The notes beneath the pieces are model-generated. The model did not search any database and was not told where the DNA came from. It saw nothing but the letters and a program-made list of their open reading frames with translations. From positions 3,720,001 to 3,784,000 of the forward strand of contig OX359201.1 of the NCBI GenBank assembly GCA_947172415.1: a DNA stretch of 64,000 nucleotides, in the 5' to 3' direction. Positions within the stretch are counted from its first letter, which is position 1. Every line of letters starts with the position of its first letter. This document shows positions 1 to 64,000 of the stretch, one piece after another. A program made the position numbers and the translations under genes. The DNA is from Chondrosia reniformis (Eukaryota; Porifera; Demospongiae; Chondrillida; Chondrillidae).

Positions 1-1396
1 ACAGGAAATCTGCTCTTGACCTGTTCCGCTTCATACTCTGTGCTCATGTGGTCAAACTTCAGTGTCACTTTGTGTGCCCCAATGGCCACAACAGTGCAAA
101 GTGCACCATTAACTAACCCCAAGCTTGTGTTAGGATTCCTACACAAAATGACTCTTGCCCCAACAGCAATATGAAGCACAGCCTCTAAACCCGCAGTTAG
201 GTTGTAGTCTTTGTTCAGTCTCTTCAGCTCTTCTGCTTCTTTTTTGCTCCATTTGTGCATGCCTTTAGTTTCATCTACTTCATCGGTGTAGCAAATTTCA
301 ACAATCTTGCACTGTAACTTGCTGAGCATTTCATTGTTGAACTCTTTGCATGCCTTTAGTGTAGGAGATAGGCATACAGGTGACTTCCCAGAGTGCATCA
401 GTTCCTCAAATTTATCAGCTATTGGATCATGGATAACTCTCTCTTCTAGAGTTTTAACACATTCTTCAGAGACACAACCACATCAGATTTCATCCAGAAG
501 TCCAGAGTATTGTGTGTCCTTACTCTGACGCTCGTTGATTGTCAGCTCATCATATTCTACAGTTTCCTTCCAGATGCCTACTGAAGTCATGCAACCTAGC
601 TTTGATAAAACTGCTTTGTTGTTCAGTTTGTCAAACACAGTTGCACCATTGACTGGAGGCAGCTGCAGAAGATCACCCAGAAAGGGAATATTGATCGACC
701 CAAACCAATTGTCAGTCCTAAACACTTCTTCCAGGTGCAAATGAAGATAGGCCAAGTTGAGACTAGATAGCATAGACATGCGAACTTCATCAATTAGGAA
801 AAGTTTCACATCTTGAAGTGTCGTTCTCATGATCTTCAATGAGTCTCGTGGCAGTCCCCAATAGTCAGATTCTTTTGCCTCGTGCTCAATGGGTAATTGA
901 AACGAACGATGCACAGTAATGCCACCAACATTAAAGGCTGCAAGCCCTGTTGGTGCAGCCACTGCACAGAGAAGTGTCTCGTGCTTGTCTTTCCATATTG
1001 TAGCCACCTGAGCTCTGATGGCTTCATTAAGGAATGATTTTCCAGTCCCTCCAACTCCGCTAACAAACATTTGCAGTGGTTGCAATTGTGAGCATTTACA
1101 CACTCCAGACTCATGTTTTTGTTGGTGTAGGAGGTGTTCAGATATACGTTTAAAGAGACGTGACTGGTCTGTATATTCAATTTGTCAATTCGCTCTTCAA
1201 GGCTGATTTCATCAGTACAATTTGCTTGCTCCTCCTGCACATCATTTATAGCTGCTCTTGCTTCCCCAACAATTTGGGGTCCTCTTTCCTGACCCTCTTT
1301 GTCAACAGAGAAAGTTGCCTCTTTTTGTTTAGCTTCATTAATTTCCTTCACTTGAGCATTTACTTTGAGCACCAGAATTTGGATCTTCCATTCCAA
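1..1396 (-). pseudogene. Pif1-type helicase domain of the Helitron protein
   Basis: The clearest frame (483-1,103) shows Walker A GVGGTGKS, the AAPTGLAA motif typical of Pif1/RecD helicases, Walker B LFLIDEV and motif III FLGDLLQLPPV. This SF1B helicase would unwind the donor strand for rolling-circle transposition. Upstream sequence (836-1,396, another frame) carries the linker to the Rep region. Downstream, positions 1-482 are broken and continue past the window edge. Walker B reads DEVRM where DEVSM is usual. Confidence 0.85.
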
Positions 1397-1420
1397 GCTC
1401 TTGCAGCTTACTGAAATCCT

Positions 1421-2205
1421 TCAGTCTGCGTTTCCTTTGTGGGGAAAGGTGGCATCAATCCACTGAACTGTGTCAGACTTTTCACACAAGTGATTGCCAA
1501 TCAATAGATCGCTTGCTTCATAGAATCCACACTCTCGAGAACGCAAACTTCTGATACCAAAGCTCCAAAGTCGACTGTAAACACTTTTGTTGAAGCCAAT
1601 TTCCTGCCACAGATCCTGCATGTTACTTCTTTCTGCCTTTGTCACATATCCTGTCACATAGTGAGCAAGGGTTAGCAACGACTCGGCAATAAACTGTACG
1701 TCAATGCTTGCTTTCCACAGCAACAGGAAGAGAGGATTGTAATCATTCACTCTCGTCTCCTTTTCTGCCCGTGGAAGGTGGTATATCTTTTTTCTTGATT
1801 GAGGCAATTTTCTACACAGTTCAAAGAGCCAGTGTCACTGACTCCCCGTGGAAATCCAAACTTGCATCTAGTCACAAATGCTCCATTGTACATTGCCTTT
1901 CACTTGCAGCATTTGCTGCATTTAGGCATCTGGTACCTAGTGACCAGCCTGTGCAACTCTGGATTGGTCCTTTCTTCAGGTATTTGACAAGTGATTCTCC
2001 TCTGAATCTAATCTAGCACATGTTTTGGCTGATGGTTGCCAATCACCGGTGCATTTTGTAACCAGAGGACGACATAATAATGAGGTGTAACCTGTGTCTG
2101 ATATTCCTTCTTGAAGAAATAGTGCTCTACCTTGCTAAGAACCTGTCCTTTTAGAATCACAGTATTGAACAAGGCATGAAACTTTAGAGAAAACTTGCTT
2201 AACAC
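1421..2205 (-). pseudogene. Helitron Rep (HUH nuclease) region, active site altered
   Basis: At 2,008-2,205 the frame reads VEHYFFKKEYQTQVTPHYYVVLWLQNAP in two overlapping stretches. This is the region of the Helitron HUH motif, where PHYHxxLW is expected. Here the second metal-binding histidine is replaced by tyrosine (codon at 2,074-2,076). At 1,421-1,807 the frame contains HYVTGYVTKAE, matching the two-tyrosine motif that cleaves and joins DNA in rolling-circle transposition. The two pieces are separated by stops. With one HUH histidine lost, the nuclease should be inactive even apart from the breaks. Confidence 0.8.
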
Positions 2206-2294
2206 TGATGGGGGTCTTCACAGCACAGCTTCCCACCTGGATAGCTGTCAGATACCTGATTAATGTTTTTAGGTAACTTCAAATCTCTGGAGAC

Positions 2295-2712
2295 TCATAT
2301 ATATTCAGCACAACTGAATATGAAAAACAGAGTAGGAGTGCCCCATTCACGAAGCATGCAACGCAGTTCACTGGACCTCAAGAACCAGTACTGCTCAGTG
2401 CCTCGAATGGACTGAAATATTGTGGACACATTTGCTTCCACCGATTCATCAGTATGTGATACCTTGTCTAGGAACAACCGCACAGACATTCTTGGGTGTA
2501 CTGTTCTTTTCATCAAATTGTAAACCCCTGCAGAGGGCTGCCGTAATTCTTTCTGCCAGAGGAGAAAGAATACATACTAGGGATCTTTTTGAAAACGAGA
2601 GTCCTTGTTTAGCTGCCGAGACTTGGCATATATACTCACTGGAGGAGATTTTTAATTCACATGGGTGAAACTCACCAAAACTACCGCTTGGGAACAGATG
2701 AGGAAAGCACAT
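2295..2712 (-). pseudogene. Helitron-like N-terminal domain
   Basis: Two overlapping frames hold diagnostic pieces. FPHLFPSGSFGEFHP (2,620-2,710) matches the FPxLFPxGxxGE motif. NVSTIFQSIRGTEQYW, then SELRCMLREWGTPTLFF and FSCAEY (2,295-2,470), match the segment that leads into the Rep nuclease. The two parts lie in different frames. A further broken minus-strand piece lies at 2,974-3,162 and looks like the linker before this domain. Confidence 0.8.
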
Positions 2713-3468
2713 GACATCCAGGAATATTTGGAGATTGTCATGTGCATCCTCCTTTACACTAAGCAGTTTGTACTATTCTATATCAGAAACTGTAGACTGC
2801 TTCACATTCAAACTACGAATGGTGTATGACTGAAAGCTGGACACATCTTCCTTACTAGCCTTTACTAACATGGGACTGGTTGCACTGTCTGCAGTTTCAA
2901 TGACTGGTTGTGCAAACCTCATTAATGCTTGTGTCAGCACTTCCTTGTAAAGCCAATTTATTTCTCTTAGTTTTCAAATGGCAGTCTTGACCGCACTCAC
3001 ATTAACTATGCTGCGCCAAATGACCTTCTTCTCTAAAGGTATTCCATTGACCATGATGTACAATTCAGGGTAAGGCAATGGCACATGTGGATCTTGGTCA
3101 GTTATCTGCGAGAATGAATTGCTCTCTCGGTTGACAGCCTTCACATTTCCTAATGTTTCCAAAGCTTTTTCAAAGGTAGGGGAAGAAAGAACATGGTTCC
3201 CTTACAAACTTTCAGTGAATTGTAAGCTGTACACTTTGGCTGTGTATGTGCCTAACCTTACAATTGTCTGAAATGCTTTCCCTTGTTAAATCAGCTGTCT
3301 ACTCAAAACATCCAATTTAGCTAGTTGTGCAGTTATAGGCTCAGTTATCAAACCATTCAGATATACAGCGGGAAGGTACCTTGTTGTCATTCAGAATTCG
3401 TCGGCAGTATTGGCACACATACAGAGAATCAATTTCAGTTTCATTGTTCTGCTGAAGTATGTACTTCT

Positions 3469-4125
3469 TTAATTGCTGCCAGACCTTTTTACAAACTTTA
3501 AGGCACTATTCTTCATACTTGTGACATTCTCTCGTTGGTGCAAATGCTCACAACAGCAACATGCATACTCTGGGTCATCACCAACCTCCTTCTCCAGTTT
3601 AGTAATCAGAGTGGCATGCTTTACTTTAAGTAAGGGTTCCAGACTAGGAAGACCTGCTGCCAAGTTCTCTTGAGAGGATTCACGCTCACTCTGACACAGT
3701 TCCTCACAGTGATTGATTCCAGCAGCATCCATTAGTAGATCAAAATCTACTAAATGGAGTGCCACATCAATGGCATAAATATGGCAATGGTGGTTTCTTG
3801 TAGAATATAGCAAGACTAGGAACCTTCGTATTCATGGGTAGTGAGTGGAAGCAGCACTGAGGGTCCTAAGCAGACTACTGCACATTCCAATGGCACAGGG
3901 AAATTGGTGACCTAGCAGCTCATGGAACTGTTCTTGCTCATCCAGTTGACTGGTAAATTTATCTGCAAAGCACCGATCTGTATAGTGTCCATGCTGACAT
4001 CCCTTGTCTATGGACTCAAGTCTATTTCTGAACTCTTGCAAGGATTTTTTGAAACGTTCCTTTGCTGCAACAATGGAACTAATCTCTTTATCTGTTGGCA
4101 GCTTGCACTCTTCTTGCACTTTCAC
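3469..4125 (-). pseudogene. Helitron N-terminal cysteine-rich region
   Basis: Two consecutive minus-strand frames (3,832-4,125 and 3,469-3,813) carry the segment between the basic repeats and the Helitron N-terminal domain. The second includes YACCCCEHLHQRENV, resembling the CCCC-type motif found before the Rep region in Helitron proteins of this kind and probably zinc-binding. The two frames are separated by a break, which fits decay. No separate function can be assigned. Confidence 0.55.
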
Positions 4126-4489
4126 TTATTGGGACACATTGTATTTTTGTCTCTGTCACCCACTTCCTCAGCAGTGCAGCATCATCCATAGTCATCCACT
4201 GGTATGGCAATATTTTGCTTGATTTGCATGTAAGTGATATCATAAAAGAATGGCTCTGATGAAGCAGTGTGCCACCTTTCTCCTAAATTCAATGATGACA
4301 GTTTAAAAGAATTTACCACTCGATCACACTTCAGCAACTGTCCTACTCTGTCTCTCTGCGCTTCTTGACTACCCTGTCAAGAAGTCTTTGTGCAGTTATT
4401 CTGCAAACGGTTTTTGTCAAGACACCTTTTGACAATTTCCTTGCAATATTTTCATGACTTTGCTTAATTACAGTCTCTAGGAAGTCTTT

Positions 4490-4950
4490 CAAAATAGCTT
4501 TTTCTGCAAATCGGCTACATACTGCTGCCTAGCGTATACTTTTTTCAAAGCATATTTATCTCTACGATAAATATTCACATGCTCCTTTTTCTGCTCATAA
4601 TTTGATTTTGATGTAGCTATTTTCATCCATCGTCTTTTAACATAATTTGCTCTTGAGACTGCCTTTCTCAAATCTGAGTTGCATTTGTACCTTTTTCTAT
4701 CTGCAGCTTTCTTTGCTTCTGGATTGACAGCATAATGTGCTTTAGCCACAGCCTTCCTAACTTTAGAGTTAGCCGAGTAGTTGGCTTTAAAACAGACTCC
4801 TGGCTGCTGGATCAGCAAAGTAACTTGCTTTAGCTGCAGTTTTCTTTCCTTCTGGATTGACAGCGTAATGTGCTTTTGCTGAAGCCTTCCTAGCTTCAGA
4901 ATTAGTAGAATAGTTTACTTTAAAAGCAGATTTCCTGGCCTAAATGTTAA
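4490..4950 (-). pseudogene. Helitron basic tandem-repeat region
   Basis: The translation shows about ten degenerate copies of a 14-residue repeat with the flavour AxYxxNPExKKAAxK, for example KAHYAVNPEAKKAA. The DNA therefore has a 42-bp period. Such alanine/lysine/tyrosine repeats precede the Rep domain in many sponge and cnidarian Helitron proteins and probably bind nucleic acid. The repeats extend in broken frames up to about 4,950 and the clean frame covers 4,490-4,818. Function is inferred from position and charge only. Confidence 0.6.
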
Positions 4951-4963
4951 TTTCATAGCTTAC

Positions 4964-5623
4964 TTAGGATGCTTGTTGTTTTGGTTCAGGACTCTGTGCA
5001 TAATCAAGCCTTCGCTTCTCCAATATTTCTTCTCTTTGCAACACATACTTTTGTTTCTGGGCCTGTTTCTTATGCCATTCCTTTGAAGGACCTGGATTTG
5101 ATTCTATATCTCCTCCAAGCAGCAGCAACAAAATAAGTGCTCTGGCTAAGGAGCAATTACGTTTACAATAACATCTTCTGCATAGTAGCAGCCACAGTGT
5201 ATATCTGAACCAGTACTGCTTCTGAGAAATGAATATATGCATGCCAACATTAACAGTACTTAAAATAAATGCATAATTCCTCATTGCTATGCTATTATAG
5301 TACTGAAGTATATTATTTACAGTATAATGGCTGAGACTTGTCCCTTTTGCAGCTGTAACAGTGATCCTTATGAAATCATTTGGAGCTGCAACTAACTTTG
5401 GTACTTCCCTGAGAATCTCACTTTCCCAACAGCCACATTTATGGGACTTATGGTCCCACCAACAGAAGGAATTACCCCAGTCACAGGGCCAATAGTCCAA
5501 GCCACAGGGCCAATAGTCCCAGCCACAGGACCAAATGCCCCAGCCAAAGGGCCAACACAAATTCAGTAATTCATCAGTGCAATTACAACTACATATGGTA
5601 CAAGGTATACATTGGTTCTGCAT
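4964..5623 (-). pseudogene. Helitron N-terminal segment with a 2A-like ribosome-skipping motif
   Basis: The open frame holds a hydrophobic leucine run followed by GDIESNPGP (5,088-5,114). This fits the 2A consensus D(V/I)ExNPGP, at which ribosomes release the upstream peptide and resume at the final proline. Downstream lies a basic, lysine- and glutamine-rich stretch (KEWHKKQAQKQKY) that leads toward the basic repeat region in another frame. The upstream part contains repeats of the type GxDYWPC, probably low-complexity sequence. The true start is unclear: an ATG nearer the leucine run would give a short signal-peptide-like leader ending in 2A, as described for some animal LINE and NLR proteins. 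The motif is seen directly; activity is inference. Confidence 0.6.
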
Positions 5624-5639
5624 ATCTAAAAGTTCAATA

Positions 5640-7740
5640 GCAGGAACAACTGTTTCCTATTCCTCGCTTTGTACAGCAGGTGTAGTTCTGCAGAAAATAG
5701 GTAAAGAGTCTCAAACTGGTTGAAACAGAAGAGTAGCTGACAAATATGCCAGAAATCACATGACACAGCCACATTTCACATAACATTGTAAATTGTATAA
5801 CTTAACTGATCCTTGATCCAAATCTATGTGCTTGGTGGATTTCCTCCTTGCTGCTCCTTTCCCAAATTTCTTGTTGTTCTAAATTTTGTAAATAAGTTGT
5901 ATGCTCAACTGAAAGATAATGCAATGGATTTCATAGGAGTATTAACAACAGTAATTCATATGAATTTGTAGCGCTCATTTTGCAAAAGGTACTAAGGATA
6001 CGGAGTAACATTATTCATATGCATTCATGCTATAATTGTATTCATATGTAGACATTTTTCTCTTAAGTAATGCAATACGTGATTTCAGGGTGCAATAATA
6101 GGTAATTGCTAAAGTGATTGTTGATCAATTCCCCATCCTTTGAGTCACACATATTAGTTGCTATAACTTAAAAGAACTGAAAGTAAAGTCATTTTCAACG
6201 CAACTCTATATCTCACAATTATGTGAAAGAGTAAAGAAAACGATGAGGCCGAAAAATACGAAAGAAAGCTTTTATTTAGTGAAAGCTTTCGAGCAGAACA
6301 TTACATATGACAGGGCAAGTGAAGGTCCATTACCGTGGTTATAATCATACGGTTACGATGAATGGAGGTATCCAGAGGACTTAGACATACAAATTATTGA
6401 ACGTTTTGACTAAAAGGTCTTTATCAGCAAAAGCACGACGTGGGAATGATACAGACATGTTTATCTAGAGGAGGTGTGATGTGGAATGACAGTTAATGTT
6501 TTAATAAAAGTTCACTGAATAATTAAATGAAGATTTTAGGTTTTACTGAATAAAATGTGGTCAAATGATAAGATAAAAATTTAACACAGGTGCAGTTGTA
6601 GTAAAATACTGATGTGAGTGTAGACAACGCTGGAGTGCTTAAAAGCACTGCTGAAGTTAAAAGCCCGAAGACTGTCAGAAAATTTGAAGCAATTGCCATT
6701 TTTACAAATAGGTTGCTAATAGAGTTACATTCTTTAATTAATATAATACAATGGCGAATTCATTGATGCGATGATTCTGGTGCCAAGAAAATCATCATGC
6801 TTACTAATGTTATCACTCTTGCTCCTACAAAAAATATAGTGAACCTTCTATATATGGCTTCAGAGATATAAAAAACAGATCATTAATTAAGACGATTTAT
6901 TTCATCCTAACTCTGTCATTCCAAGGAGATGACCAATCCATCTTAGGACTTAGGATATGAAAGTAAAAAGAGAGTTGCACAGAGAATCATATGGTCGCCT
7001 AAGTATTATTAATTATTATTATTCATAAACAGTAGACAATAATATGTAGCAGAAAGTCATTCACAACTAGACTAACGTTCCAAACAACATTTAGCTAAAC
7101 AAATATACCGACAACATTAAGTATAAGCATTACTAAGCTACATAATGTAACACACAGAACATTTAGCCAACAATTTCAAATTTGAAAGTCAAACATTGGC
7201 CTGAACATCTCGCCAAACCGAGTCAGGCACAATTACTAGCTAGAGACTTGCATAACATATAGACAAACAAAGTAAAGCTAACTACTGGATTTCTTCTTCC
7301 TTGCGCCATTCGTAGTACCTTCTATCAAAGCTAATATTTCTGGAAGTTGACTATGTAAATCGTTTCTCGACTTGGTTGCTATGGATATTATGTCATTAAA
7401 ATGGCAAAAATATTGATTCCTTGACTCTTAGGCCACGAAAACCGTCACGTTCAATAATAACGTTATCCCTCTGGTTTCTACAAAAGAATAGAGCGCAGAA
7501 AATTAGGAGTATTTTCTTTAAAGAAATAGCCCGAAAACCTATTTTCTTTTGTAGTTACAGCGGGCGAAGAAGATGAAGAAGATGAAGAAGATGAACAAAA
7601 AGAAAACAAAAGTGAGATACTTCAAAGTTCGTTCATTTGCCAGCGGAACACGGTCGCTTGCCTGAAAGGCCACTTTACAGCATGGATAGTCTATTGTTAA
7701 CTATACATAGTCTTTTGTCGGCGATTTTCATTTTGAATTT
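5640..7740. other. Non-coding, AT-rich stretch with little recognisable content
   Basis: No convincing exon or protein family was seen on either strand. Short features only: a self-complementary run around 6,263-6,293 (GAAAGCTTT followed by its inverse), a long AT-rich stretch with many short ORF-less frames, and a GAAGAT hexamer repeat at 7,566-7,596 that looks like low-complexity sequence. Confidence 0.5.
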
Positions 7741-7744
7741 ATTT

Positions 7745-7990
7745 AGAATAAAAAGTGAATTATATATATATATAGAATTTAATTTGGTTTAAATAAAATT
7801 GAATTTTATTTAAGTAAAAATTGAAATGTAATTAAATTCTATTGAATTTTATCCATATAAAATTGAATTTTATTTAAATAAAATTGAATGTTACCTAAAC
7901 AAATGGAATGTTATCTAAATTTAAATTGAATTTTATTTAAATAAAATGGAAATTAATTGAAATAAAAATTGAATTACTTAGGTTATCTAA
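7745..7990. repeat. AT-rich minisatellite, part 1
   Basis: Degenerate tandem units of about 20-21 bp built on AATTGAATTTTATTTAAATA. The same unit resumes at 13,073 and again at 14,285, so one array appears to have been split by later insertions. Confidence 0.8.
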
Positions 7991-8019
7991 TCCAATCTAA
8001 TATGTTATAATATAAATAA

Positions 8020-8570
8020 TTAGAAATTTATATGGCTCCAAGAAAGGACCTAGAAACAGAATGGATATATAATCATAAAGTTTAGGGTATAAAACTCATT
8101 TTAAATTAAGGGAATTTTCATTTAGGCCTCCGTTTGTAAAAAACGTAGGACAAGAAGTCTGTTTATAAAAGATCATAGGACTATAGAAAAGCTATAGAAA
8201 ATTTATATTGAAACAATGTGTTATATTAATAAAAAATTTCAATTGCTCAGTAGACTATGAATCCAACATATATAATGATATATGCGTATAACAAATGTCT
8301 GGCGAAATTTAGCTTAATTAAAATTGCAAAATAATCAAGGTTATAACTGTGCAATATAGTGATGTTTTATGATGTTTCTCTAGTGCATCACCAACACTGT
8401 CGTATGTCACTCTGTAAACATTTAGTGAATCATGTGACTTTGCGAAAAAGTCACTGCCACGTTGTTGCTAAAGAAGATCATCTATTCGTAAATGGCTATG
8501 ACAAGTCGACGCTCTCCTACAAGAAGAATCTACTGAATAAACGAGTGGTAGCGAAGGTTAGATAAAGCGT
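8020..8570 (+). repeat. Copy of the ACAGTACAAGTTACAA-TIR element, part A
   Basis: This stretch shares long near-identical runs (ATGGCTCC..GAAAGGACCTAG and onward to GTTAGATAAAGCGTAT) with 42,318-42,885, 53,965-54,415 and, inverted, 47,470-47,920. The order of blocks marks it as an old copy of the same non-autonomous element. Its outer terminal repeat is degraded, with only a weak match near 7,985. Confidence 0.75.
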
Positions 8571-8889
8571 ATTGGTATATGTTCACATTAGGTTTGAGCC
8601 AGAATTGTTCCTATATACTGATGTAAAAGAAATAAAAGAAATTCATTTAGACGACCGTATTAAAACTTTAATATTTAAGCTCCGTCTTCTCTTCTTAGGT
8701 TTTCTGTGAACATTTTTACTTATCCATGTATGTACATATGCAGGAGTGTAATTGGATAAATAGGGATGGGTTTGGTGAGCTTCACTGTAATGAGTTTTAC
8801 TATAATAAGATTCCACTGTATATTTATGTACACATTCATCCATGTTTGCACTTATCCATTTTTGGTGTATGTATCCTTGTTGCATATAT

Positions 8890-9350
8890 GTAACTTAAAT
8901 ACAATCAAGTACTACACAGCGCAAGTTACAAATTTATACACAGATGCAAGTGACTCCCAAGATAACCACACTGAGGTATATAATATAATACGGATGCAAA
9001 TGACTCCCAAAATAATCACGATTAGGTATACAAGACTTTAGCCACACTGAAATTCTCAACTTCTGCATACAGAGTAGTAGTCTCTACAGATCATATAAGG
9101 TTAAACACATGGCCTTACAATTACCTTTTCACACCTTAGTATCGACTGAAGATGATGCATCTGTATGCCATTATCATGCAGCAAAATTCCAGTCTCGTGC
9201 AGGGGGTTTCACCAAATAATCACCACAGATTTGAGTTGCCTTAAGTGTGAGTTAGGGTACCGTTGGTTGCTTGCATGCATTCACATAAACAACAGGGTTA
9301 GAGACTATTTGGTAAAATGCACACAGGGACATAAAGGCTGGGGCCTTTAA
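8890..9350 (+). repeat. Copy of repeat block B of the TIR element
   Basis: It begins CAATCAAGTACTACACAG and ends near GGGACATAAAGGC. It matches 46,950-47,450 in the same orientation, and 43,370-43,850 and 54,430-54,930 in the opposite one. Relative to block A it is inverted compared with the 42-kb and 54-kb copies, so block B may be an independent element or an internal segment that flipped. Confidence 0.7.
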
Positions 9351-9527
9351 TTTATTTAATGAATATATAAATACATATATATATATCCTCTCAGAGGCTC
9401 TACTCACCACTCAGAAACTCTTCTCTGTTCTGAAGGGCTTTCAGCTGCGACTCTTGAGTCTCTTCCTTCGCCGTTTCCTTCCTCTGTTGCCTCCAATACT
9501 CCAATGCCAGAGAGGTAATTCAACAAA

Positions 9528-9743
9528 ATGGCGGCTAGAGCTGAATTAATGGTGACGTTGCTCCTATTGCTTCTTATTATATCCCCGATTTATCAGAGTT
9601 ACTGTTTAGAACTTGACTATACTATGGGTGTAGAGAGTCGTCAACTGATTATTGTGAGTGCTTTGTCTTGCAGAGGGGCTTTCTCGATGGTTTTTTCTTT
9701 GTGGGAAAAAAGTTCACACCTTCGACCAAGACTGTTTCTGTGA
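9528..9743 (+). pseudogene. LINE leader ORF with hydrophobic N-terminus
   Basis: The 71-codon frame starts MAARAELMVTLLLLLLI, a signal-peptide-like sequence, and continues without a known domain. It stops before the 2A motif, which lies in another frame about 40 bp on. Signal-like leaders ahead of a 2A motif have been described for LINE and NLR proteins of marine invertebrates; whether this one worked that way is inference. Confidence 0.5.
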
Positions 9744-9785
9744 CGGCGTGGTATTCCTTGACAGTATTGGATGATTGTTCTAGCA

Positions 9786-9990
9786 GGTGATGTTGAGTTA
9801 AACCCAGGGCCTGTAAGGTACCTGTGTACAACCTGTAGTAATATAAGCCTGTAAAGAGAAACCAGTGTGGGTTACTTTTTGACGTATGTGAACGATGGAC
9901 TCACTCTACTTGTTGTGGCGTCGATGAGACTGAATACGATAGACTGGGATTAGCCGAGGAAGAGAAATGGCTATGCGAAGCATGTAAATC
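9786..9990 (+). pseudogene. LINE 2A-like motif followed by a PHD finger
   Basis: Codons at 9,786-9,812 read GDVELNPGP, a match to the 2A consensus, preceded by MIVLA. Just after it comes a zinc-finger start (YLCTTCS). Further on, about 9,888-9,990, is CERWTHSTCC and KWLCEACKS, the second half of a PHD finger with the spacing CxxW-x-H-xx-C then W-x-C-xx-C. A frame break lies between the halves. PHD fingers at this position are known from CR1/L2-group LINEs and probably bind histone tails. Confidence 0.75.
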
Positions 9991-9993
9991 TTT

Positions 9994-10950
9994 AGAGTGT
10001 ACAATGGTGTCTTGCACTGAAGCACTACAATGGAATCAATCTATCATGGAGCATTTTATTAGTAGTGGCAGATCATTATTGGTTAGCCATCTCAATAACA
10101 GGAGCTTAGTGCCCAAGTTTGATGATTTGCAGCACCTAATTGAGGATCTGGGTGACTGTCCTATGGTGCTTGGTTTGAGTGAAACTTGGCTTGATGATAG
10201 AGTAGGAAACTCTGAGATATCTGTTGAGGTTCATAGATTTGTAGAAGAAACAGGGATGAGGGGAGAGGTGGCGGTCTTTTACTATATGTTACTAACAGAA
10301 TTAAATGTATCCGAAGAAATGACCTTGAGCGGGATGATATGGGGGTGATATGGATTGAGGCAAGGGCTGGAAAGGAAAGTCTTCTGATTGGCAATGTATA
10401 GAGACCACCAAATACGCTCTCTGCATGGTAGAATGTATGTCAGGGATGCTTGAAATGGTAGTCCAAGAAAGCAAGGCTACAATATTAATTGGGACTTTAA
10501 CTGTAACATGTTTAATCCTGACAACCATACAGGAAGGCTAAATCTGGTGACTACAGAATTTGGCTTTATCAGATGATAACCAATCCCGCGAGGGTGACAC
10601 AGAATATGGAGACCCTCATAGACCTTCTCTTTACCATGAACCAGGACATGATTGAAACTTTTGGATGCAGTGAAGTTTGCATGAGTGATCATGTAATGAT
10701 ATACGGAATGCTTGATACAACCATTGGAAAGGAAAAGCAGAAGCAGCATGTACGGAAAGTAAGAGACTTTCGTAAATGTAATGAGGAGGAGTTAATTAAG
10801 AGCCTAAGGAATGCTCCTTTGGGAGTTATGGAATCATTAGAGGACTTGGATAGTCAATGGGAGTTTTGGAAGAGTTTGTATTTTGATATATTGGATTGTC
10901 ACATTCCACTAAGGAGGCTCAGGGTCAGGAAGAACACTCTACCTTGAATG
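9994..10950 (+). pseudogene. LINE AP endonuclease region
   Basis: The frame 10,004-10,348 contains SHLNNRSLVPKFDDL and MVLGLSETWLDD. The first matches the asparagine motif and the second the catalytic SETWL glutamate motif of APE-type LINE endonucleases. The 10,573-10,947 frame carries the later part (SDHVMIYG, equivalent to the SDH catalytic motif). The enzyme nicks target DNA for target-primed reverse transcription. At least one frame break lies between the two parts. Confidence 0.8.
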
Positions 10951-10959
10951 AATTATGAT

Positions 10960-12860
10960 ATAAGAGACATAATTAGGAGGAGAAACTGGATGTTAAAAAA
11001 GGCTAAGAGGACGAAGGCAACTGAGGACTGGGAGGTGTACAGTAAGCTTAAAAATAAGGTGACCCAAGAGATTAGGAAAGCTAAGCTGAGTTACTGTGGT
11101 GGCTATGGAGTGTAAGCATAACCCAAGGAAAGCCTGGAAACAAATAAACAGAGTCCTGGGAAGAGGATCTAGGAAAGGAATTGATGTGAGGACTGAAAAG
11201 GACTCCTCACAGACCTAAGGGGCATAGTTGATGAGTTCAATGTATCGTTTTCATCCCTGACTGGTACACAGGATACTGAACCTGTTGTTGAGACCAGCTG
11301 TCTGCCATGTTCCTCTTTTTCTGTAGAACATCAAGAATTCAAATTTAAAAGGATTGAGGAGGTGGAAGTGCTCTCTCTACTTGAAAGGTTGGATGTTAAC
11401 AAGGCTCAAGGTGTTGATGGTGTGAGTGCAAGACTTCTTCGAAGAGGGCCAGGGATTAGTAGGAGTCTAACAGTGCTCTTTAACAACAGCCTCAGGTGTG
11501 GACAAATTCCCCAGGAGTGGAAGTCAGCCAAAGTCACTCCCATTCAAAAGATATCTGAAGGGAGAATGTGTGAAGGGATGTGATTACAGGCTGGTAACTG
11601 TTCTTCCTGTTGTTGGCAAGATCTTTGAAAGGCTGGTTCACCAAAGGTTGTACAGCTACTTGACTGAACACTCTATACTTCATCCTGCACAGCATGGATT
11701 TAGACCAAACCATACTACTCAGGATATCCTTGTGAGCATGATAGATAGTTGGAGGAAGGCTTTAGATTATGACAGATTGGTTGGTGCGGTGCTTTTGGAA
11801 TCCAGCAAGGCATTTGATATGATAAGCCATTCCATACTCCTAAAAAAGCTGGAATGCTATGGAATTATACATGGTGAGCTGAAGTGGTTTGATGATTTTT
11901 TATCTGGGAGGAAACAGAGAGTATGTGTTGGAGGTATTCAATTAGACTGGACCCATGTCATTAGGGGAGTCCCACAGAGTTCCATTTTTGGTCCACTGCT
12001 TTTTACTATCTTTGTTAATGATCTGCTTAATACGATTCAGAAGTGTCAAATTAAGTAGTATGCGGAAGATACCACTCTAACTTGTGTAGCAGATGATCAT
12101 ACAGCTCTAGAGATGATGATGGAGAGTCATATGCAGAGGATTTCTCCATGAGTAGATAAAAATGGGTTGAACTAAATATAAAGAAAACCCAGTTGTTACT
12201 ACTAGGCAGATGATGAAGGCAAACAGAGTTGGCTGATGTGAAAATAAGGTTGAATGAGAATGCTTTACCAAGAAGTAAGGATGTGAAGTGCTTAGAAGTC
12301 TGGATAGATGACTGTTTGACCTGGAAAAGGCATATTGATTTTGTGAGGACAAAATGTTTCCACGGACTGGCAAGAATCAGAAGGCTTGAGAGTGTATTAC
12401 CAACATCAATCAAGACTAAGCTGTCCAATGCATTGGTCTTGCCTCACCTTGACTACTGCTCTGTAGTTTGGCATGAATGTACCAAGGACCTGCAAAGAAA
12501 AAAAGTAGAACGGATTCAAAACTATGGCATGCGCCTAATCCTTTCGAAACCACCAAGGATACCTAGTGAAGAAGCGAGACTAAGACTCAAATGGTTATCG
12601 CTGGTAGAAAGACGGAGAATTAATAGATTGTCCTTAGTCCACAGATATACTAACGGTGGTGGTCCTCGGTGCGTGACAAGTATGATCCAGACAAACAAGG
12701 TTGCTGGCTGCCGATCTATGAGAGGGTGGAAGAAATTGCATGTGCTCCCAGCACGGACAGCCTTCTATGGGAAATCATTTACATGTAGAGGAACACACAA
12801 TTGGAACCTCCTCCCAAGTGATATCAGAACCATCAAGTCAGGAAACATCTTTAAGTAATC
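10960..12860 (+). pseudogene. LINE reverse transcriptase and C-terminal region
   Basis: Three frames carry the RT. These are 11,362-11,583 (KAQGVDGVSARLL, then IPQEWKSAKVTPI), 11,498-12,058 (GFRPNHTTQDIL, FDMISHSILLKKL, GVPQSSIFGPLLF) and 12,229-12,858 (C-terminal thumb and connector). The catalytic loop at 12,059-12,070 reads YAED where YADD is expected, so the second aspartate position is changed to glutamate and an in-frame stop sits two codons before it. These changes, with the frame breaks, make the copy inactive. Upstream, 10,960-11,340 encodes the linker. Confidence 0.85.
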
Positions 12861-13072
12861 ATTGAGAAGATACTGTCTGCAAGAAACACTATCTTATTAT
12901 TTATTTATAAAATTATAATGCAACTCTGCTATGATAATCTAAACAAACTTTGGCAATAATGTTATTCATTTATTTATATTTATTTATGTAACTAATTAGG
13001 ACACACAGGCAGACCAGCAATTTCAGCTGCTAGGTTCTTCCTGTTGAAATATCATTATTCATTCATTCATTC

Positions 13073-13919
13073 ATATATAATTTTAATTTCATTTAAATAA
13101 AATTGAATTTTATCTAAATAAAAGTGAATAAATGGAATTTTATCTAAATTTCATTAAAGTTTATTCATATAAAAGTGAATTTTATTGAAATTACAAATGA
13201 ATTTTATATTAATAAAATTTAATTTAATTAAATGAAATTGAATTTCATTAAGTAAAAATTAAATAAAATTGATCTATATCTAAATAATGTTTAATTTTAT
13301 CAAGGTAAAATTGAGTTTTATTTTAATAAATTTTAATTTTATTGACTTTAAAATTGAATTTTATTTAAATATAATTCAATTTTATCGAAGTAAAAATTGA
13401 AATGAATTTATAGATAATCAAATTTTAGCGAAATAAATAAAAATGAATTTCATTCAAATAAAATTGTATTTAAATGAATTAAAGTTGAATTTTATATATT
13501 ATAAGTAAAAATGAATTTTAGTGAGGTAAAAATTGAATTTAATTTAAATAAAACTGAATTTTATCAAAATAAATAATATTGTTTTTAATTGAAATGAAAG
13601 CTAATTTTATATAAACAAAATTAACTTTAATATAAGAAGTTAAAATTAAATTATATTTAAATTATTTTTGTATTTTTTTCAAATATAATGAAATTTTTTC
13701 TACATAAATTTGAATGTTATTCTAAATAAATAAAAGTTTTCAAATTTTTTTGGATTTTATTAGGTAAAATTGTGTTTTATTGAAATTAAAATATTGAAAT
13801 TGAATATTATATAAATAAAATTTAATTTTATTTGAATATAATTGAATTTTATGGAAGTAAAAATTGAATTTTAATTTTATACAATTGAATTTTATCAAAT
13901 AATATTGAATTTTATCTAA
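13073..13919. repeat. AT-rich minisatellite, part 2
   Basis: Degenerate units of about 20 bp (AATTGAATTTTATTTAAATA type) resume directly after the LINE tail and run to the left edge of a small hairpin-capped element. The monotony and composition match the arrays at 7,745-7,990 and 14,285-14,668. Confidence 0.8.
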
Positions 13920-14283
13920 ACAAGTATTTCTAGTTTAAAAAACTTGTGGTGTGCCAGGTGCCCCTAAGTAACCCCAAACTACTTGGCTGGTTCGCATAAA
14001 TATACAATTAACCGATTTACAGTTGACTCTTGTTGACAGTCCATTTTTCAAGGCCATATCTCATAGAAACCTTTTGTGCAAGCTTAACATTCCATGCCAT
14101 TAGTATAGGTGGTTTTGAAATCCTTTTCGTTATTGCAACATTCGACGCAAAGGAAGAGAAAGCTAATTTTATACTAGAAAATGAAAGCAAGCGGCCGCCA
14201 TTTTGGTGACAGATATGTATACAAGGTTATGAACAGAAAGCCATACGTTAACATAATTTCTGAAAACGTTATAGGGGTGCCCC
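13920..14283 (+). mobile_element. Hairpin-capped small element, diverged copy 1
   Basis: It starts ACAAGTATTTCTAGTTTAAA, with a short inverted match ahead of AACTACTTGG, and ends in the palindrome GGGGTGCCCC. Both edges sit inside the AT minisatellite, so the ends are sharp. Length is 364 bp. The interior differs from the other copies but the end architecture is the same. No coding capacity is seen. Confidence 0.65.
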
Positions 14284-14284
14284 A

Positions 14285-14668
14285 AAAAATTAAATTTTAT
14301 CTAAATTTAATTGAATTTGATTTAAATAGTATTGAATCGTATTGAAGTAAATATAGAATTTTAATTAAATACTAATGAATTTTGTTTAAAAAAATTGAAT
14401 TTTACCTAATAATATTGAATTTTTTCTAAATAAATGAATTTTTTTCTTAATTTAATTCAATTTTATTTTAATGGAATTGAATCTTTTAAAACTAAAATTG
14501 AATTTAATATTAATAAAATTGAATTTTCTTGAAGTAAAAAGTGAATTTCAATTAAATTCTATTGAATTATATCTAAATAAATTTGCATTTCATATAAATA
14601 AAATTTAATTGTATTTCAAAAACTGAATTTTACTGAAGTATAAAATGAATTTTATTTAAATAAATGCT
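14285..14668. repeat. AT-rich minisatellite, part 3
   Basis: Continuation of the same 20-bp AT-rich array after the inserted hairpin-capped element; it fades out near 14,668. Confidence 0.75.
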
Positions 14669-14802
14669 GCCATTATCATTCACTGCCACTGCTGCTATAT
14701 CTGAGTGAGCTTTATGGTCATTTACTAGGAGTGGCCCTAGTGAAATTGGTCAACTCCTTTGCTTTGTCATCATGGTATCTAACCAAATCTACAAGCAAAG
14801 TA

Positions 14803-15187
14803 ACAAGTAGTTCGAGTTTAAAAACTCGTAGGGCTGTGCCCCCCGAATTTACTCGAACTACTTGGCTGCATCATTGGGCTTTGATATACTATTTGTAATC
14901 CTAACGATTGAGGACGCTTAAGTGTCCTAAAAATTATAAATAGCAACAGAAAAGCTTTGTTAACTACAGCTTCCTTAACGCCGCCATTTGCAAACGATGT
15001 ATTGACGTATAAATTAAGTGTTACAACAGTTGTGTATGAACTCATATTATACTTATATCGACGTATAAAATGTGTTATAATAGTTGCGTATGAACTCGTA
15101 TTATATATATTTATATATATCCGTAACATAAAGACATACATAAATTGCGTTATGAAAACAATAGAGGGGGCTGCCTGTGGCAGCCCC
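14803..15187 (+). mobile_element. Hairpin-capped small element, copy 2
   Basis: A 385-bp unit beginning ACAAGTAGTTCGAG, with its inverse CTCGAACTACTT about 40 bp further on, forming a 5' stem. It ends in the hairpin GGGGCTGCC-TGT-GGCAGCCCC (15,167-15,187) followed by TAA. The interior holds a twice-repeated block around GACGTATAAA..GTATGAACTC. It is 80-90% alike by eye to copies at 39,247 and 41,848. The 3' hairpin plus CTAA recalls a non-autonomous Helitron end, but the 5' end does not start TC. Confidence 0.75.
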
Positions 15188-15189
15188 TA

Positions 15190-16040
15190 AAAGGGACACC
15201 CTGTACATTAGTGGAACATGTTAACACTTCTGGAAATTTTCAATATAAGTCGCTAACTAACACTCTTTTTTACTTTATTCTATTTTACTTTAGTAACATC
15301 GTATTGCTAAACAAATTATATAGAATTGAAGCGCTATTCTTTCGTAATATTTTGGCTACAACAGCGTCTGGATTGCAGGCTTAAAGGAGAAGGTAAGTGG
15401 CCATAAGTGATAGATGCCAAATTGCCAAAAATGACTTATCAGACAGTGGAAAATACGAATATAGAATAAATGGTGACACCAATCTATGAAGGATAATGAT
15501 ATCTAATGATTGTATGTATATTCCTTTTAAATTCCCTTCAGTTTTTGAATTATAATCAAAAACATATTTTCGTACCTTTATTGGGCGCCTCTAGTATTTC
15601 ATATCTCAGTTAAACAAGGGAATATTCCAGGAGTATACATACTACTTTTAGGCTGTTACTTACTGAAGAGATTGATGTCAAAAAATGGTTAGATATACAA
15701 TCTTCCACTGTCTAATAATCTGTTCATTTTCCATTTGTCTTTTCTCCTTTGAGTAATGGTAATGTCACATGGTTATCAGCCAAAATTAGTAGTATAGCTT
15801 AGCCACCATACAATGACTCTTATGACGTTGTATATGGACCCAAATATTTGGTAACACGTCATACAAACATTAGACTTCCGAAGTTGATATTTCAAGTAAG
15901 GTTTCTCAGTAGCGACACAGTTTCCTTGATCGAAGTTTTTTGTTATCGTAAGAGGTAAGTGGAACCAGTAAGCATATTGCATGTCTACTAATATCTATGT
16001 AATTATCAATTTCAAAAATGTATGAGCAATTAACTAAGCA
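15190..16040. other. No gene recognised
   Basis: AT-rich sequence with only short frames on both strands. Nothing resembles a known protein or structured RNA. Confidence 0.4.
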
Positions 16041-16044
16041 TAAT

Positions 16045-16275
16045 CAAAAGAAAAATAGAACATTTTGGTGAAGTAGGCCTTAATTCCTCAGCTATTATAC
16101 TACGTTAATAATAGCTGAGGAATTATGGTCTACGTGACCGAAACGTTCTAATTTTCTTTGATTATACTATGCTAATAATAGAACGGTTTGGTCATGTAGG
16201 CCTTAAGTCCTCGGCTATTATTAACGTAGTATAATTAAAAGAAAAATAGAACGTTTCGGTCATGTAGGCCTTTAT
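16045..16275. repeat. Cluster of inverted repeats around GACCGAAACGTTC
   Basis: Three partly inverted copies of a unit of about 75 bp. It holds GGCCTACATGACC or its inverse, GAAACGTTCTA, and a run around TAATAATAGC. The parts can fold into hairpins. One arm, 16,115-16,147, has CTGAGGA, then a GGTC-TACGT-GACC stem, then GAAACGTTC, faintly like a hammerhead ribozyme core. Two core bases are wrong and a spacer intrudes, so I treat it as a repeat only. Confidence 0.6.
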
Positions 16276-16844
16276 TGGCCTTCCTCCGCTATACTATATG
16301 AATTGCTCATAAGTTTTCACAATTGATAATTTGATATCAATATTGACTAGTGATGACTCGTGACGTTTCAGTGTTGGTGCTCTGCTTCACACGCAGGTCA
16401 CATGCTAAAGACAATTACGCCTGGAAGGTGACACGTCTGTAGGCACTAATATGACAATTTACAAAAATCGGAAATTCGCAGATATGTTCCACATGCGTAC
16501 CCTTTGTTCACGTTTTGAATCTGTTGCATGAGAGAAGCTTTTCTTTTCCAAATTAGCATAAATGATGTATAGCTGACGAGAATGGAGTAAGAGTGAAAGA
16601 TTAATAGAACTCCACTATTACAAATCTTTCAGGATTGAACAATATGTTCCTTCTGTCTTTTATTGAAATTTTCTTTCAGGAACTTCAAATTTGCATACAT
16701 TTGAACTCCCAAAATCTTTTTACCTATACATGTATATAACATGAAATTTTTAGATGCATGCATTTAAACAAATATATACAATGCAAGTTGAAATACGTAT
16801 ACTAAGGAAGTCTAAAAAATAGTTATAAATAAATCAAATTAATA

Positions 16845-17065
16845 ATATAAGCCATTATGGCTTCTTGAAAGGACGTAAAGCAAAATGGGTACATTATTGC
16901 AAATCTCAGGGTATAATAGTCATTTTTAAATAAGGGATTTCTATTTAGGTCTCAGTTTGGTCAAAAACGGAGGACAAAGCCTGCATATAAAATACTATTG
17001 GACTACAGAAAACTTATAGGAAATCTATATTGAAACAATATAGAACATTGATAAAAATATTTATG
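16845..17065 (+). repeat. Partial copy of the TIR element, block A
   Basis: Matches the start of block A (GGCTTCTTGAAAGGACGTAA, then GGGTATAATAGTCATTTTTAA, later AATCTATATTGAAACAATAT) as seen at 8,030 and 42,320. It is more diverged and truncated. Confidence 0.65.
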
Positions 17066-17333
17066 TATAGTTATGCCATTTTATTGTGTCACCAACAAGT
17101 ACCATATATATATATTTACATTTCAATTCAAGGTGATAAAGCATACACTTACTCAGTATGATGTAAGGATATCCATTACTCAAGTGTGCATTCTTGTTTT
17201 TGAAGAGTTTTGTGTCTTTCCCCATAGGTGTAAAGTCATGCTCCTGAGCAGTTCGCAAAACTTTAAGATCATTACCTTTTTTTCTCTCTCTCTATCTTTC
17301 GAAGTGCCGTTGCAAATAACTTGAGATTGGATG

Positions 17334-17485
17334 ATGGCCCCGGTTGGTTGTATGATGGCCCCAGCTGGTTGTATGATGGCCCCAGTTAGTTTTATGATGG
17401 CCCCAGCTGGTTGTATGATGGCCCTGGTTGGTTTTATTGATGGCCCCGGCTGGTTGGATGATGGCCCTAGTTTGTAGGATGATGG
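17334..17485. repeat. 21-bp minisatellite
   Basis: About seven tandem units of GATGGCCCCAGCTGGTTGTAT type. On the minus strand the units translate as a repeated PAGAIIQ heptad in an open frame that spans 17,180-17,488. One unit is a base longer. Whether it is coding is unknown; it lies just past the stop of a possible host exon at 17,507-17,661. Confidence 0.75.
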
Positions 17486-17506
17486 CATCGGTAGGTGGGG
17501 TATAAT

Positions 17507-18222
17507 TTATAGGAAAGGTTTTGGCATTTCTACTGTTGATGCAGGTTGAATTTGTGGCATTTCAGGTTCATGTATGAGTGCACCAGGTACTGAAGAGACA
17601 TGTGGAATAGATGGACCATAACTAGGGGGTACAGCAGGTGGATTTGTATATATATCATGGCCTAAGGAAATAAAGGCAAAAAATTATGTATTAGAAAGAT
17701 CACCTTAAAACGTATATAAGAAGTCTATATTTACAATTTATAGAGCTATGCGTACACAAACAGGCCTAGGTTGTCGTAGTGTCAGGAAATTTGCTTGCAG
17801 TTGTGATAAAAGATGTATGAACTCTTTAAGCTGAAATCAAAGAGTCTAGGTGAGCAGGTGATGTAATCAAGGATTCCATTTGCCTACGAATACTCAAATT
17901 TCTAGGTAATTTCTACCTGGAAAAATCTTTCCTAACAACTCTATTAAGAACACTAGTGAGCATTTCTCCTAGTAACTGAGAGTCTGAAAACTAAAATCAA
18001 GTCGATTGAGCTATATGAATTCTAAAAGCGTGAAAGAACTGTACATTTTTTTATAAAATAACTTATCTATTTCCTTACGTATGCAACTTTTCGTGTGTAT
18101 GTACCAACGTTTACTTCAATCTAACAAAGCAAGAGATTTCAAAATTTACCTTTGTGATGGCACAAGTTCCTCTTCATTTTGTGTATACAAGGTGTCTACG
18201 ATTACTGGCGGAGTACATTTCT
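17507..18222 (-). CDS. Possible host exons: proline-rich C-terminus
   Basis: Two minus-strand pieces look exonic. One, 18,150-18,222, is framed by TATGTAG and GTAAAT and reads KCTPPVIVDTLYTQNEEELV. The other, 17,507-17,661, follows a TTTATTTCCTTAG acceptor, reads HDIYTNPPAVPPSYGPSIPH onward and ends MPKPFL with a stop. Proline/tyrosine-rich tails of this kind occur at the cytoplasmic end of membrane proteins. The two pieces are not in phase if joined directly, so another exon would be needed between them, or one call is wrong. No family was recognised. Confidence 0.3.
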
Positions 18223-18229
18223 CTACATA

Positions 18230-19240
18230 GGAAAAAATAAAAAATCTATTTACACTGTAGGATATATAGATACCGTTTGTAGAGTGTGGCATCTATTTCC
18301 AATTCAAGAAGGGGATGCTCTGTCACCGTAACTCAATTTTGCTCAAAACGTTTACTTTGACAAGGAATGGCAATGTACCTAATCAAACATCAGGTGAGAG
18401 TGAATAAATATTAGCGCTTTGCCGTGAGCGGCTGTCGGATTATTGATGACTTCGAAATCAGGTGACTTGGGATGCTTCGTATTTATTGACATAACAAAGA
18501 AGAGGCTATTGAAGTCTACGCAGGTATAACATGTGCAAATCGCACACAAAGAGGGCGTTTTGTGGTTTTAAAAGAATTTGTTTATATAACGGTGTCTGAC
18601 AACTAAATGCGTAGGTTGGTCATTCGCAAGGAATGTGACATTATCGATGATTCGTTTTGACGAATAAAATTATTAAAGTTCCAACACGTTGTATCTCTTT
18701 TGTTTCTTGGGTGATAAGTTTTTACTTTGCAACAGATGCCTTAAACAACTCGCTAATCGATCAAATCACCAAATCGACTCTCAAAAGAGGATACGTATTC
18801 AATGACGTCATAATTACCTCCTGACCTCAGTGTGACTTTGTTGAGAAGAATGAATTTTTTGAGTTAATTTCTTTCAAAAGGGTGGTCATGTAAACGATGG
18901 ATTATAGCTCCCAAAATTTAAGGACCACTCCACAAAAGGTAAAACACCCTGTCAGGTTGTGATAGCTTCTTCCGTTACAGGTTTTTGTATTAATTTCTTA
19001 TCAAAAATCCAAAGAAAGCTGCACATCTCGGGAACAAAATGGTATTTCAAAAGCTGATGCAGTGAAAATTTGGATATTGATGTTAGCAATCTTTTAATAC
19101 CACTATTGTACTTTTTAACTTTTAATCTTCATGACCACCTTCTTAGTCGAAGTGCTTTTTGTATGCACAAATGAATCTGTCTTTTCTATATCAATTAATC
19201 AAATACAAAGAAAAAATAGGCCAAATCATTTGTTATTTAG
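18230..19240. other. No gene recognised
   Basis: Single-copy-looking sequence without clear exons, repeats or conserved motifs on either strand. It may be the upstream part of the putative gene at 17.5-18.2 kb. Confidence 0.35.
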
Positions 19241-19244
19241 TTAA

Positions 19245-19310
19245 AATCTTCCAGAAGATCATTTCTTTTTTCAGAAATCTTCCAGAAGATCATTTCTTTT
19301 TTCAGAAATC
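19245..19310. repeat. 31-bp tandem duplication
   Basis: Two adjacent near-identical copies of a unit starting AAATCTTCCAGAAGATCATT, itself containing the inverted repeat CTTCCAGAAG. Confidence 0.8.
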
Positions 19311-19739
19311 CAAAAGAAAAGGAAAACATGCAACTTAATTTTGATCTTCGTTTTCGATGGCCATTTTGTTTTCAGCTAAAAATGCACATGTCCTACCGGC
19401 ATAATGTGGTGTGTTACCTTATACATTCTTACTTAACATATGAACCAAGAATGGACAGGAACGGCAATGATACAGCTGAGATAGAGCATCCAATTAGAAT
19501 AGATGCCACCCCCTATAGCTACTCTTTAACGAACAAATATTTCAAGATCACCGATCACTTACCACAAGTATATATCTTTAGCACTTCTGAGATAAGTGGG
19601 AATAAAACTGAGACTATAAAACGCACTTATTATTTCACACACTCTTAGGCTGTCACTAAACTGCACATGTGCAGTTTCAAGTGGAATGTTGTAATATACT
19701 CTAAGGGACAATGTCACCAAGTGCCAGATGCTCCACGTT

Positions 19740-20851
19740 ATGAGATGTAACCTCATCATCCAGAATTGAGTAGAATGGGGCTGCATTCAACTCATCAACG
19801 ATATCTTTCAATATAATTTGCTTTCCAATTATTTCTTTCATTTCATTCTTCTTCTGGGGAATATGTATGTTGCATACTGCATTGCTGGGGTTTCTAAATG
19901 AGATTTGAGATCCTGGTTATGAACAGACAGCAGCCTTAGAAATGCAAGGAAATTGCCAGGATTACCAGACTCATTCAACGTTTCAGAATACCCACGCAGT
20001 GCAATGCACTGTCTTCCACAGAATAAAACAGCTGCAGCAATTGATTTCAGGATCACACTCTTCTGTATATTTGCCATGCGACGATTGTCGACTTAAGCAC
20101 TGATGGTTGTCTGTGGCTTCTCAATGCGTTGAACAAGAAGATAAACCTTTTCACATGCAGTTTGATGGTAGTTTAAATGTTCATGTGCATTCAATTTCTC
20201 TCCCTGTTTGTTCCATGTAGAAAATGGCTATGTCACAAACCTTCCCTTGGACTGATCACAGCATAAGAGGGTGCAGGCTATGCAGAAAAACTATCTACAA
20301 CCACACTATACACCGTCGTAGGATGATCGTGCAGCCATTTAGGGTGAAAGACCTATGGCAACCCCCAATGAATGTGATAGGGAATGACTGGTTTTCCTTT
20401 TATATTTCCAAAGATGGTACTTCTGGGCAGGTGAGAGTGATGAAACAGCCTTACAAAAATCTTCTGTGGTATAACAGGTGGCATACACAACTCCAATATC
20501 TGTGTAAAGCTGTTGCATGGAAGGTTGCTAATTATTGGCAGTTGGTGGACCACTAGACTCACAGTTAATTGTTTTGGCTTGAGAGTTAATCAGTTGGGGT
20601 AGTAGTCTCTTCACTGTGGCAACTTCCGTGTCTGGTACTACAGTGGCATGAAGCTGCAGAGAGCTTAAGTGGGTTGTGAGAGCTGCTGAAGTAGTTTGGT
20701 GCTTTCTTCTAAGGAGATTATTGTATATATTCCTCTTCTCTGGTGGCCAAATGTCAGATAAAGATCTACCAACGCTAATAGGACCGTGTTTCCTCCTGGA
20801 ATCCTTTGTATTGGGTGTGACTGGCCATGGGCCCGATTTTATTGATTGCAC
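19740..20851 (-). pseudogene. hAT-type transposase remnant (DUF4371/ZMYM1-like)
   Basis: The minus strand carries broken pieces in hAT order. 20,528-20,851 is an unassigned N-terminal part. Around 20,230-20,400, FHPKWLHDHP leads into a TTF/BED-like zinc-finger region ending in NAHEHLNYHQ. 19,838-20,100 reads NIQKSVILKSIAAAVLFCGR, CIALRG and GNPGNFLAFLRLLS, the hallmark start of the DUF4371 transposase core. 19,740-19,830 reads DIVDELNAAPFYSIL and SHNVEHL, where the first catalytic aspartate region lies (ILDDEVT instead of the usual ILADEVT). The rest of the catalytic core and the dimerisation domain are absent. Several frame breaks show it is inactive. Confidence 0.75.
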
Positions 20852-20963
20852 AATATCAAGAAGATGGACGCCTTGGCAGCAGAAAGAGCTGGAGAATAAA
20901 CATTTAAAAGAATTGGGGTCAAATGTACTCCAAGCAAAGCGATTTAGCCAGGTTCTTCATTAA

Positions 20964-23900
20964 AATAGGTTTAAAGGTAAAAATACTAGCAATTGAGCTC
21001 ATTTTAATTTCCTACTTAGAGAGCAGTTAAACTAGTCATTTGTATAGAGGAACAAGTTTGTTTAGTAACTTTTAGAGTCACATACATTCTGCTACATTTT
21101 AATAGTAAGTATTGCCACTAAACAAAAGTAGGTTACATATGCATTGCTCATTGTTCACACAGCCTTTTGTATATTCAATTAGGACTGTATGTATGTATGC
21201 ATTTTTAGGTTATAGTAATAGTCACTTCCACTGAAGGCTAGCATGATTCATTGCAACCATCTGCTGTCACTGTTTAGTTATATATTTTTAGTATTCGATG
21301 GGTATATATGCAAAGGTAGGCTTAACATTATAGACTTCTAAAATCACTAGCTACTTTTAACTGAAAGATGTCCGCAGTTCCTTTTATGGTTCTGTGCCAG
21401 AACAAGTTCCTCCATCCATGACAAGTTACAATGGATTACATAGTGTAGAATATTTGGTAGCCACAGCTCAACACAGAGATAGAGTCTCTGAACAGAAGAT
21501 TGGAAGAGTTTGAAACCAAGTGTGTATATACTCCTGGAGAAAAAGTGGACAACTTTGAACAGCAATTGGCCAAAGTTGGTGAATGTTCTGTTCCTAACTC
21601 CCAAATGAACAATACAGCTGCAATACACTTGCCAAGGCAGATAACCATGATTGTTTTAAAAGTCTCTTTGTATTACCATTATGTTTGAATTTGGTCTGAA
21701 GTCTGCTTGGAATTTCACTTCTCTTTAGAATCTTGTGACGTCAAATTATGAAATTTGATCTTGAAGATCAATTTAATGTGTCTGAGCCGTGAATTTTAAG
21801 ATGAAACTATAATTTGCAATTGCTTTGTTCTGCTAATAGATAGGTTCTGTTTGGCTTTCCATGCCCTACATGAGAAAATTTGAGCAGGTGTCTGGTTTAT
21901 CATGTCATATTTCTTTTTTTGCATTTCAGTTAGCAGCCAAAATATGAAGGCAAAAAGAAATTAAACACAGCTGTTGTTAAGGCAGATAATTCCATATCAC
22001 CTTAAACCTTTTTGTAAGTGTTTGCCTTTTGTTTATGTTTTGTACGAAACTTAATTGTGAAGGTTTCATCCACTTAAAATTGTAAAAGAATTGTGACATT
22101 GGTTGCCATGAGCAATGATTATTGCGCAATCAAAAAGAAGAAAGAAGCCTTTTTCAGGAGAAGATGAAGATTTCTAAGGTAAGGTGAAAGTAACCTTCCA
22201 AATGTTGCAAACATTTTCGGTGCTATATGAAATATTTTTAGGAAAGGCATAAGCTTGCAGATTAATGGTTACGTAAGTTTTTTAATAAAATTGCTTCATT
22301 GCCATGCGGATGAATTTATCCCTTCGTAAAATAGTTTTTTCAGTTAGCTAGTTATTTTTCTTTGTAGATCAATGCATGGTCTTTAAAGCTATAGAACGTT
22401 TTTTCATTTGCCATCCTTTGATTGAGATAAAAGTTCTGATATATAACAAATTCCAATTTAGCTTTTGTGGTGGTACTTTAATGAGTCGAAATGATATTCC
22501 TCAGGCATGTTCATTTGTCCTAAAATGTTACACATTTATAGTTATAGATAGGTCTTAAAAATTCTATACAAGGCTTTTCTCAAAAACTCTCTCAGAAAGC
22601 TGAAATAATCAATTTTTTATACTGTTCATTTGCATCATTCATTTAAATATGATCAAAATCAGACATATCCACTCTCACATATTTTCCGTGAGTCTCACTA
22701 AATTGACAGCATTCTCATGTTCTCACAGGCATGTGAAATAAACTCACAGAAATGTTTGAGATTTAAATCTCTGTACTCGACTTAACATCTCTACTTAGCT
22801 TCACGTAGCCATTCCTTATATTAATCATTTAGCTAGTAGTTATAGTGTATACAACGAAATGTCACCGTAATTAATTACAGCAAAACAATTTGGCAATAAG
22901 GTACTGTAAGTGAAAAGACATCTGCATTTGATTTCATTTTGAAAATGATTTTAAAGAATGTTTATCAGAAACTTTTATCAGTTTTAAATATCTGTTTGAT
23001 TTGAATGTGTATACAGTGAATGAATGATAAAATTTATGAAGAGTATATGTTGAGAGTGAAGCGATCAAAAATGTTTTGTCTTCTCACTGATTTTGGTTTC
23101 CAAAGTTAGCATCTCTGCAAAATGCCATTATCTCTTGCTAACACTGTGTGGGCAATTGTTCTCTATTGTTTAGGTTAAGAGGAAGAAATGATCTGAAGAG
23201 TTAAAGAGTCTATTTCTGCAAATAGACTCCCTGAGGTAAGATATAGAGATTTTAATGTAATTTTTTTACACCAATTGTTTGCAAATAAACCTATACATGT
23301 TTCTTCTATATATATATTAACCCTTCCTACTAATAGTTACAGTACATTTGGTATAGATATATATGTAGAGATATTTAACTTAGTTAATCCCAAAACTTAA
23401 TGTACTATTTATATGAAAAGACGTGCAATTAAACACTTGATAGTATAATTTTGTAAGAATGACTTTGAGTAAAATTTTTACCAAATTAATTAGTTCTCAA
23501 AATTATACCTGTTGCCATAGCCTTTAGACTTTTGCAACAATGATCTTAGTTTTGGAATTTGCTTACAAATAGATATGTACAATAACATGCACATATACAT
23601 ATATAATTAAACATACGCCATTACTGGGGCAACCCTAAGGTGTTGAATTCCATAACTGGGGTATAACTACAATAGAATGTCTAGGCTCTTATATCACTGC
23701 CAATTATGGAAAGGTATTAATTGAATTTATAAAATAAAAATGAGAAAAGGTCAAAAGAATCCCACCAAATGTTCCTATCAACACTGCGTAGGCTTCAAAA
23801 TGCATACATAACACATGTACAACGGCACTTCGGTGTATATGGATTTTGGAGTCACTCCAAAACCCATATACACCTCAGCACCGTGGTATATCTATTACGT

Positions 23901-24380
23901 ATATTTTTCTTTACAATAAAAGAGACATCAATAATGTATATATACTCTGTTGCCGGGGCAACCGCCTGTGTTTAAATTTAGTAACCATGATATAACAGGA
24001 TTTAAAAAGCTATATACTGCATTGGCTTCCTAAATCCTGTTATATCCTTGCCCAAATATGGTTGAGTAAGACGTTTCTTCTGGGGAGTGGACAATTCTCC
24101 TTACATTTAGGAGAAGTCAGGGTAAGAGCATTCTATGAAGTCGTCAGCCTTTAAGAAAAACAACCAGATGCTAGCAGAGCCATCCTGAAAGTCCTGCCAA
24201 AATAACGATAAGAAACGACCGAGTATATATCTCTCATACCACGGTGCTTCGGTGTATATGGATTTTATGCGTATATACTCGCCCTCGGGACCTACTCACC
24301 CTCGTGACTCATACATATAAAGCCTATATACTCCGCAGTGCAGTGGTAACTAATACATATAACATAGTCTACAGTTCCTT
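20964..24380. other. Long stretch without an identified gene
   Basis: Mostly AT-rich, unremarkable sequence. A plus-strand frame at about 21,460-21,640 reads LNTEIESLNRRLEEFETKC, a coiled-coil-like run, and short pieces at 22,130-22,178 (SKRRKKPFSGEDEDF) and 23,185-23,234 (SEELKSLFLQIDSL, before GTAAGA) look faintly exonic. They may be parts of a host gene, but splice phases could not be confirmed. A strong hairpin lies at 23,831-23,873. Confidence 0.3.
23831..23873. repeat. Long perfect-arm hairpin
   Basis: GGTGTATATGG..TTTTGGAGT is followed at once by its near-perfect inverse ending CCATATACACC, giving a stem of about 20 bp with almost no loop. The left arm (CTTCGGTGTATATGGATTTT) recurs alone at 24,250-24,270, also beside an inverted partner region. 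It probably marks a small foldback repeat. Confidence 0.75.
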
Positions 24381-24394
24381 CCTAACTCTCAGTA

Positions 24395-26420
24395 TTATAT
24401 AAGTGTTCTACGGTGGCTTTTGTACAACTTACTTTGTCATATGCCTCTTTACCAGTTCTTGTCCTCTCTGGCTTCTTAAAGTTATCACGATGGTAGTCTC
24501 TGCATTTCCAGAAGTACTTCCTAATGTGGTCCAAGAGACTTGGTCAAGTACAATTGGTATGATGTATTTTAATCCCTCCAAAGTGTAGTCACAATTGGCC
24601 CTAGCATATTTTTGGTCTTTTCCCAGCACCTCTCAAAGGGATTGAGCTCTGGATGGAACTAAAATGTATAAAATGCATAAGCACGCATGCAGCTTTGAGT
24701 TGTAACTTGTTTGCATATGTGCACATTTTGAAACTGAATTATATACCTTGAGGTTGAACATGCACTTATGGTGCCTTTGTTCCAGGTATATTTGTACGTT
24801 TTTTCGTGTTTAAAATCATCAAACTGTTACAATTTTTCCACCATAGTGGACTTGTTGAGACCATCTGTGTTCGCTACCCTCTCCTTTAAGACAATTTCCA
24901 ATCCTTTGGGAGTGCCGTCATGAAGCACCATTTCCTGAGTGCTCCCATTCAGCAATCTGCCTGTATTGAGATAAGTTGCACATGACCCTGTAAAATGCTA
25001 GCATGCATCTTCGCCTATATAACTAGATTCTTCTTTGGTGGCTTTCCTCCAGGTTAAACGTTCATTCTAGAAGCCACCAGAGCATCTTCAGCTAAGGCCC
25101 TATGTCCACTGCCGTGATTGAAGATCCAAAGTAACTCAAATCTGTTTGTGGAGGACTTGAATTCACCTATCTGGACTGCTTTCTTGACGTTTTTATGAAC
25201 CTTTCAGCATCCCAATGGCCATCCCTTTGGAACTCAAGGCTTTCACGAGCCTCATTTGGAAAATTAACATACTCCTCACTCCATTCCTCATTAGTCAGTC
25301 TAAGATAACCACCAAACTCTTTGATGAAATCACTTAGGTCTGATGGCTGAAGAGCCCATAGGGTCAACCCACACAGAAGTGTGGGCATCCATGGGCGTTG
25401 AATACAGTCTCATCACAAAATAACGAGCCCTAACTGGATTACCTAAACAACATAGGTGCAAAGGTACATGCATATATTTTAATTATCTTGCATCTATAGA
25501 TATATATATATACCTGAATTTCAAGATGGTATTTTGTCTTCACATGTAGGTGGAGGCTTATGGAATGCTTCTAAGGCCCTTATCCTATTTAATAAAATTG
25601 CAACAAGTTCTAAATATCTATTTCATGGCAAGTTTCATGGCATGTCAGGTCACTGTGTGAACTTTAACTATTTAATATGGTGTTCCGATAGGCTATTACG
25701 TCGGGCCATCACTATAGCCTTGTTGATAAGGTTGATGTTTGAATCCTAGACCCCTTCCATATACAATTCATATATATAATGCATGTAAAGTGTATCAAAC
25801 ATGCTAGTTTCTTAGTTTGAGTCAAATATAGGTGTAAGGAATTAATCCAGATGTTTATCGAGTATACACTGTAATAAAGGCAAGATCATCATCAATGATT
25901 TCAGATTCTTTGTGTACCTGTTGACTGTGGCCTCTGATATCCCTTTGGTGAAAATAGGAGGCAAAGTAATAGTCTGATAGTATTCAGTAAACCGGGCCTG
26001 GTATTTGGCACTTGTCAGGTGGCATTTGGGGTTGTGAACTTTACTGCGCAGCCTGCTACAGATTTCCTTGTTATGTCTTCCTGGTCCAGGAATGAAGGCC
26101 TAATGCATTTCCAAGGAATAGGTAGCTACTTATCTATAGATAGATTTATCTATAGTCCACCTTTTGTATTTTCCAGGCTTTTCACCTGATATATTACCAC
26201 TCTCCCTATAGTATTCCTTATTCCATCTTCTTAGAGAACTACTTCCAAATCTAAGTGTGGTAGATACACTTTCACTTGCTATGGCCTTGGTGAAACCATG
26301 ATGGTTTTGTAAGTTATTATAAAAAAGTATAGTTATCTCCTTTCTCTGTATTAGAGGTACAGAATGGAATGACTCCTTGAGCAATAGATATGCCTCCAAG
26401 AAACTAAAAGAAGAGGGTTC
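24395..26420 (-). pseudogene. IS630/Tc1-type DDE transposase remnant
   Basis: Read on the minus strand: 26,130-26,399 gives a helix-turn-helix-like region (FGSSSLRRWNKEYYRESG). 25,880-26,100 gives HNPKCHLTSAKYQARF and ISEATVNRYTKNL. 25,060-25,140 gives WIFNHGSGHRALAEDAL and SRMNVxPGGK, the second catalytic block. 24,840-24,960 gives MVLHDGTPKGLEIVLKERV. 24,440-24,660 gives remnants of FHPELNPFERCW and the third block. The aspartate expected in the IFDHSSGH-type block is asparagine here (codon 25,117-25,119). Several frame breaks are present. This matches DDE_3-type transposases common in cnidarians and sponges. Confidence 0.75.
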
Positions 26421-27590
26421 ATCAACATCGTCATCATCACTGTCCTACAAGTGCAAAAATTAAATTTAATATAATCATTAACAAGATTTTTTTATTTTTT
26501 GTAATAACCTTTTTATTATGGTTTAATTTTAACATGCATAATATTCACCTCTTCAGAAGATGAAAATACAGGATCAGCTGATGAACTTAGGTGTTGGGGA
26601 TGATCATCTTCCAGAGAAGGTAAGACAGAGGCAACCTCTGTGGAATGAGACTCTTCCACTGGGCTTGAAGACACATCTACTAGTGCTGGGAAAGTTTCCA
26701 ATTGCAATTGTTCAGCCTTTGCATGATTCTATATACCTTCATTAGGTGTTTCATTTATTAAAGGAAATGAGGAACTCTGAAATTTGCTAGAAGCTATGTC
26801 TTGCAGTTTGCAGATGCCTCTTCCCCCTGTTCAGTAGACCTGGTTTATTAGGAGGGGACTTTCTCTTTGGTCTTGGGGTTTCTTCTTTTCTTTCTTCCGA
26901 TTGATTTTCATCATGATGCATTGCCGATTTTGACTGTTTTTGGACATACCTTCTTCTCTCTTCTCTTCAAAAAGTGCCAGAATGATTCAAAAATTATCAT
27001 TTCACCTTGAACTAAATGTTGGGTATCGAGAAATGGTGTTAGTATGTAGGAATCGCCCAGAATATTCAAAATGTTTATTTAGCTGCTTAGTGGCAACCAT
27101 TTTGTGTTATAGACATATGCCTTTGTATTGTGTAATCCCCTTGCTGTTTTATTATATATTCATGCGTGAATAAATGCCGTAATCTGATTGGTTGAAATGG
27201 GTGCCCTCATTAATCACTAATAATTCTTTAATGAAAAAAGATGTTGAAATTCCGAAAAAAGTTCCAGATTCTAAATAGTATTCTCTTTTATTTGATAACC
27301 TACATAAAGAAAAGGGAAATAAGTAAGAAGTAAAAATTTGCTCACTTATGTGATTTGCACTACGCAACGGAATTGGAATGGATGGAAAGCAAGTAACACT
27401 TTTTGTTATTTGTTTGCCTTTGTTTATTATAAACAGAGTTGTAAGTGAATAATTTAAAGGATTTAATTCCTCTTGTGCAATAGCTAGTGGATCAATTATG
27501 CTGAATTCTAACTGGGAGTATTCTGAATCGTCATCTTCTCCCTCAGAATCCATCCAATTGTTACCAGAATCGTTATTGAAACACATCTAT
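26420..27590 (-). pseudogene. Acidic N-terminal region, probably of the IS630-type transposase or of a neighbouring gene
   Basis: Minus-strand frames at 27,152-27,586 (MDSEGEDDDSEYSQLE) and 26,516-26,707 (serine- and glutamate-rich, VSSSPVEESHSTEV) lie just upstream of the transposase, and a basic piece near 26,820-26,930 reads RPKRKSPPNKPG. An acidic/serine-rich leader before the DNA-binding part is plausible, but no domain is recognised and the pieces may be separate exons. Confidence 0.3.
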
Positions 27591-27904
27591 GATGTCTTTT
27601 AGCTCCACACAAGCAGTTTTACTGTTAGTCAATTTTAGAGAAGTGTGCAAATAACTGAATAAGCTGTTATATTGCCAAAAATTTGGGCTTATAAAAACAG
27701 CTAGAACTCTTCGTTCTTCACCACGCCATTCTAATTTCGACAAGCAGAACAAAGCTCAGCCTCTTCACTTTACAAAGAACAAAAATGTTAATGCGAAAAT
27801 AGACTTATAAAATAGAGGCTGTTTATTAAATGGGCCATTATAGTAGCCCAAAAACGATCACGGGCATGCAAACTGGTATGGTAAACGATAAAAGGTTAAA
27901 TGCT

Positions 27905-28695
27905 TGACAACTAACCTGTCATTATGGCACAGAGATAGATAAGGACCAAATATTGAGTTGCTACAGCATATTACTATATACAATGTTATTCAATATACAA
28001 TAGTGGGTATTGGAATTGCACTACAACATGACTGCAGACATCTTTAAAAGCTGAAAAACCTGATCTGTCGTTCTGGCACAGTGTCAGGTAAAGTTAATAC
28101 CAAATATTGAATCACATCGGCAATCAACTATCACTTTATACAATTTAATTCAATATACAATAGTGCTTATAGGGATTGAATCACAATGTGACTGCAGACA
28201 TCTTTAAAAGCTGGACAACCTGACCTGTTGTTCTGACGCAGCAACAGCTAAAGAGAAAACCGAATATTGCATCACAACAGCACTCAAATAGTACAACTAT
28301 TTTACTCAATGTATTGTGGGCATAAAGATTGTATCACAACATGACTGCAGAAATCTTAAAATGCTGGATAAGCTGACCTGCCGTTATGGCGCAGAGACAG
28401 GTAAAGAGAATACCAAATATTGCATCACAGGAGTAAACAAATAATAATATATACAATTTCATTCAATATAAAATATTGGTATAGGGATTGCATCACATTG
28501 TGACTGCAGACATCTTTAAATGCTGGATAACTTGACCTATTTTTCTGGGACACTTATAGGTAAGAGAAAACTGAATATTGCATCACAACAGCAATCAAAT
28601 AATACCACAATTGTATTCAATATATAATAGTGGGTATTATAGGGATTGCATCACAAAAGACTGCAGACATCTTTAAATGCTGGATAAACTGACTA
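27905..28695. repeat. 157-bp tandem satellite
   Basis: About five tandem copies, marked by TGACTGCAGACATCTTTAAA at 28,029, 28,190, 28,341, 28,500 and 28,657. Spacing is 151-161 bp. Units also share ATTCAATATACAATAGTGGG and ACCAAATATTGCATCACA. The period is near nucleosome length. Nothing coding is seen. Confidence 0.85.
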
Positions 28696-28699
28696 ACTT

Positions 28700-29400
28700 A
28701 CAAGGAGTTCCCTGCATTCACTACATAGCTGAAATGTTCCTGATTTAACAGTTCGAAGCTTCATTAATGTATACATGTGACTACATTTTAATCCAAATAC
28801 ATGGGGGACTTGAACCCCCATACCCACAACAATTAATTCGAGGTAAACTTTCACTATATTTCACAGCGCAGGAAGTAATTATAAATAACATCCTTCATGA
28901 AATTAATTTAACTTGTCTTTAAGCGTCATGATGATTATTTAGTTGATTGTGCAACTCCTTTTCGGGCAGGGGAGAATGACACCACTGCCCATTTATGGTT
29001 GCTAAAACGTTTATTATACATACGCAGTAGTGTGGTGCAAGTTTTTATAACAAAATGCTAAATTAATGGATGCTAATAAGTCATATACAGTAAAACACTA
29101 AATATAATGGTGGGTAATATAAAGAGGTTAACAGTATGTTAAATGGGCCACTCAAGTGGTCAAAATCGATTTAAGATGAGATAAGACGATTTTACTCAAT
29201 GTCTATACAAATTTCGAAAGTTGTTTGGACGTTAGTCGATAGATCAAGGAGAAATCGGCCCACTTCCAGACTGCTTTGGCACAATTGCAGTGAAGTTACA
29301 CACGGCTTGCGGTTAGGCCTCTTGTGACGTCATGAACAGAACATAGCTCAATCAGTGCATATGCTAACATACACGATTTTTGCTACAATGATCGACGATA
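28700..29400. other. No gene recognised
   Basis: Non-repetitive AT-rich sequence between the satellite and the THAP relic; no exon, RNA or repeat was identified. Confidence 0.35.
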
Positions 29401-29409
29401 CCGGATTGG

Positions 29410-29645
29410 TGCGTTTCTGCTGGCTGTAATTCAACAAGGAGAGATGGTGTGAGTCTTTACAAGTTTCCTAGTGATGATAATTAGGAGGTAATGGATTAAG
29501 CAAGTACAGACCTACAGAGCCAATGTGAACCTTCCACAAGACCACTGCTCTGCTCACTCCACTTTAAGGAAGACTGCTTTGAAGGCGGAGGACTATACAG
29601 CGAATTCTTCCATAGAAAGCTGAAAGCAGATGCAGTGCTTACTTT
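29410..29645 (+). pseudogene. THAP zinc-finger domain relic
   Basis: The plus strand reads CVSAGCNSTRRDGVSLYKFP (29,410-29,470), the start of a THAP domain with C-x4-C spacing and the SLYKFP motif. A stop and frame change follow. Then CSLHFKEDCFEGGGLYSEFF and RKLKADAV (29,552-29,640) match the C-x2-H and LKPDAV end of the domain. The THAP fold binds DNA and is found in P-element-type transposases and host regulators. No downstream transposase is seen, so this is an isolated relic, or an exon interrupted by a small intron. Confidence 0.65.
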
Positions 29646-29825
29646 TTTCCACAGAAAAGTACACATACACATTCCCTCGCAATAGGCATAGGCATATGTG
29701 AACAACTATACTGCATACACACCTATACTGATTAATTATAGTTCATTTCTATGGGGCTTCAATTCCTATCCTGAAATTAATAAAATTTAATACAAATTAA
29801 TAAGAAATTTTCTCGAACTAAATAA

Positions 29826-30440
29826 GAATGCATCCTTGGAGGTTCTGTTAGGGGATATGGGATGGAAACCTATTTCACTTATAACCAAGTTCCAAGTTCT
29901 GGAAGCAACTTTGTCGAATGTCAGATTTTAGAATCACTAAACTTACTTTTAATGAAAGCTGTAGATTAGCTGATCAAGGTATTCCTAATTGGATTTCCTC
30001 AATAAGAAAACGATTCTCCACCAATCTACCTAACGATTTACCACACCTAACCCATGATCTTACCTCAATTACTAACCTCTTTGTTGAATATACATGTTTG
30101 TTGTATGAAGGGTGATGCCTCAACAATATTACCATAATTCCTATCTAGTGATTCAAACTCTGGAGGCAGATTAAATAACATTAAATTTAGGTCTAATGTA
30201 TAGCCATATGTAATTAGCTGTGACAGTGGCAGAAGAAGAATCATGGCTGGTCTGCATACTGGTTGCCTTCCCCTGGCTGTGGAGGTTGCACCTCCATACC
30301 ATTTGGGCAGAGGCTCTGCCAAGTATTTCGTGGGGGTACAGTAGAGGACCAAACTCATTTTCTATTGTACTGTACTGTTAAAACTTAAGTAAAGCGTCCT
30401 ATCGACTAATCTTGAATGTACTAACGAAGCAACGTACGTA
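29826..30440 (+). pseudogene. LINE 3' fragment (post-RT C-terminal region)
   Basis: Plus-strand frames read SLEVLLGDMGWKPISLITKF, then MSDFRITKLTFNESCRLADQ (29,918-30,115). Near 30,230 they read RRRIMAGLHTGCLPLAVEV, and near 30,330-30,360 VEDQTHFLLYC. This is the C-terminal region of APE-type LINEs: a GDMGW motif, a helical part and a cysteine-histidine knuckle. Several frame breaks occur. It belongs to a different subfamily from the 39.6-41.8 kb LINE by sequence. Confidence 0.7.
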
Positions 30441-30516
30441 CGGCTGAACCCATTTCAGATAGCATTGAATACAGATGTAAAGTCCTAGATATATTGACGT
30501 AAGGATGACATTGATG

Positions 30517-30628
30517 CCGTAGTATACTACAGGGAAATTCTACGTCAGCGTTACCGTCTATACTACGGGGAAACTTTACGTCAGCGTTACCGTCTATACT
30601 ACGGGGAAACTTTACGTCAGCGCTATTT
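30517..30628. repeat. Triple 36-bp repeat with the GGGGAAACTTTAC motif
   Basis: Three tandem units of the type TATACTAC-GGGGAAACTTTAC-GTCAGCG, the first diverged. The left unit carries a near-complete palindrome of CCGTAGTATACTACGG. The same sequence occurs inverted at 57,068-57,110, and its core occurs inverted at 36,156-36,168. It may be the left terminal repeat of the block that ends at 36,168. Confidence 0.75.
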
Positions 30629-30908
30629 TTAGTACTGATCTGAAGCGTGGTGAAAGATACAGATACGATAATCTGATGAAAGGTGTCAGCCATTTTATTA
30701 TCGATTAACATGGAATCTTATTGTCGGCCATTTTATTATCGATTAACATGGAATCCTAATGTCAGCCATTTTATAAATGATTTCTAGAAAATGGCAGCCT
30801 CTTGTTATTTTTACAGTTAAAATTGCTACTCCTTTTGTCGTAAATCTTTTATTACCAAATAGTAACAAAGGACTTGAATCATGCAGTGTGGATAAGTGAG
30901 TTAGCTGT

Positions 30909-33100
30909 CTAGATAAGAATTACATCCTTATCAGGGAAGGTGACATAGTCAAAGTAATTGTCTTCCCGAAAATGCATTGTCCATTCGTTTAGTTCACTGT
31001 TGTAGGCTATAAGAGTTCCCTGAAACCATTCTTCATCATATTTGGTGTTTACTAGTCCACCAATCTTAGGCTTAATTTCAGCTGGCTGTGTCTATCTTTT
31101 TACTAGCTGGTATGAAGTGTTCATCTAGATCACTATCCTGCTCTAAAGCTGGGCTTCCTTTAGATGTTATTTTTTGCTAGATCCACCTCTGAAATGCTGC
31201 TCATTGTCTGGTGGTCCATAGGCAGCGGCAACATCACTATGTGTTATTTTCTTAAGTCTTTGTTGGCATTTCGAAAGCACTTCTTGCTGTCTTGCCTCCT
31301 TACTAAGTTCTCTGTAAGTGATGTTGAGACCCTGCTCTGAAGCAATGTGCTCCATTACTGCTGCTTTGTCACGACAATAAATGTCAGTCATTGCATGGTT
31401 GAGTGAAATGGCCTGTGAAGCTTTTGAGGCAGGATTTTGCCTCTCTACTGCATTTGTAGTGCTAGGGCATTTCTTCCAAATGTCTTTGTCCATCACAGTT
31501 AATGCCTTGCATAGCATCTTCAAATGGGCGTCTCTGCACCACCATGAAACCCATGCTTTTGTAGCTGTGAGCTTGTTGCTGTAGATCTGTATGGCTTCTA
31601 TCTGTGCTTCATTCAGGCTGCACTGCTGAAGAGTTGAAAGATTTTCGGCTTCGCAAAAGTTTCCTTGGAGTATGTCAAAGTATTCAACAACTCTAGCTGG
31701 GTCTTGAAGGAAAGGGAGCTTGTGGCATATTTGCTCAAATGCTGCTCTCAGGCAGGATTGATCTTTGAGAGGAATTGACGAGTCATTAGATATCCTCTTG
31801 GCAACTTTTTGATAGGATCTAGCCCAATGAACTTGACAACCCTTTAACAATTGCCATGCCAAATCCTTGCCAATTGCTTGTTCTATGCCTGCTCTTTCTG
31901 TGTCACTCGAATCAAGTACTATCCCCTTCAGGGTTTTACCCAGGCTAAAGACCGGATGGTCCCCCTTGCATGTAGCAAACATCATCTTAAAAGCTTTCTG
32001 GTACATTTCTGTATTTTCTTTATCACAGCAAAGTCTGGCAACAATTACCCATTTTAGGGTGGAGTAGTCAACGGCTTTTGCATTAAAGAGGTAACGTAAA
32101 ACTTTATTTTCTCCATAGGTAGTGTCGGTCTCTATGAATTCAGCCCTATACTGAGAGTCTCAGATATGTATGGGCTCATGATGAATTGGTAGGTGAAATT
32201 AGAACTGATGCAATAGTCACGAAGTAATGGGTGCCCAAGGGTTTTATACTGCTGAAGGTTGCTGGAATATAACTGTCCTTCTATGGCAGAATCCTTGTCA
32301 TCTAGCTTTTCGATAACTTTGTGAAAATCAACTAAAGCAGCAAATGAATAAACATTTTCCTAAATGTAATTGACCGTAATGCTATCTGTTTCACTGTTTA
32401 ATGAATGCATACATGCAGTAAACAACATACCTCTCTGATGACCACCCTTCTCTAGGGCAGTTTCTCTTATATTCCTTAACCCATCCTTATTAACAAAAGC
32501 TGTATCAACTGCTGAAAGTACAAATCCTAGGGCTCTCCCAACCACGAGATCATTTGTTGTCAATCAAGGATTGTCTCGTACAGCTGTGGCTATCTCTTTT
32601 CTGACTATGGAAGAGACCACAGATGAACCTGGGATGCCATGGTTATGAACATTTGTTGATGGTGTTTTCCCAATTGGTACGACTACACAAAACCATCTGT
32701 GGAAACAGCAAAACGTATAAATATAATGTATTCAACAGAAATTGGCATACATGCGCATGATGGTATATTCATTAATTTAATTTGTGTATATGCTCACCTT
32801 CTGTTGTCGTGCAAGTAATTCTCTAGGAAGATGTAGACAAACACCACACTGCAACCAGTAGTCTTCTCCAATACAGAGTTAGGATGGCTCTTGCAGGAAT
32901 TCTTGTGGTTGATTTGTTGGACATGGTCGCAAGAAGAGCATTTCTTTACACCGTTGCAAGGAGCACTTCGATAGAAGACATTTTCCTTTTTCCATCAATG
33001 TCAACTTCAATGCCTCAGTCTGCATTCATTTTGCCCTTGCTAAATTGGATATCACACCACAGAGAGTGAGGGTTATCTTTGGAAAACTGTGGCAGGTTAG
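30909..33100 (-). pseudogene. MULE-like transposase with C-terminal Tudor-like domain
   Basis: On the minus strand, about 32,790-32,970 gives a cysteine/histidine cluster (CNGVKKCSSCDH, then SCKSHPNSV). 32,080-32,350 gives FAALVDFHKVIEKLDD and IETDTTYGEN, whose aspartate (32,124-32,126) fits the first MULE catalytic residue. The clean frame 31,167-32,006 has GIVLDSSDTE (second aspartate), then GCQVHWARSYQKV (the C-x2-H motif of MULEs) and TTNAVERQN (candidate glutamate). After a break, 30,909-31,080 reads IGGLVNTKYDEEWFQGTLIA and EWTMHFREDN, resembling a Tudor-like domain, with a stop at 30,909. Frame breaks show decay. It follows the RecQ helicase on the same strand. Confidence 0.6.
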
Positions 33101-33132
33101 TGATATCCTGGCAGTGCAGTACTGCATTACTA

Positions 33133-33740
33133 CTATTCTAGTTGAACACCACAGGGTATTGGTACTGTTCCTTCGACAGTGCTGGAGTCCAATTTTCTGT
33201 ACCTTCTAGCAAGAGATTTCTGACAACATTCAATGGTTGCGGCCTTTTCTACCTTTTTGGACTCCGGTATGATTTGGTATATCCTTTCGCAAATGGAGTC
33301 TGATTGAGTGTTGTAAAAAAGGCAAGATTCCTCTGGGATATCTGGAAGTAACACGCTGTCAGTTTCACTGCCAATTCCATCAACTCCTTTAGCTGACACT
33401 TCGTAATAAGTAAAGGTACTTGCCTTTCTTCCCTGGAATGGAGGTATCCAGCAACATCAGCTTGTCTAATGAAGGTACGCGATATCCTAAAGAAAGTTCT
33501 TGTGGACTCTTTCCATATGAGCTTTGGGGATCTTGTGGGTTGAAATCACTTAATTCATGTATCCAGGCTAGGTTACCTCCACAAATGAACTAAGCAATTT
33601 TCTTTTCCCCACGCTTGCCTAATACTTCAATGGCTTTGATCACTAGAGCTAGTTTCTTCTTTCTATTGGTTAAGTAGCATGACTTCCATGGCGCAGACCT
33701 CACAACAGTCAACATTAGGTTCTATAAGGGAATCACTTTC
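33133..33740 (-). pseudogene. RecQ zinc-binding/RQC region and linker toward the transposase
   Basis: Minus-strand pieces read VVLEYFESDSLIEPNVDCCE followed by VCAM (33,695-33,760), the tail of the RecQ zinc-binding domain. Then come ALVIKAIEVLGKRGEKKI and NLAWIHELSD with FFRISRTFIRQADVAGYLHS in an overlapping frame (about 33,450-33,660), resembling the RQC winged-helix region. The 33,133-33,399 frame (SAKGVDGIGSETDSVLLPDI) continues in an unassigned region with CERIYQIIPESKKVEK and ends in a stop just before the transposase part. It could join helicase and transposase in one protein or end the helicase. Confidence 0.5.
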
Positions 33741-35187
33741 AAAATACTCTAATACCACTTCCCCTCGACATTTGCCTGCCAGGTGTGCATAGGAGAACGT
33801 AAGTGCCCTTGAAAATGCCTCTGTAACTTAAGATCCCCTTTGATGGTTAATATTCTGAAGCCAAAATGATAGGTGGTGGATGTCTTCATCACTGTAGAGG
33901 ATGCAACATGATGCTTTATGGTCATCTCTTCCAGCTCTCCCAAATTCTTGTACCCATGCTGACAGGTCAGGAGGTAGTCCATGGCGAATGACTAGCCTAA
34001 TATCTGTTTGGTTGATATCAAGTCCAAAAGCCCTTGTTGCCACCATCACCTTTACCTCATCGTTTTGCCATTTTTGGTGAGCCTCTTCCTTTTCACTATC
34101 TCGCATGCTACCATCGTAACTAACAGCATCAATTTGCTTCTTCCTCAGTGCCATTACAATTGGAACCACATGCCTTGCAAAATCAGTATATACAATAATG
34201 CTACCCTCTGGATATTTGTGTATAAGTTGACTAGCTTCTTCAGCAAAAGTTGTGAAATCTCGGTTTGAATCAAGGGTAACTGCATCACTTATATATATAC
34301 ATGGATAAATTGTTTAAAGTAGCAATTTAACTTACGTGGCTGCATGCTTGTACATGGTTATACTTATATTCAAATAATCAGACTAACTTTGACTTCCAGG
34401 GGGTTTCTTGAAGTTACAGGACTTCACTGAAAGAAATATATTGGGTTGATCAAAACTTCCTTTTGCGATGTATGGATTCCTTAGGAATTTGATATTTTTT
34501 TCCTTTACCACAGGAGTGACTGTAGCGCTCAATGCCATCAGAGGAACATCTGGAAGCATGGCTGGCAATTCTTCACAGCGGGAGTAATCAGGCCGAAATG
34601 TGTGCCATTCATACATTAAATGAGCTTCATCTATGGCTATTAAGGATAACTTCTGTAGGTTGTACAGTTTTTTTAATCATTTCCAGGTTACAGGGATTGA
34701 ATAGCCATTCTGGAGTTGCAAAAATTAGGTTGATATCGGAAGATAGGGACAGAGCATTCTGACTTTGCTGTGTATACCTTTTTGAAGCTCCAAGGTATAC
34801 AACTTTCAGGCCATAGGCATTTAATTGTTCCGTTTGGTCACGCATAAGGCTAATGGTTGGTGTAATTACCAAAGCTTTCTTTTGCTCATAGACCGGAGGG
34901 AATTGAAAGCACAATGATTTCCCTTTCCCAGTGGGTTGTATTACTAGGACATCCTGTTTCTTCAAAGCAACATCAATTACTTATTTTTGGTAATCTTTGA
35001 ATTTTGTTAGCGAGAACATTTCAGCTAGCACAGCCGTTTTTGTGATCTCTGCAACATCTAGGCCATCAAACAGTTCTTCATCATTTTGCATTTGACTGGA
35101 ACTGTCTACCTCCATTAAACCTTGAGGATCTATGATGGCTGAATCATCAAGCTGTGTACTGGAGTTTGAAGTTATGTCAACTGGTAC
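33740..35187 (-). pseudogene. RecQ-family DNA helicase core
   Basis: The exon probably starts after an AG acceptor near 35,188. It reads FSLTKFKDYQ (motif 0), VLVIQPTGKGKSLCFQFPP (motif I, with TGKGKS for the usual TGxGKS), TPTISLMRDQ (Ia), IDEAH (II, codons 34,620-34,631), LMALSATVTP (III), SYDGSMRDSEKEEAH (IV region), MVATRAFGLDINQTDIR (V) and QEFGRAGRDD (VI). A run of seven A's near 34,670 shifts the frame between motifs Ia and II; it could be decay or a sequencing error. Stops also occur elsewhere. RecQ enzymes unwind DNA 3' to 5'. Confidence 0.85.
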
Positions 35188-35442
35188 CTATATGTATATA
35201 TGTATATATGTAAACAAATTGTAAGTTATTTTTATGCAAAGTCAACAGTCATTTTTATAAAATTTGTGTCACTGAAAATTATATAATTAATAATACTTGA
35301 AATCCTATTTTACTTCAGAAGTCTTAGAGTAACTAGAGGCTAGACTGATCTTTAGTTTTAGGCAGAGGAGACACCCTGCATGCACCAAGAATAGAAACTA
35401 GGTAGATAGCTTAAGTCACTAGTCTCAACTGTGTGTATATAG

Positions 35443-35631
35443 TTAACTTATGTGATGACTTCGTTTTGGGTTTCTGTGAACAAGATAAATGCAATCCTTG
35501 CAAAGCCAGTTTCCTCCTTCTTGACACTCATAACATATGAAGTTAACTTCTTTATTGCAGCAAAGATCACAGACACTGTCCATTTTCAGATCAATAAGGT
35601 AAGCTTGTACAGCTGCAGTGGATCCAGACAA
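35443..35631 (-). CDS. B-box-type zinc finger exon
   Basis: The minus-strand frame reads MDSVCDLCCNKEVNFICYEC, then LCKDCIYLVH and RSHH. The spacing C-x2-C, C-x2-C, C-x2-C, H, HH fits a B-box type 2 zinc finger, usually a protein-interaction module. It lies 255 bp upstream of the RecQ core on the same strand, so it may be its first exon. I could not prove a splice junction. Alternatively it is a relic of a TRIM-like host gene. Confidence 0.5.
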   Translation of the reverse strand: MSGSTAAVQAYLIDLKMDSVCDLCCNKEVNFICYECQEGGNWLCKDCIYLVHRNPKRSHHIS

Positions 35632-36029
35632 CCTAGCAGTTGTGATATTTGTTTTTATACTGCCAGCTGTATGATTCTTGCGTGCATTATAATGTATTTT
35701 ATACCGCCTATGTGATTCCAGCGTGTGTTCATTTATTACCTACCATAAATTACGATTTGTGGTTGATCGTGTATTGGAGTTGTCTATTGCATGCGATAAC
35801 AATGTTAACGTTTATCATGATGTTTACATTCCATTCCTTCTTATTGCCATGCCTCCCCATTGCAGACAAAGTATCGTTTATAATAGTACATATATACGTG
35901 ATCCCGTCACATACAGTACTTTTATATGTACTTATTTATTGTGCATGCAGCTTTCACTTTATAATGAATTTATGAAAATCAGAAGTGATACATTCCTAAG
36001 TGATGCAATCACATTCCAGATATGTGATA

Positions 36030-36150
36030 GTCACATGCACTAGATATGTAACAGTCACGTGCACTAGAAATATTGTAAGCGTAGGTTGTGACAGTCACGT
36101 GCACTAGAAATTGTAAGCGTAGGTTGTGACAGTCACGTGCACTAGAAAGG
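36030..36150. repeat. Short tandem repeat with GTGACAGTCACGTGCACTAG
   Basis: About four units, two long (about 42 bp, containing ATTGTAAGCGTAGGTTGTGA) and two short. Each contains the near-palindrome GTGACAGTCAC and CACGTG. It sits just inside the right-hand GTAAAGTTTCCCC motif. Confidence 0.75.
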
Positions 36151-36155
36151 GCTAT

Positions 36156-36204
36156 GTAAAGTTTCCCCGGGTGTTACTAAAATGCGGAACGGTACGGAAC
36201 GTTC
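36156..36204. repeat. Inverted GTAAAGTTTCCCC motif and adjacent 30-bp shared sequence
   Basis: GTAAAGTTTCCCC (36,156-36,168) is the exact inverse of the motif at 30,567 and 30,603. Just outside it, 36,175-36,204 (starting TACTAAAATGCGGAACGG) is found inverted and identical at 44,895-44,924, directly before the giant palindrome. Confidence 0.7.
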
Positions 36205-36309
36205 AGCAAAGAGGAAATACGCTTTTCCCACAGAACGTATCATTACCGCATATACTCGTATAGCGTATAGACTTATTATTGCGCAATTATTGGAAGCAAT
36301 AATAACTTT

Positions 36310-36378
36310 GTCAGATATTCGTCTTGAAGAACTGTCAGATATTCGTCTTGAAGAACTCTGTCAGATATTCATCCTGAG
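36310..36378. repeat. 23-24-bp triplication
   Basis: Three tandem copies of TGTCAGATATTCGTCTTGAAG type in a plus-strand open frame that starts at 36,182 and would read SDIRLEEL repeatedly. Whether the frame is translated is unknown. Confidence 0.7.
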
Positions 36379-36552
36379 CGACTCTACTAAATTTTTCCAG
36401 AAAACGAATATTGTTTTTTGCAAACTGCCCCCATTCCAAGTTTTTATAACCTTGAGGGATTTGTATTAAAACTTACATATTAATGAAGAAGTAAGATATT
36501 ATCCATATTTACAGTCTTATTCTTGTTCATAAAGTCTTCTTGTACTTTATAG

Positions 36553-38552
36553 ACCAGAAGAATCTGTGATGTTTTTGTCAAAGAAGCCAAAAGTATCAGG
36601 AGCGATTTTATGAAGGTATAGTTACTTAATTGCTAAACATACATTCACTTTTTTAAAATTTGTGTGTAATGATATATAGTTACATGAGCATGCCGCCTGA
36701 ACCAAAATTGATAATGCTAAACACATTAACTGATGAAGGAAGATGCAAACAGAGTTTAATAAACTGACAACTACCAAGGATGATATATTGCTGAAAAATG
36801 TAGTTATAATAAATCTCCCTTTCAACTATTAATGCATATGAAGACAAAATGCAATGATTATTTGTAACATTTCACCCACATTTGAACATACATGAATTTA
36901 CAATAGTGCATGGTTATGCGCTCTGTAAATTGATTACAGGAATATGAAGAACAGTTAGACCAGGAGTTGGAGCTGAATGCTAGTATTAATTCATATGTCA
37001 GGTCCAATGAACTTGCCTTCAACGGACCAAACACCATTCGATACCAGTTGGTGTTCATGACCAAAGCTTTGATGAAGAAGGTAAATTAAGTACAGCTCCA
37101 AAGCTACTAGTGAGTGTAGTAGTGTTAACATCACATACATACACTAATATATCTTTAGATACAATGAGAAATCATGTTTATTTTATATGTCATTACTCCA
37201 TGGTGTTTTGTGTGTATGTATTGTTTTCATTATAGCCTTTGTACAGGTGTAGTGCAATTATATAACTCCCTATAATTCATTTTGTTTTTGTGTCTCTTTA
37301 AAACATTATTGTGTTCTGTGGTGTGACCTTTAGTGGAACTTCTGACTTGACAGAAGTACAGAGAGTGAGATTGTATCTTCTGAGTATAAAATGTCTTCAG
37401 CTCCTCCGAGCAATAACTCACAATGAAATCAAAAGGATTGACCCGGAAGCCCAGGAGAACACTCCAGTAAATTACAGAAAGTAAGACCATTGAATGTAAG
37501 AACTCACGTAGCATGCACATGACCCAGCAGAGCTGAAGCATAAAGAGAAGACTCTTGTAAATGGTATTATGGTAGCTCCATGTTTGGAAAGGAAATAGAC
37601 TCTTCCTTTTGTGTCAAGCATTGGACCAATGAATAGGATTTAGAAACCACCTTTACTAATACTATGCAATGTAAAGCCTGCACAAAAGGTTTTTTATGAG
37701 ATATGGCCTTGAAATTGATGGCATTCAAGCACCGACCATGCAGAATTGGTGAACTGAGCATCTAAGAACCAGCAATTAGTTCAAGTTTAAATACTTGTAT
37801 ATTTACACTTTACTTTGCTTGTTTTGATGTAGCAATCCAATTACAACTCAAAATCACCAACTAGAACTTTGAAGGTATACTCCTGCAGAAATTACATTTA
37901 TAAACACAGTTTGCATATATACTATACATATACTCTATGTACTCGGTTATAGATATTTACTATCCATTTTTTAACTTGGGGGGTATGTATACTTTAGCTA
38001 CACAGTAGTTGATTGTATTTGATTGTTTTACCTGAATTAATTGTAGATTATGTGTTTGTGATTCTTTTAGAATTATATAGTGTCTTAGAGGGCTGTCACT
38101 TGAAGGTGATCTAAGCATTCTACCTGAAGAAGAACAATACATGCAAGATATGGAAGGTGACACAACTCAATATGAACTTGAACCTGGTGAAGGTCCACCG
38201 AGGACCAACACCATTGGTGCCTTTGTAACTAGAGATGTTACACATATCACTCTTACAAGGCAAAAGTGGGTTTCCTTGAGGAGGATATTCAGTCTCGTGT
38301 TCCTTCGGCACACTGGAAGTTGTCAGATATTTTCATTCAGAAACTTCAGGAGGCCAAAGTATGTCCTTGCTCAATCCATGGCAGCATGAGGTTCAAGATC
38401 ATCCATGTCCTGTTTGTGTTTAGGCAAAGCAGGAAGAGAAAGAGAAAAAAGAAAACTCTGGAAATGAACTTGGATTCCAAGACTCCACTTTTGTGGAACT
38501 GGCTTTGAGGGTCCTAGGACTAATGTGTGATGGACCAAACAGAACTTTACAG
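36553..38552 (+). CDS. Exon chain of a probable IP3/ryanodine-receptor-type gene (partial)
   Basis: Six exons fit GT-AG borders: 36,553-36,615, 36,940-37,080, 37,362-37,480, 38,089-38,224, 38,260-38,358 and 38,424-38,552. Phases agree at each junction. Translations include EYEEQLDQELELNASINSYV, LYLLSIKCLQLLRAITHNEI, WKLSDIFIQKLQEAK and FVELALRVLGLMCDGPNRTL. The last two resemble the stretch before and at the start of the RIH-associated domain of IP3 receptors (FFKVFYDRMKVAQQEIK, then ILRFLQLLCENHNRDL). One intron is only 35 bp and one 65 bp. No stop lies within the exons. No channel domain follows; repeats and a LINE begin 0.7 kb on, so the gene is truncated or continues after a long intron. 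The family call rests on weak similarity. Confidence 0.45.
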
Positions 38553-39246
38553 GTAAATTGTAAGAAGAAATTAAGTACCATATTTACTATTGTTACGAAA
38601 CAGGTGGGGATTTCTGAGCTGATACTTGCGTAATATCCGTTCCATTCATGTACTTCAAATTGGTATACGATAACTCTTAATTTGTTGTTGCTTTTTCTAC
38701 TACTACTTCTTATTTATATATAGGACATGTAAAACATTATATCTTGGCAAGTATGTACAAGGACACAGGCTCAGCAGTTAAAGAAATGTTTTATTTATGT
38801 ACTTTTTAATATTTTTTATAATATCAGTTTAGTGCATATATTTACTATACCTTGTTTTTTAGGATCATCAGTGTAAAAAAGAAATATCTCACCTCCCTTT
38901 GGTTTAGGAGGGATACAGCCCATGCTACACATTATTTTAGTGCCTAATTCGACTATATTCCACCCCTTTTCATTTTCAAAAGTATTTACTTAAATGTAGA
39001 ATATCAATTTGAATGTTAATTACATAATTGTAACTAAATAATATGATATTTAACATAAAACATTAACATTAAACAGTGTTAATGTATGGAGCGTTACGTC
39101 AATGAGCAATTTTTATATTTATATATAAGGGTTATCAGCAAGGAAGATGGCTGCCATTTGGTGCCGATATATACTAGGGCCATGCTATATAGAGATATAC
39201 ACAGCTATACAAAGAGATATAAATCAATTACTGTATTTGAACACAA
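38553..39246. other. Intron-like or intergenic sequence
   Basis: No exon was recognised after the GTAAAT donor at 38,553. The stretch is AT-rich and unremarkable up to the hairpin-capped repeat. Confidence 0.4.
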
Positions 39247-39568
39247 ACAAGTAGTTCGAGTTTAAAAACTCGTGGGGCTGCCGCCCCCCGAATTTATATA
39301 CTTGAACTACTTGGCCGCATCGTTGGGCATTGATATACTATTCTTAATCCTAAGGATTGAGGACGCTTAAGTGTCCTTAAAATTATAAATAGCGACAGAA
39401 AAGCTTTGTTAACTAAAGCTTCCTGAACACCGCCATTTGCAAAAACGATGTATTGATGTATAAATTAAGTGTTACAATAGTTGCGTATGAACCCGTATTA
39501 TACATATATCGACGTATAAAATGTGTTATAATAGTTGCGTATGAACTCGTATTATATATATATTTATA
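39247..39568 (+). mobile_element. Hairpin-capped small element, copy 3, 3'-truncated
   Basis: Starts ACAAGTAGTTCGAG with the 5' stem. It follows copy 2 through both internal repeat blocks and stops in its TATATATTTATAT region, exactly where LINE sequence begins. The last 50-60 bp with the 3' hairpin are missing. Confidence 0.75.
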
Positions 39569-41077
39569 TGGTGGAGAGAAGTTAAGAAACTAGGCATTTC
39601 TAGTAAGAATCCACCTGGAGGTTTTGGCAGAGTCTATGATGAGAACGGTGTGGCACGATCTGATGAGGAAGGCAGGAAGGTCTGGAGTGAACACTTCAAG
39701 GAGGTGTTGCAAGGCGGTAAAGAGTCTCCCACTGGTTGCCATGCGTTGAATGGAGATGGCAAGGCTAAAGGGCTCGGTGGGAGTAGTAAGGTTTTGGAGG
39801 ATGAACTCACTCTAGAAGAAGTGATGTGGGCATTGGGTAAAGTAAAGAAAGGGAAGGCAGTTGGCAAAGATGGTATTTCTGTTGAGATGATGAGTGCTGA
39901 GTGTTTAACAGATGTGTGGGCGAAATTGTTTAATGTCTGCTGGAAGTTTGGAGTGGTGCCCTCTTTGTGGAAACATTCAATTATCGTTCCTGTCCCAAAG
40001 AAGAGGGTGAGGGGAGTATGTGACACCAAAATCTTTAGAGGTATATCCCTGACATCCTTGGTTTGCAAGATCTTGTGCATGGTTCTGGACATGCGGCTGA
40101 CTACCTTTTTAGAAACAGAAGGTACCTTGGTTGACGAACAGGGTGGTTTTCGCAGTGGTAGGAATTGTAGGGATCAAATCCTGTCTTTGCTGTTGATTGG
40201 CCAGTCAATGCTGTCAAAGAAGTCAGATGGGATGCTAACAGCTTTTATTGACTTTAAGAAGGCGTATGATCGGGTGAACAGGAAGAAGCTGTGGGGTTGC
40301 TTAGAGGGTTATGGTGTAAATGGGCGCTTCCTCACCTTCTTGAAGAGTTTGTACGGTGGTAGTGTGTCTCAAGTGAGAATTGATGGATGCCTAGGTGAAG
40401 AGTTTAAAGTGACAAAAGGTTTACGGCAGGGGTGTGTGTTATCTCCAGTTCTTTTTTCCTTGTATATCAACGGGTTGGTAACTGAATTAAAGGATAAGGA
40501 TTGTAGGGTGATGTGTGACGAAATTATCGTACCTGGTCTGCTGTTTGCTGATGACACAGCTCTATTGGCTGAGAGTGCAGATGATATGAGGAAGAGTCTC
40601 CAGTGCTTAGAAAGTTGGTGTGAGGAATGGTCCGTTGAGATAAATGTGGAAAAGAGTGCGGTAATGCACATGAGGAAAAGAGGGGTCAATAAGTGTACTG
40701 ATCATTTCAGTATTGGTGAGAAGGAGCTCCCATGGGTGTCTACTTACAAGTACTTGGGCTGTATGGTGGATGACAGTTTGGGCTGCTCAAGTATGGTGGA
40801 GTATCGGGTGGAAATGGGGTCTCAGGAATTAGGTGCTTGGCTGCGGAGGTGTCGGGAGTCAGTTGGGGAGGTGAACGGCAGGTCATTTATGCAGTTGATG
40901 CAGTCACTGGTGGAATCAGTGTTGTTGTATGGGGCAGATATCTGGAGTTGCCATCAGAAGTTAGATGGGTTGAACCAGCTACAATTAAGGGCCCTGAGAA
41001 TCTTCTTTGGGGTGGGTGTGCGCCACCCAAAGGTATCCCTGATGATGCTTTCCCGGTGGTCTGGCTTGCAAGGGTGA
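39569..41077 (+). CDS. LINE reverse transcriptase domain, open frame
   Basis: An uninterrupted frame of about 500 codons runs from the break at 39,569. Motifs: VGKDGISVEMM, WKHSIIVPVPKK (RT1), FRGISLTSLVCKI (RT2), DEQGGFRSGRNCRDQI (RT3), TAFIDFKKAYDRV (RT4, A), GLRQGCVLSPVLFSLYINGL (RT5, B), LLFADDTALL (C, FADD codons 40,544-40,555), WSVEINVEKSAVM and YKYLGCMV. All catalytic aspartates are present. The open frame suggests a young insertion. The internal ATG at 39,650 is only the first methionine, not a native start. The frame ends at a TGA at 41,077 although homology continues in other frames. Confidence 0.85.
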   Translation, partial: WWREVKKLGISSKNPPGGFGRVYDENGVARSDEEGRKVWSEHFKEVLQGGKESPTGCHALNGDGKAKGLGGSSKVLEDELTLEEVMWALGKVKKGKAVGKDGISVEMMSAECLTDVWAKLFNVCWKFGVVPSLWKHSIIVPVPKKRVRGVCDTKIFRGISLTSLVCKILCMVLDMRLTTFLETEGTLVDEQGGFRSGRNCRDQILSLLLIGQSMLSKKSDGMLTAFIDFKKAYDRVNRKKLWGCLEGYGVNGRFLTFLKSLYGGSVSQVRIDGCLGEEFKVTKGLRQGCVLSPVLFSLYINGLVTELKDKDCRVMCDEIIVPGLLFADDTALLAESADDMRKSLQCLESWCEEWSVEINVEKSAVMHMRKRGVNKCTDHFSIGEKELPWVSTYKYLGCMVDDSLGCSSMVEYRVEMGSQELGAWLRRCRESVGEVNGRSFMQLMQSLVESVLLYGADIWSCHQKLDGLNQLQLRALRIFFGVGVRHPKVSLMMLSRWSGLQG

Positions 41078-41735
41078 GATGTGTTACATTCTGGTTGAAG
41101 GTTATGACGAATCCACTGTTTTAAAGGAAGGATTTTGAGGGCAGCAGTGTTGGAGGCGGCTAAGAGTGGTGGAGGATGGATGAAGAATCTGAAAAAATAC
41201 CTGGAATGTTTTAGTTGGTGTGGAATCGGTGCCGAGGAGGTAAATAGGGTTGTCATGTAGAGAAATCACAATGATGTTACAGGCTTGCGCGAGAAGGAAG
41301 GTGGAAGATGAATGGGATGGTGAACTGGTCACAAAACCCAGGTTGGCCTTGTTGAAACTTTTGAAGGAGAAAGGTGGTGAATCTCGATGTTTAGATGTGG
41401 CAGATAAGGGTAAGAGATGGATGATGATGATGATCAGGGGTGGGACAGCCCCACTTAGGATTGAATGTGGAAGGTGGAGGGGTCTTGAGAGAGCGGAGAG
41501 AACATGTGGGGAGTGTGATTTGGGGAAGGTGGAAGATGTGCAACATTGGCTGCTGGAGTGCGAGAGATGGAAGGATGAGCGAGTGGACCTTTTTCAGTCT
41601 TTGTCACGGGTAGCACTGGGGTTTGATTTGATGACTGATGATGATAAACTATTTGCCATTCTGGATCAAGGATGCAAGCATCACTCAATCCTCAAGATTA
41701 TTTTGAAGATGTGGACTGCTAGATTTAGCTGACCT
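41078..41735 (+). pseudogene. LINE C-terminal region with zinc knuckle, frame-shifted
   Basis: Homology continues past the RT stop in two other frames: ILRAAVLEAAKSGGGWMKNL near 41,127-41,240, then the open frame 41,250-41,732. The latter includes RTCGECDLGKVEDVQHWLLEC, a C-x2-C...H-x4-C knuckle typical of the C-terminus of many LINE proteins. It ends MWTARFS. Two frame changes separate this part from the RT domain. Confidence 0.75.
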
Positions 41736-41847
41736 TTTTGATTGATGACTTGATGTTTTGTTGAACTGATTTATTTGTCATAATGTATTGTTGTGTGCCT
41801 CATAGGACAGTCTGTCCTAGTGCTATGCATGTGGCACGTTAAATAAA

Positions 41848-42222
41848 ACAAGTAGTTCGAGTTTAAAAACTCGTGGGGCTGCCGCACCCGAATTATCTCG
41901 AACTACTTGGCCGCATCGTTGGGATTTAATATATATATTCGTAATACTAACGATTGAGGACGCTTAAGTGTCCTGACCTTTATAAATAACGATGGAAAAG
42001 CTTCGTTAACTAAAGCTGCCATTTGCAAAAACGATATATTGACGTATAAATTAAGTGTAACAATAGTTACGTATGAACTCGTATTATACATATATCGACG
42101 TATAAAATAAGTGTTATAATAGTTGTGTATGAACCCGTATTATATATATCTTTCCGTAACATGAAGCCGTACAACGTAATCGGCAAATGAAAACAATATA
42201 AAGGGCTGCCTACTGCAGCCCC
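41848..42222 (+). mobile_element. Hairpin-capped small element, copy 4
   Basis: Complete unit of 375 bp from ACAAGTAGTTCGAG to the hairpin GGGCTGC-CTACT-GCAGCCC (42,203-42,221), followed by CTAA and a TAA microsatellite. It starts directly at the LINE 3' end. It differs from copy 3 at more than a few percent of positions, so the two are not a recent duplication. Confidence 0.75.
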
Positions 42223-42247
42223 TAATAATAATAATAATAATATATAT

Positions 42248-44020
42248 ACAGTACAAGTTACAATATACTAAGGTAATATAATATAATATAAATAAATAAA
42301 TACTAATAATATAAATAATTCATATGGCTCCAGGAAAGGACCTAGCAACAGAATGGGCATAGCATCATATAGTTTAGGGTATAAAACTCATTTAAAATTA
42401 AGGGATTTTTTATTTAGGTCTCAGTTTGGTAGAAAACGGAGGACAAAATCTGCATATAAAATGCCATAGGACTATAGAAAACATATAGGAAATTTATATT
42501 GAAACCAGGTGTTATATTGATAAAAATTATCAATTCGTCAGATCATTGTGAAACCGACATATATCATGGTACATGTGTATGACAAATGTCTGGCGAAGTT
42601 TTGCTTAATTAAAGTTGCAAAATAATCAAGATATAATGAAGAATGCAAGGTTACGATTGGGCAATCTGGTGATGTATTATAATGTTTCTCTAGTGCGCCA
42701 TCAAAACCTTCATATATCGCTCCGTACACATTTAGTGGATTATCATGTGACGTTGGGAAAACATCACCGCCTCGTTGTTACAGAAGATCATCCTTCCGAG
42801 AACGGCTATGACAAGTCGACGCTCTCCTACGAGAAGGAGCTACGGAATAAACGAGTTGTAGCGAAGGTTAGATAAAGCGTATTTGTGTACGTTTCCGTTA
42901 AGTTTGAGGCAGAATTGTCCCTATATTGATGCAAAAGAAATTCGTTTAGTCGACCTTAATAAAACTTTGGTAATTGAAGCTCTGTCTTCTCTTCTTACGC
43001 TTTTTGTTCATATTTTTACTTGTCCATGTGTAGGAATTAGGAGTGTTTGTTGCGATCATTATGAGAATAAAGCCTTGTTGAGCTTCAGGAACACAAATTT
43101 ACTAATTTTCTACTTGATATTCCCATTCCTGTATTACTGATGAAGACTTCCGGGTTGAAACGTCCAGAATTAGTAAATTTATGTTATTGATGTTCAACAA
43201 GGCTTTATTCTTATCCATGTGTATACGTTTTCCATGTGTACAGTAGAATCTCATAACGAAATTGCTCATAGTGAATGTCTTAAGTATAGTGAGGCTAATT
43301 ACACTCAAGTACACTACACAGTGAAAGTTACTGGCAATATTAAAATTACAATCAAGTACTACACAAGGGACATAAAAGGCCAAGGCCTTTATATACGTAT
43401 ATGATGTCCCTTGTGTACAAGTTACAAAATGGTCTCTAACCCTGTTGATTATGCCAATGCATGCAACCAACCGTCGGTGTTCTTAGCTCACTCACAAGGC
43501 AAATCAAATCTGCTCTGGTTATTAGCTGAGACCCCTTTAATACTGGAGCCTTTGTTGATTTATGGCATGCAGATGCATCATCTTCAGTCTATACTAAGGT
43601 GTGAAAAGGTAATTGGTAGGCCATGTGTTCTACCTTGCAATTGGATGATCTGTATCAACTACTACTCTCTATGCAGTAGTTGAGGATTTCAAAGCCTGCA
43701 ACAGTACTAGTGTGACTAAAGTCTTGTACTGTTTAAAATACTGATTATCCTAGGGGTCACTTGGTTCTCTTTAAATTTGTAACTTGCACTGCATGTGTAG
43801 CTAGTACTTGATTGTAATTTTAATATTGTATAGTCACTTGGCCCTCTTAAATTATATATACATATATACATAGGCTTTGAAATTCTCAACTCTACGTATA
43901 CTGCATAGAGAGAAGTAGTTGATACAGATCATCCAATTGCAAGGTAGAACAAATGACCTACCAATTATTTATTTATTTATATTATATTAGATTACCTTAG
44001 TATATTGTAACTTGTACTGT
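42248..44020 (+). mobile_element. Non-autonomous TIR element, 1.77-kb copy
   Basis: Inverted ends of about 55 bp, built around ACAGTACAAGTTACAA (42,248-42,263 and 44,005-44,020), flank blocks A and B. It has no coding capacity that I recognise. The two 1.02-kb copies in the palindrome arms lack about 600 bp of the middle. Inside it, 43,063-43,211 is a second inverted repeat. The right part (43,430-43,850) matches block B of the 8.9-9.35 kb copy, inverted. Superfamily unknown. Confidence 0.7.
43095..43180 (+). ncRNA. Hammerhead-ribozyme-like motif (weak candidate)
   Basis: CTGATGA (43,137-43,143) and GAAACGTC (43,157-43,164) have the order and spacing of a type I hammerhead core. Outer arms AAATTTACTAATT and AATTAGTAAATTT (43,095-43,107 and 43,168-43,180) could pair as stem I. 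Stem II between the cores is poor, with about two or three pairs, so catalytic activity is doubtful. Such motifs occur in Penelope-like and other retroelements; no RT of that type is seen nearby. Confidence 0.3.
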
Positions 44021-44029
44021 ATATATAGG

Positions 44030-44894
44030 TAGGCGAGGCAGAATATGTTGATGAAGGGGTAATTTCTCTATTTATTTATGGTATGACAAGTAGTATATAT
44101 TCTTATTATATTCCCAATTCACATGCATGTGACAGTTAAGGTTAAGCTTTATCTTCATACTTTGTAGTTATACTTCATGGTCCCATGTCATTAAGTTATT
44201 GCATTTGCTCTTGAGTCTTTATTGTAGTTTTGGAATCCTTGCCAGGTTCCAGGGTTTGCGTTCTCCATCATTTTGATGTGATCAGGCTAATGAATGGGTA
44301 TGCAGTATGCGGTTAGCACCTTAACCCCAAAGCTTCTAGGGGTGGTAAATTTATGCTTGAAGTGGTCACCCTCTCACCTGGTAGGTATACGATATAGGCT
44401 GGGAATCTGAGCATGGACACTTCTATAGGCCAGACTCTAGTTATTTCAAGGATGCCTGTTGCTCTCAGGCACAGGGCGTCGTATACATAGGTACATTCAT
44501 ATTGTATGGCCATGCCTAAATAGATCTACAGTCCTTAAAGTATTTGCACCCGGTGCACTTCTCTCATCACATTTGGGAGTATTTTGATAAATAGCATGGC
44601 TGGCTTTAAAGGTAAGGGGTGCACCAGCAATGGCAACTCCTAAAAAACAGTGTCTAGTTTACATACTGCATACCCTGCATGGTCTTCCGCCAGCTCAATG
44701 CATAGATATGCATAGGCTAAAAGGTTTTTCCAACCCTGGTACGTGGCTAGGAAGGTGGAAACAGGTGTGCATTATAGCTTCAAGTTACAGGTCAAGGTAG
44801 GTGTAGGCATTGATAAAGTGGAATACATTAAGTAATAATAATAAGTAAATATCTTACGAAATCGCTAACGTTTTGTAACGCATCACGTGCTGCG
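44030..44894. other. No gene recognised
   Basis: Sequence between the TIR element and the palindrome. No exon or repeat beyond short stretches was identified. Confidence 0.35.
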
Positions 44895-44924
44895 GAACGT
44901 TCCGTACCGTTCCGCATTTTAGTA
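44895..44924 (-). repeat. 30-bp sequence shared with 36,175-36,204
   Basis: Exact inverse of the sequence next to the GTAAAGTTTCCCC motif at 36.2 kb. It contains the palindrome CGGAACGTTCCG when the flanking base is included. It lies within about 10 bp of the left end of the giant palindrome. Confidence 0.75.
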
Positions 44925-44932
44925 GTGTAAAG

Positions 44933-47900
44933 GGGGTAGCGGGGCCATAGCCACTGCTCCAAAAAGTTCTTGCGTAACTGTAATAGAAAAGTATAGGAGG
45001 GATTGCGTAAGAGTAGAGGAGACGTGCGATGATAGGAATGAATGCATCATCCGACGAAGAATCGGAAGTAGTGGGTTATTATATAATAGTGGAAATTATT
45101 GAAATCAAGGTGTAGCGGTTATGTGTGAAATATTGAGTTATCAGGCCGCAATATCTGGTAGAGGCGGGGATTATTCGCCCTCAATTGAATTCTTTAGCAG
45201 CTGAGTTAGTATAGCTTTGTCTAAATATGGAAGGAGATGACCACTGATTGACCTTGCGTACGAGGTGGTGTTTACGGAATGAATTCAGCAGGGTAATGGG
45301 AGGGCTAGTGTATAGAAGAGGGATGTGGATTTGTAGAGTGTAACCGATGGATTGCAGGAGTGTAAGTTTGTAGTTGTCTAGCTAGGTAGAGAAGATGTGA
45401 TTGGGTAAAGGAAAGTGTAGTTTGCTAGACATATGGAGAGAGGAGTGGTATAAGAGGAGAGGGGAGGTAAAGAGCGATGCTAGTATAATTACTAGTAGTT
45501 CTAGTATAAGTAGGCCAGTATAATGCAGACATACATTATGTAAGTATGTAGTGTGTAGGGTTTGTGAACTACAGACTACAGAGAAACTGATTAGCAGTTT
45601 TGGACTCCAGTTGGGTACATATATACATATGCATATGTACAGTATGAGTATAGGATGATTGGGTTGTGGTTCTATTGGTGTAAAATATTTGGTAAGATTA
45701 ATGCAAACAAACATGTTTACCTGGAAACATTATGGTCTAAAACTATGAAATATACAATGAAGTTTCAAACAAACATATTTACCTGGCAACATTGTGGTCT
45801 AAATCAATGAAATATACAATGAAGTTTCAATGACACTAGCTATTTCACTAGAATCCATTTCACAATTTTATAATGATTTACAGATTTTGGTCTGGATTAT
45901 ATATATATTTACAATAAGTTGTTCAGATAAAAAACATCCATAACTGAAATCATGACATGTAAGGTTTTATGTAAAATCTTACAAATCTCATTGTGTACAT
46001 GTTTCATTGTGTAAATCAATTAGCAAGGATAGATAACTTGTCAACATATGAGGTTCAGTTTAGCTTGGGGGTGTCACAGTGTCTAATGTCCACTGATGGA
46101 CACTGCTGTGATGCTTCTAGTCTAGAGTGAAACTCATTATGTTAGGTCTTCTTAGTTAGAGAAGCCAAACAAGATCAGACAGAAGCTGTGGGACAACACA
46201 ATCCAATGGTAGATGTTTTGTACATATATAAATTTGCAACTGTTTTCAATAAGTGAGATTTAGGTTATATAGATAGGGGTTGTCACAGGGTGACTTGCTT
46301 ACCAAAGGAGACTGTTCTGGTGCTGCTATATTAGTATTTTAGAGTGAAACTTATTGCGTTAGATCTTCCTAGTTTAGGACTGGGTTGGCTATCAGTGTTT
46401 GAATCATTTTGTCAATGGCTGAAATATACACACTAAGGGTAAATTTGAATATGCAGTATTATATGATTAATGATGAAATTGTAAAAAGTTACCATTTGTG
46501 GTTAGAAATATGCCTAGAAGTGCATGGCAAAGTGGACAATAGATGTGTTAGATAAAGTAGGAATAAATTTAAACACACAGCAAATCCTTTGAGGATTTGA
46601 GAGCTGAGTGTGATTAAATCCATCGCTATGTGCATTTATGTAAGCAAAAGAGAATCTAAAGTGGGGTAAGCTTGTTGAACTGTGGTATAGCCTTTAAAAA
46701 GCCTGGTAAGTAATGCATGCTCAGCAGAAACAAAAGTTGTGTGATTATTTGTGGGAAAGGTTTCTGCATGTATATAGTTCCCTAAAGGACAAATACAAAT
46801 CCCAAATCTGGCAAATAGCTGGTGATCTGGTTGACAGTAGCTGCATGGGTCATTTGAATGCATGCACCAGTACATTAGCCTCTTATCAGGACTCTTGTAC
46901 ATCTAACTATAAAATCTATGTACGTATGTATATATATATATATATATATTACAATCAAGTACTACACAGTACAAGTTACAAATTTAAGAGGGCCAAGTGA
47001 CTATACAATATTAAAATTACAATCAAGTACTAGCTACACATGCAGTGCAAGTTACAAATTTAAAGAGATCCAAGTGACCCCTAGGATAATCAGTATTTTA
47101 AACAGTACAAGACTTTAGTCACACTAGTACTGTTGCAGGTTTTGAAATCCTCAACTACTGCATAGAGAGTAGTAGTTGATACAGATCATCCAATTGCAAG
47201 GTAGAACACATGGCCTACCAATTACCTTTTCACACCTTAGTATAGACTGAAGATGATGCATCTGCATGCCATATATCAACAAAGGCTCCAGTATTAAAGG
47301 GGTCTCAGCTAATAACCAGAGCAGATTTGATTTGCCTTGTGAGTGAGCTAAGAACACCGACAGTTGGTTGCATGCATTGGCATAATCAACAGGGTTAGAG
47401 ACCATTTTGTAACTTGTACACAAGGGACATAAAAGGCCAAGGCCTTTATATACGTATGTGATGTCGTGACGTTTTCCTAACGTCACACGATAATCCATTA
47501 AATATGTACCGAGCGACATAAGAGGTGTTGGTGACGCACTAGAGAAACATCATAATACATCACCAGATTGCGCAATCGTAACCTTGCATTCTTCATTATA
47601 TCTTGATTGTTTTGCAACTTTAATTAAGCAAAACTTCGCCAGACGTTTGTCATACACATGTACCATGATATATGCCGGTTTCACAGTGATCTGACAAATT
47701 GATAATTTTTATTAATATAACACATGGTTTGAATATATAAATTTTCCATAGGTTTTCTATAGTCCTATGGCATTTTATATGCAGACTTTGTCTTCCGTTT
47801 TCTAACAAACAGAGGCCTAAATAAGAAATCCCTTAATTTAAAACGAGTTTTATACCCTATACTTTATGATGATATGCCCATTCTGTTGCTAGGTCCTTTC

Positions 47901-50797
47901 CTGGAGTCATATGAATTATTTAATTATATTATATTATATTATTTATTTATTTATTTGGATTACCTTAGTATATTGTAACTTGTACTGTATATAGAAAATG
48001 CAACAATCTAGGTATAATCGCTATAGAATCAGTTGATCTTGTATCTTTGATGTGTAATCTATATATTAGCATTTTATCAACTGGAAAATAGTTTGCAATG
48101 TCGTCGAAGAATGCTGATTGTGCTATGACAAGCTGACTAATTCCTCTAACATATCTTTACAGGGCAGAACTGGCATTGTACCACGGTCCGCAATAGTAGA
48201 TCTTCTATCATACGTACGTAACTGAAATTAGGATTCTTTTGCCTACGCACACCTGTCACCATTATATTATTTACAATAACTTTTTAGATAAAAAAACTTC
48301 CGTATTGAAATGACGTGGCGGTTTATGTAAAATCTTACAAACATTTACACTGCAGCTGGTAATGTAAGCAAATTCTTTTGAAACCATTAAACGACTGGCC
48401 CGATTTGCACATGTTCTCGATATGGATATCTAATATTTACAATAACGTGTTTATGTAAAATCTTACAATTTCACAGTAATATCATAGATCTTATATAAGG
48501 TTACGTAAGTATATAAGATCTATGGTAATAATCTACAGTATTACCTTACAGACTAATTGATAGCTACGTAAGCAAATTCTTTTGAAACCACTAATTACAA
48601 TAACTTGTTTATCTAGACGATAGTCCTGTAAACAACTACTAGTGTAAATGAAAATATTTGTAAGATTTTACATAAACATATACGTAAATGTTTGTAAAAT
48701 GTTACATAAAACACTACGTAAAAGTATTACAAAAGTTTACAGGCTAATTGTATTATGCAACTTCACTGCATACTTAAGGGCATTTCGTATAAAATGTTAA
48801 GGAACTAGGGAATAGGTACCCTTCTTTTGGAAAACGATTTGTGTAGAGACAATAACTTATAGAACATGAGACTAGACCAAACTGTTTGTCGCTTTTTGAA
48901 TTAAGTGATCTCAGTTATATCTTTTCTTTTGGTGAAGCAGTAAAAAAGGTTTCAAAACAAATAAGAAAAAAAGTCAATACATGATATTTTAAATGAAATA
49001 AGAAGTATAGTGATTCCAACCATCACTAGCAAATCTCAGACAAGTAAGAACACAATAAGAGGATCATGTGAAAGGGTAACTATACAGAAATTTAAGTGAG
49101 TTAACCACAAATATCACTTTCGCGTTTGGGTGTACCATCACTTTGGTTATACCGATGCTTCCAAAGATGGAAGTGATGTGTATGGTGAAATTACTTTCGT
49201 TTCTTGCAGTATATAATTTGCTACTTAATTCTGTATGGTTATCCTTGTCACATACATGATCCCTTAGTTGTTGCCTATTCGAGATTTGCTAGTGACTATT
49301 AGAAGCAGTTTCATCCCTATTTGCAATTTCATTTTTTAAATGTTTGCATTTTATGACAGATTGACAAATAATAGGCAATATATAAACATAATATATACAT
49401 GCAACATTTATATCTTCTTTTTCACACACATAGAAGGTATATATCTTTTCAGCACCAAGAATTTTCATTTATAACCGATCACGAAAGTGATTAATTTTGG
49501 AGGCACTTATCTTTTGTATCAACACATGACTTTAAACAAATAGTATTAAAGAAATGTCCACTTAGTATTAATATTGGAGGAATATATAAGTGTAAGGTAA
49601 GTCCAAAAAGTGAAGCAGAGGATTTAGAAAACAATTAAAGTATGACACTTCGTCAATCCTTTATTGAAACCCCACCTGCACAAAAAATGAAACACGAAAT
49701 ATATTGTACTGATCAGCAACAATTATATAAGCAAGTAACACCAGTAGAAATCAGATGATTATGGTATAGCTGAACATTAGAATCAAATTTGAAAGAAATC
49801 TCTTTTTCTAAAAAGGAGATATGGTCAATAACGTCATCGGATTTCATACATTCTTAGCAATATGATGTCCAATTTATTTCATTACAACATGCAGATGGCA
49901 TTTTTTACAATTTCTACTTTTGTTTGTCAACACTTATTCATATCATGTTTGTTTTTTTGTTGTCATCTTCTAGCCAAAACTTCACAAAAGTATATGACTC
50001 AATACCTGCCCATCACTGCTGTAATATTTCCAAAAACTGCACTATCACAACAATACTAAGATATAGGTCAATCCAGCTCATTATAAATTCTATCAGCGCT
50101 ATTGGCGCAGCCCTGCCAAAGTGAGTCTACTATATTGCTCAATACCTGACTGTTATTGCTACAATATTTACACAAATTGCACAATCACAACAATACTTAA
50201 GGCATAGGTCAATCCAGCTCATTATAAATTCTATCGGCGCTATCGGCGCAGCTCTGCCAAAAGTGAGCCTACTATATTGCTCAATACCTGACTGTTATTG
50301 ATACAATATATCTACAAATTGCACAATCACAACAATACCTAATGTATAGGTCAATCCAGCTCATTATGAATTCTATTGGCGCAGCTCTGCCAAAAGAAGC
50401 CTACTATATTGCTCAATACCTGCCTGTTATTGCTACAATATTTACACAAATTGCACAATCACAACAATACTTAAGGCATAGGTCAATCCAGCTCATTATA
50501 AATTCTATCAGCGTTATCGGCGCAGCTCTGCCAAAAGTGAGCCTACTATATTGCTCAATACCTGACTGTTATTGATGCAATATTTCCACAAATTGCGCAA
50601 TCACAACAATACCTAATGTATAGGTCAATCCAGCTCATTATGAATTCTATCGGCGCAGCTCTACCAAAAGGAGCCTACTATATTGCTCAATACCTGCCTG
50701 TTAGTGCTACAATATTTACACAAATTGCACAATCAAAACAAAACTTAAGGCATAGGTCAATCCAGCTCATTATAAATTCTCTCGGTGCTATCGGCGC
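44933..50797 (+). repeat. Giant palindrome, left arm
   Basis: The arm pairs with 50,798-56,957. Matched landmarks: GGCCATAGCCACTGCTCC at 44,952 and its inverse at 56,926; the minus-strand frame 45,382-45,714 and the plus-strand frame 56,056-56,457; the 122-codon frames 47,151-47,519 and 54,367-54,735, whose translations are identical; and 48,000-49,550 with 52,339-53,890, nearly identical by eye. Outer parts have more differences and small indels than inner parts. No gene is recognised in either arm. The frames that look open are mirror images and low in complexity. Confidence 0.9.
46966..47988 (-). mobile_element. TIR element copy in the left arm
   Basis: A 1,023-bp copy with ACAGTACAAGTTACAA at 46,966-46,981 and its inverse at 47,973-47,988. 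A TA microsatellite flanks it on the left. Its partner at 53,898-54,920 has exactly the same length. It was therefore probably in place before the palindrome formed. Confidence 0.75.
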
Positions 50798-51240
50798 AGC
50801 TCTGCGCCAATAGAATTTATAATGAGCTGGATTAACCTATACCTTAAGTATTGTTGTGATTTTGCAATTTGTGTAAATATTGTAGCAATAACAGTCAGGT
50901 ATTGAGCAATATAGTAGGCTCACTTTTGGCAGAGCTGCGCCGATAGCGCCGATAGAATTTATAATGAGCTGGATTGACCTATGCCTTAAGTATTGTTTTT
51001 GTAATTGTACAATCGTGGAAATATTGTAGCAATAACAGGCAGGTATTGAACAATATAGTAGACTCACTTTTGGCAGGGCTGCGCCAATAGCGCTGATAGA
51101 ATTTATAATGAGCTGGATTGATCTATGCCTTAAGTATTGTTGTGATTGTGCAATTTTTGGAAATATTACAGCAGTGATGGGCAGGTATTGAGTCATATAT
51201 TTTTGTGAAGTTTTGGCTTGAAGATGCCAACAAAAAACAA
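49975..51240. repeat. Central tandem array of a 131-142-bp repeat, inverted about 50,797
   Basis: About six direct units (TCAATCCAGCTCATTAT at 50,069, 50,210, 50,352, 50,483, 50,625 and 50,756) meet three inverted units (near 50,826, 50,968 and 51,110). Units alternate slightly in length and share ATTGGCGCAGCTCTGCCAAA and TATTGCTCAATACCTG. The switch point is GGCGCAGCTCTGCGCC at 50,789-50,804. Unequal copy number makes the visible centre differ from the geometric one near 50,600. Confidence 0.85.
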
Positions 51241-51653
51241 ACATGATATGAATAAGTGTTGACAAACACAAGTAGAAATTGTAAAAAATGCCATCTGCAT
51301 GTTGTACTTATGAAATAAATTGGACATCATATTGATAAGAATGAATGAAATCCAATGATGTTATTGACCATATCTCCTTTGTAAAAAAAGAGATTTCTTT
51401 CAGCTATATATAATATGATTCTAATGTTCAGCTATACCATAATCATCTGATTTCTACTGGTGTTACTGGCTTATAATTGTTGCTAATCAGTACAATATAG
51501 TTCGCTTTTCATTTTTTGTGCAGGCGGAGTTTTAATAAAGGATTGACGAAGTGTCATATTTTAATTGTTTTCTAAATCCTCTGCTCTACTTTTTGGACTT
51601 ACCTTACACTTGTATATTCCTCCAATATTAATACTAAGTGGACATTTCTTTAA

Positions 51654-52334
51654 GGTGGCGGGGGCACCTTTTCAATTAAAATCACAGAGATATTTACTGC
51701 CCATATAACTTTTGCAGCGTAGGCAGTAGCGACTTCTTACTTTCTCGACGTTTCCTACTATATCTGAACTAGAAGCAGCAGGAGGGCTGCTACTTCGGCT
51801 ACTTGCGATAGCTGAATATAACGTTTTTGCCGCCGCTCACTATAATCGCATTTATTACGCCTATTTCCTCCATATTTGCGGCTATAATCTAGTGCTTTCG
51901 TTTACACGCGTTACTTGACGTAGCACATGTTCGTACGTGAGAATTTGTAATAATTATCAATGTGATGTCCGCAATGGGTTAATTTCATACACATACATGG
52001 GACAGGAAAGCAGTTCATGTGCTTCCTGGTGGAAATCAGGAAATCGCCCACGTACGAACATGTGCTACGTCAAGTAACGCGTGTAAACGAAAGCACTAGA
52101 TTATAGCCGCAAATATGGAGGAAATAGGCGTAATAAATGCGATTATAGTGAGCGGCGGCAAAAACGTTATATTCAGCTATCGCAAGTAGCCGAAGTAGCA
52201 GCCCTCCTGCTGCTTCTAGTTCAGATATAGTAGGAAACGTCGAGAAAGTAAGAAGTCGCTACTGCCTACGCTGCAAAAGTTATATGGGCAGTAAATATCT
52301 CTGTGATTTTAATTGAAAAGGTGCCCCCGCCACC
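51654..52334. mobile_element. 681-bp foldback element with TTAA target duplication
   Basis: Terminal inverted repeats of 286 bp (51,654-51,939 and 52,049-52,334) enclose a 109-bp loop. The ends read GGTGGCGGGGGCACC. TTAA flanks both sides (51,650-51,653 and 52,335-52,338). The left palindrome arm has the same flanks with a single TTAA (49,546-49,549), an empty site. TTAA duplication is the signature of piggyBac-type transposition; the element has no coding capacity and its family is inferred only from the target site. Confidence 0.85.
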
Positions 52335-53897
52335 TTAATACTATTTGTTTAAAGTCATGTGTTGATACAAAAGATAAGTGGCTCCAAAATTAATCACTTT
52401 CGTGATCGGTTATAAATGAAAATTCTTGGTGCTGAAAAGATATACCTTCTATGTGTGTGAAAAAGAAGATATAAATGTTGCATGTATATATTATGTTTAT
52501 ATATTGCCTATTATTTGTCAGTCTGTCATAAAATGCAAACATTTAAAAAATGAAATTGCAAATAGGGATGAAACTGCTTCTAATAGTCACTAGCAAATCT
52601 CGAATAGGCAACAACTAAGGGATCATGTATGTGACAAGGATAACCATACAGAATTAAGTAGCAAATTATATACTGCAAGAAACGAAAGTAATTTCACCAT
52701 ACACATCACTTCCATCTTTGGAAGCATCGGTATAACCAAAGTGATGGTACACCCAAACGCGAAAGTGATATTTGTGGTTAACTCACTTAAATTTCTGTAT
52801 AGTTACCCTTTCACATGATCCTCTTATTGTGTTCTTACTTGTCTGAGATTTGCTAGTGATGGTTGGAATCACTATACTTCTTATTTCATTTAAAATATCA
52901 TGTATTGACTTTTTTTCTTATTTGTTTTGAAACCTTTTTTACTGCTTCACCAAAAGAAAAGATATAACTGAGATCACTTAATTCAAAAAGCGACAAACAG
53001 TTTGGTCTAGTCTCATGTTCTATAAGTTATTGTCTCTACACAAATCGTTTTCCAAAAGAAGGGTACCTATTCCCTAGTTCCTTAACATTTTATACGAAAT
53101 GCCCTTAAGTATGCAGTGAAGTTGCATAATACAATTAGCCTGTAAACTTTTGTAATACTTTTACGTAGTGTTTTATGTAACATTTTACAAACATTTACGT
53201 ATATGTTTATGTAAAATCTTACAAATATTTTCATTTACACTAGTAGTTGTTTACAGGACTATCGTCTAGATAAACAAGTTATTGTAATTAGTGGTTTCAA
53301 AAGAATTTGCTTACGTAGCTATCAATTAGTCTGTAAGGTAATACTGTAGATTATTACCATAGATCTTATATACTTACGTAACCTTATATAAGATCTATGA
53401 TATTACTGTGAAATTGTAAGATTTTACATAAACACGTTATTGTAAATATTAGATATCCATATCGAGAACATGTGCAAATCGGGCCAGTCGTTTAATGGTT
53501 TCAAAAGAATTTGCTTACATTACCAGCTGCAGTGTAAATGTTTGTAAGATTTTACATAAACCGCCACGTCATTTCAATACGGAAGTTTTTTTATCTAAAC
53601 AAGTTATTGTAAATAATATAATGGTGACAGGTGTGCGTAGGCAAAAGAATCCTAATTTCAGTTACGTACGTATGATAGAAGATCTACTATTGCGGCGGAC
53701 CGTGGTACAATGCCAGTTCTGCCCTGTAAAGATATGTTAGAGGAATTAGTCAGCTTGTCATAGCACAATCAGCATTCTTCGACGACATTGCAAACTATTT
53801 TCCAGTTGATAAAATGCTAATATATAGATTACACATCAAAGATACAAGATCAACTGATTCTATAGCGATTATACCTAGATTATTGCATTTTCTATAT

Positions 53898-54920
53898 ACA
53901 GTACAAGTTACAATATACTAAGGTAATCCAAATAAATAAATAAATAATATAATATAATATAATTAAATAATTCATATGACTCCAGGAAAGGACCTAGCAA
54001 CAGAATGGGCATATCATCATAAAGTATAGGGTATAAAACTCGTTTTAAATTAAGGGATTTCTTATTTAGGCCTCTGTTTGTTAGAAAACGGAAGACAAAG
54101 TCTGCATATAAAATGCCATAGGACTATAGAAAACCTATGGAAAATTTATATATTCAAACCATGTGTTATATTAATAAAAATTATCAATTTGTCAGATCAC
54201 TGTGAAACCGGCATATATCATGGTACATGTGTATGACAAACGTCTGGCGAAGTTTTGCTTAATTAAAGTTGCAAAACAATCAAGATATAATGAAGAATGC
54301 AAGGTTACGATTGCGCAATCTGGTGATGTATTATGATGTTTCTCTAGTGCGTCACCAACACCTCTTATGTCGCTCGGTACATATTTAATGGATTATCGTG
54401 TGACGTTAGGAAAACGTCACGACATCACATACGTATATAAAGGCCTTGGCCTTTTATGTCCCTTGTGTACAAGTTACAAAATGGTCTCTAACCCTGTTGA
54501 TTATGCCAATGCATGCAACCAACTGTCGGTGTTCTTAGCTCACTCACAAGGCAAATCAAATCTGCTCTGGTTATTAGCTGAGACCCCTTTAATACTGGAG
54601 CCTTTGTTGATATATGGCATGCAGATGCATCATCTTCAGTCTATACTAAGGTGTGAAAAGGTAATTGGTAGGCCATGTGTTCTACCTTGCAATTGGATGA
54701 TCTGTATCAACTACTACTCTCTATGCAGTAGTTGAGGATTTCAAAACCTGCAACAGTACTAGTGTGACTAAAGTCTTGTACTGTTTAAAATACTGATTAT
54801 CCTAGGGGTCACTTGGATCTCTTTAAATTTGTAACTTGCACTGCATGTGTAGCTAGTACTTGATTGTAATTTTAATATTGTATAGTCACTTGGCCCTCTT
54901 AAATTTGTAACTTGTACTGT
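53898..54920 (+). mobile_element. TIR element copy in the right arm
   Basis: Mirror copy of 46,966-47,988, bounded by ACAGTACAAGTTACAA at 53,898-53,913 and its inverse at 54,905-54,920. Block A comes first, then block B inverted relative to the 8-kb copy. A TA microsatellite flanks it on the right. Confidence 0.75.
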
Positions 54921-54934
54921 GTAGTACTTGATTG

Positions 54935-54969
<35 letters not shown>

Positions 54970-56956
54970 CGTACATAGATTTTATAGTTAGATGTACAAG
55001 AGCCCTGATAAGAGGCCAATGTACTGGTGCATGCATTCAAATGACCCATGCAGCCATGCAGCTACTGGCAACCATATCACCAACTATTTGCCAGATTTGG
55101 GATTTGTGTTTGTCCTTTAGGGAACTACAATGTAACATGCAGAAACCTTTCCCCCAAATAATCACACAACTTTTGTTTCTGCTGAGCATGCATTACTTAC
55201 CAGGCTTTTTAAAGGCTATACCACAGTTCAACAAGCTTACCCCACTTTAGATTCTCTTTTGCTTACATAAATGCATGTAGCGATGGATTTAATCACACTC
55301 AGCTCTCAAATCCTCAAAGGATTTGCTGTGTGTTTAAATTTATTCCTACTTTGTCTAACACATCCATTGTCCACTTTGCCATGCACTTCTAGGCATATTT
55401 CTAACCACAAATGGTAACTTTTTACAATTTCATCATTAATCATATAATACTGCATATTCAAATTTACCCTTAGTGTGTATATTTCAGCCATTGACAAAAT
55501 GATTCAAATACTGATAGCCAACCCAGTCCTAAACTAGGAAGATCTAACGCAATAAGTTTCACTCTAAAATACTATTATAGGAGCACCAGAACAGTCTCCT
55601 TTGGTAAGCAAGTAACACTGTGACAACCCCCATCTAACCTAAATCTCACTTATTGAAAACAGTTGCAAATTTATATATGTACAAAACATCTACCATTGGA
55701 TTGTGTTGTCCCACAGCTTCTATCTGATCTTGTTTGGCTTCTCTAACTAAGAAGACCTAACATAATGAGTTTCACTCTAGACTAGAAGCATCACAGCAGT
55801 GTCCTTCAGTGGACATTCAACACTGTGACACCCCCAAGCTAAACTGAACCTCATATGTTGACAAGGTATCTAGCCTTGCTACTTGATTTACACAATGAAA
55901 CATGTACACAATGAGATTTGTAAGATTTTACATAAAACCTTACATAATTTCAGTTATGGAGGTTTCTTATCTGAACAACTTATATATATAATCCAGACAA
56001 TAATCTGTAAATCATTATAAAATTGCATGTGAAATGGATTCTTGTGAAATAGCTAGTGTCATTGAAACTTCATTGTATATTTCATAGTTTTAGACCACAA
56101 TGTTGCCAGGTAAACATGTTTGTTTGCATTAATCTTACCAAATATTTTACACCAATAGAACCACAACCCAATCATCCTATACGTATACTGTACATATGCA
56201 TATGCATATGTATATATGTACCCAACTGGAGTCCAAAACTGCTAATCAGTTTGTCTGTAGTCTGTAGTTCACAAACCCTACACACTACGTACTTACATAA
56301 TCATGTATGTCTGCATTATACTGGCCTACTTATACTAGTACTACTAGTAATTATACTAGCATCGCTCTTTACCTCCCCTCTCCTCTTATACCACTCCTCT
56401 CCCCATACGTCTAGCAAACTACACTTTCCTTTACCCAATCACATCTTCTCTACCTAGCTAGACAACTACAAACTTACACCCCTGCAATCCATCGGTTACA
56501 CTCTACAAATCCACATCCCTCTTCTATACACTAGCCCTCCCATTACCCTGCTGAATTCATTCCGTAACCACCACCTCGTACGCATATTCTGATTCGACAT
56601 CAAATCACCGTTTCAAGCCAATGGTCTCAATTAAGATCTTTCAAGGTCAATTAGTGGTCATCTCCTTCCATATTTAGACAAAGCTATACTAACTCAGCTA
56701 CTAAAGAATTCAATTGAGGGCGAATAATCCCCGCCTCTACCAGATATCGCGGCCAGATTACCCAATATTTCACACATAGTCGCTACACCTTGAATTCAAT
56801 AATTTCCACTAACCCACTACTTCCGTTTTTTCGTCGAATGACGCATTCATTCCTATCATCGCACGTCTACTCTACTCTTACGCAATCCTTCATATACCTT
56901 TCTATTACAGTTACGCAAGAACTTTTCGGAGCAGTGGCTATGGCCCCACTACCCAC

Positions 56957-57110
56957 TTTTGGCAGAGCTGCGCCGATTTGTAATGAGCTGGATTGACCTA
57001 TACCTTAAGTATTGTTGTGATTATGCAGTTTGTGGAAATATTGTAGCCATAACAGGCAGGTATTATAAAGGGTAACGCCGAAGTAAAGTTTCCCCGTAGT
57101 ATACTACGGA
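56957..57110 (-). repeat. Single central-repeat unit and CCGTAGTATACTACGG motif at the palindrome edge
   Basis: 56,957-57,064 is an inverted unit of the 131-142-bp repeat of the palindrome centre. It is followed by GGGTAACGCCGAAGTAAAGTT and TCCCC running into the 16-bp perfect palindrome CCGTAGTATACTACGG type sequence, to 57,110. This is the inverse of the triple repeat at 30,517-30,628. Confidence 0.7.
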
Positions 57111-57515
57111 ATCGATGTCTTCTTTACGTATATTTATGCATGACCCAGATATAAAGGTTTTATTATGAAAACCTCCCAGTAAAGGACGATTACTTTATAG
57201 TGGACAAGTCCCTAGGCCCTTTGCACCAACTTGTCCGTTATTGAGAGGTTTCACTGTATTAAATTATAGCTTTATAAAGCGATTGGACGTTTCCATATAT
57301 ATACGGACGAACTACCCTTTAGTAGCTTTAACATCTAAACCTATAAAATAGGATGAAACGTATCCACTTCAGTGGCCCTTTAATCTATTAATTAATCGCG
57401 ACCACCTTCCAAATGATAGCAACCGCTGCCAAATGATCGAAACCACCTGATGGAATGGACATTGTGGCAGGCATTATTAACCCTCTGCGCAGGGTTAAGT
57501 GTTTGGCTATGTCCA

Positions 57516-57540
57516 TGTGTGTGTGTGTGTGTGTGTGTGT
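57516..57540. repeat. (TG)n microsatellite
   Basis: Twelve and a half TG dinucleotides. The stretch 57,120-58,600 around it holds no clear gene. A minus-strand piece at 58,175-58,307 (KKKTKTSQDDEGLNSQKQLA) after a CATTCACAG acceptor is only a possible exon. Confidence 0.85.
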
Positions 57541-58629
57541 ATTTGCCACTTGCTAATCTGTGCAGAAAGCTTCCTGCAGCCAGCTTTTCGCATGTACAAG
57601 TTGTTAAACGAGCCCGCTCCTTTCGTCTAGTCCTAGAAGAATGTTTATCGCAGGTTTTCCGCTTACCGATTTCACTGATGCCCATGTGGACTATATACAC
57701 TCTCGCGAGCACACCACGATTTCTACTGGCTTTGGCGTGCACATCTCCTTCTACTCTGAGTAGTGCAACTGTGGTATAACTGCACAGCAGCACACAGGGT
57801 ATGCGTTCTGCGAACGTCTAGTTTTAAGACGCTCAAATGTCTTCTTGATTGGCTAAGGAGTGACTGCCTCCACTTCAAAAGTGTTATCAGTGCCAAAATT
57901 GGGTGATTACGTTCAGACAGCTAAGTATAAGAAAAACTTTAAGGGAAGATCACATAAGTTATGAATTATATTTTCACACCCAATAAAAATGCAGTTGCCA
58001 TATATCTGTTAAAAAGAGCCAATCCCTTTAATGCCTCCCAGTTAACATAGACCTGATGTACCTTTTGAGGCAGCTAAGACCACCTTGACGTTTACATATG
58101 AACATGCATGATATACCATTTTCCTACATGTTATGCCTATTCTGTAAGAGCCAAAGGGCAACTAAACCTGAAGAGAGCTTTGGATGAAAATACAGGAGTC
58201 TTTTCTTTCTTTCATCTTCTTCTCCACTGGTTCAGCCAGCTGTTTCTGGGAATTCAATCCTTCATCATCCTGGGAAGTCTTAGTCTTTTTCTTTATCATG
58301 ATCTTCTGTGAATGGCTATTAGTTACATATAATAGTTCATTCGTTTTCCCCTGATTAATTAGAATAGATGCCACTACTGAATTCAGAAAGATGTATTAAA
58401 ATACATCATTCTTGTTTGAGAACTTCTTTTTCTTATTTATGGTACACATATTCTTAATCATAAATCTGGAATCTATTTAATTTTATCCTTGAAGGGTTTT
58501 GTAACCTTCTCTTTATATATAATGGTACTAACAGTACTATTACTATGATTATACTGAAATTCAATTAAAGTTAATTCAGCTCAAACACCGCTACTGTGTA
58601 AATTGAAGTAGAATGTAAATAATGTAAGG

Positions 58630-59960
58630 TTAAGGATAAGTTGAATAATAACTTGGATCAACAATCACTGGGAAGGAATCTTCACTATGGACAAACATTT
58701 GCTTAGGCTGCAGTTGGGGAAGTCTGGGATCTACCTGAACTACTGCATTTCCACTAGATATAGCCTAAATCAAGAGAATAGACAACGTAGAATTAGACAC
58801 AGCTGGAAATGTAATATTTTACTACCGTGATTTAAGATTCATATGTAAACAGTTAGTAACATACAGTTCTGATTGCTACATATAATCTATCTGTCCAGGT
58901 CTGATTAAAACATCACTCAATTCCTACTGTAAATTTACTAAGATCATTCACTTACAAGGACTGACTGTTGATAGACAGGCTCCACATGTGCTGTACCACT
59001 TGCTCCTAAAAACAGATGACCTACTGGTCTTTGTGCATACGAATGCACCCCAGAAATATGGCCTTGCAGATGTAAATGTAATGGAGTAACATTGACATGT
59101 GTTTTTGGTACTTGGTCTGTTATTGCAGTATGTGAATACAGACCTACTGAATTACCAATAGTTCCATTGGCTGATGTTGGCACAGCTGTGTTAGACAAGC
59201 CTGTGGCAAGCATTTGCTGAAGGTTTTGCTCTAAAAGTTCCAATCTTCTTTCCTTTATATGCAGGGCTTCAGCCTTCTCTTGCAAAAGCATTTCATTCTG
59301 AACTAGTGTGCTATCAGCAGTACAGCTTTTTTCCACGTGATATTGTTGTTTCGGAATAAAGTGAGTGGCTCCTTCACATAGAATTTGATGCTGAACAGGT
59401 TTTATGTTCTGTTGGCTAATGCAACTGCTACTGTATGTGCCATCTACAGATGGCTTCTTCACTATCTTACCACGATTATCAGTTTCAGATGGACTATCAT
59501 CAGAAACACCCTGGAGAGGTATTTTACAATGTAAGTGGTTGTTGTAGCAATAAAATATATGTATATACATTACCTGAACATCAGTGGCAAAACCCACTGA
59601 ACTACAACTGCCTCCAGTCCTAAGCGAAGCCTGACTACTACAACCCCTGGAAGCTATGCAGACATTGTGTTTGGAAATGTGTCCAATCTGATGAGTATCT
59701 TCAGTAAGGTAATGAAGATATTTGGTGTGGCCATCATCTGTTAGCATTTTGCTTCCACTGATGTTTGCTTCACCAAATTTGTTCTCATTTTGAAAAACAC
59801 CTTCCGCATAGGCTCCACCATGTGAATTAACTGTATAGTTTGGTAACTTTACTGATGACAAGGTAAGTGGATTCATGTCTGGGGTCAATGTTCTGTCAGC
59901 ACTCTGTGATCGTAAAGGACTAACAGCTTTCTGTTTTCCTCTCTGTTTCTGCCCAGCCAT
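58630..59960 (-). CDS. Three-exon host gene, unknown function
   Basis: Exons 59,574-59,960, 58,956-59,510 and 58,630-58,764 join in phase 0 to a 358-residue protein. Borders are clean: GTAATG..CTCCAG (63-bp intron) and GTAAGT..TGATTTAG (191 bp). The start MAGQKQRGKQKAVSPL is chosen because it is the first methionine after a likely acceptor at 59,971. The N-terminal part is basic and serine-rich. The middle has a short coiled coil, LVQNEMLLQEKAEALHIKER and ELLEQNLQQML. The C-terminus ends PVIVDPSYYSTYP. No catalytic domain, signal peptide or membrane segment is seen. An upstream non-coding or coding exon may exist beyond 59,971. I do not recognise the family. Confidence 0.65.
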
Positions 59961-60689
59961 AAAACGATACCTAAGAGGGGTAAGGTTTTCAGGTAAATAA
60001 GTTGACATATACAATGAGATAAAGAAATAAACCAGTGATATTCTGTAGCTGAAGGCTATAGTCAGGAATATATACAGAAAAATCATGACAACTTCTTGGG
60101 ACAGATTCCTTACAGACGAGACTATGATTACAAAATAAGAGAATAAATGTCAGTATATTAATAAACGTTAACATAATAATCTGTATATAAAAATGTTTTG
60201 CATAAAGGACTGAATGCTAGTGTAGTCAGTCCTAGATTAAGCTATAACGGAACTGTAACCAATTATCTATGTGGCCGGGTACTGTCTCGAACATTCTATA
60301 ATGTATATATAGTGCTTGTACCCTGTATTGTAGTTGTTCCTATTATAATTGCAAAAAGTGATCTTGAGTCAATCCGTGTGGCATTCGTGACAACTTTTGT
60401 ACTATTTCTAACAGTGACAGCTGATGGAAGTCGAGACCATACACACGATTACACAAGCCTCCCTTAATTTAACAAAATTGACATTACATGATTTGATAGG
60501 AGATTTTTGGTCCCCATAAAAGCTTATATCATCGTATATATCCACAATTTTGGGCTAGTCTACAATGGATGTTATCTTAAAATCTGAAGGACAATGAATT
60601 TAAAATAAATTTCCTGAAATTATCTAAGTCTAGGTCTTCCTGTGGGTGTGAGTTCCTGGGCACGCTCCTCTGTAAAATAGATCACTCAC

Positions 60690-61460
60690 CAACCTGTCTC
60701 CCACACTTAACATACTTATCCATCACTTTTCTTTGTTGCACCTTCTCTAACACACCTGTCTGACCTAGTTCTTTTATAACATCATCAAATCTTACCATTT
60801 GAGTAGCCTGTATCGTGACCACCTGTCTCTTTTGCGGGACACAGGTCCTATACGTCAATGTTTGTGCTACCATTGCATTATAAATCTTCAGTTTGTTCCT
60901 TAACTTAACTTGCTCCTATCAATGGCTGATGTTTTCATTGCTTCCATTATTCACTTAGTAATACGTATTCTGTAGTCAATTTTCTTGTCCTTTCTTCCAT
61001 CCTCCTGTTCCACTACCTCACAATTGATTTACATGTTACCAACAGTTCTCTTCTGCTAACCTACTCTCAACACAAGAATTTCCCCAGTTAACCTTCATAC
61101 CCAAAACATCAGCTTTTCATCTAGCACCCAGAACCCTAATGTTGTACTGCAAAGTTTCTCGGTGATAATATCATCTGCAAAGAGCGATACATGGGTCTCA
61201 CTAGGTGACCGTGCTACTGATTTAAGAGCCAAGGTGAGACTGTATGACACAGCTGTACCCATTTCTTTATTGGAGAACTATGGGATAACCAGTCATCTAT
61301 CCTGAACCTAGATATTCATCCTTTGCAGAGTTGTCATCATCATGTCTCCAATAAAATATTCAGCCTTTCCGTAATAAATTTCTTTGTACCATATCTTAGG
61401 CTTTTATGCCTATAAAGGCCACATACACCTGCCCATTATTTTCAGTTGCCTTCTACATAC
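60690..61460 (-). pseudogene. LINE reverse transcriptase fragment
   Basis: Minus-strand pieces read QVYVAFIGIKA (motif A region), VSLFADDIITEKL (motif C, FADD at 61,170-61,181), then FWVLDEKLMFW, and at 60,682-60,873 the C-terminal AQTLTYRTCVPQKRQVVTIQ and VIKELGQTGVLEKVQQR. The last part resembles the LLYGAE..RLQATQM..VRxDDIRKELG tail of invertebrate endonuclease-RT proteins. Many stops and shifts are present. It is a different lineage from the 9.4-13.1 kb LINE. Confidence 0.65.
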
Positions 61461-61689
61461 ACAGCTTGAATGGAAAATCTATTCAATACATCCTTTTCCT
61501 CTACTAAAACCATCTTGTTCCTTCTTTCATTTTGTTACCAGTTGTGGTCCTCTATAATGCTCAATAAGCTGATCTCTGTAAGGTTGCAGGTTAGTGGAAA
61601 CCTGCAAGCTAACACTAGTAACTTAAAAAGGTATTCCAGACTTTATTGATGATATCTATGTTTGATTCCTGTAGTGGCTAAGATTCTTT

Positions 61690-61990
61690 AATAGTTAGCC
61701 CATTTTCATGAGGCTCCGACTGGGTTCAAACCAAATTATACAACTCAAGATGTCCTTGTGGCAGGCATTAGGTGTAGACATTATTTGATACGATCTGTCA
61801 TGGTCGACCAGAGCAAAGCTTCTGATACAGTCAGTCACTCTATTCTGCATAAGAAGCTGTTTTGTTATGGAGTGTAATTTGGTGAAATCTGTTGCTTTGA
61901 CAGTTCATTCAATGGTAGTAAACAGTGGTGTGTTTAAAAGGTGTGCAATATGCCTTGAGTGACATCAGAAGAGGATATCCACAGGGGACA
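61690..61990 (+). pseudogene. L2/CR1-like LINE RT fragment
   Basis: Plus strand reads GFKPNYTTQDVLVAGI, then SVMVDQSKASDTVSHSILHK and GEICCFDSSFNGSKQWCV. This matches the RT of the LINE at 11,690-11,960 (GFRPNHTTQDILVSMI, FDMISHSILLKK). It is short and interrupted. Confidence 0.75.
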
Positions 61991-61999
61991 ATTATATGA

Positions 62000-62480
62000 T
62001 CATATCAGTGAATAGCCAACTTTCAAAACCATTGGTCTGTAGATGTCACTTTATTGTAATCCAAATTTTCATACATCAGTTTACTTGGCTGATTAAAAAC
62101 TAATTAGGAAAGTTCGTTTTTTTGTCTATTTCATATCTTCTAATATATTTGCTAAATAACTTCATAATGCTTATGTATTACAAAAAAAACAAAATGCACA
62201 AAAAGCTACCTTCTTCATCAATTTCCAATTTTGGTCGGGTTAAAGTTTGCATCAGTATATACAAACTTTGGTGGTAGCCTTATCTACATTCATGATTATT
62301 TGTTTAGTTATTTAACACAACGTACAAATCACAGTGTTTGACTATTTTATCAAATTGTTTGGCAGCATTTAGGTTTCAAATGAAAACTGTGAATCACTAT
62401 TTTTTACAGCCTATGATTACCTATTGCTTGGTGGCTAGAATTTATTAATGCCTGCAGCTACTTAAGCTTTGTCAGTAATT
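62000..62480. other. No gene recognised
   Basis: AT-rich sequence between LINE fragments of opposite orientation; no coding or repeat signal identified. Confidence 0.35.
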
Positions 62481-62869
62481 GCATGCTTATGCTAGTATGA
62501 TATACAAGGAAACACGGGAAGAAAACCAGAGATATTGAAGTTGGCCAGCAACTTTTTTGTGCAGTATTAAAAGTTGCCAAAGTTTAGGCAGAATATGCAG
62601 GCATTTGTAATTGAGATAGTTGTAATTGAGTAGTTTTAATTTGACTGCAGACATCATTTTTAGTATAATCCATCCATCTCTCAATGGAAATAAGAAAAGA
62701 GGAATTAGGAGTTTGAGTTTAGGAAGGGTTCCAGCAACATAAAAAGACAGGCTGCACTGGTAAACACATGGGTGCTGAGGCCACGGTTGAATAGCTACAT
62801 CTTTTCTTAACTTTGTTAGGGATGAAGGGGTTTCCTCAACGGTTTGGGGAGAAGCACTTACAATACTCA

Positions 62870-63360
62870 TTTACAAAAAGATTTCAGTGCAAGAATGTTG
62901 CCCTTCTGCACATTATAGCTGAACAGTGATATTAATCTGGGACTAATTTCATGTGCAACCATCTTGAGTGTTTTACTACCAATGCTATCCAAATCAGGGG
63001 CCTTATTGATGTCCAAACTTGTCAGTAATTTCAGCACCTCTTCCACATCAATCCTCTTAAACTCAAAACACATTCAGGGTACAGTGATCAATATTATCAC
63101 CACCTCCCAATACCCTACTCCATGATGAAAAATAGGTTTGAATTGGTACTCTATTAATTTCCTTCCAGATCTTAGAATCTCTAGTGGACTGTTCAGTGTT
63201 CAGTCAATTTCTCAAAGTATTGCATCTTGGCATTCTTCTGCTCCCAGGTGACCTAATTACATAACAATGTATACATCTTCCGATCATCCTCCATTTTAAT
63301 CCTTTCAGCTTTATTAGCGAACGGCTTTCTAGGTCTTACCAGCTTCCTGACAATACTACT
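62870..63360 (-). pseudogene. L2/CR1-like LINE fragment, pre-RT linker and RT start
   Basis: The minus strand reads RKPFANKAERIKMEDDRKMY and VTWEQKNAKMQYFEKL (about 63,205-63,335), then FEFKRIDVEEVLKLLTSLDI and NKAPDLDSIGSKTLKM (62,950-63,070). These parallel the linker and first RT motifs of the LINE at 10,970-11,440 (KVTQEIRKAKLSY, then FKFKRIEEVEVLSLLERLDV). It is truncated on both sides. Confidence 0.75.
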
Positions 63361-64000
63361 AAATCTGTGGGAGGAATTTTCCTCTCACTCTCAAGAATCT
63401 CCTACACTGGAATGAGAAAACCAACAATCTGTTCAAATAGTGACCTCCAAACTCCTAGTGATCATCAATATCTTCATATGATTCCATTATGTACCACTGA
63501 GTGTTATTTGAGGAGTCCTGTCAGAAAGGAAGCACACACTCGTAGCCACCTACGATGAAGGTTTGCTAATCTGATTTAAATAGAGAGTTCTATATAAGCC
63601 ATACTAAAACTTAATCTCTGAAAACACTGTAGAAAAAGCTTGCATTATAAAAGAGCTTAGGTATTACTTACAATATATGTTTGATTGGTGGATTATACCT
63701 AGAGTGAAATATATATACATTACTTTATCACTGGAAAGGTGGAATTGTAAGGTGGCAAAGTACGTATGTATACGGTAGGCACGGAAATTATCTTTCCATT
63801 CGAAGTTCGAACGAAGTTTCAAGCTTTACTGGAGAGAGGTTTTGGGCAATTTCTCTGAAGTTTCAGGCCCAGTTTTAAGGTATTTTTGGTAAAGTTTTAT
63901 AGGTATTTTTGGCAAATGTTTTAGGTATTTTTGACGAAGTTATTCTTAGTACTCAATATCGTATGAGCGACGTAAATACCATCTAATTAGCAGAATGTAA
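63360..64000. other. No gene recognised; short tandem repeat near the end
   Basis: A GTATTTTTGG-type unit of about 24 bp is repeated three times at 63,877-63,940. Otherwise nothing identifiable. Confidence 0.4.

What the first reader, a model, noticed from the sequence alone, without database searches (positions are those of the whole stretch)
44933..56957. A 12-kb near-symmetric palindrome
Seen: two inverted arms of roughly 5.9 and 6.2 kb with almost no loop and almost equal length (4,614 versus 4,621 bp from the TTAA site outward). Such a structure is unstable in most cloning hosts and rare in genomes. It may be a foldback element, a product of inverted duplication (breakage and hairpin repair), a junction of two inverted sister copies, or an assembly artefact that mirrored reads.
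Basis: seen in the sequence. Interest (0 to 1): 0.8.

Follow-up and report, generated by a model that had tools for sequence, protein, structure and literature searches.

The report
Genuine 12-kb non-coding DNA palindrome
A stretch of what looks like eukaryotic DNA carries its own mirror image, probably made when a copied strand folded back on itself; the two halves have since drifted apart except for one block that looks recently re-matched, which makes it a tidy example of a known kind of event.

Summary
The palindrome is in the sequence: 44929-50800 mirrors 50801-56959. Its centre is GGCGCAG-CT-CTGCGCC (2-nt loop), where a ~142-bp tandem array flips strand (6 units on +, 3 on -). Eight left-arm ORFs of 70 aa or more gave no Pfam match. 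The window looks eukaryotic; no genome is held.

Arm identity comes in blocks from outside in: 93.7, 97.3, 99.89 (3 substitutions in 2,656 columns), 94.3 and 94.9%. Evenly scattered differences did not produce such a block in 2,000 simulations. This fits one recent arm-to-arm gene conversion. Its inner edge lies ~40 bp from a 681-bp element that sits between two TTAA copies in the right arm only; the left arm keeps a single TTAA. Divergence, one-arm insertion and unlike outer flanks speak against a mirrored-read artefact.

Best explanation: an inverted duplication started by fold-back priming (or fork template switching) at a 4-bp stem, GCAG-NN-CTGC, native to 7 of 8 non-central repeat copies. 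This start is only suggestive: about 5% of array positions offer such a stem, and it is shorter than stems documented in yeast. Rivals: sister-end fusion, a foldback transposon (no target-site duplication found), or two haplotypes misjoined by assembly. No reads, relatives or other genomic copies could be checked. New member of a known kind.

The parts
44929..50800 (+). left arm of the palindrome (5,872 bp)
50801..56959 (-). right arm of the palindrome (6,159 bp), mirror of the left
50793..50808 (.). centre of symmetry GGCGCAG-CT-CTGCGCC, 7-bp stem and 2-nt loop
49991..50805 (+). tandem array of ~142/132-bp units U1-U6 (left half)
50804..51200 (-). tandem array of the same units V3-V1, opposite strand (right half)
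56956..57064 (-). R0: extra unit of the same repeat (about 85% identity) just outside the right arm, overlapping its end by about 4 bp; absent outside the left arm
46929..49586 (+). near-identical tract in the left arm (3 substitutions in 2,656 aligned columns, 3 small indels, plus the TTAA insertion opposite): proposed gene-conversion tract
51613..54957 (-). the same tract in the right arm (includes the inserted element)
51650..52338 (.). 681-bp element (51654-52334) with perfect 286-bp terminal inverted repeats and 109-bp middle, between two TTAA copies; right arm only
49546..49549 (.). single TTAA in the left arm at the mirrored place (unoccupied site)
46934..47993 (+). dispersed repeat pieces within the arm, with copies at 42243-43853 (99.1% over 450 bp, 90.6% over ~530 bp), 8006-9349 and 16773-17058

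Best explanation
A non-coding inverted duplication. A DNA end or stalled strand inside a tandem array folded on a short stem native to the repeat unit (GCAG-NN-CTGC), was extended back along its own ~6-kb template to make the mirror arm, and the new end was joined to unrelated sequence at the outer end of the arm. The arms then diverged by substitutions, small indels and array length change. A TTAA-targeting inverted-repeat element entered the right arm, and one recent arm-to-arm gene conversion re-matched about 2.65 kb, ending close to that element. Shown: the structure, the closed 2-nt centre, the native stem, the blockwise divergence, the one-arm insertion with its unoccupied mirror site. 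Inferred: fold-back as the start, which arm is the original, the order of events, gene conversion as the cause of the identical block.
For: Centre GGCGCAG-CT-CTGCGCC; the 10-base motif GCAG-NN-CTGC occurs in 7 of 8 non-central units counting R0, missing in U5. Left and right array units pair in mirror order: U1/V_51106 0.93 with next best 0.84 for V and 0.81 for U; U2/V_50962 0.96, only just above U2/U4 0.95. Outer flanks are unlike: right flank against left flank gives 3 matches, all to one short repeat at 30489-30625, none beside 44929. Identity by block 93.7/97.3/99.89/94.3/94.9%; a run of 2,432 columns with 3 or fewer differences was reached in 0 of 2,000 uniform simulations; tract against outer block P 1.3e-15, against inner block 5.2e-18. 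TTAA on both sides of the element, one TTAA in the left arm. Fold-back at short inverted repeats making palindromes is shown in yeast (PMC10622511 and PMC7999016, passages seen).
Against: In the left array 4.8% of positions end a 4-bp stem with a 2-6-nt loop and 9.1% with a 2-12-nt loop, so the stem at the junction could be chance. The native stem (4 bp, 2 nt) is shorter than the yeast cases in the passages seen (5-9 bp with 3-12-nt spacers; 5-6 bp with 40-80 bp for ODIRA). The central pair U6/V_50820 (0.90) is not a reciprocal best match: V_50820 is nearest U2 (0.91) and U6 nearest U4 (0.91). No single-arm locus, reads or relatives were available. The uniform null ignores local variation in mutation rate, and selection on the identical block is not excluded. 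The inner tract edge near the element and the outer edge near an AT repeat may be coincidences.
Confidence: 0.5

Rival explanations
1. Fusion of two broken sister chromatids (breakage-fusion) within the array: the same inverted duplication, without fold-back priming; the short stem is incidental to the repeat unit.
For: Needs no stem; gives a nearly spacer-free centre; about 5-9% of array positions have such a stem anyway. A passage in PMC10622511 says sister fusion is likely to contribute in human cells.
Against: The strand flip falls exactly at the end of a native stem with a 2-nt loop.
Confidence: 0.2
2. A foldback-type transposon: two very long terminal inverted repeats with internal tandem repeats and no middle, moved by a transposase elsewhere, like Tetris or Galileo.
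For: Long inverted arms with ~142-bp tandem units inside, no recognised genes, sharp ends; Tetris has the same layout with ~220-bp units and repeats also found outside the element (PMC4079207 passages). R0 lies just outside the right end.
Against: No target-site duplication: exact direct repeats of 5 or more bases between 44905-44935 and 56950-56990 gave one 5-mer, 20 bp outside the right end. The flanks are unequal (R0 on the right only). No other copy of the arm in the window beyond its nested repeats and one 63-bp match. Arms are several times longer than Tetris arms (up to 1,735 bp).
Confidence: 0.15
3. Assembly product: two diverged haplotypes of one locus joined head to head.
For: 2-6% divergence with an identical block and an insertion in one copy is also what two alleles look like. 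Bdelloid rotifer palindromes of one assembly were not seen in a close relative, and erroneous scaffolding is named as a source of false palindromes (passages of PMC5916493 and PMC7953838).
Against: The mirror stops at both outer ends and the flanks beyond are unlike; the join is base-precise at a 16-bp palindrome within the array, without Ns.
Confidence: 0.13
4. A hairpin read artefact (both strands of one molecule read in sequence).
For: Nearly loop-free inverted copy.
Against: 89 substitutions and 20 gap openings between the arms over 44929-49990, a 681-bp insertion with TTAA copies in one arm, unlike outer flanks.
Confidence: 0.02

Closest known systems
Inverted duplications by fold-back priming in yeast (PMC10622511, passages; PMC7999016, passages)
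   Same: Large palindrome closing at a short native inverted repeat, outer end joined elsewhere.
   Different: Native stem here 4 bp with 2-nt loop, shorter than the 5-9 bp / 3-12 nt cited; event old enough to have diverged; initiating lesion unknown.
ODIRA inverted triplications (PMC10766186, passages; PMC4689423, search listing only)
   Same: Template switching at short inverted repeats, with later rearrangement of the unstable palindrome.
   Different: Two copies here, not three; loop 2 nt instead of 40-80 bp; no origin known.
Foldback transposons Tetris (PMC4079207, passages) and Galileo (PMC4168063, PMC3573991, search listing only)
   Same: Long inverted arms containing tandem repeats, no coding capacity in the copy.
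   Different: No target-site duplication found, much longer arms, array at the very centre, copy number unknown.
Gene-converting palindromes of mammalian X and Y chromosomes (PMC8981503, passages)
   Same: Arm-to-arm identity kept by gene conversion, here in one 2.65-kb tract.
   Different: Arms of 6 kb and 98.2% identical over 44929-49990, not above 99%; no spacer; no recognised genes.

Membership tests
Fold-back / template-switch inverted duplication | Closes at a short inverted repeat already present in the parent sequence | tested here: met
   GCAG-NN-CTGC in 7 of 8 non-central units; background 4.8% of array positions, so weak
Fold-back / template-switch inverted duplication | Stem and spacer within the documented range (5-9 bp, 3-12 nt) | tested here: not met
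   native stem 4 bp, 2 nt
Fold-back / template-switch inverted duplication | Mirror ends abruptly against unlike flanks | tested here: met
Fold-back / template-switch inverted duplication | Single-arm parental locus in relatives | not testable with these tools
   no eukaryotic genomes held
Foldback transposon | Target-site duplication at the ends | tested here: not met
   exact repeats of 5+ bases only
Foldback transposon | Internal tandem repeats in long terminal inverted repeats | tested here: met
Foldback transposon | Several copies in the genome | not testable with these tools
   no genome held; viral and prokaryote collections gave 0 matches, which says nothing about the source genome
Gene-converting palindrome | Arm-to-arm identity far above that expected from age, in tracts | tested here: met
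   99.89% in 2,656 columns between blocks of 97.3 and 94.3%; 0 of 2,000 simulations
Gene-converting palindrome | Multi-copy genes in the arms | tested here: not met
   8 of 8 left-arm ORFs of 70+ aa without a Pfam match at E 0.05; spliced genes with short exons could be missed
TTAA-targeting inverted-repeat element (nested) | TTAA duplicated on insertion, terminal inverted repeats | tested here: met
   TTAA at 51650-51653 and 52335-52338, single at 49546-49549; 286-bp perfect inverted repeats

The most novel reading that the evidence does not exclude
The locus is a founder of a satellite-seeding foldback family: a repeat unit whose own short stem repeatedly primes inverted duplication, spreading ~6-kb mirror arms that keep themselves alike by gene conversion and, if transcribed, would give long double-stranded RNA. 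The extra repeat unit outside the right arm would be a trace of such rounds.
Probability: 0.08. Interest if true: 0.6.

Novelty: new member of a known kind. Interest (0 to 1): 0.3.

Why it matters
If real, it is a natural palindrome in which origin, ageing and repair can be read from one sequence: a base-precise centre at a very short stem, a one-arm insertion that orders events, and a sharp conversion tract ending beside that insertion. It would support fold-back at stems of only 4 bp in a natural genome and the idea that a heterologous insertion stops an arm-to-arm conversion. None of this is a new kind of system.

Tried and rejected
Mirrored reads: rejected as above. Target-site duplications at the outer ends: one 5-mer only, not at both borders. 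Copies elsewhere: patterns from the repeat unit, the arm end and the TTAA element gave 0 matches in viral contigs and genome contigs; the reverse transcriptase as a protein found no confirmed relative in viral contigs (5 stretches matched a pattern, 0 confirmed). These collections hold no eukaryotes as such, so the zeros say little. No Rfam family at gathering score and no tRNA in the window. Two literature searches gave nothing: sponge plus palindrome terms (0 papers) and misassembly terms (0 papers). A guess from memory that the source is a sponge could not be tested and is not relied on.

Full report
What was claimed and what is there. Self-BLAST confirms inverted pairs covering 44929-50390 and 50796-56959. 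The centre is at 50800|50801 in GGCGCAG-CT-CTGCGCC, giving arms of 5,872 and 6,159 bp. The length difference comes mainly from a 685-bp insertion in the right arm and 423 bp of additional tandem units in the left.

Setting. The window is 64 kb at 36.7% G+C, without tRNAs or Rfam matches, and with only 10 ORFs of 150 aa or more. It has a reverse transcriptase ORF nearest R2 and LINE-1 proteins among solved structures and separate helicase pieces nearest RecQ-type helicases. This looks eukaryotic; the species is unknown and no genome is held. The arms carry no recognised gene: all 8 left-arm ORFs of 70 aa or more listed had no Pfam match at E 0.05 (2, 6), nor had a 156-aa ORF across the right array.

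The centre. Each arm ends in the same ~142-bp tandem repeat: six anchors on the + strand and three on the - strand. A further unit, R0, lies just outside the right arm (56956-57064, about 85% identity) and none outside the left. The motif GCAG-NN-CTGC, a 4-bp stem with a 2-nt loop, is native to 7 of 8 non-central units and missing in U5. The strand flips directly after this stem. That is what fold-back priming predicts, but 4.8% of positions in the left array end a 4-bp stem with a 2-6-nt loop, and 9.1% with a 2-12-nt loop. Unit pairing is mirror-ordered for U1/V_51106 (0.93) and, narrowly, U2/V_50962 (0.96 against 0.95 for U2/U4); the central pair is not reciprocal best. The central 300 nt can form a strong hairpin.

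The outer ends. Arm homology starts at 44929 and 56959 and overlaps the end of R0 by about 4 bp (AAAG). Beyond it the flanks differ: a comparison of 57065-64000 with 1-44928 gave 3 matches, all to a short repeat at 30489-30625. The left flank just before the arm (44891-44924) is a piece of another short repeat with a copy at 36175-36208. No target-site duplication was found (exact repeats of 5 or more bases).

Divergence in blocks. On one MAFFT alignment identity over ungapped columns is 93.7% (44929-45254), 97.3% (45255-46928), 99.89% (46929-49586; 3 substitutions, 3 small indels and the large insertion), 94.3% (49587-49990) and 94.9% (49991-50382). Over 44929-49990 there are 89 substitutions and 20 gap openings in 4,967 columns (98.2%). 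The outermost and innermost blocks also differ more than the 45255-46928 block (P 0.003 and 0.004). A recent gene conversion of the middle of the arms is the simplest reading; uneven mutation or selection is not excluded.

The inserted element. The right arm holds a 681-bp element (51654-52334) with perfect 286-bp terminal inverted repeats and a 109-bp middle, between two TTAA copies; the left arm has one TTAA (49546-49549) at the mirrored place. So the insertion came after the duplication. That the tract's inner edge (49586/49587) lies about 40 bp away suggests, but does not show, that the insertion was already there and stopped the conversion. TTAA preference is recalled as typical of piggyBac and Kolobok elements; no call tested this family assignment.

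Nested repeats. Inside both arms 46934-47993 belongs to dispersed repeats with other copies at 42243-43853, 8006-9349 and 16773-17058. These are not further copies of the arm.

Interpretation. An inverted duplication begun in the array is best supported (fold-back 0.5, sister fusion 0.2). The native stem is shorter than those in the yeast passages seen, which weighs against the fold-back detail. A foldback transposon (0.15) has the right layout (compare Tetris) but fails the one membership test that could be made at the ends. A haplotype misjoin (0.13) needs reads to exclude; palindromes in some assemblies are suspected of that. In the springtail Folsomia, palindromic blocks showed a wide range of Ks, so concerted evolution is not general.

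Novelty. All parts have known parallels. I made no systematic search for a published report of this locus, since its species is unknown.

Noticed in passing
39245-42153: Reverse transcriptase ORF (39545-41077; Pfam RVT_1, nearest R2/LINE-1 structures) between two ~310-bp direct repeats of 86% identity (39245-39565, 41846-42153); a further copy of that repeat at 14802-15118.
   Followed up: partly
42243-44025: Inverted copy of the arm's nested repeat with mosaic identity: 99.1% over 450 bp beside 90.6% over ~530 bp, with about 640 bp between, and a second short inverted copy at 43872-43967.
   Followed up: partly
11498-12058: Second, partial reverse transcriptase ORF (RVT_1); a weak PHD-finger match below cut-off at 9842-10345.
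   Followed up: no
33831-34980 (-): Two pieces of a RecQ-type helicase (DEAD and Helicase_C) on one strand, probably exons.
   Followed up: partly
483-1103 (-): PIF1-like helicase fragment.
   Followed up: no
31170-32159 (-): 330-aa ORF with a weak MULE transposase match below the curated cut-off; no solved-structure match.
   Followed up: partly
58947-60149 (-): 401-aa open frame without Pfam (E 0.05) or solved-structure (E 0.1) match.
   Followed up: partly
27972-28693: Separate ~160-bp tandem array of 4.6 copies, about 75% alike.
   Followed up: no
7733-7975 and 13044-14664: AT-rich ~21-bp minisatellite family at two places.
   Followed up: no
30489-30625 and 57065-57137: Short repeat containing GGGGAAACTTTAC, tandem at the first place, single beside the right flank of the palindrome; the same phrase also near 36175.
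   Followed up: no
16094-16235: A ~145-bp self-inverse stretch, 80% identical to its own reverse complement.
   Followed up: no
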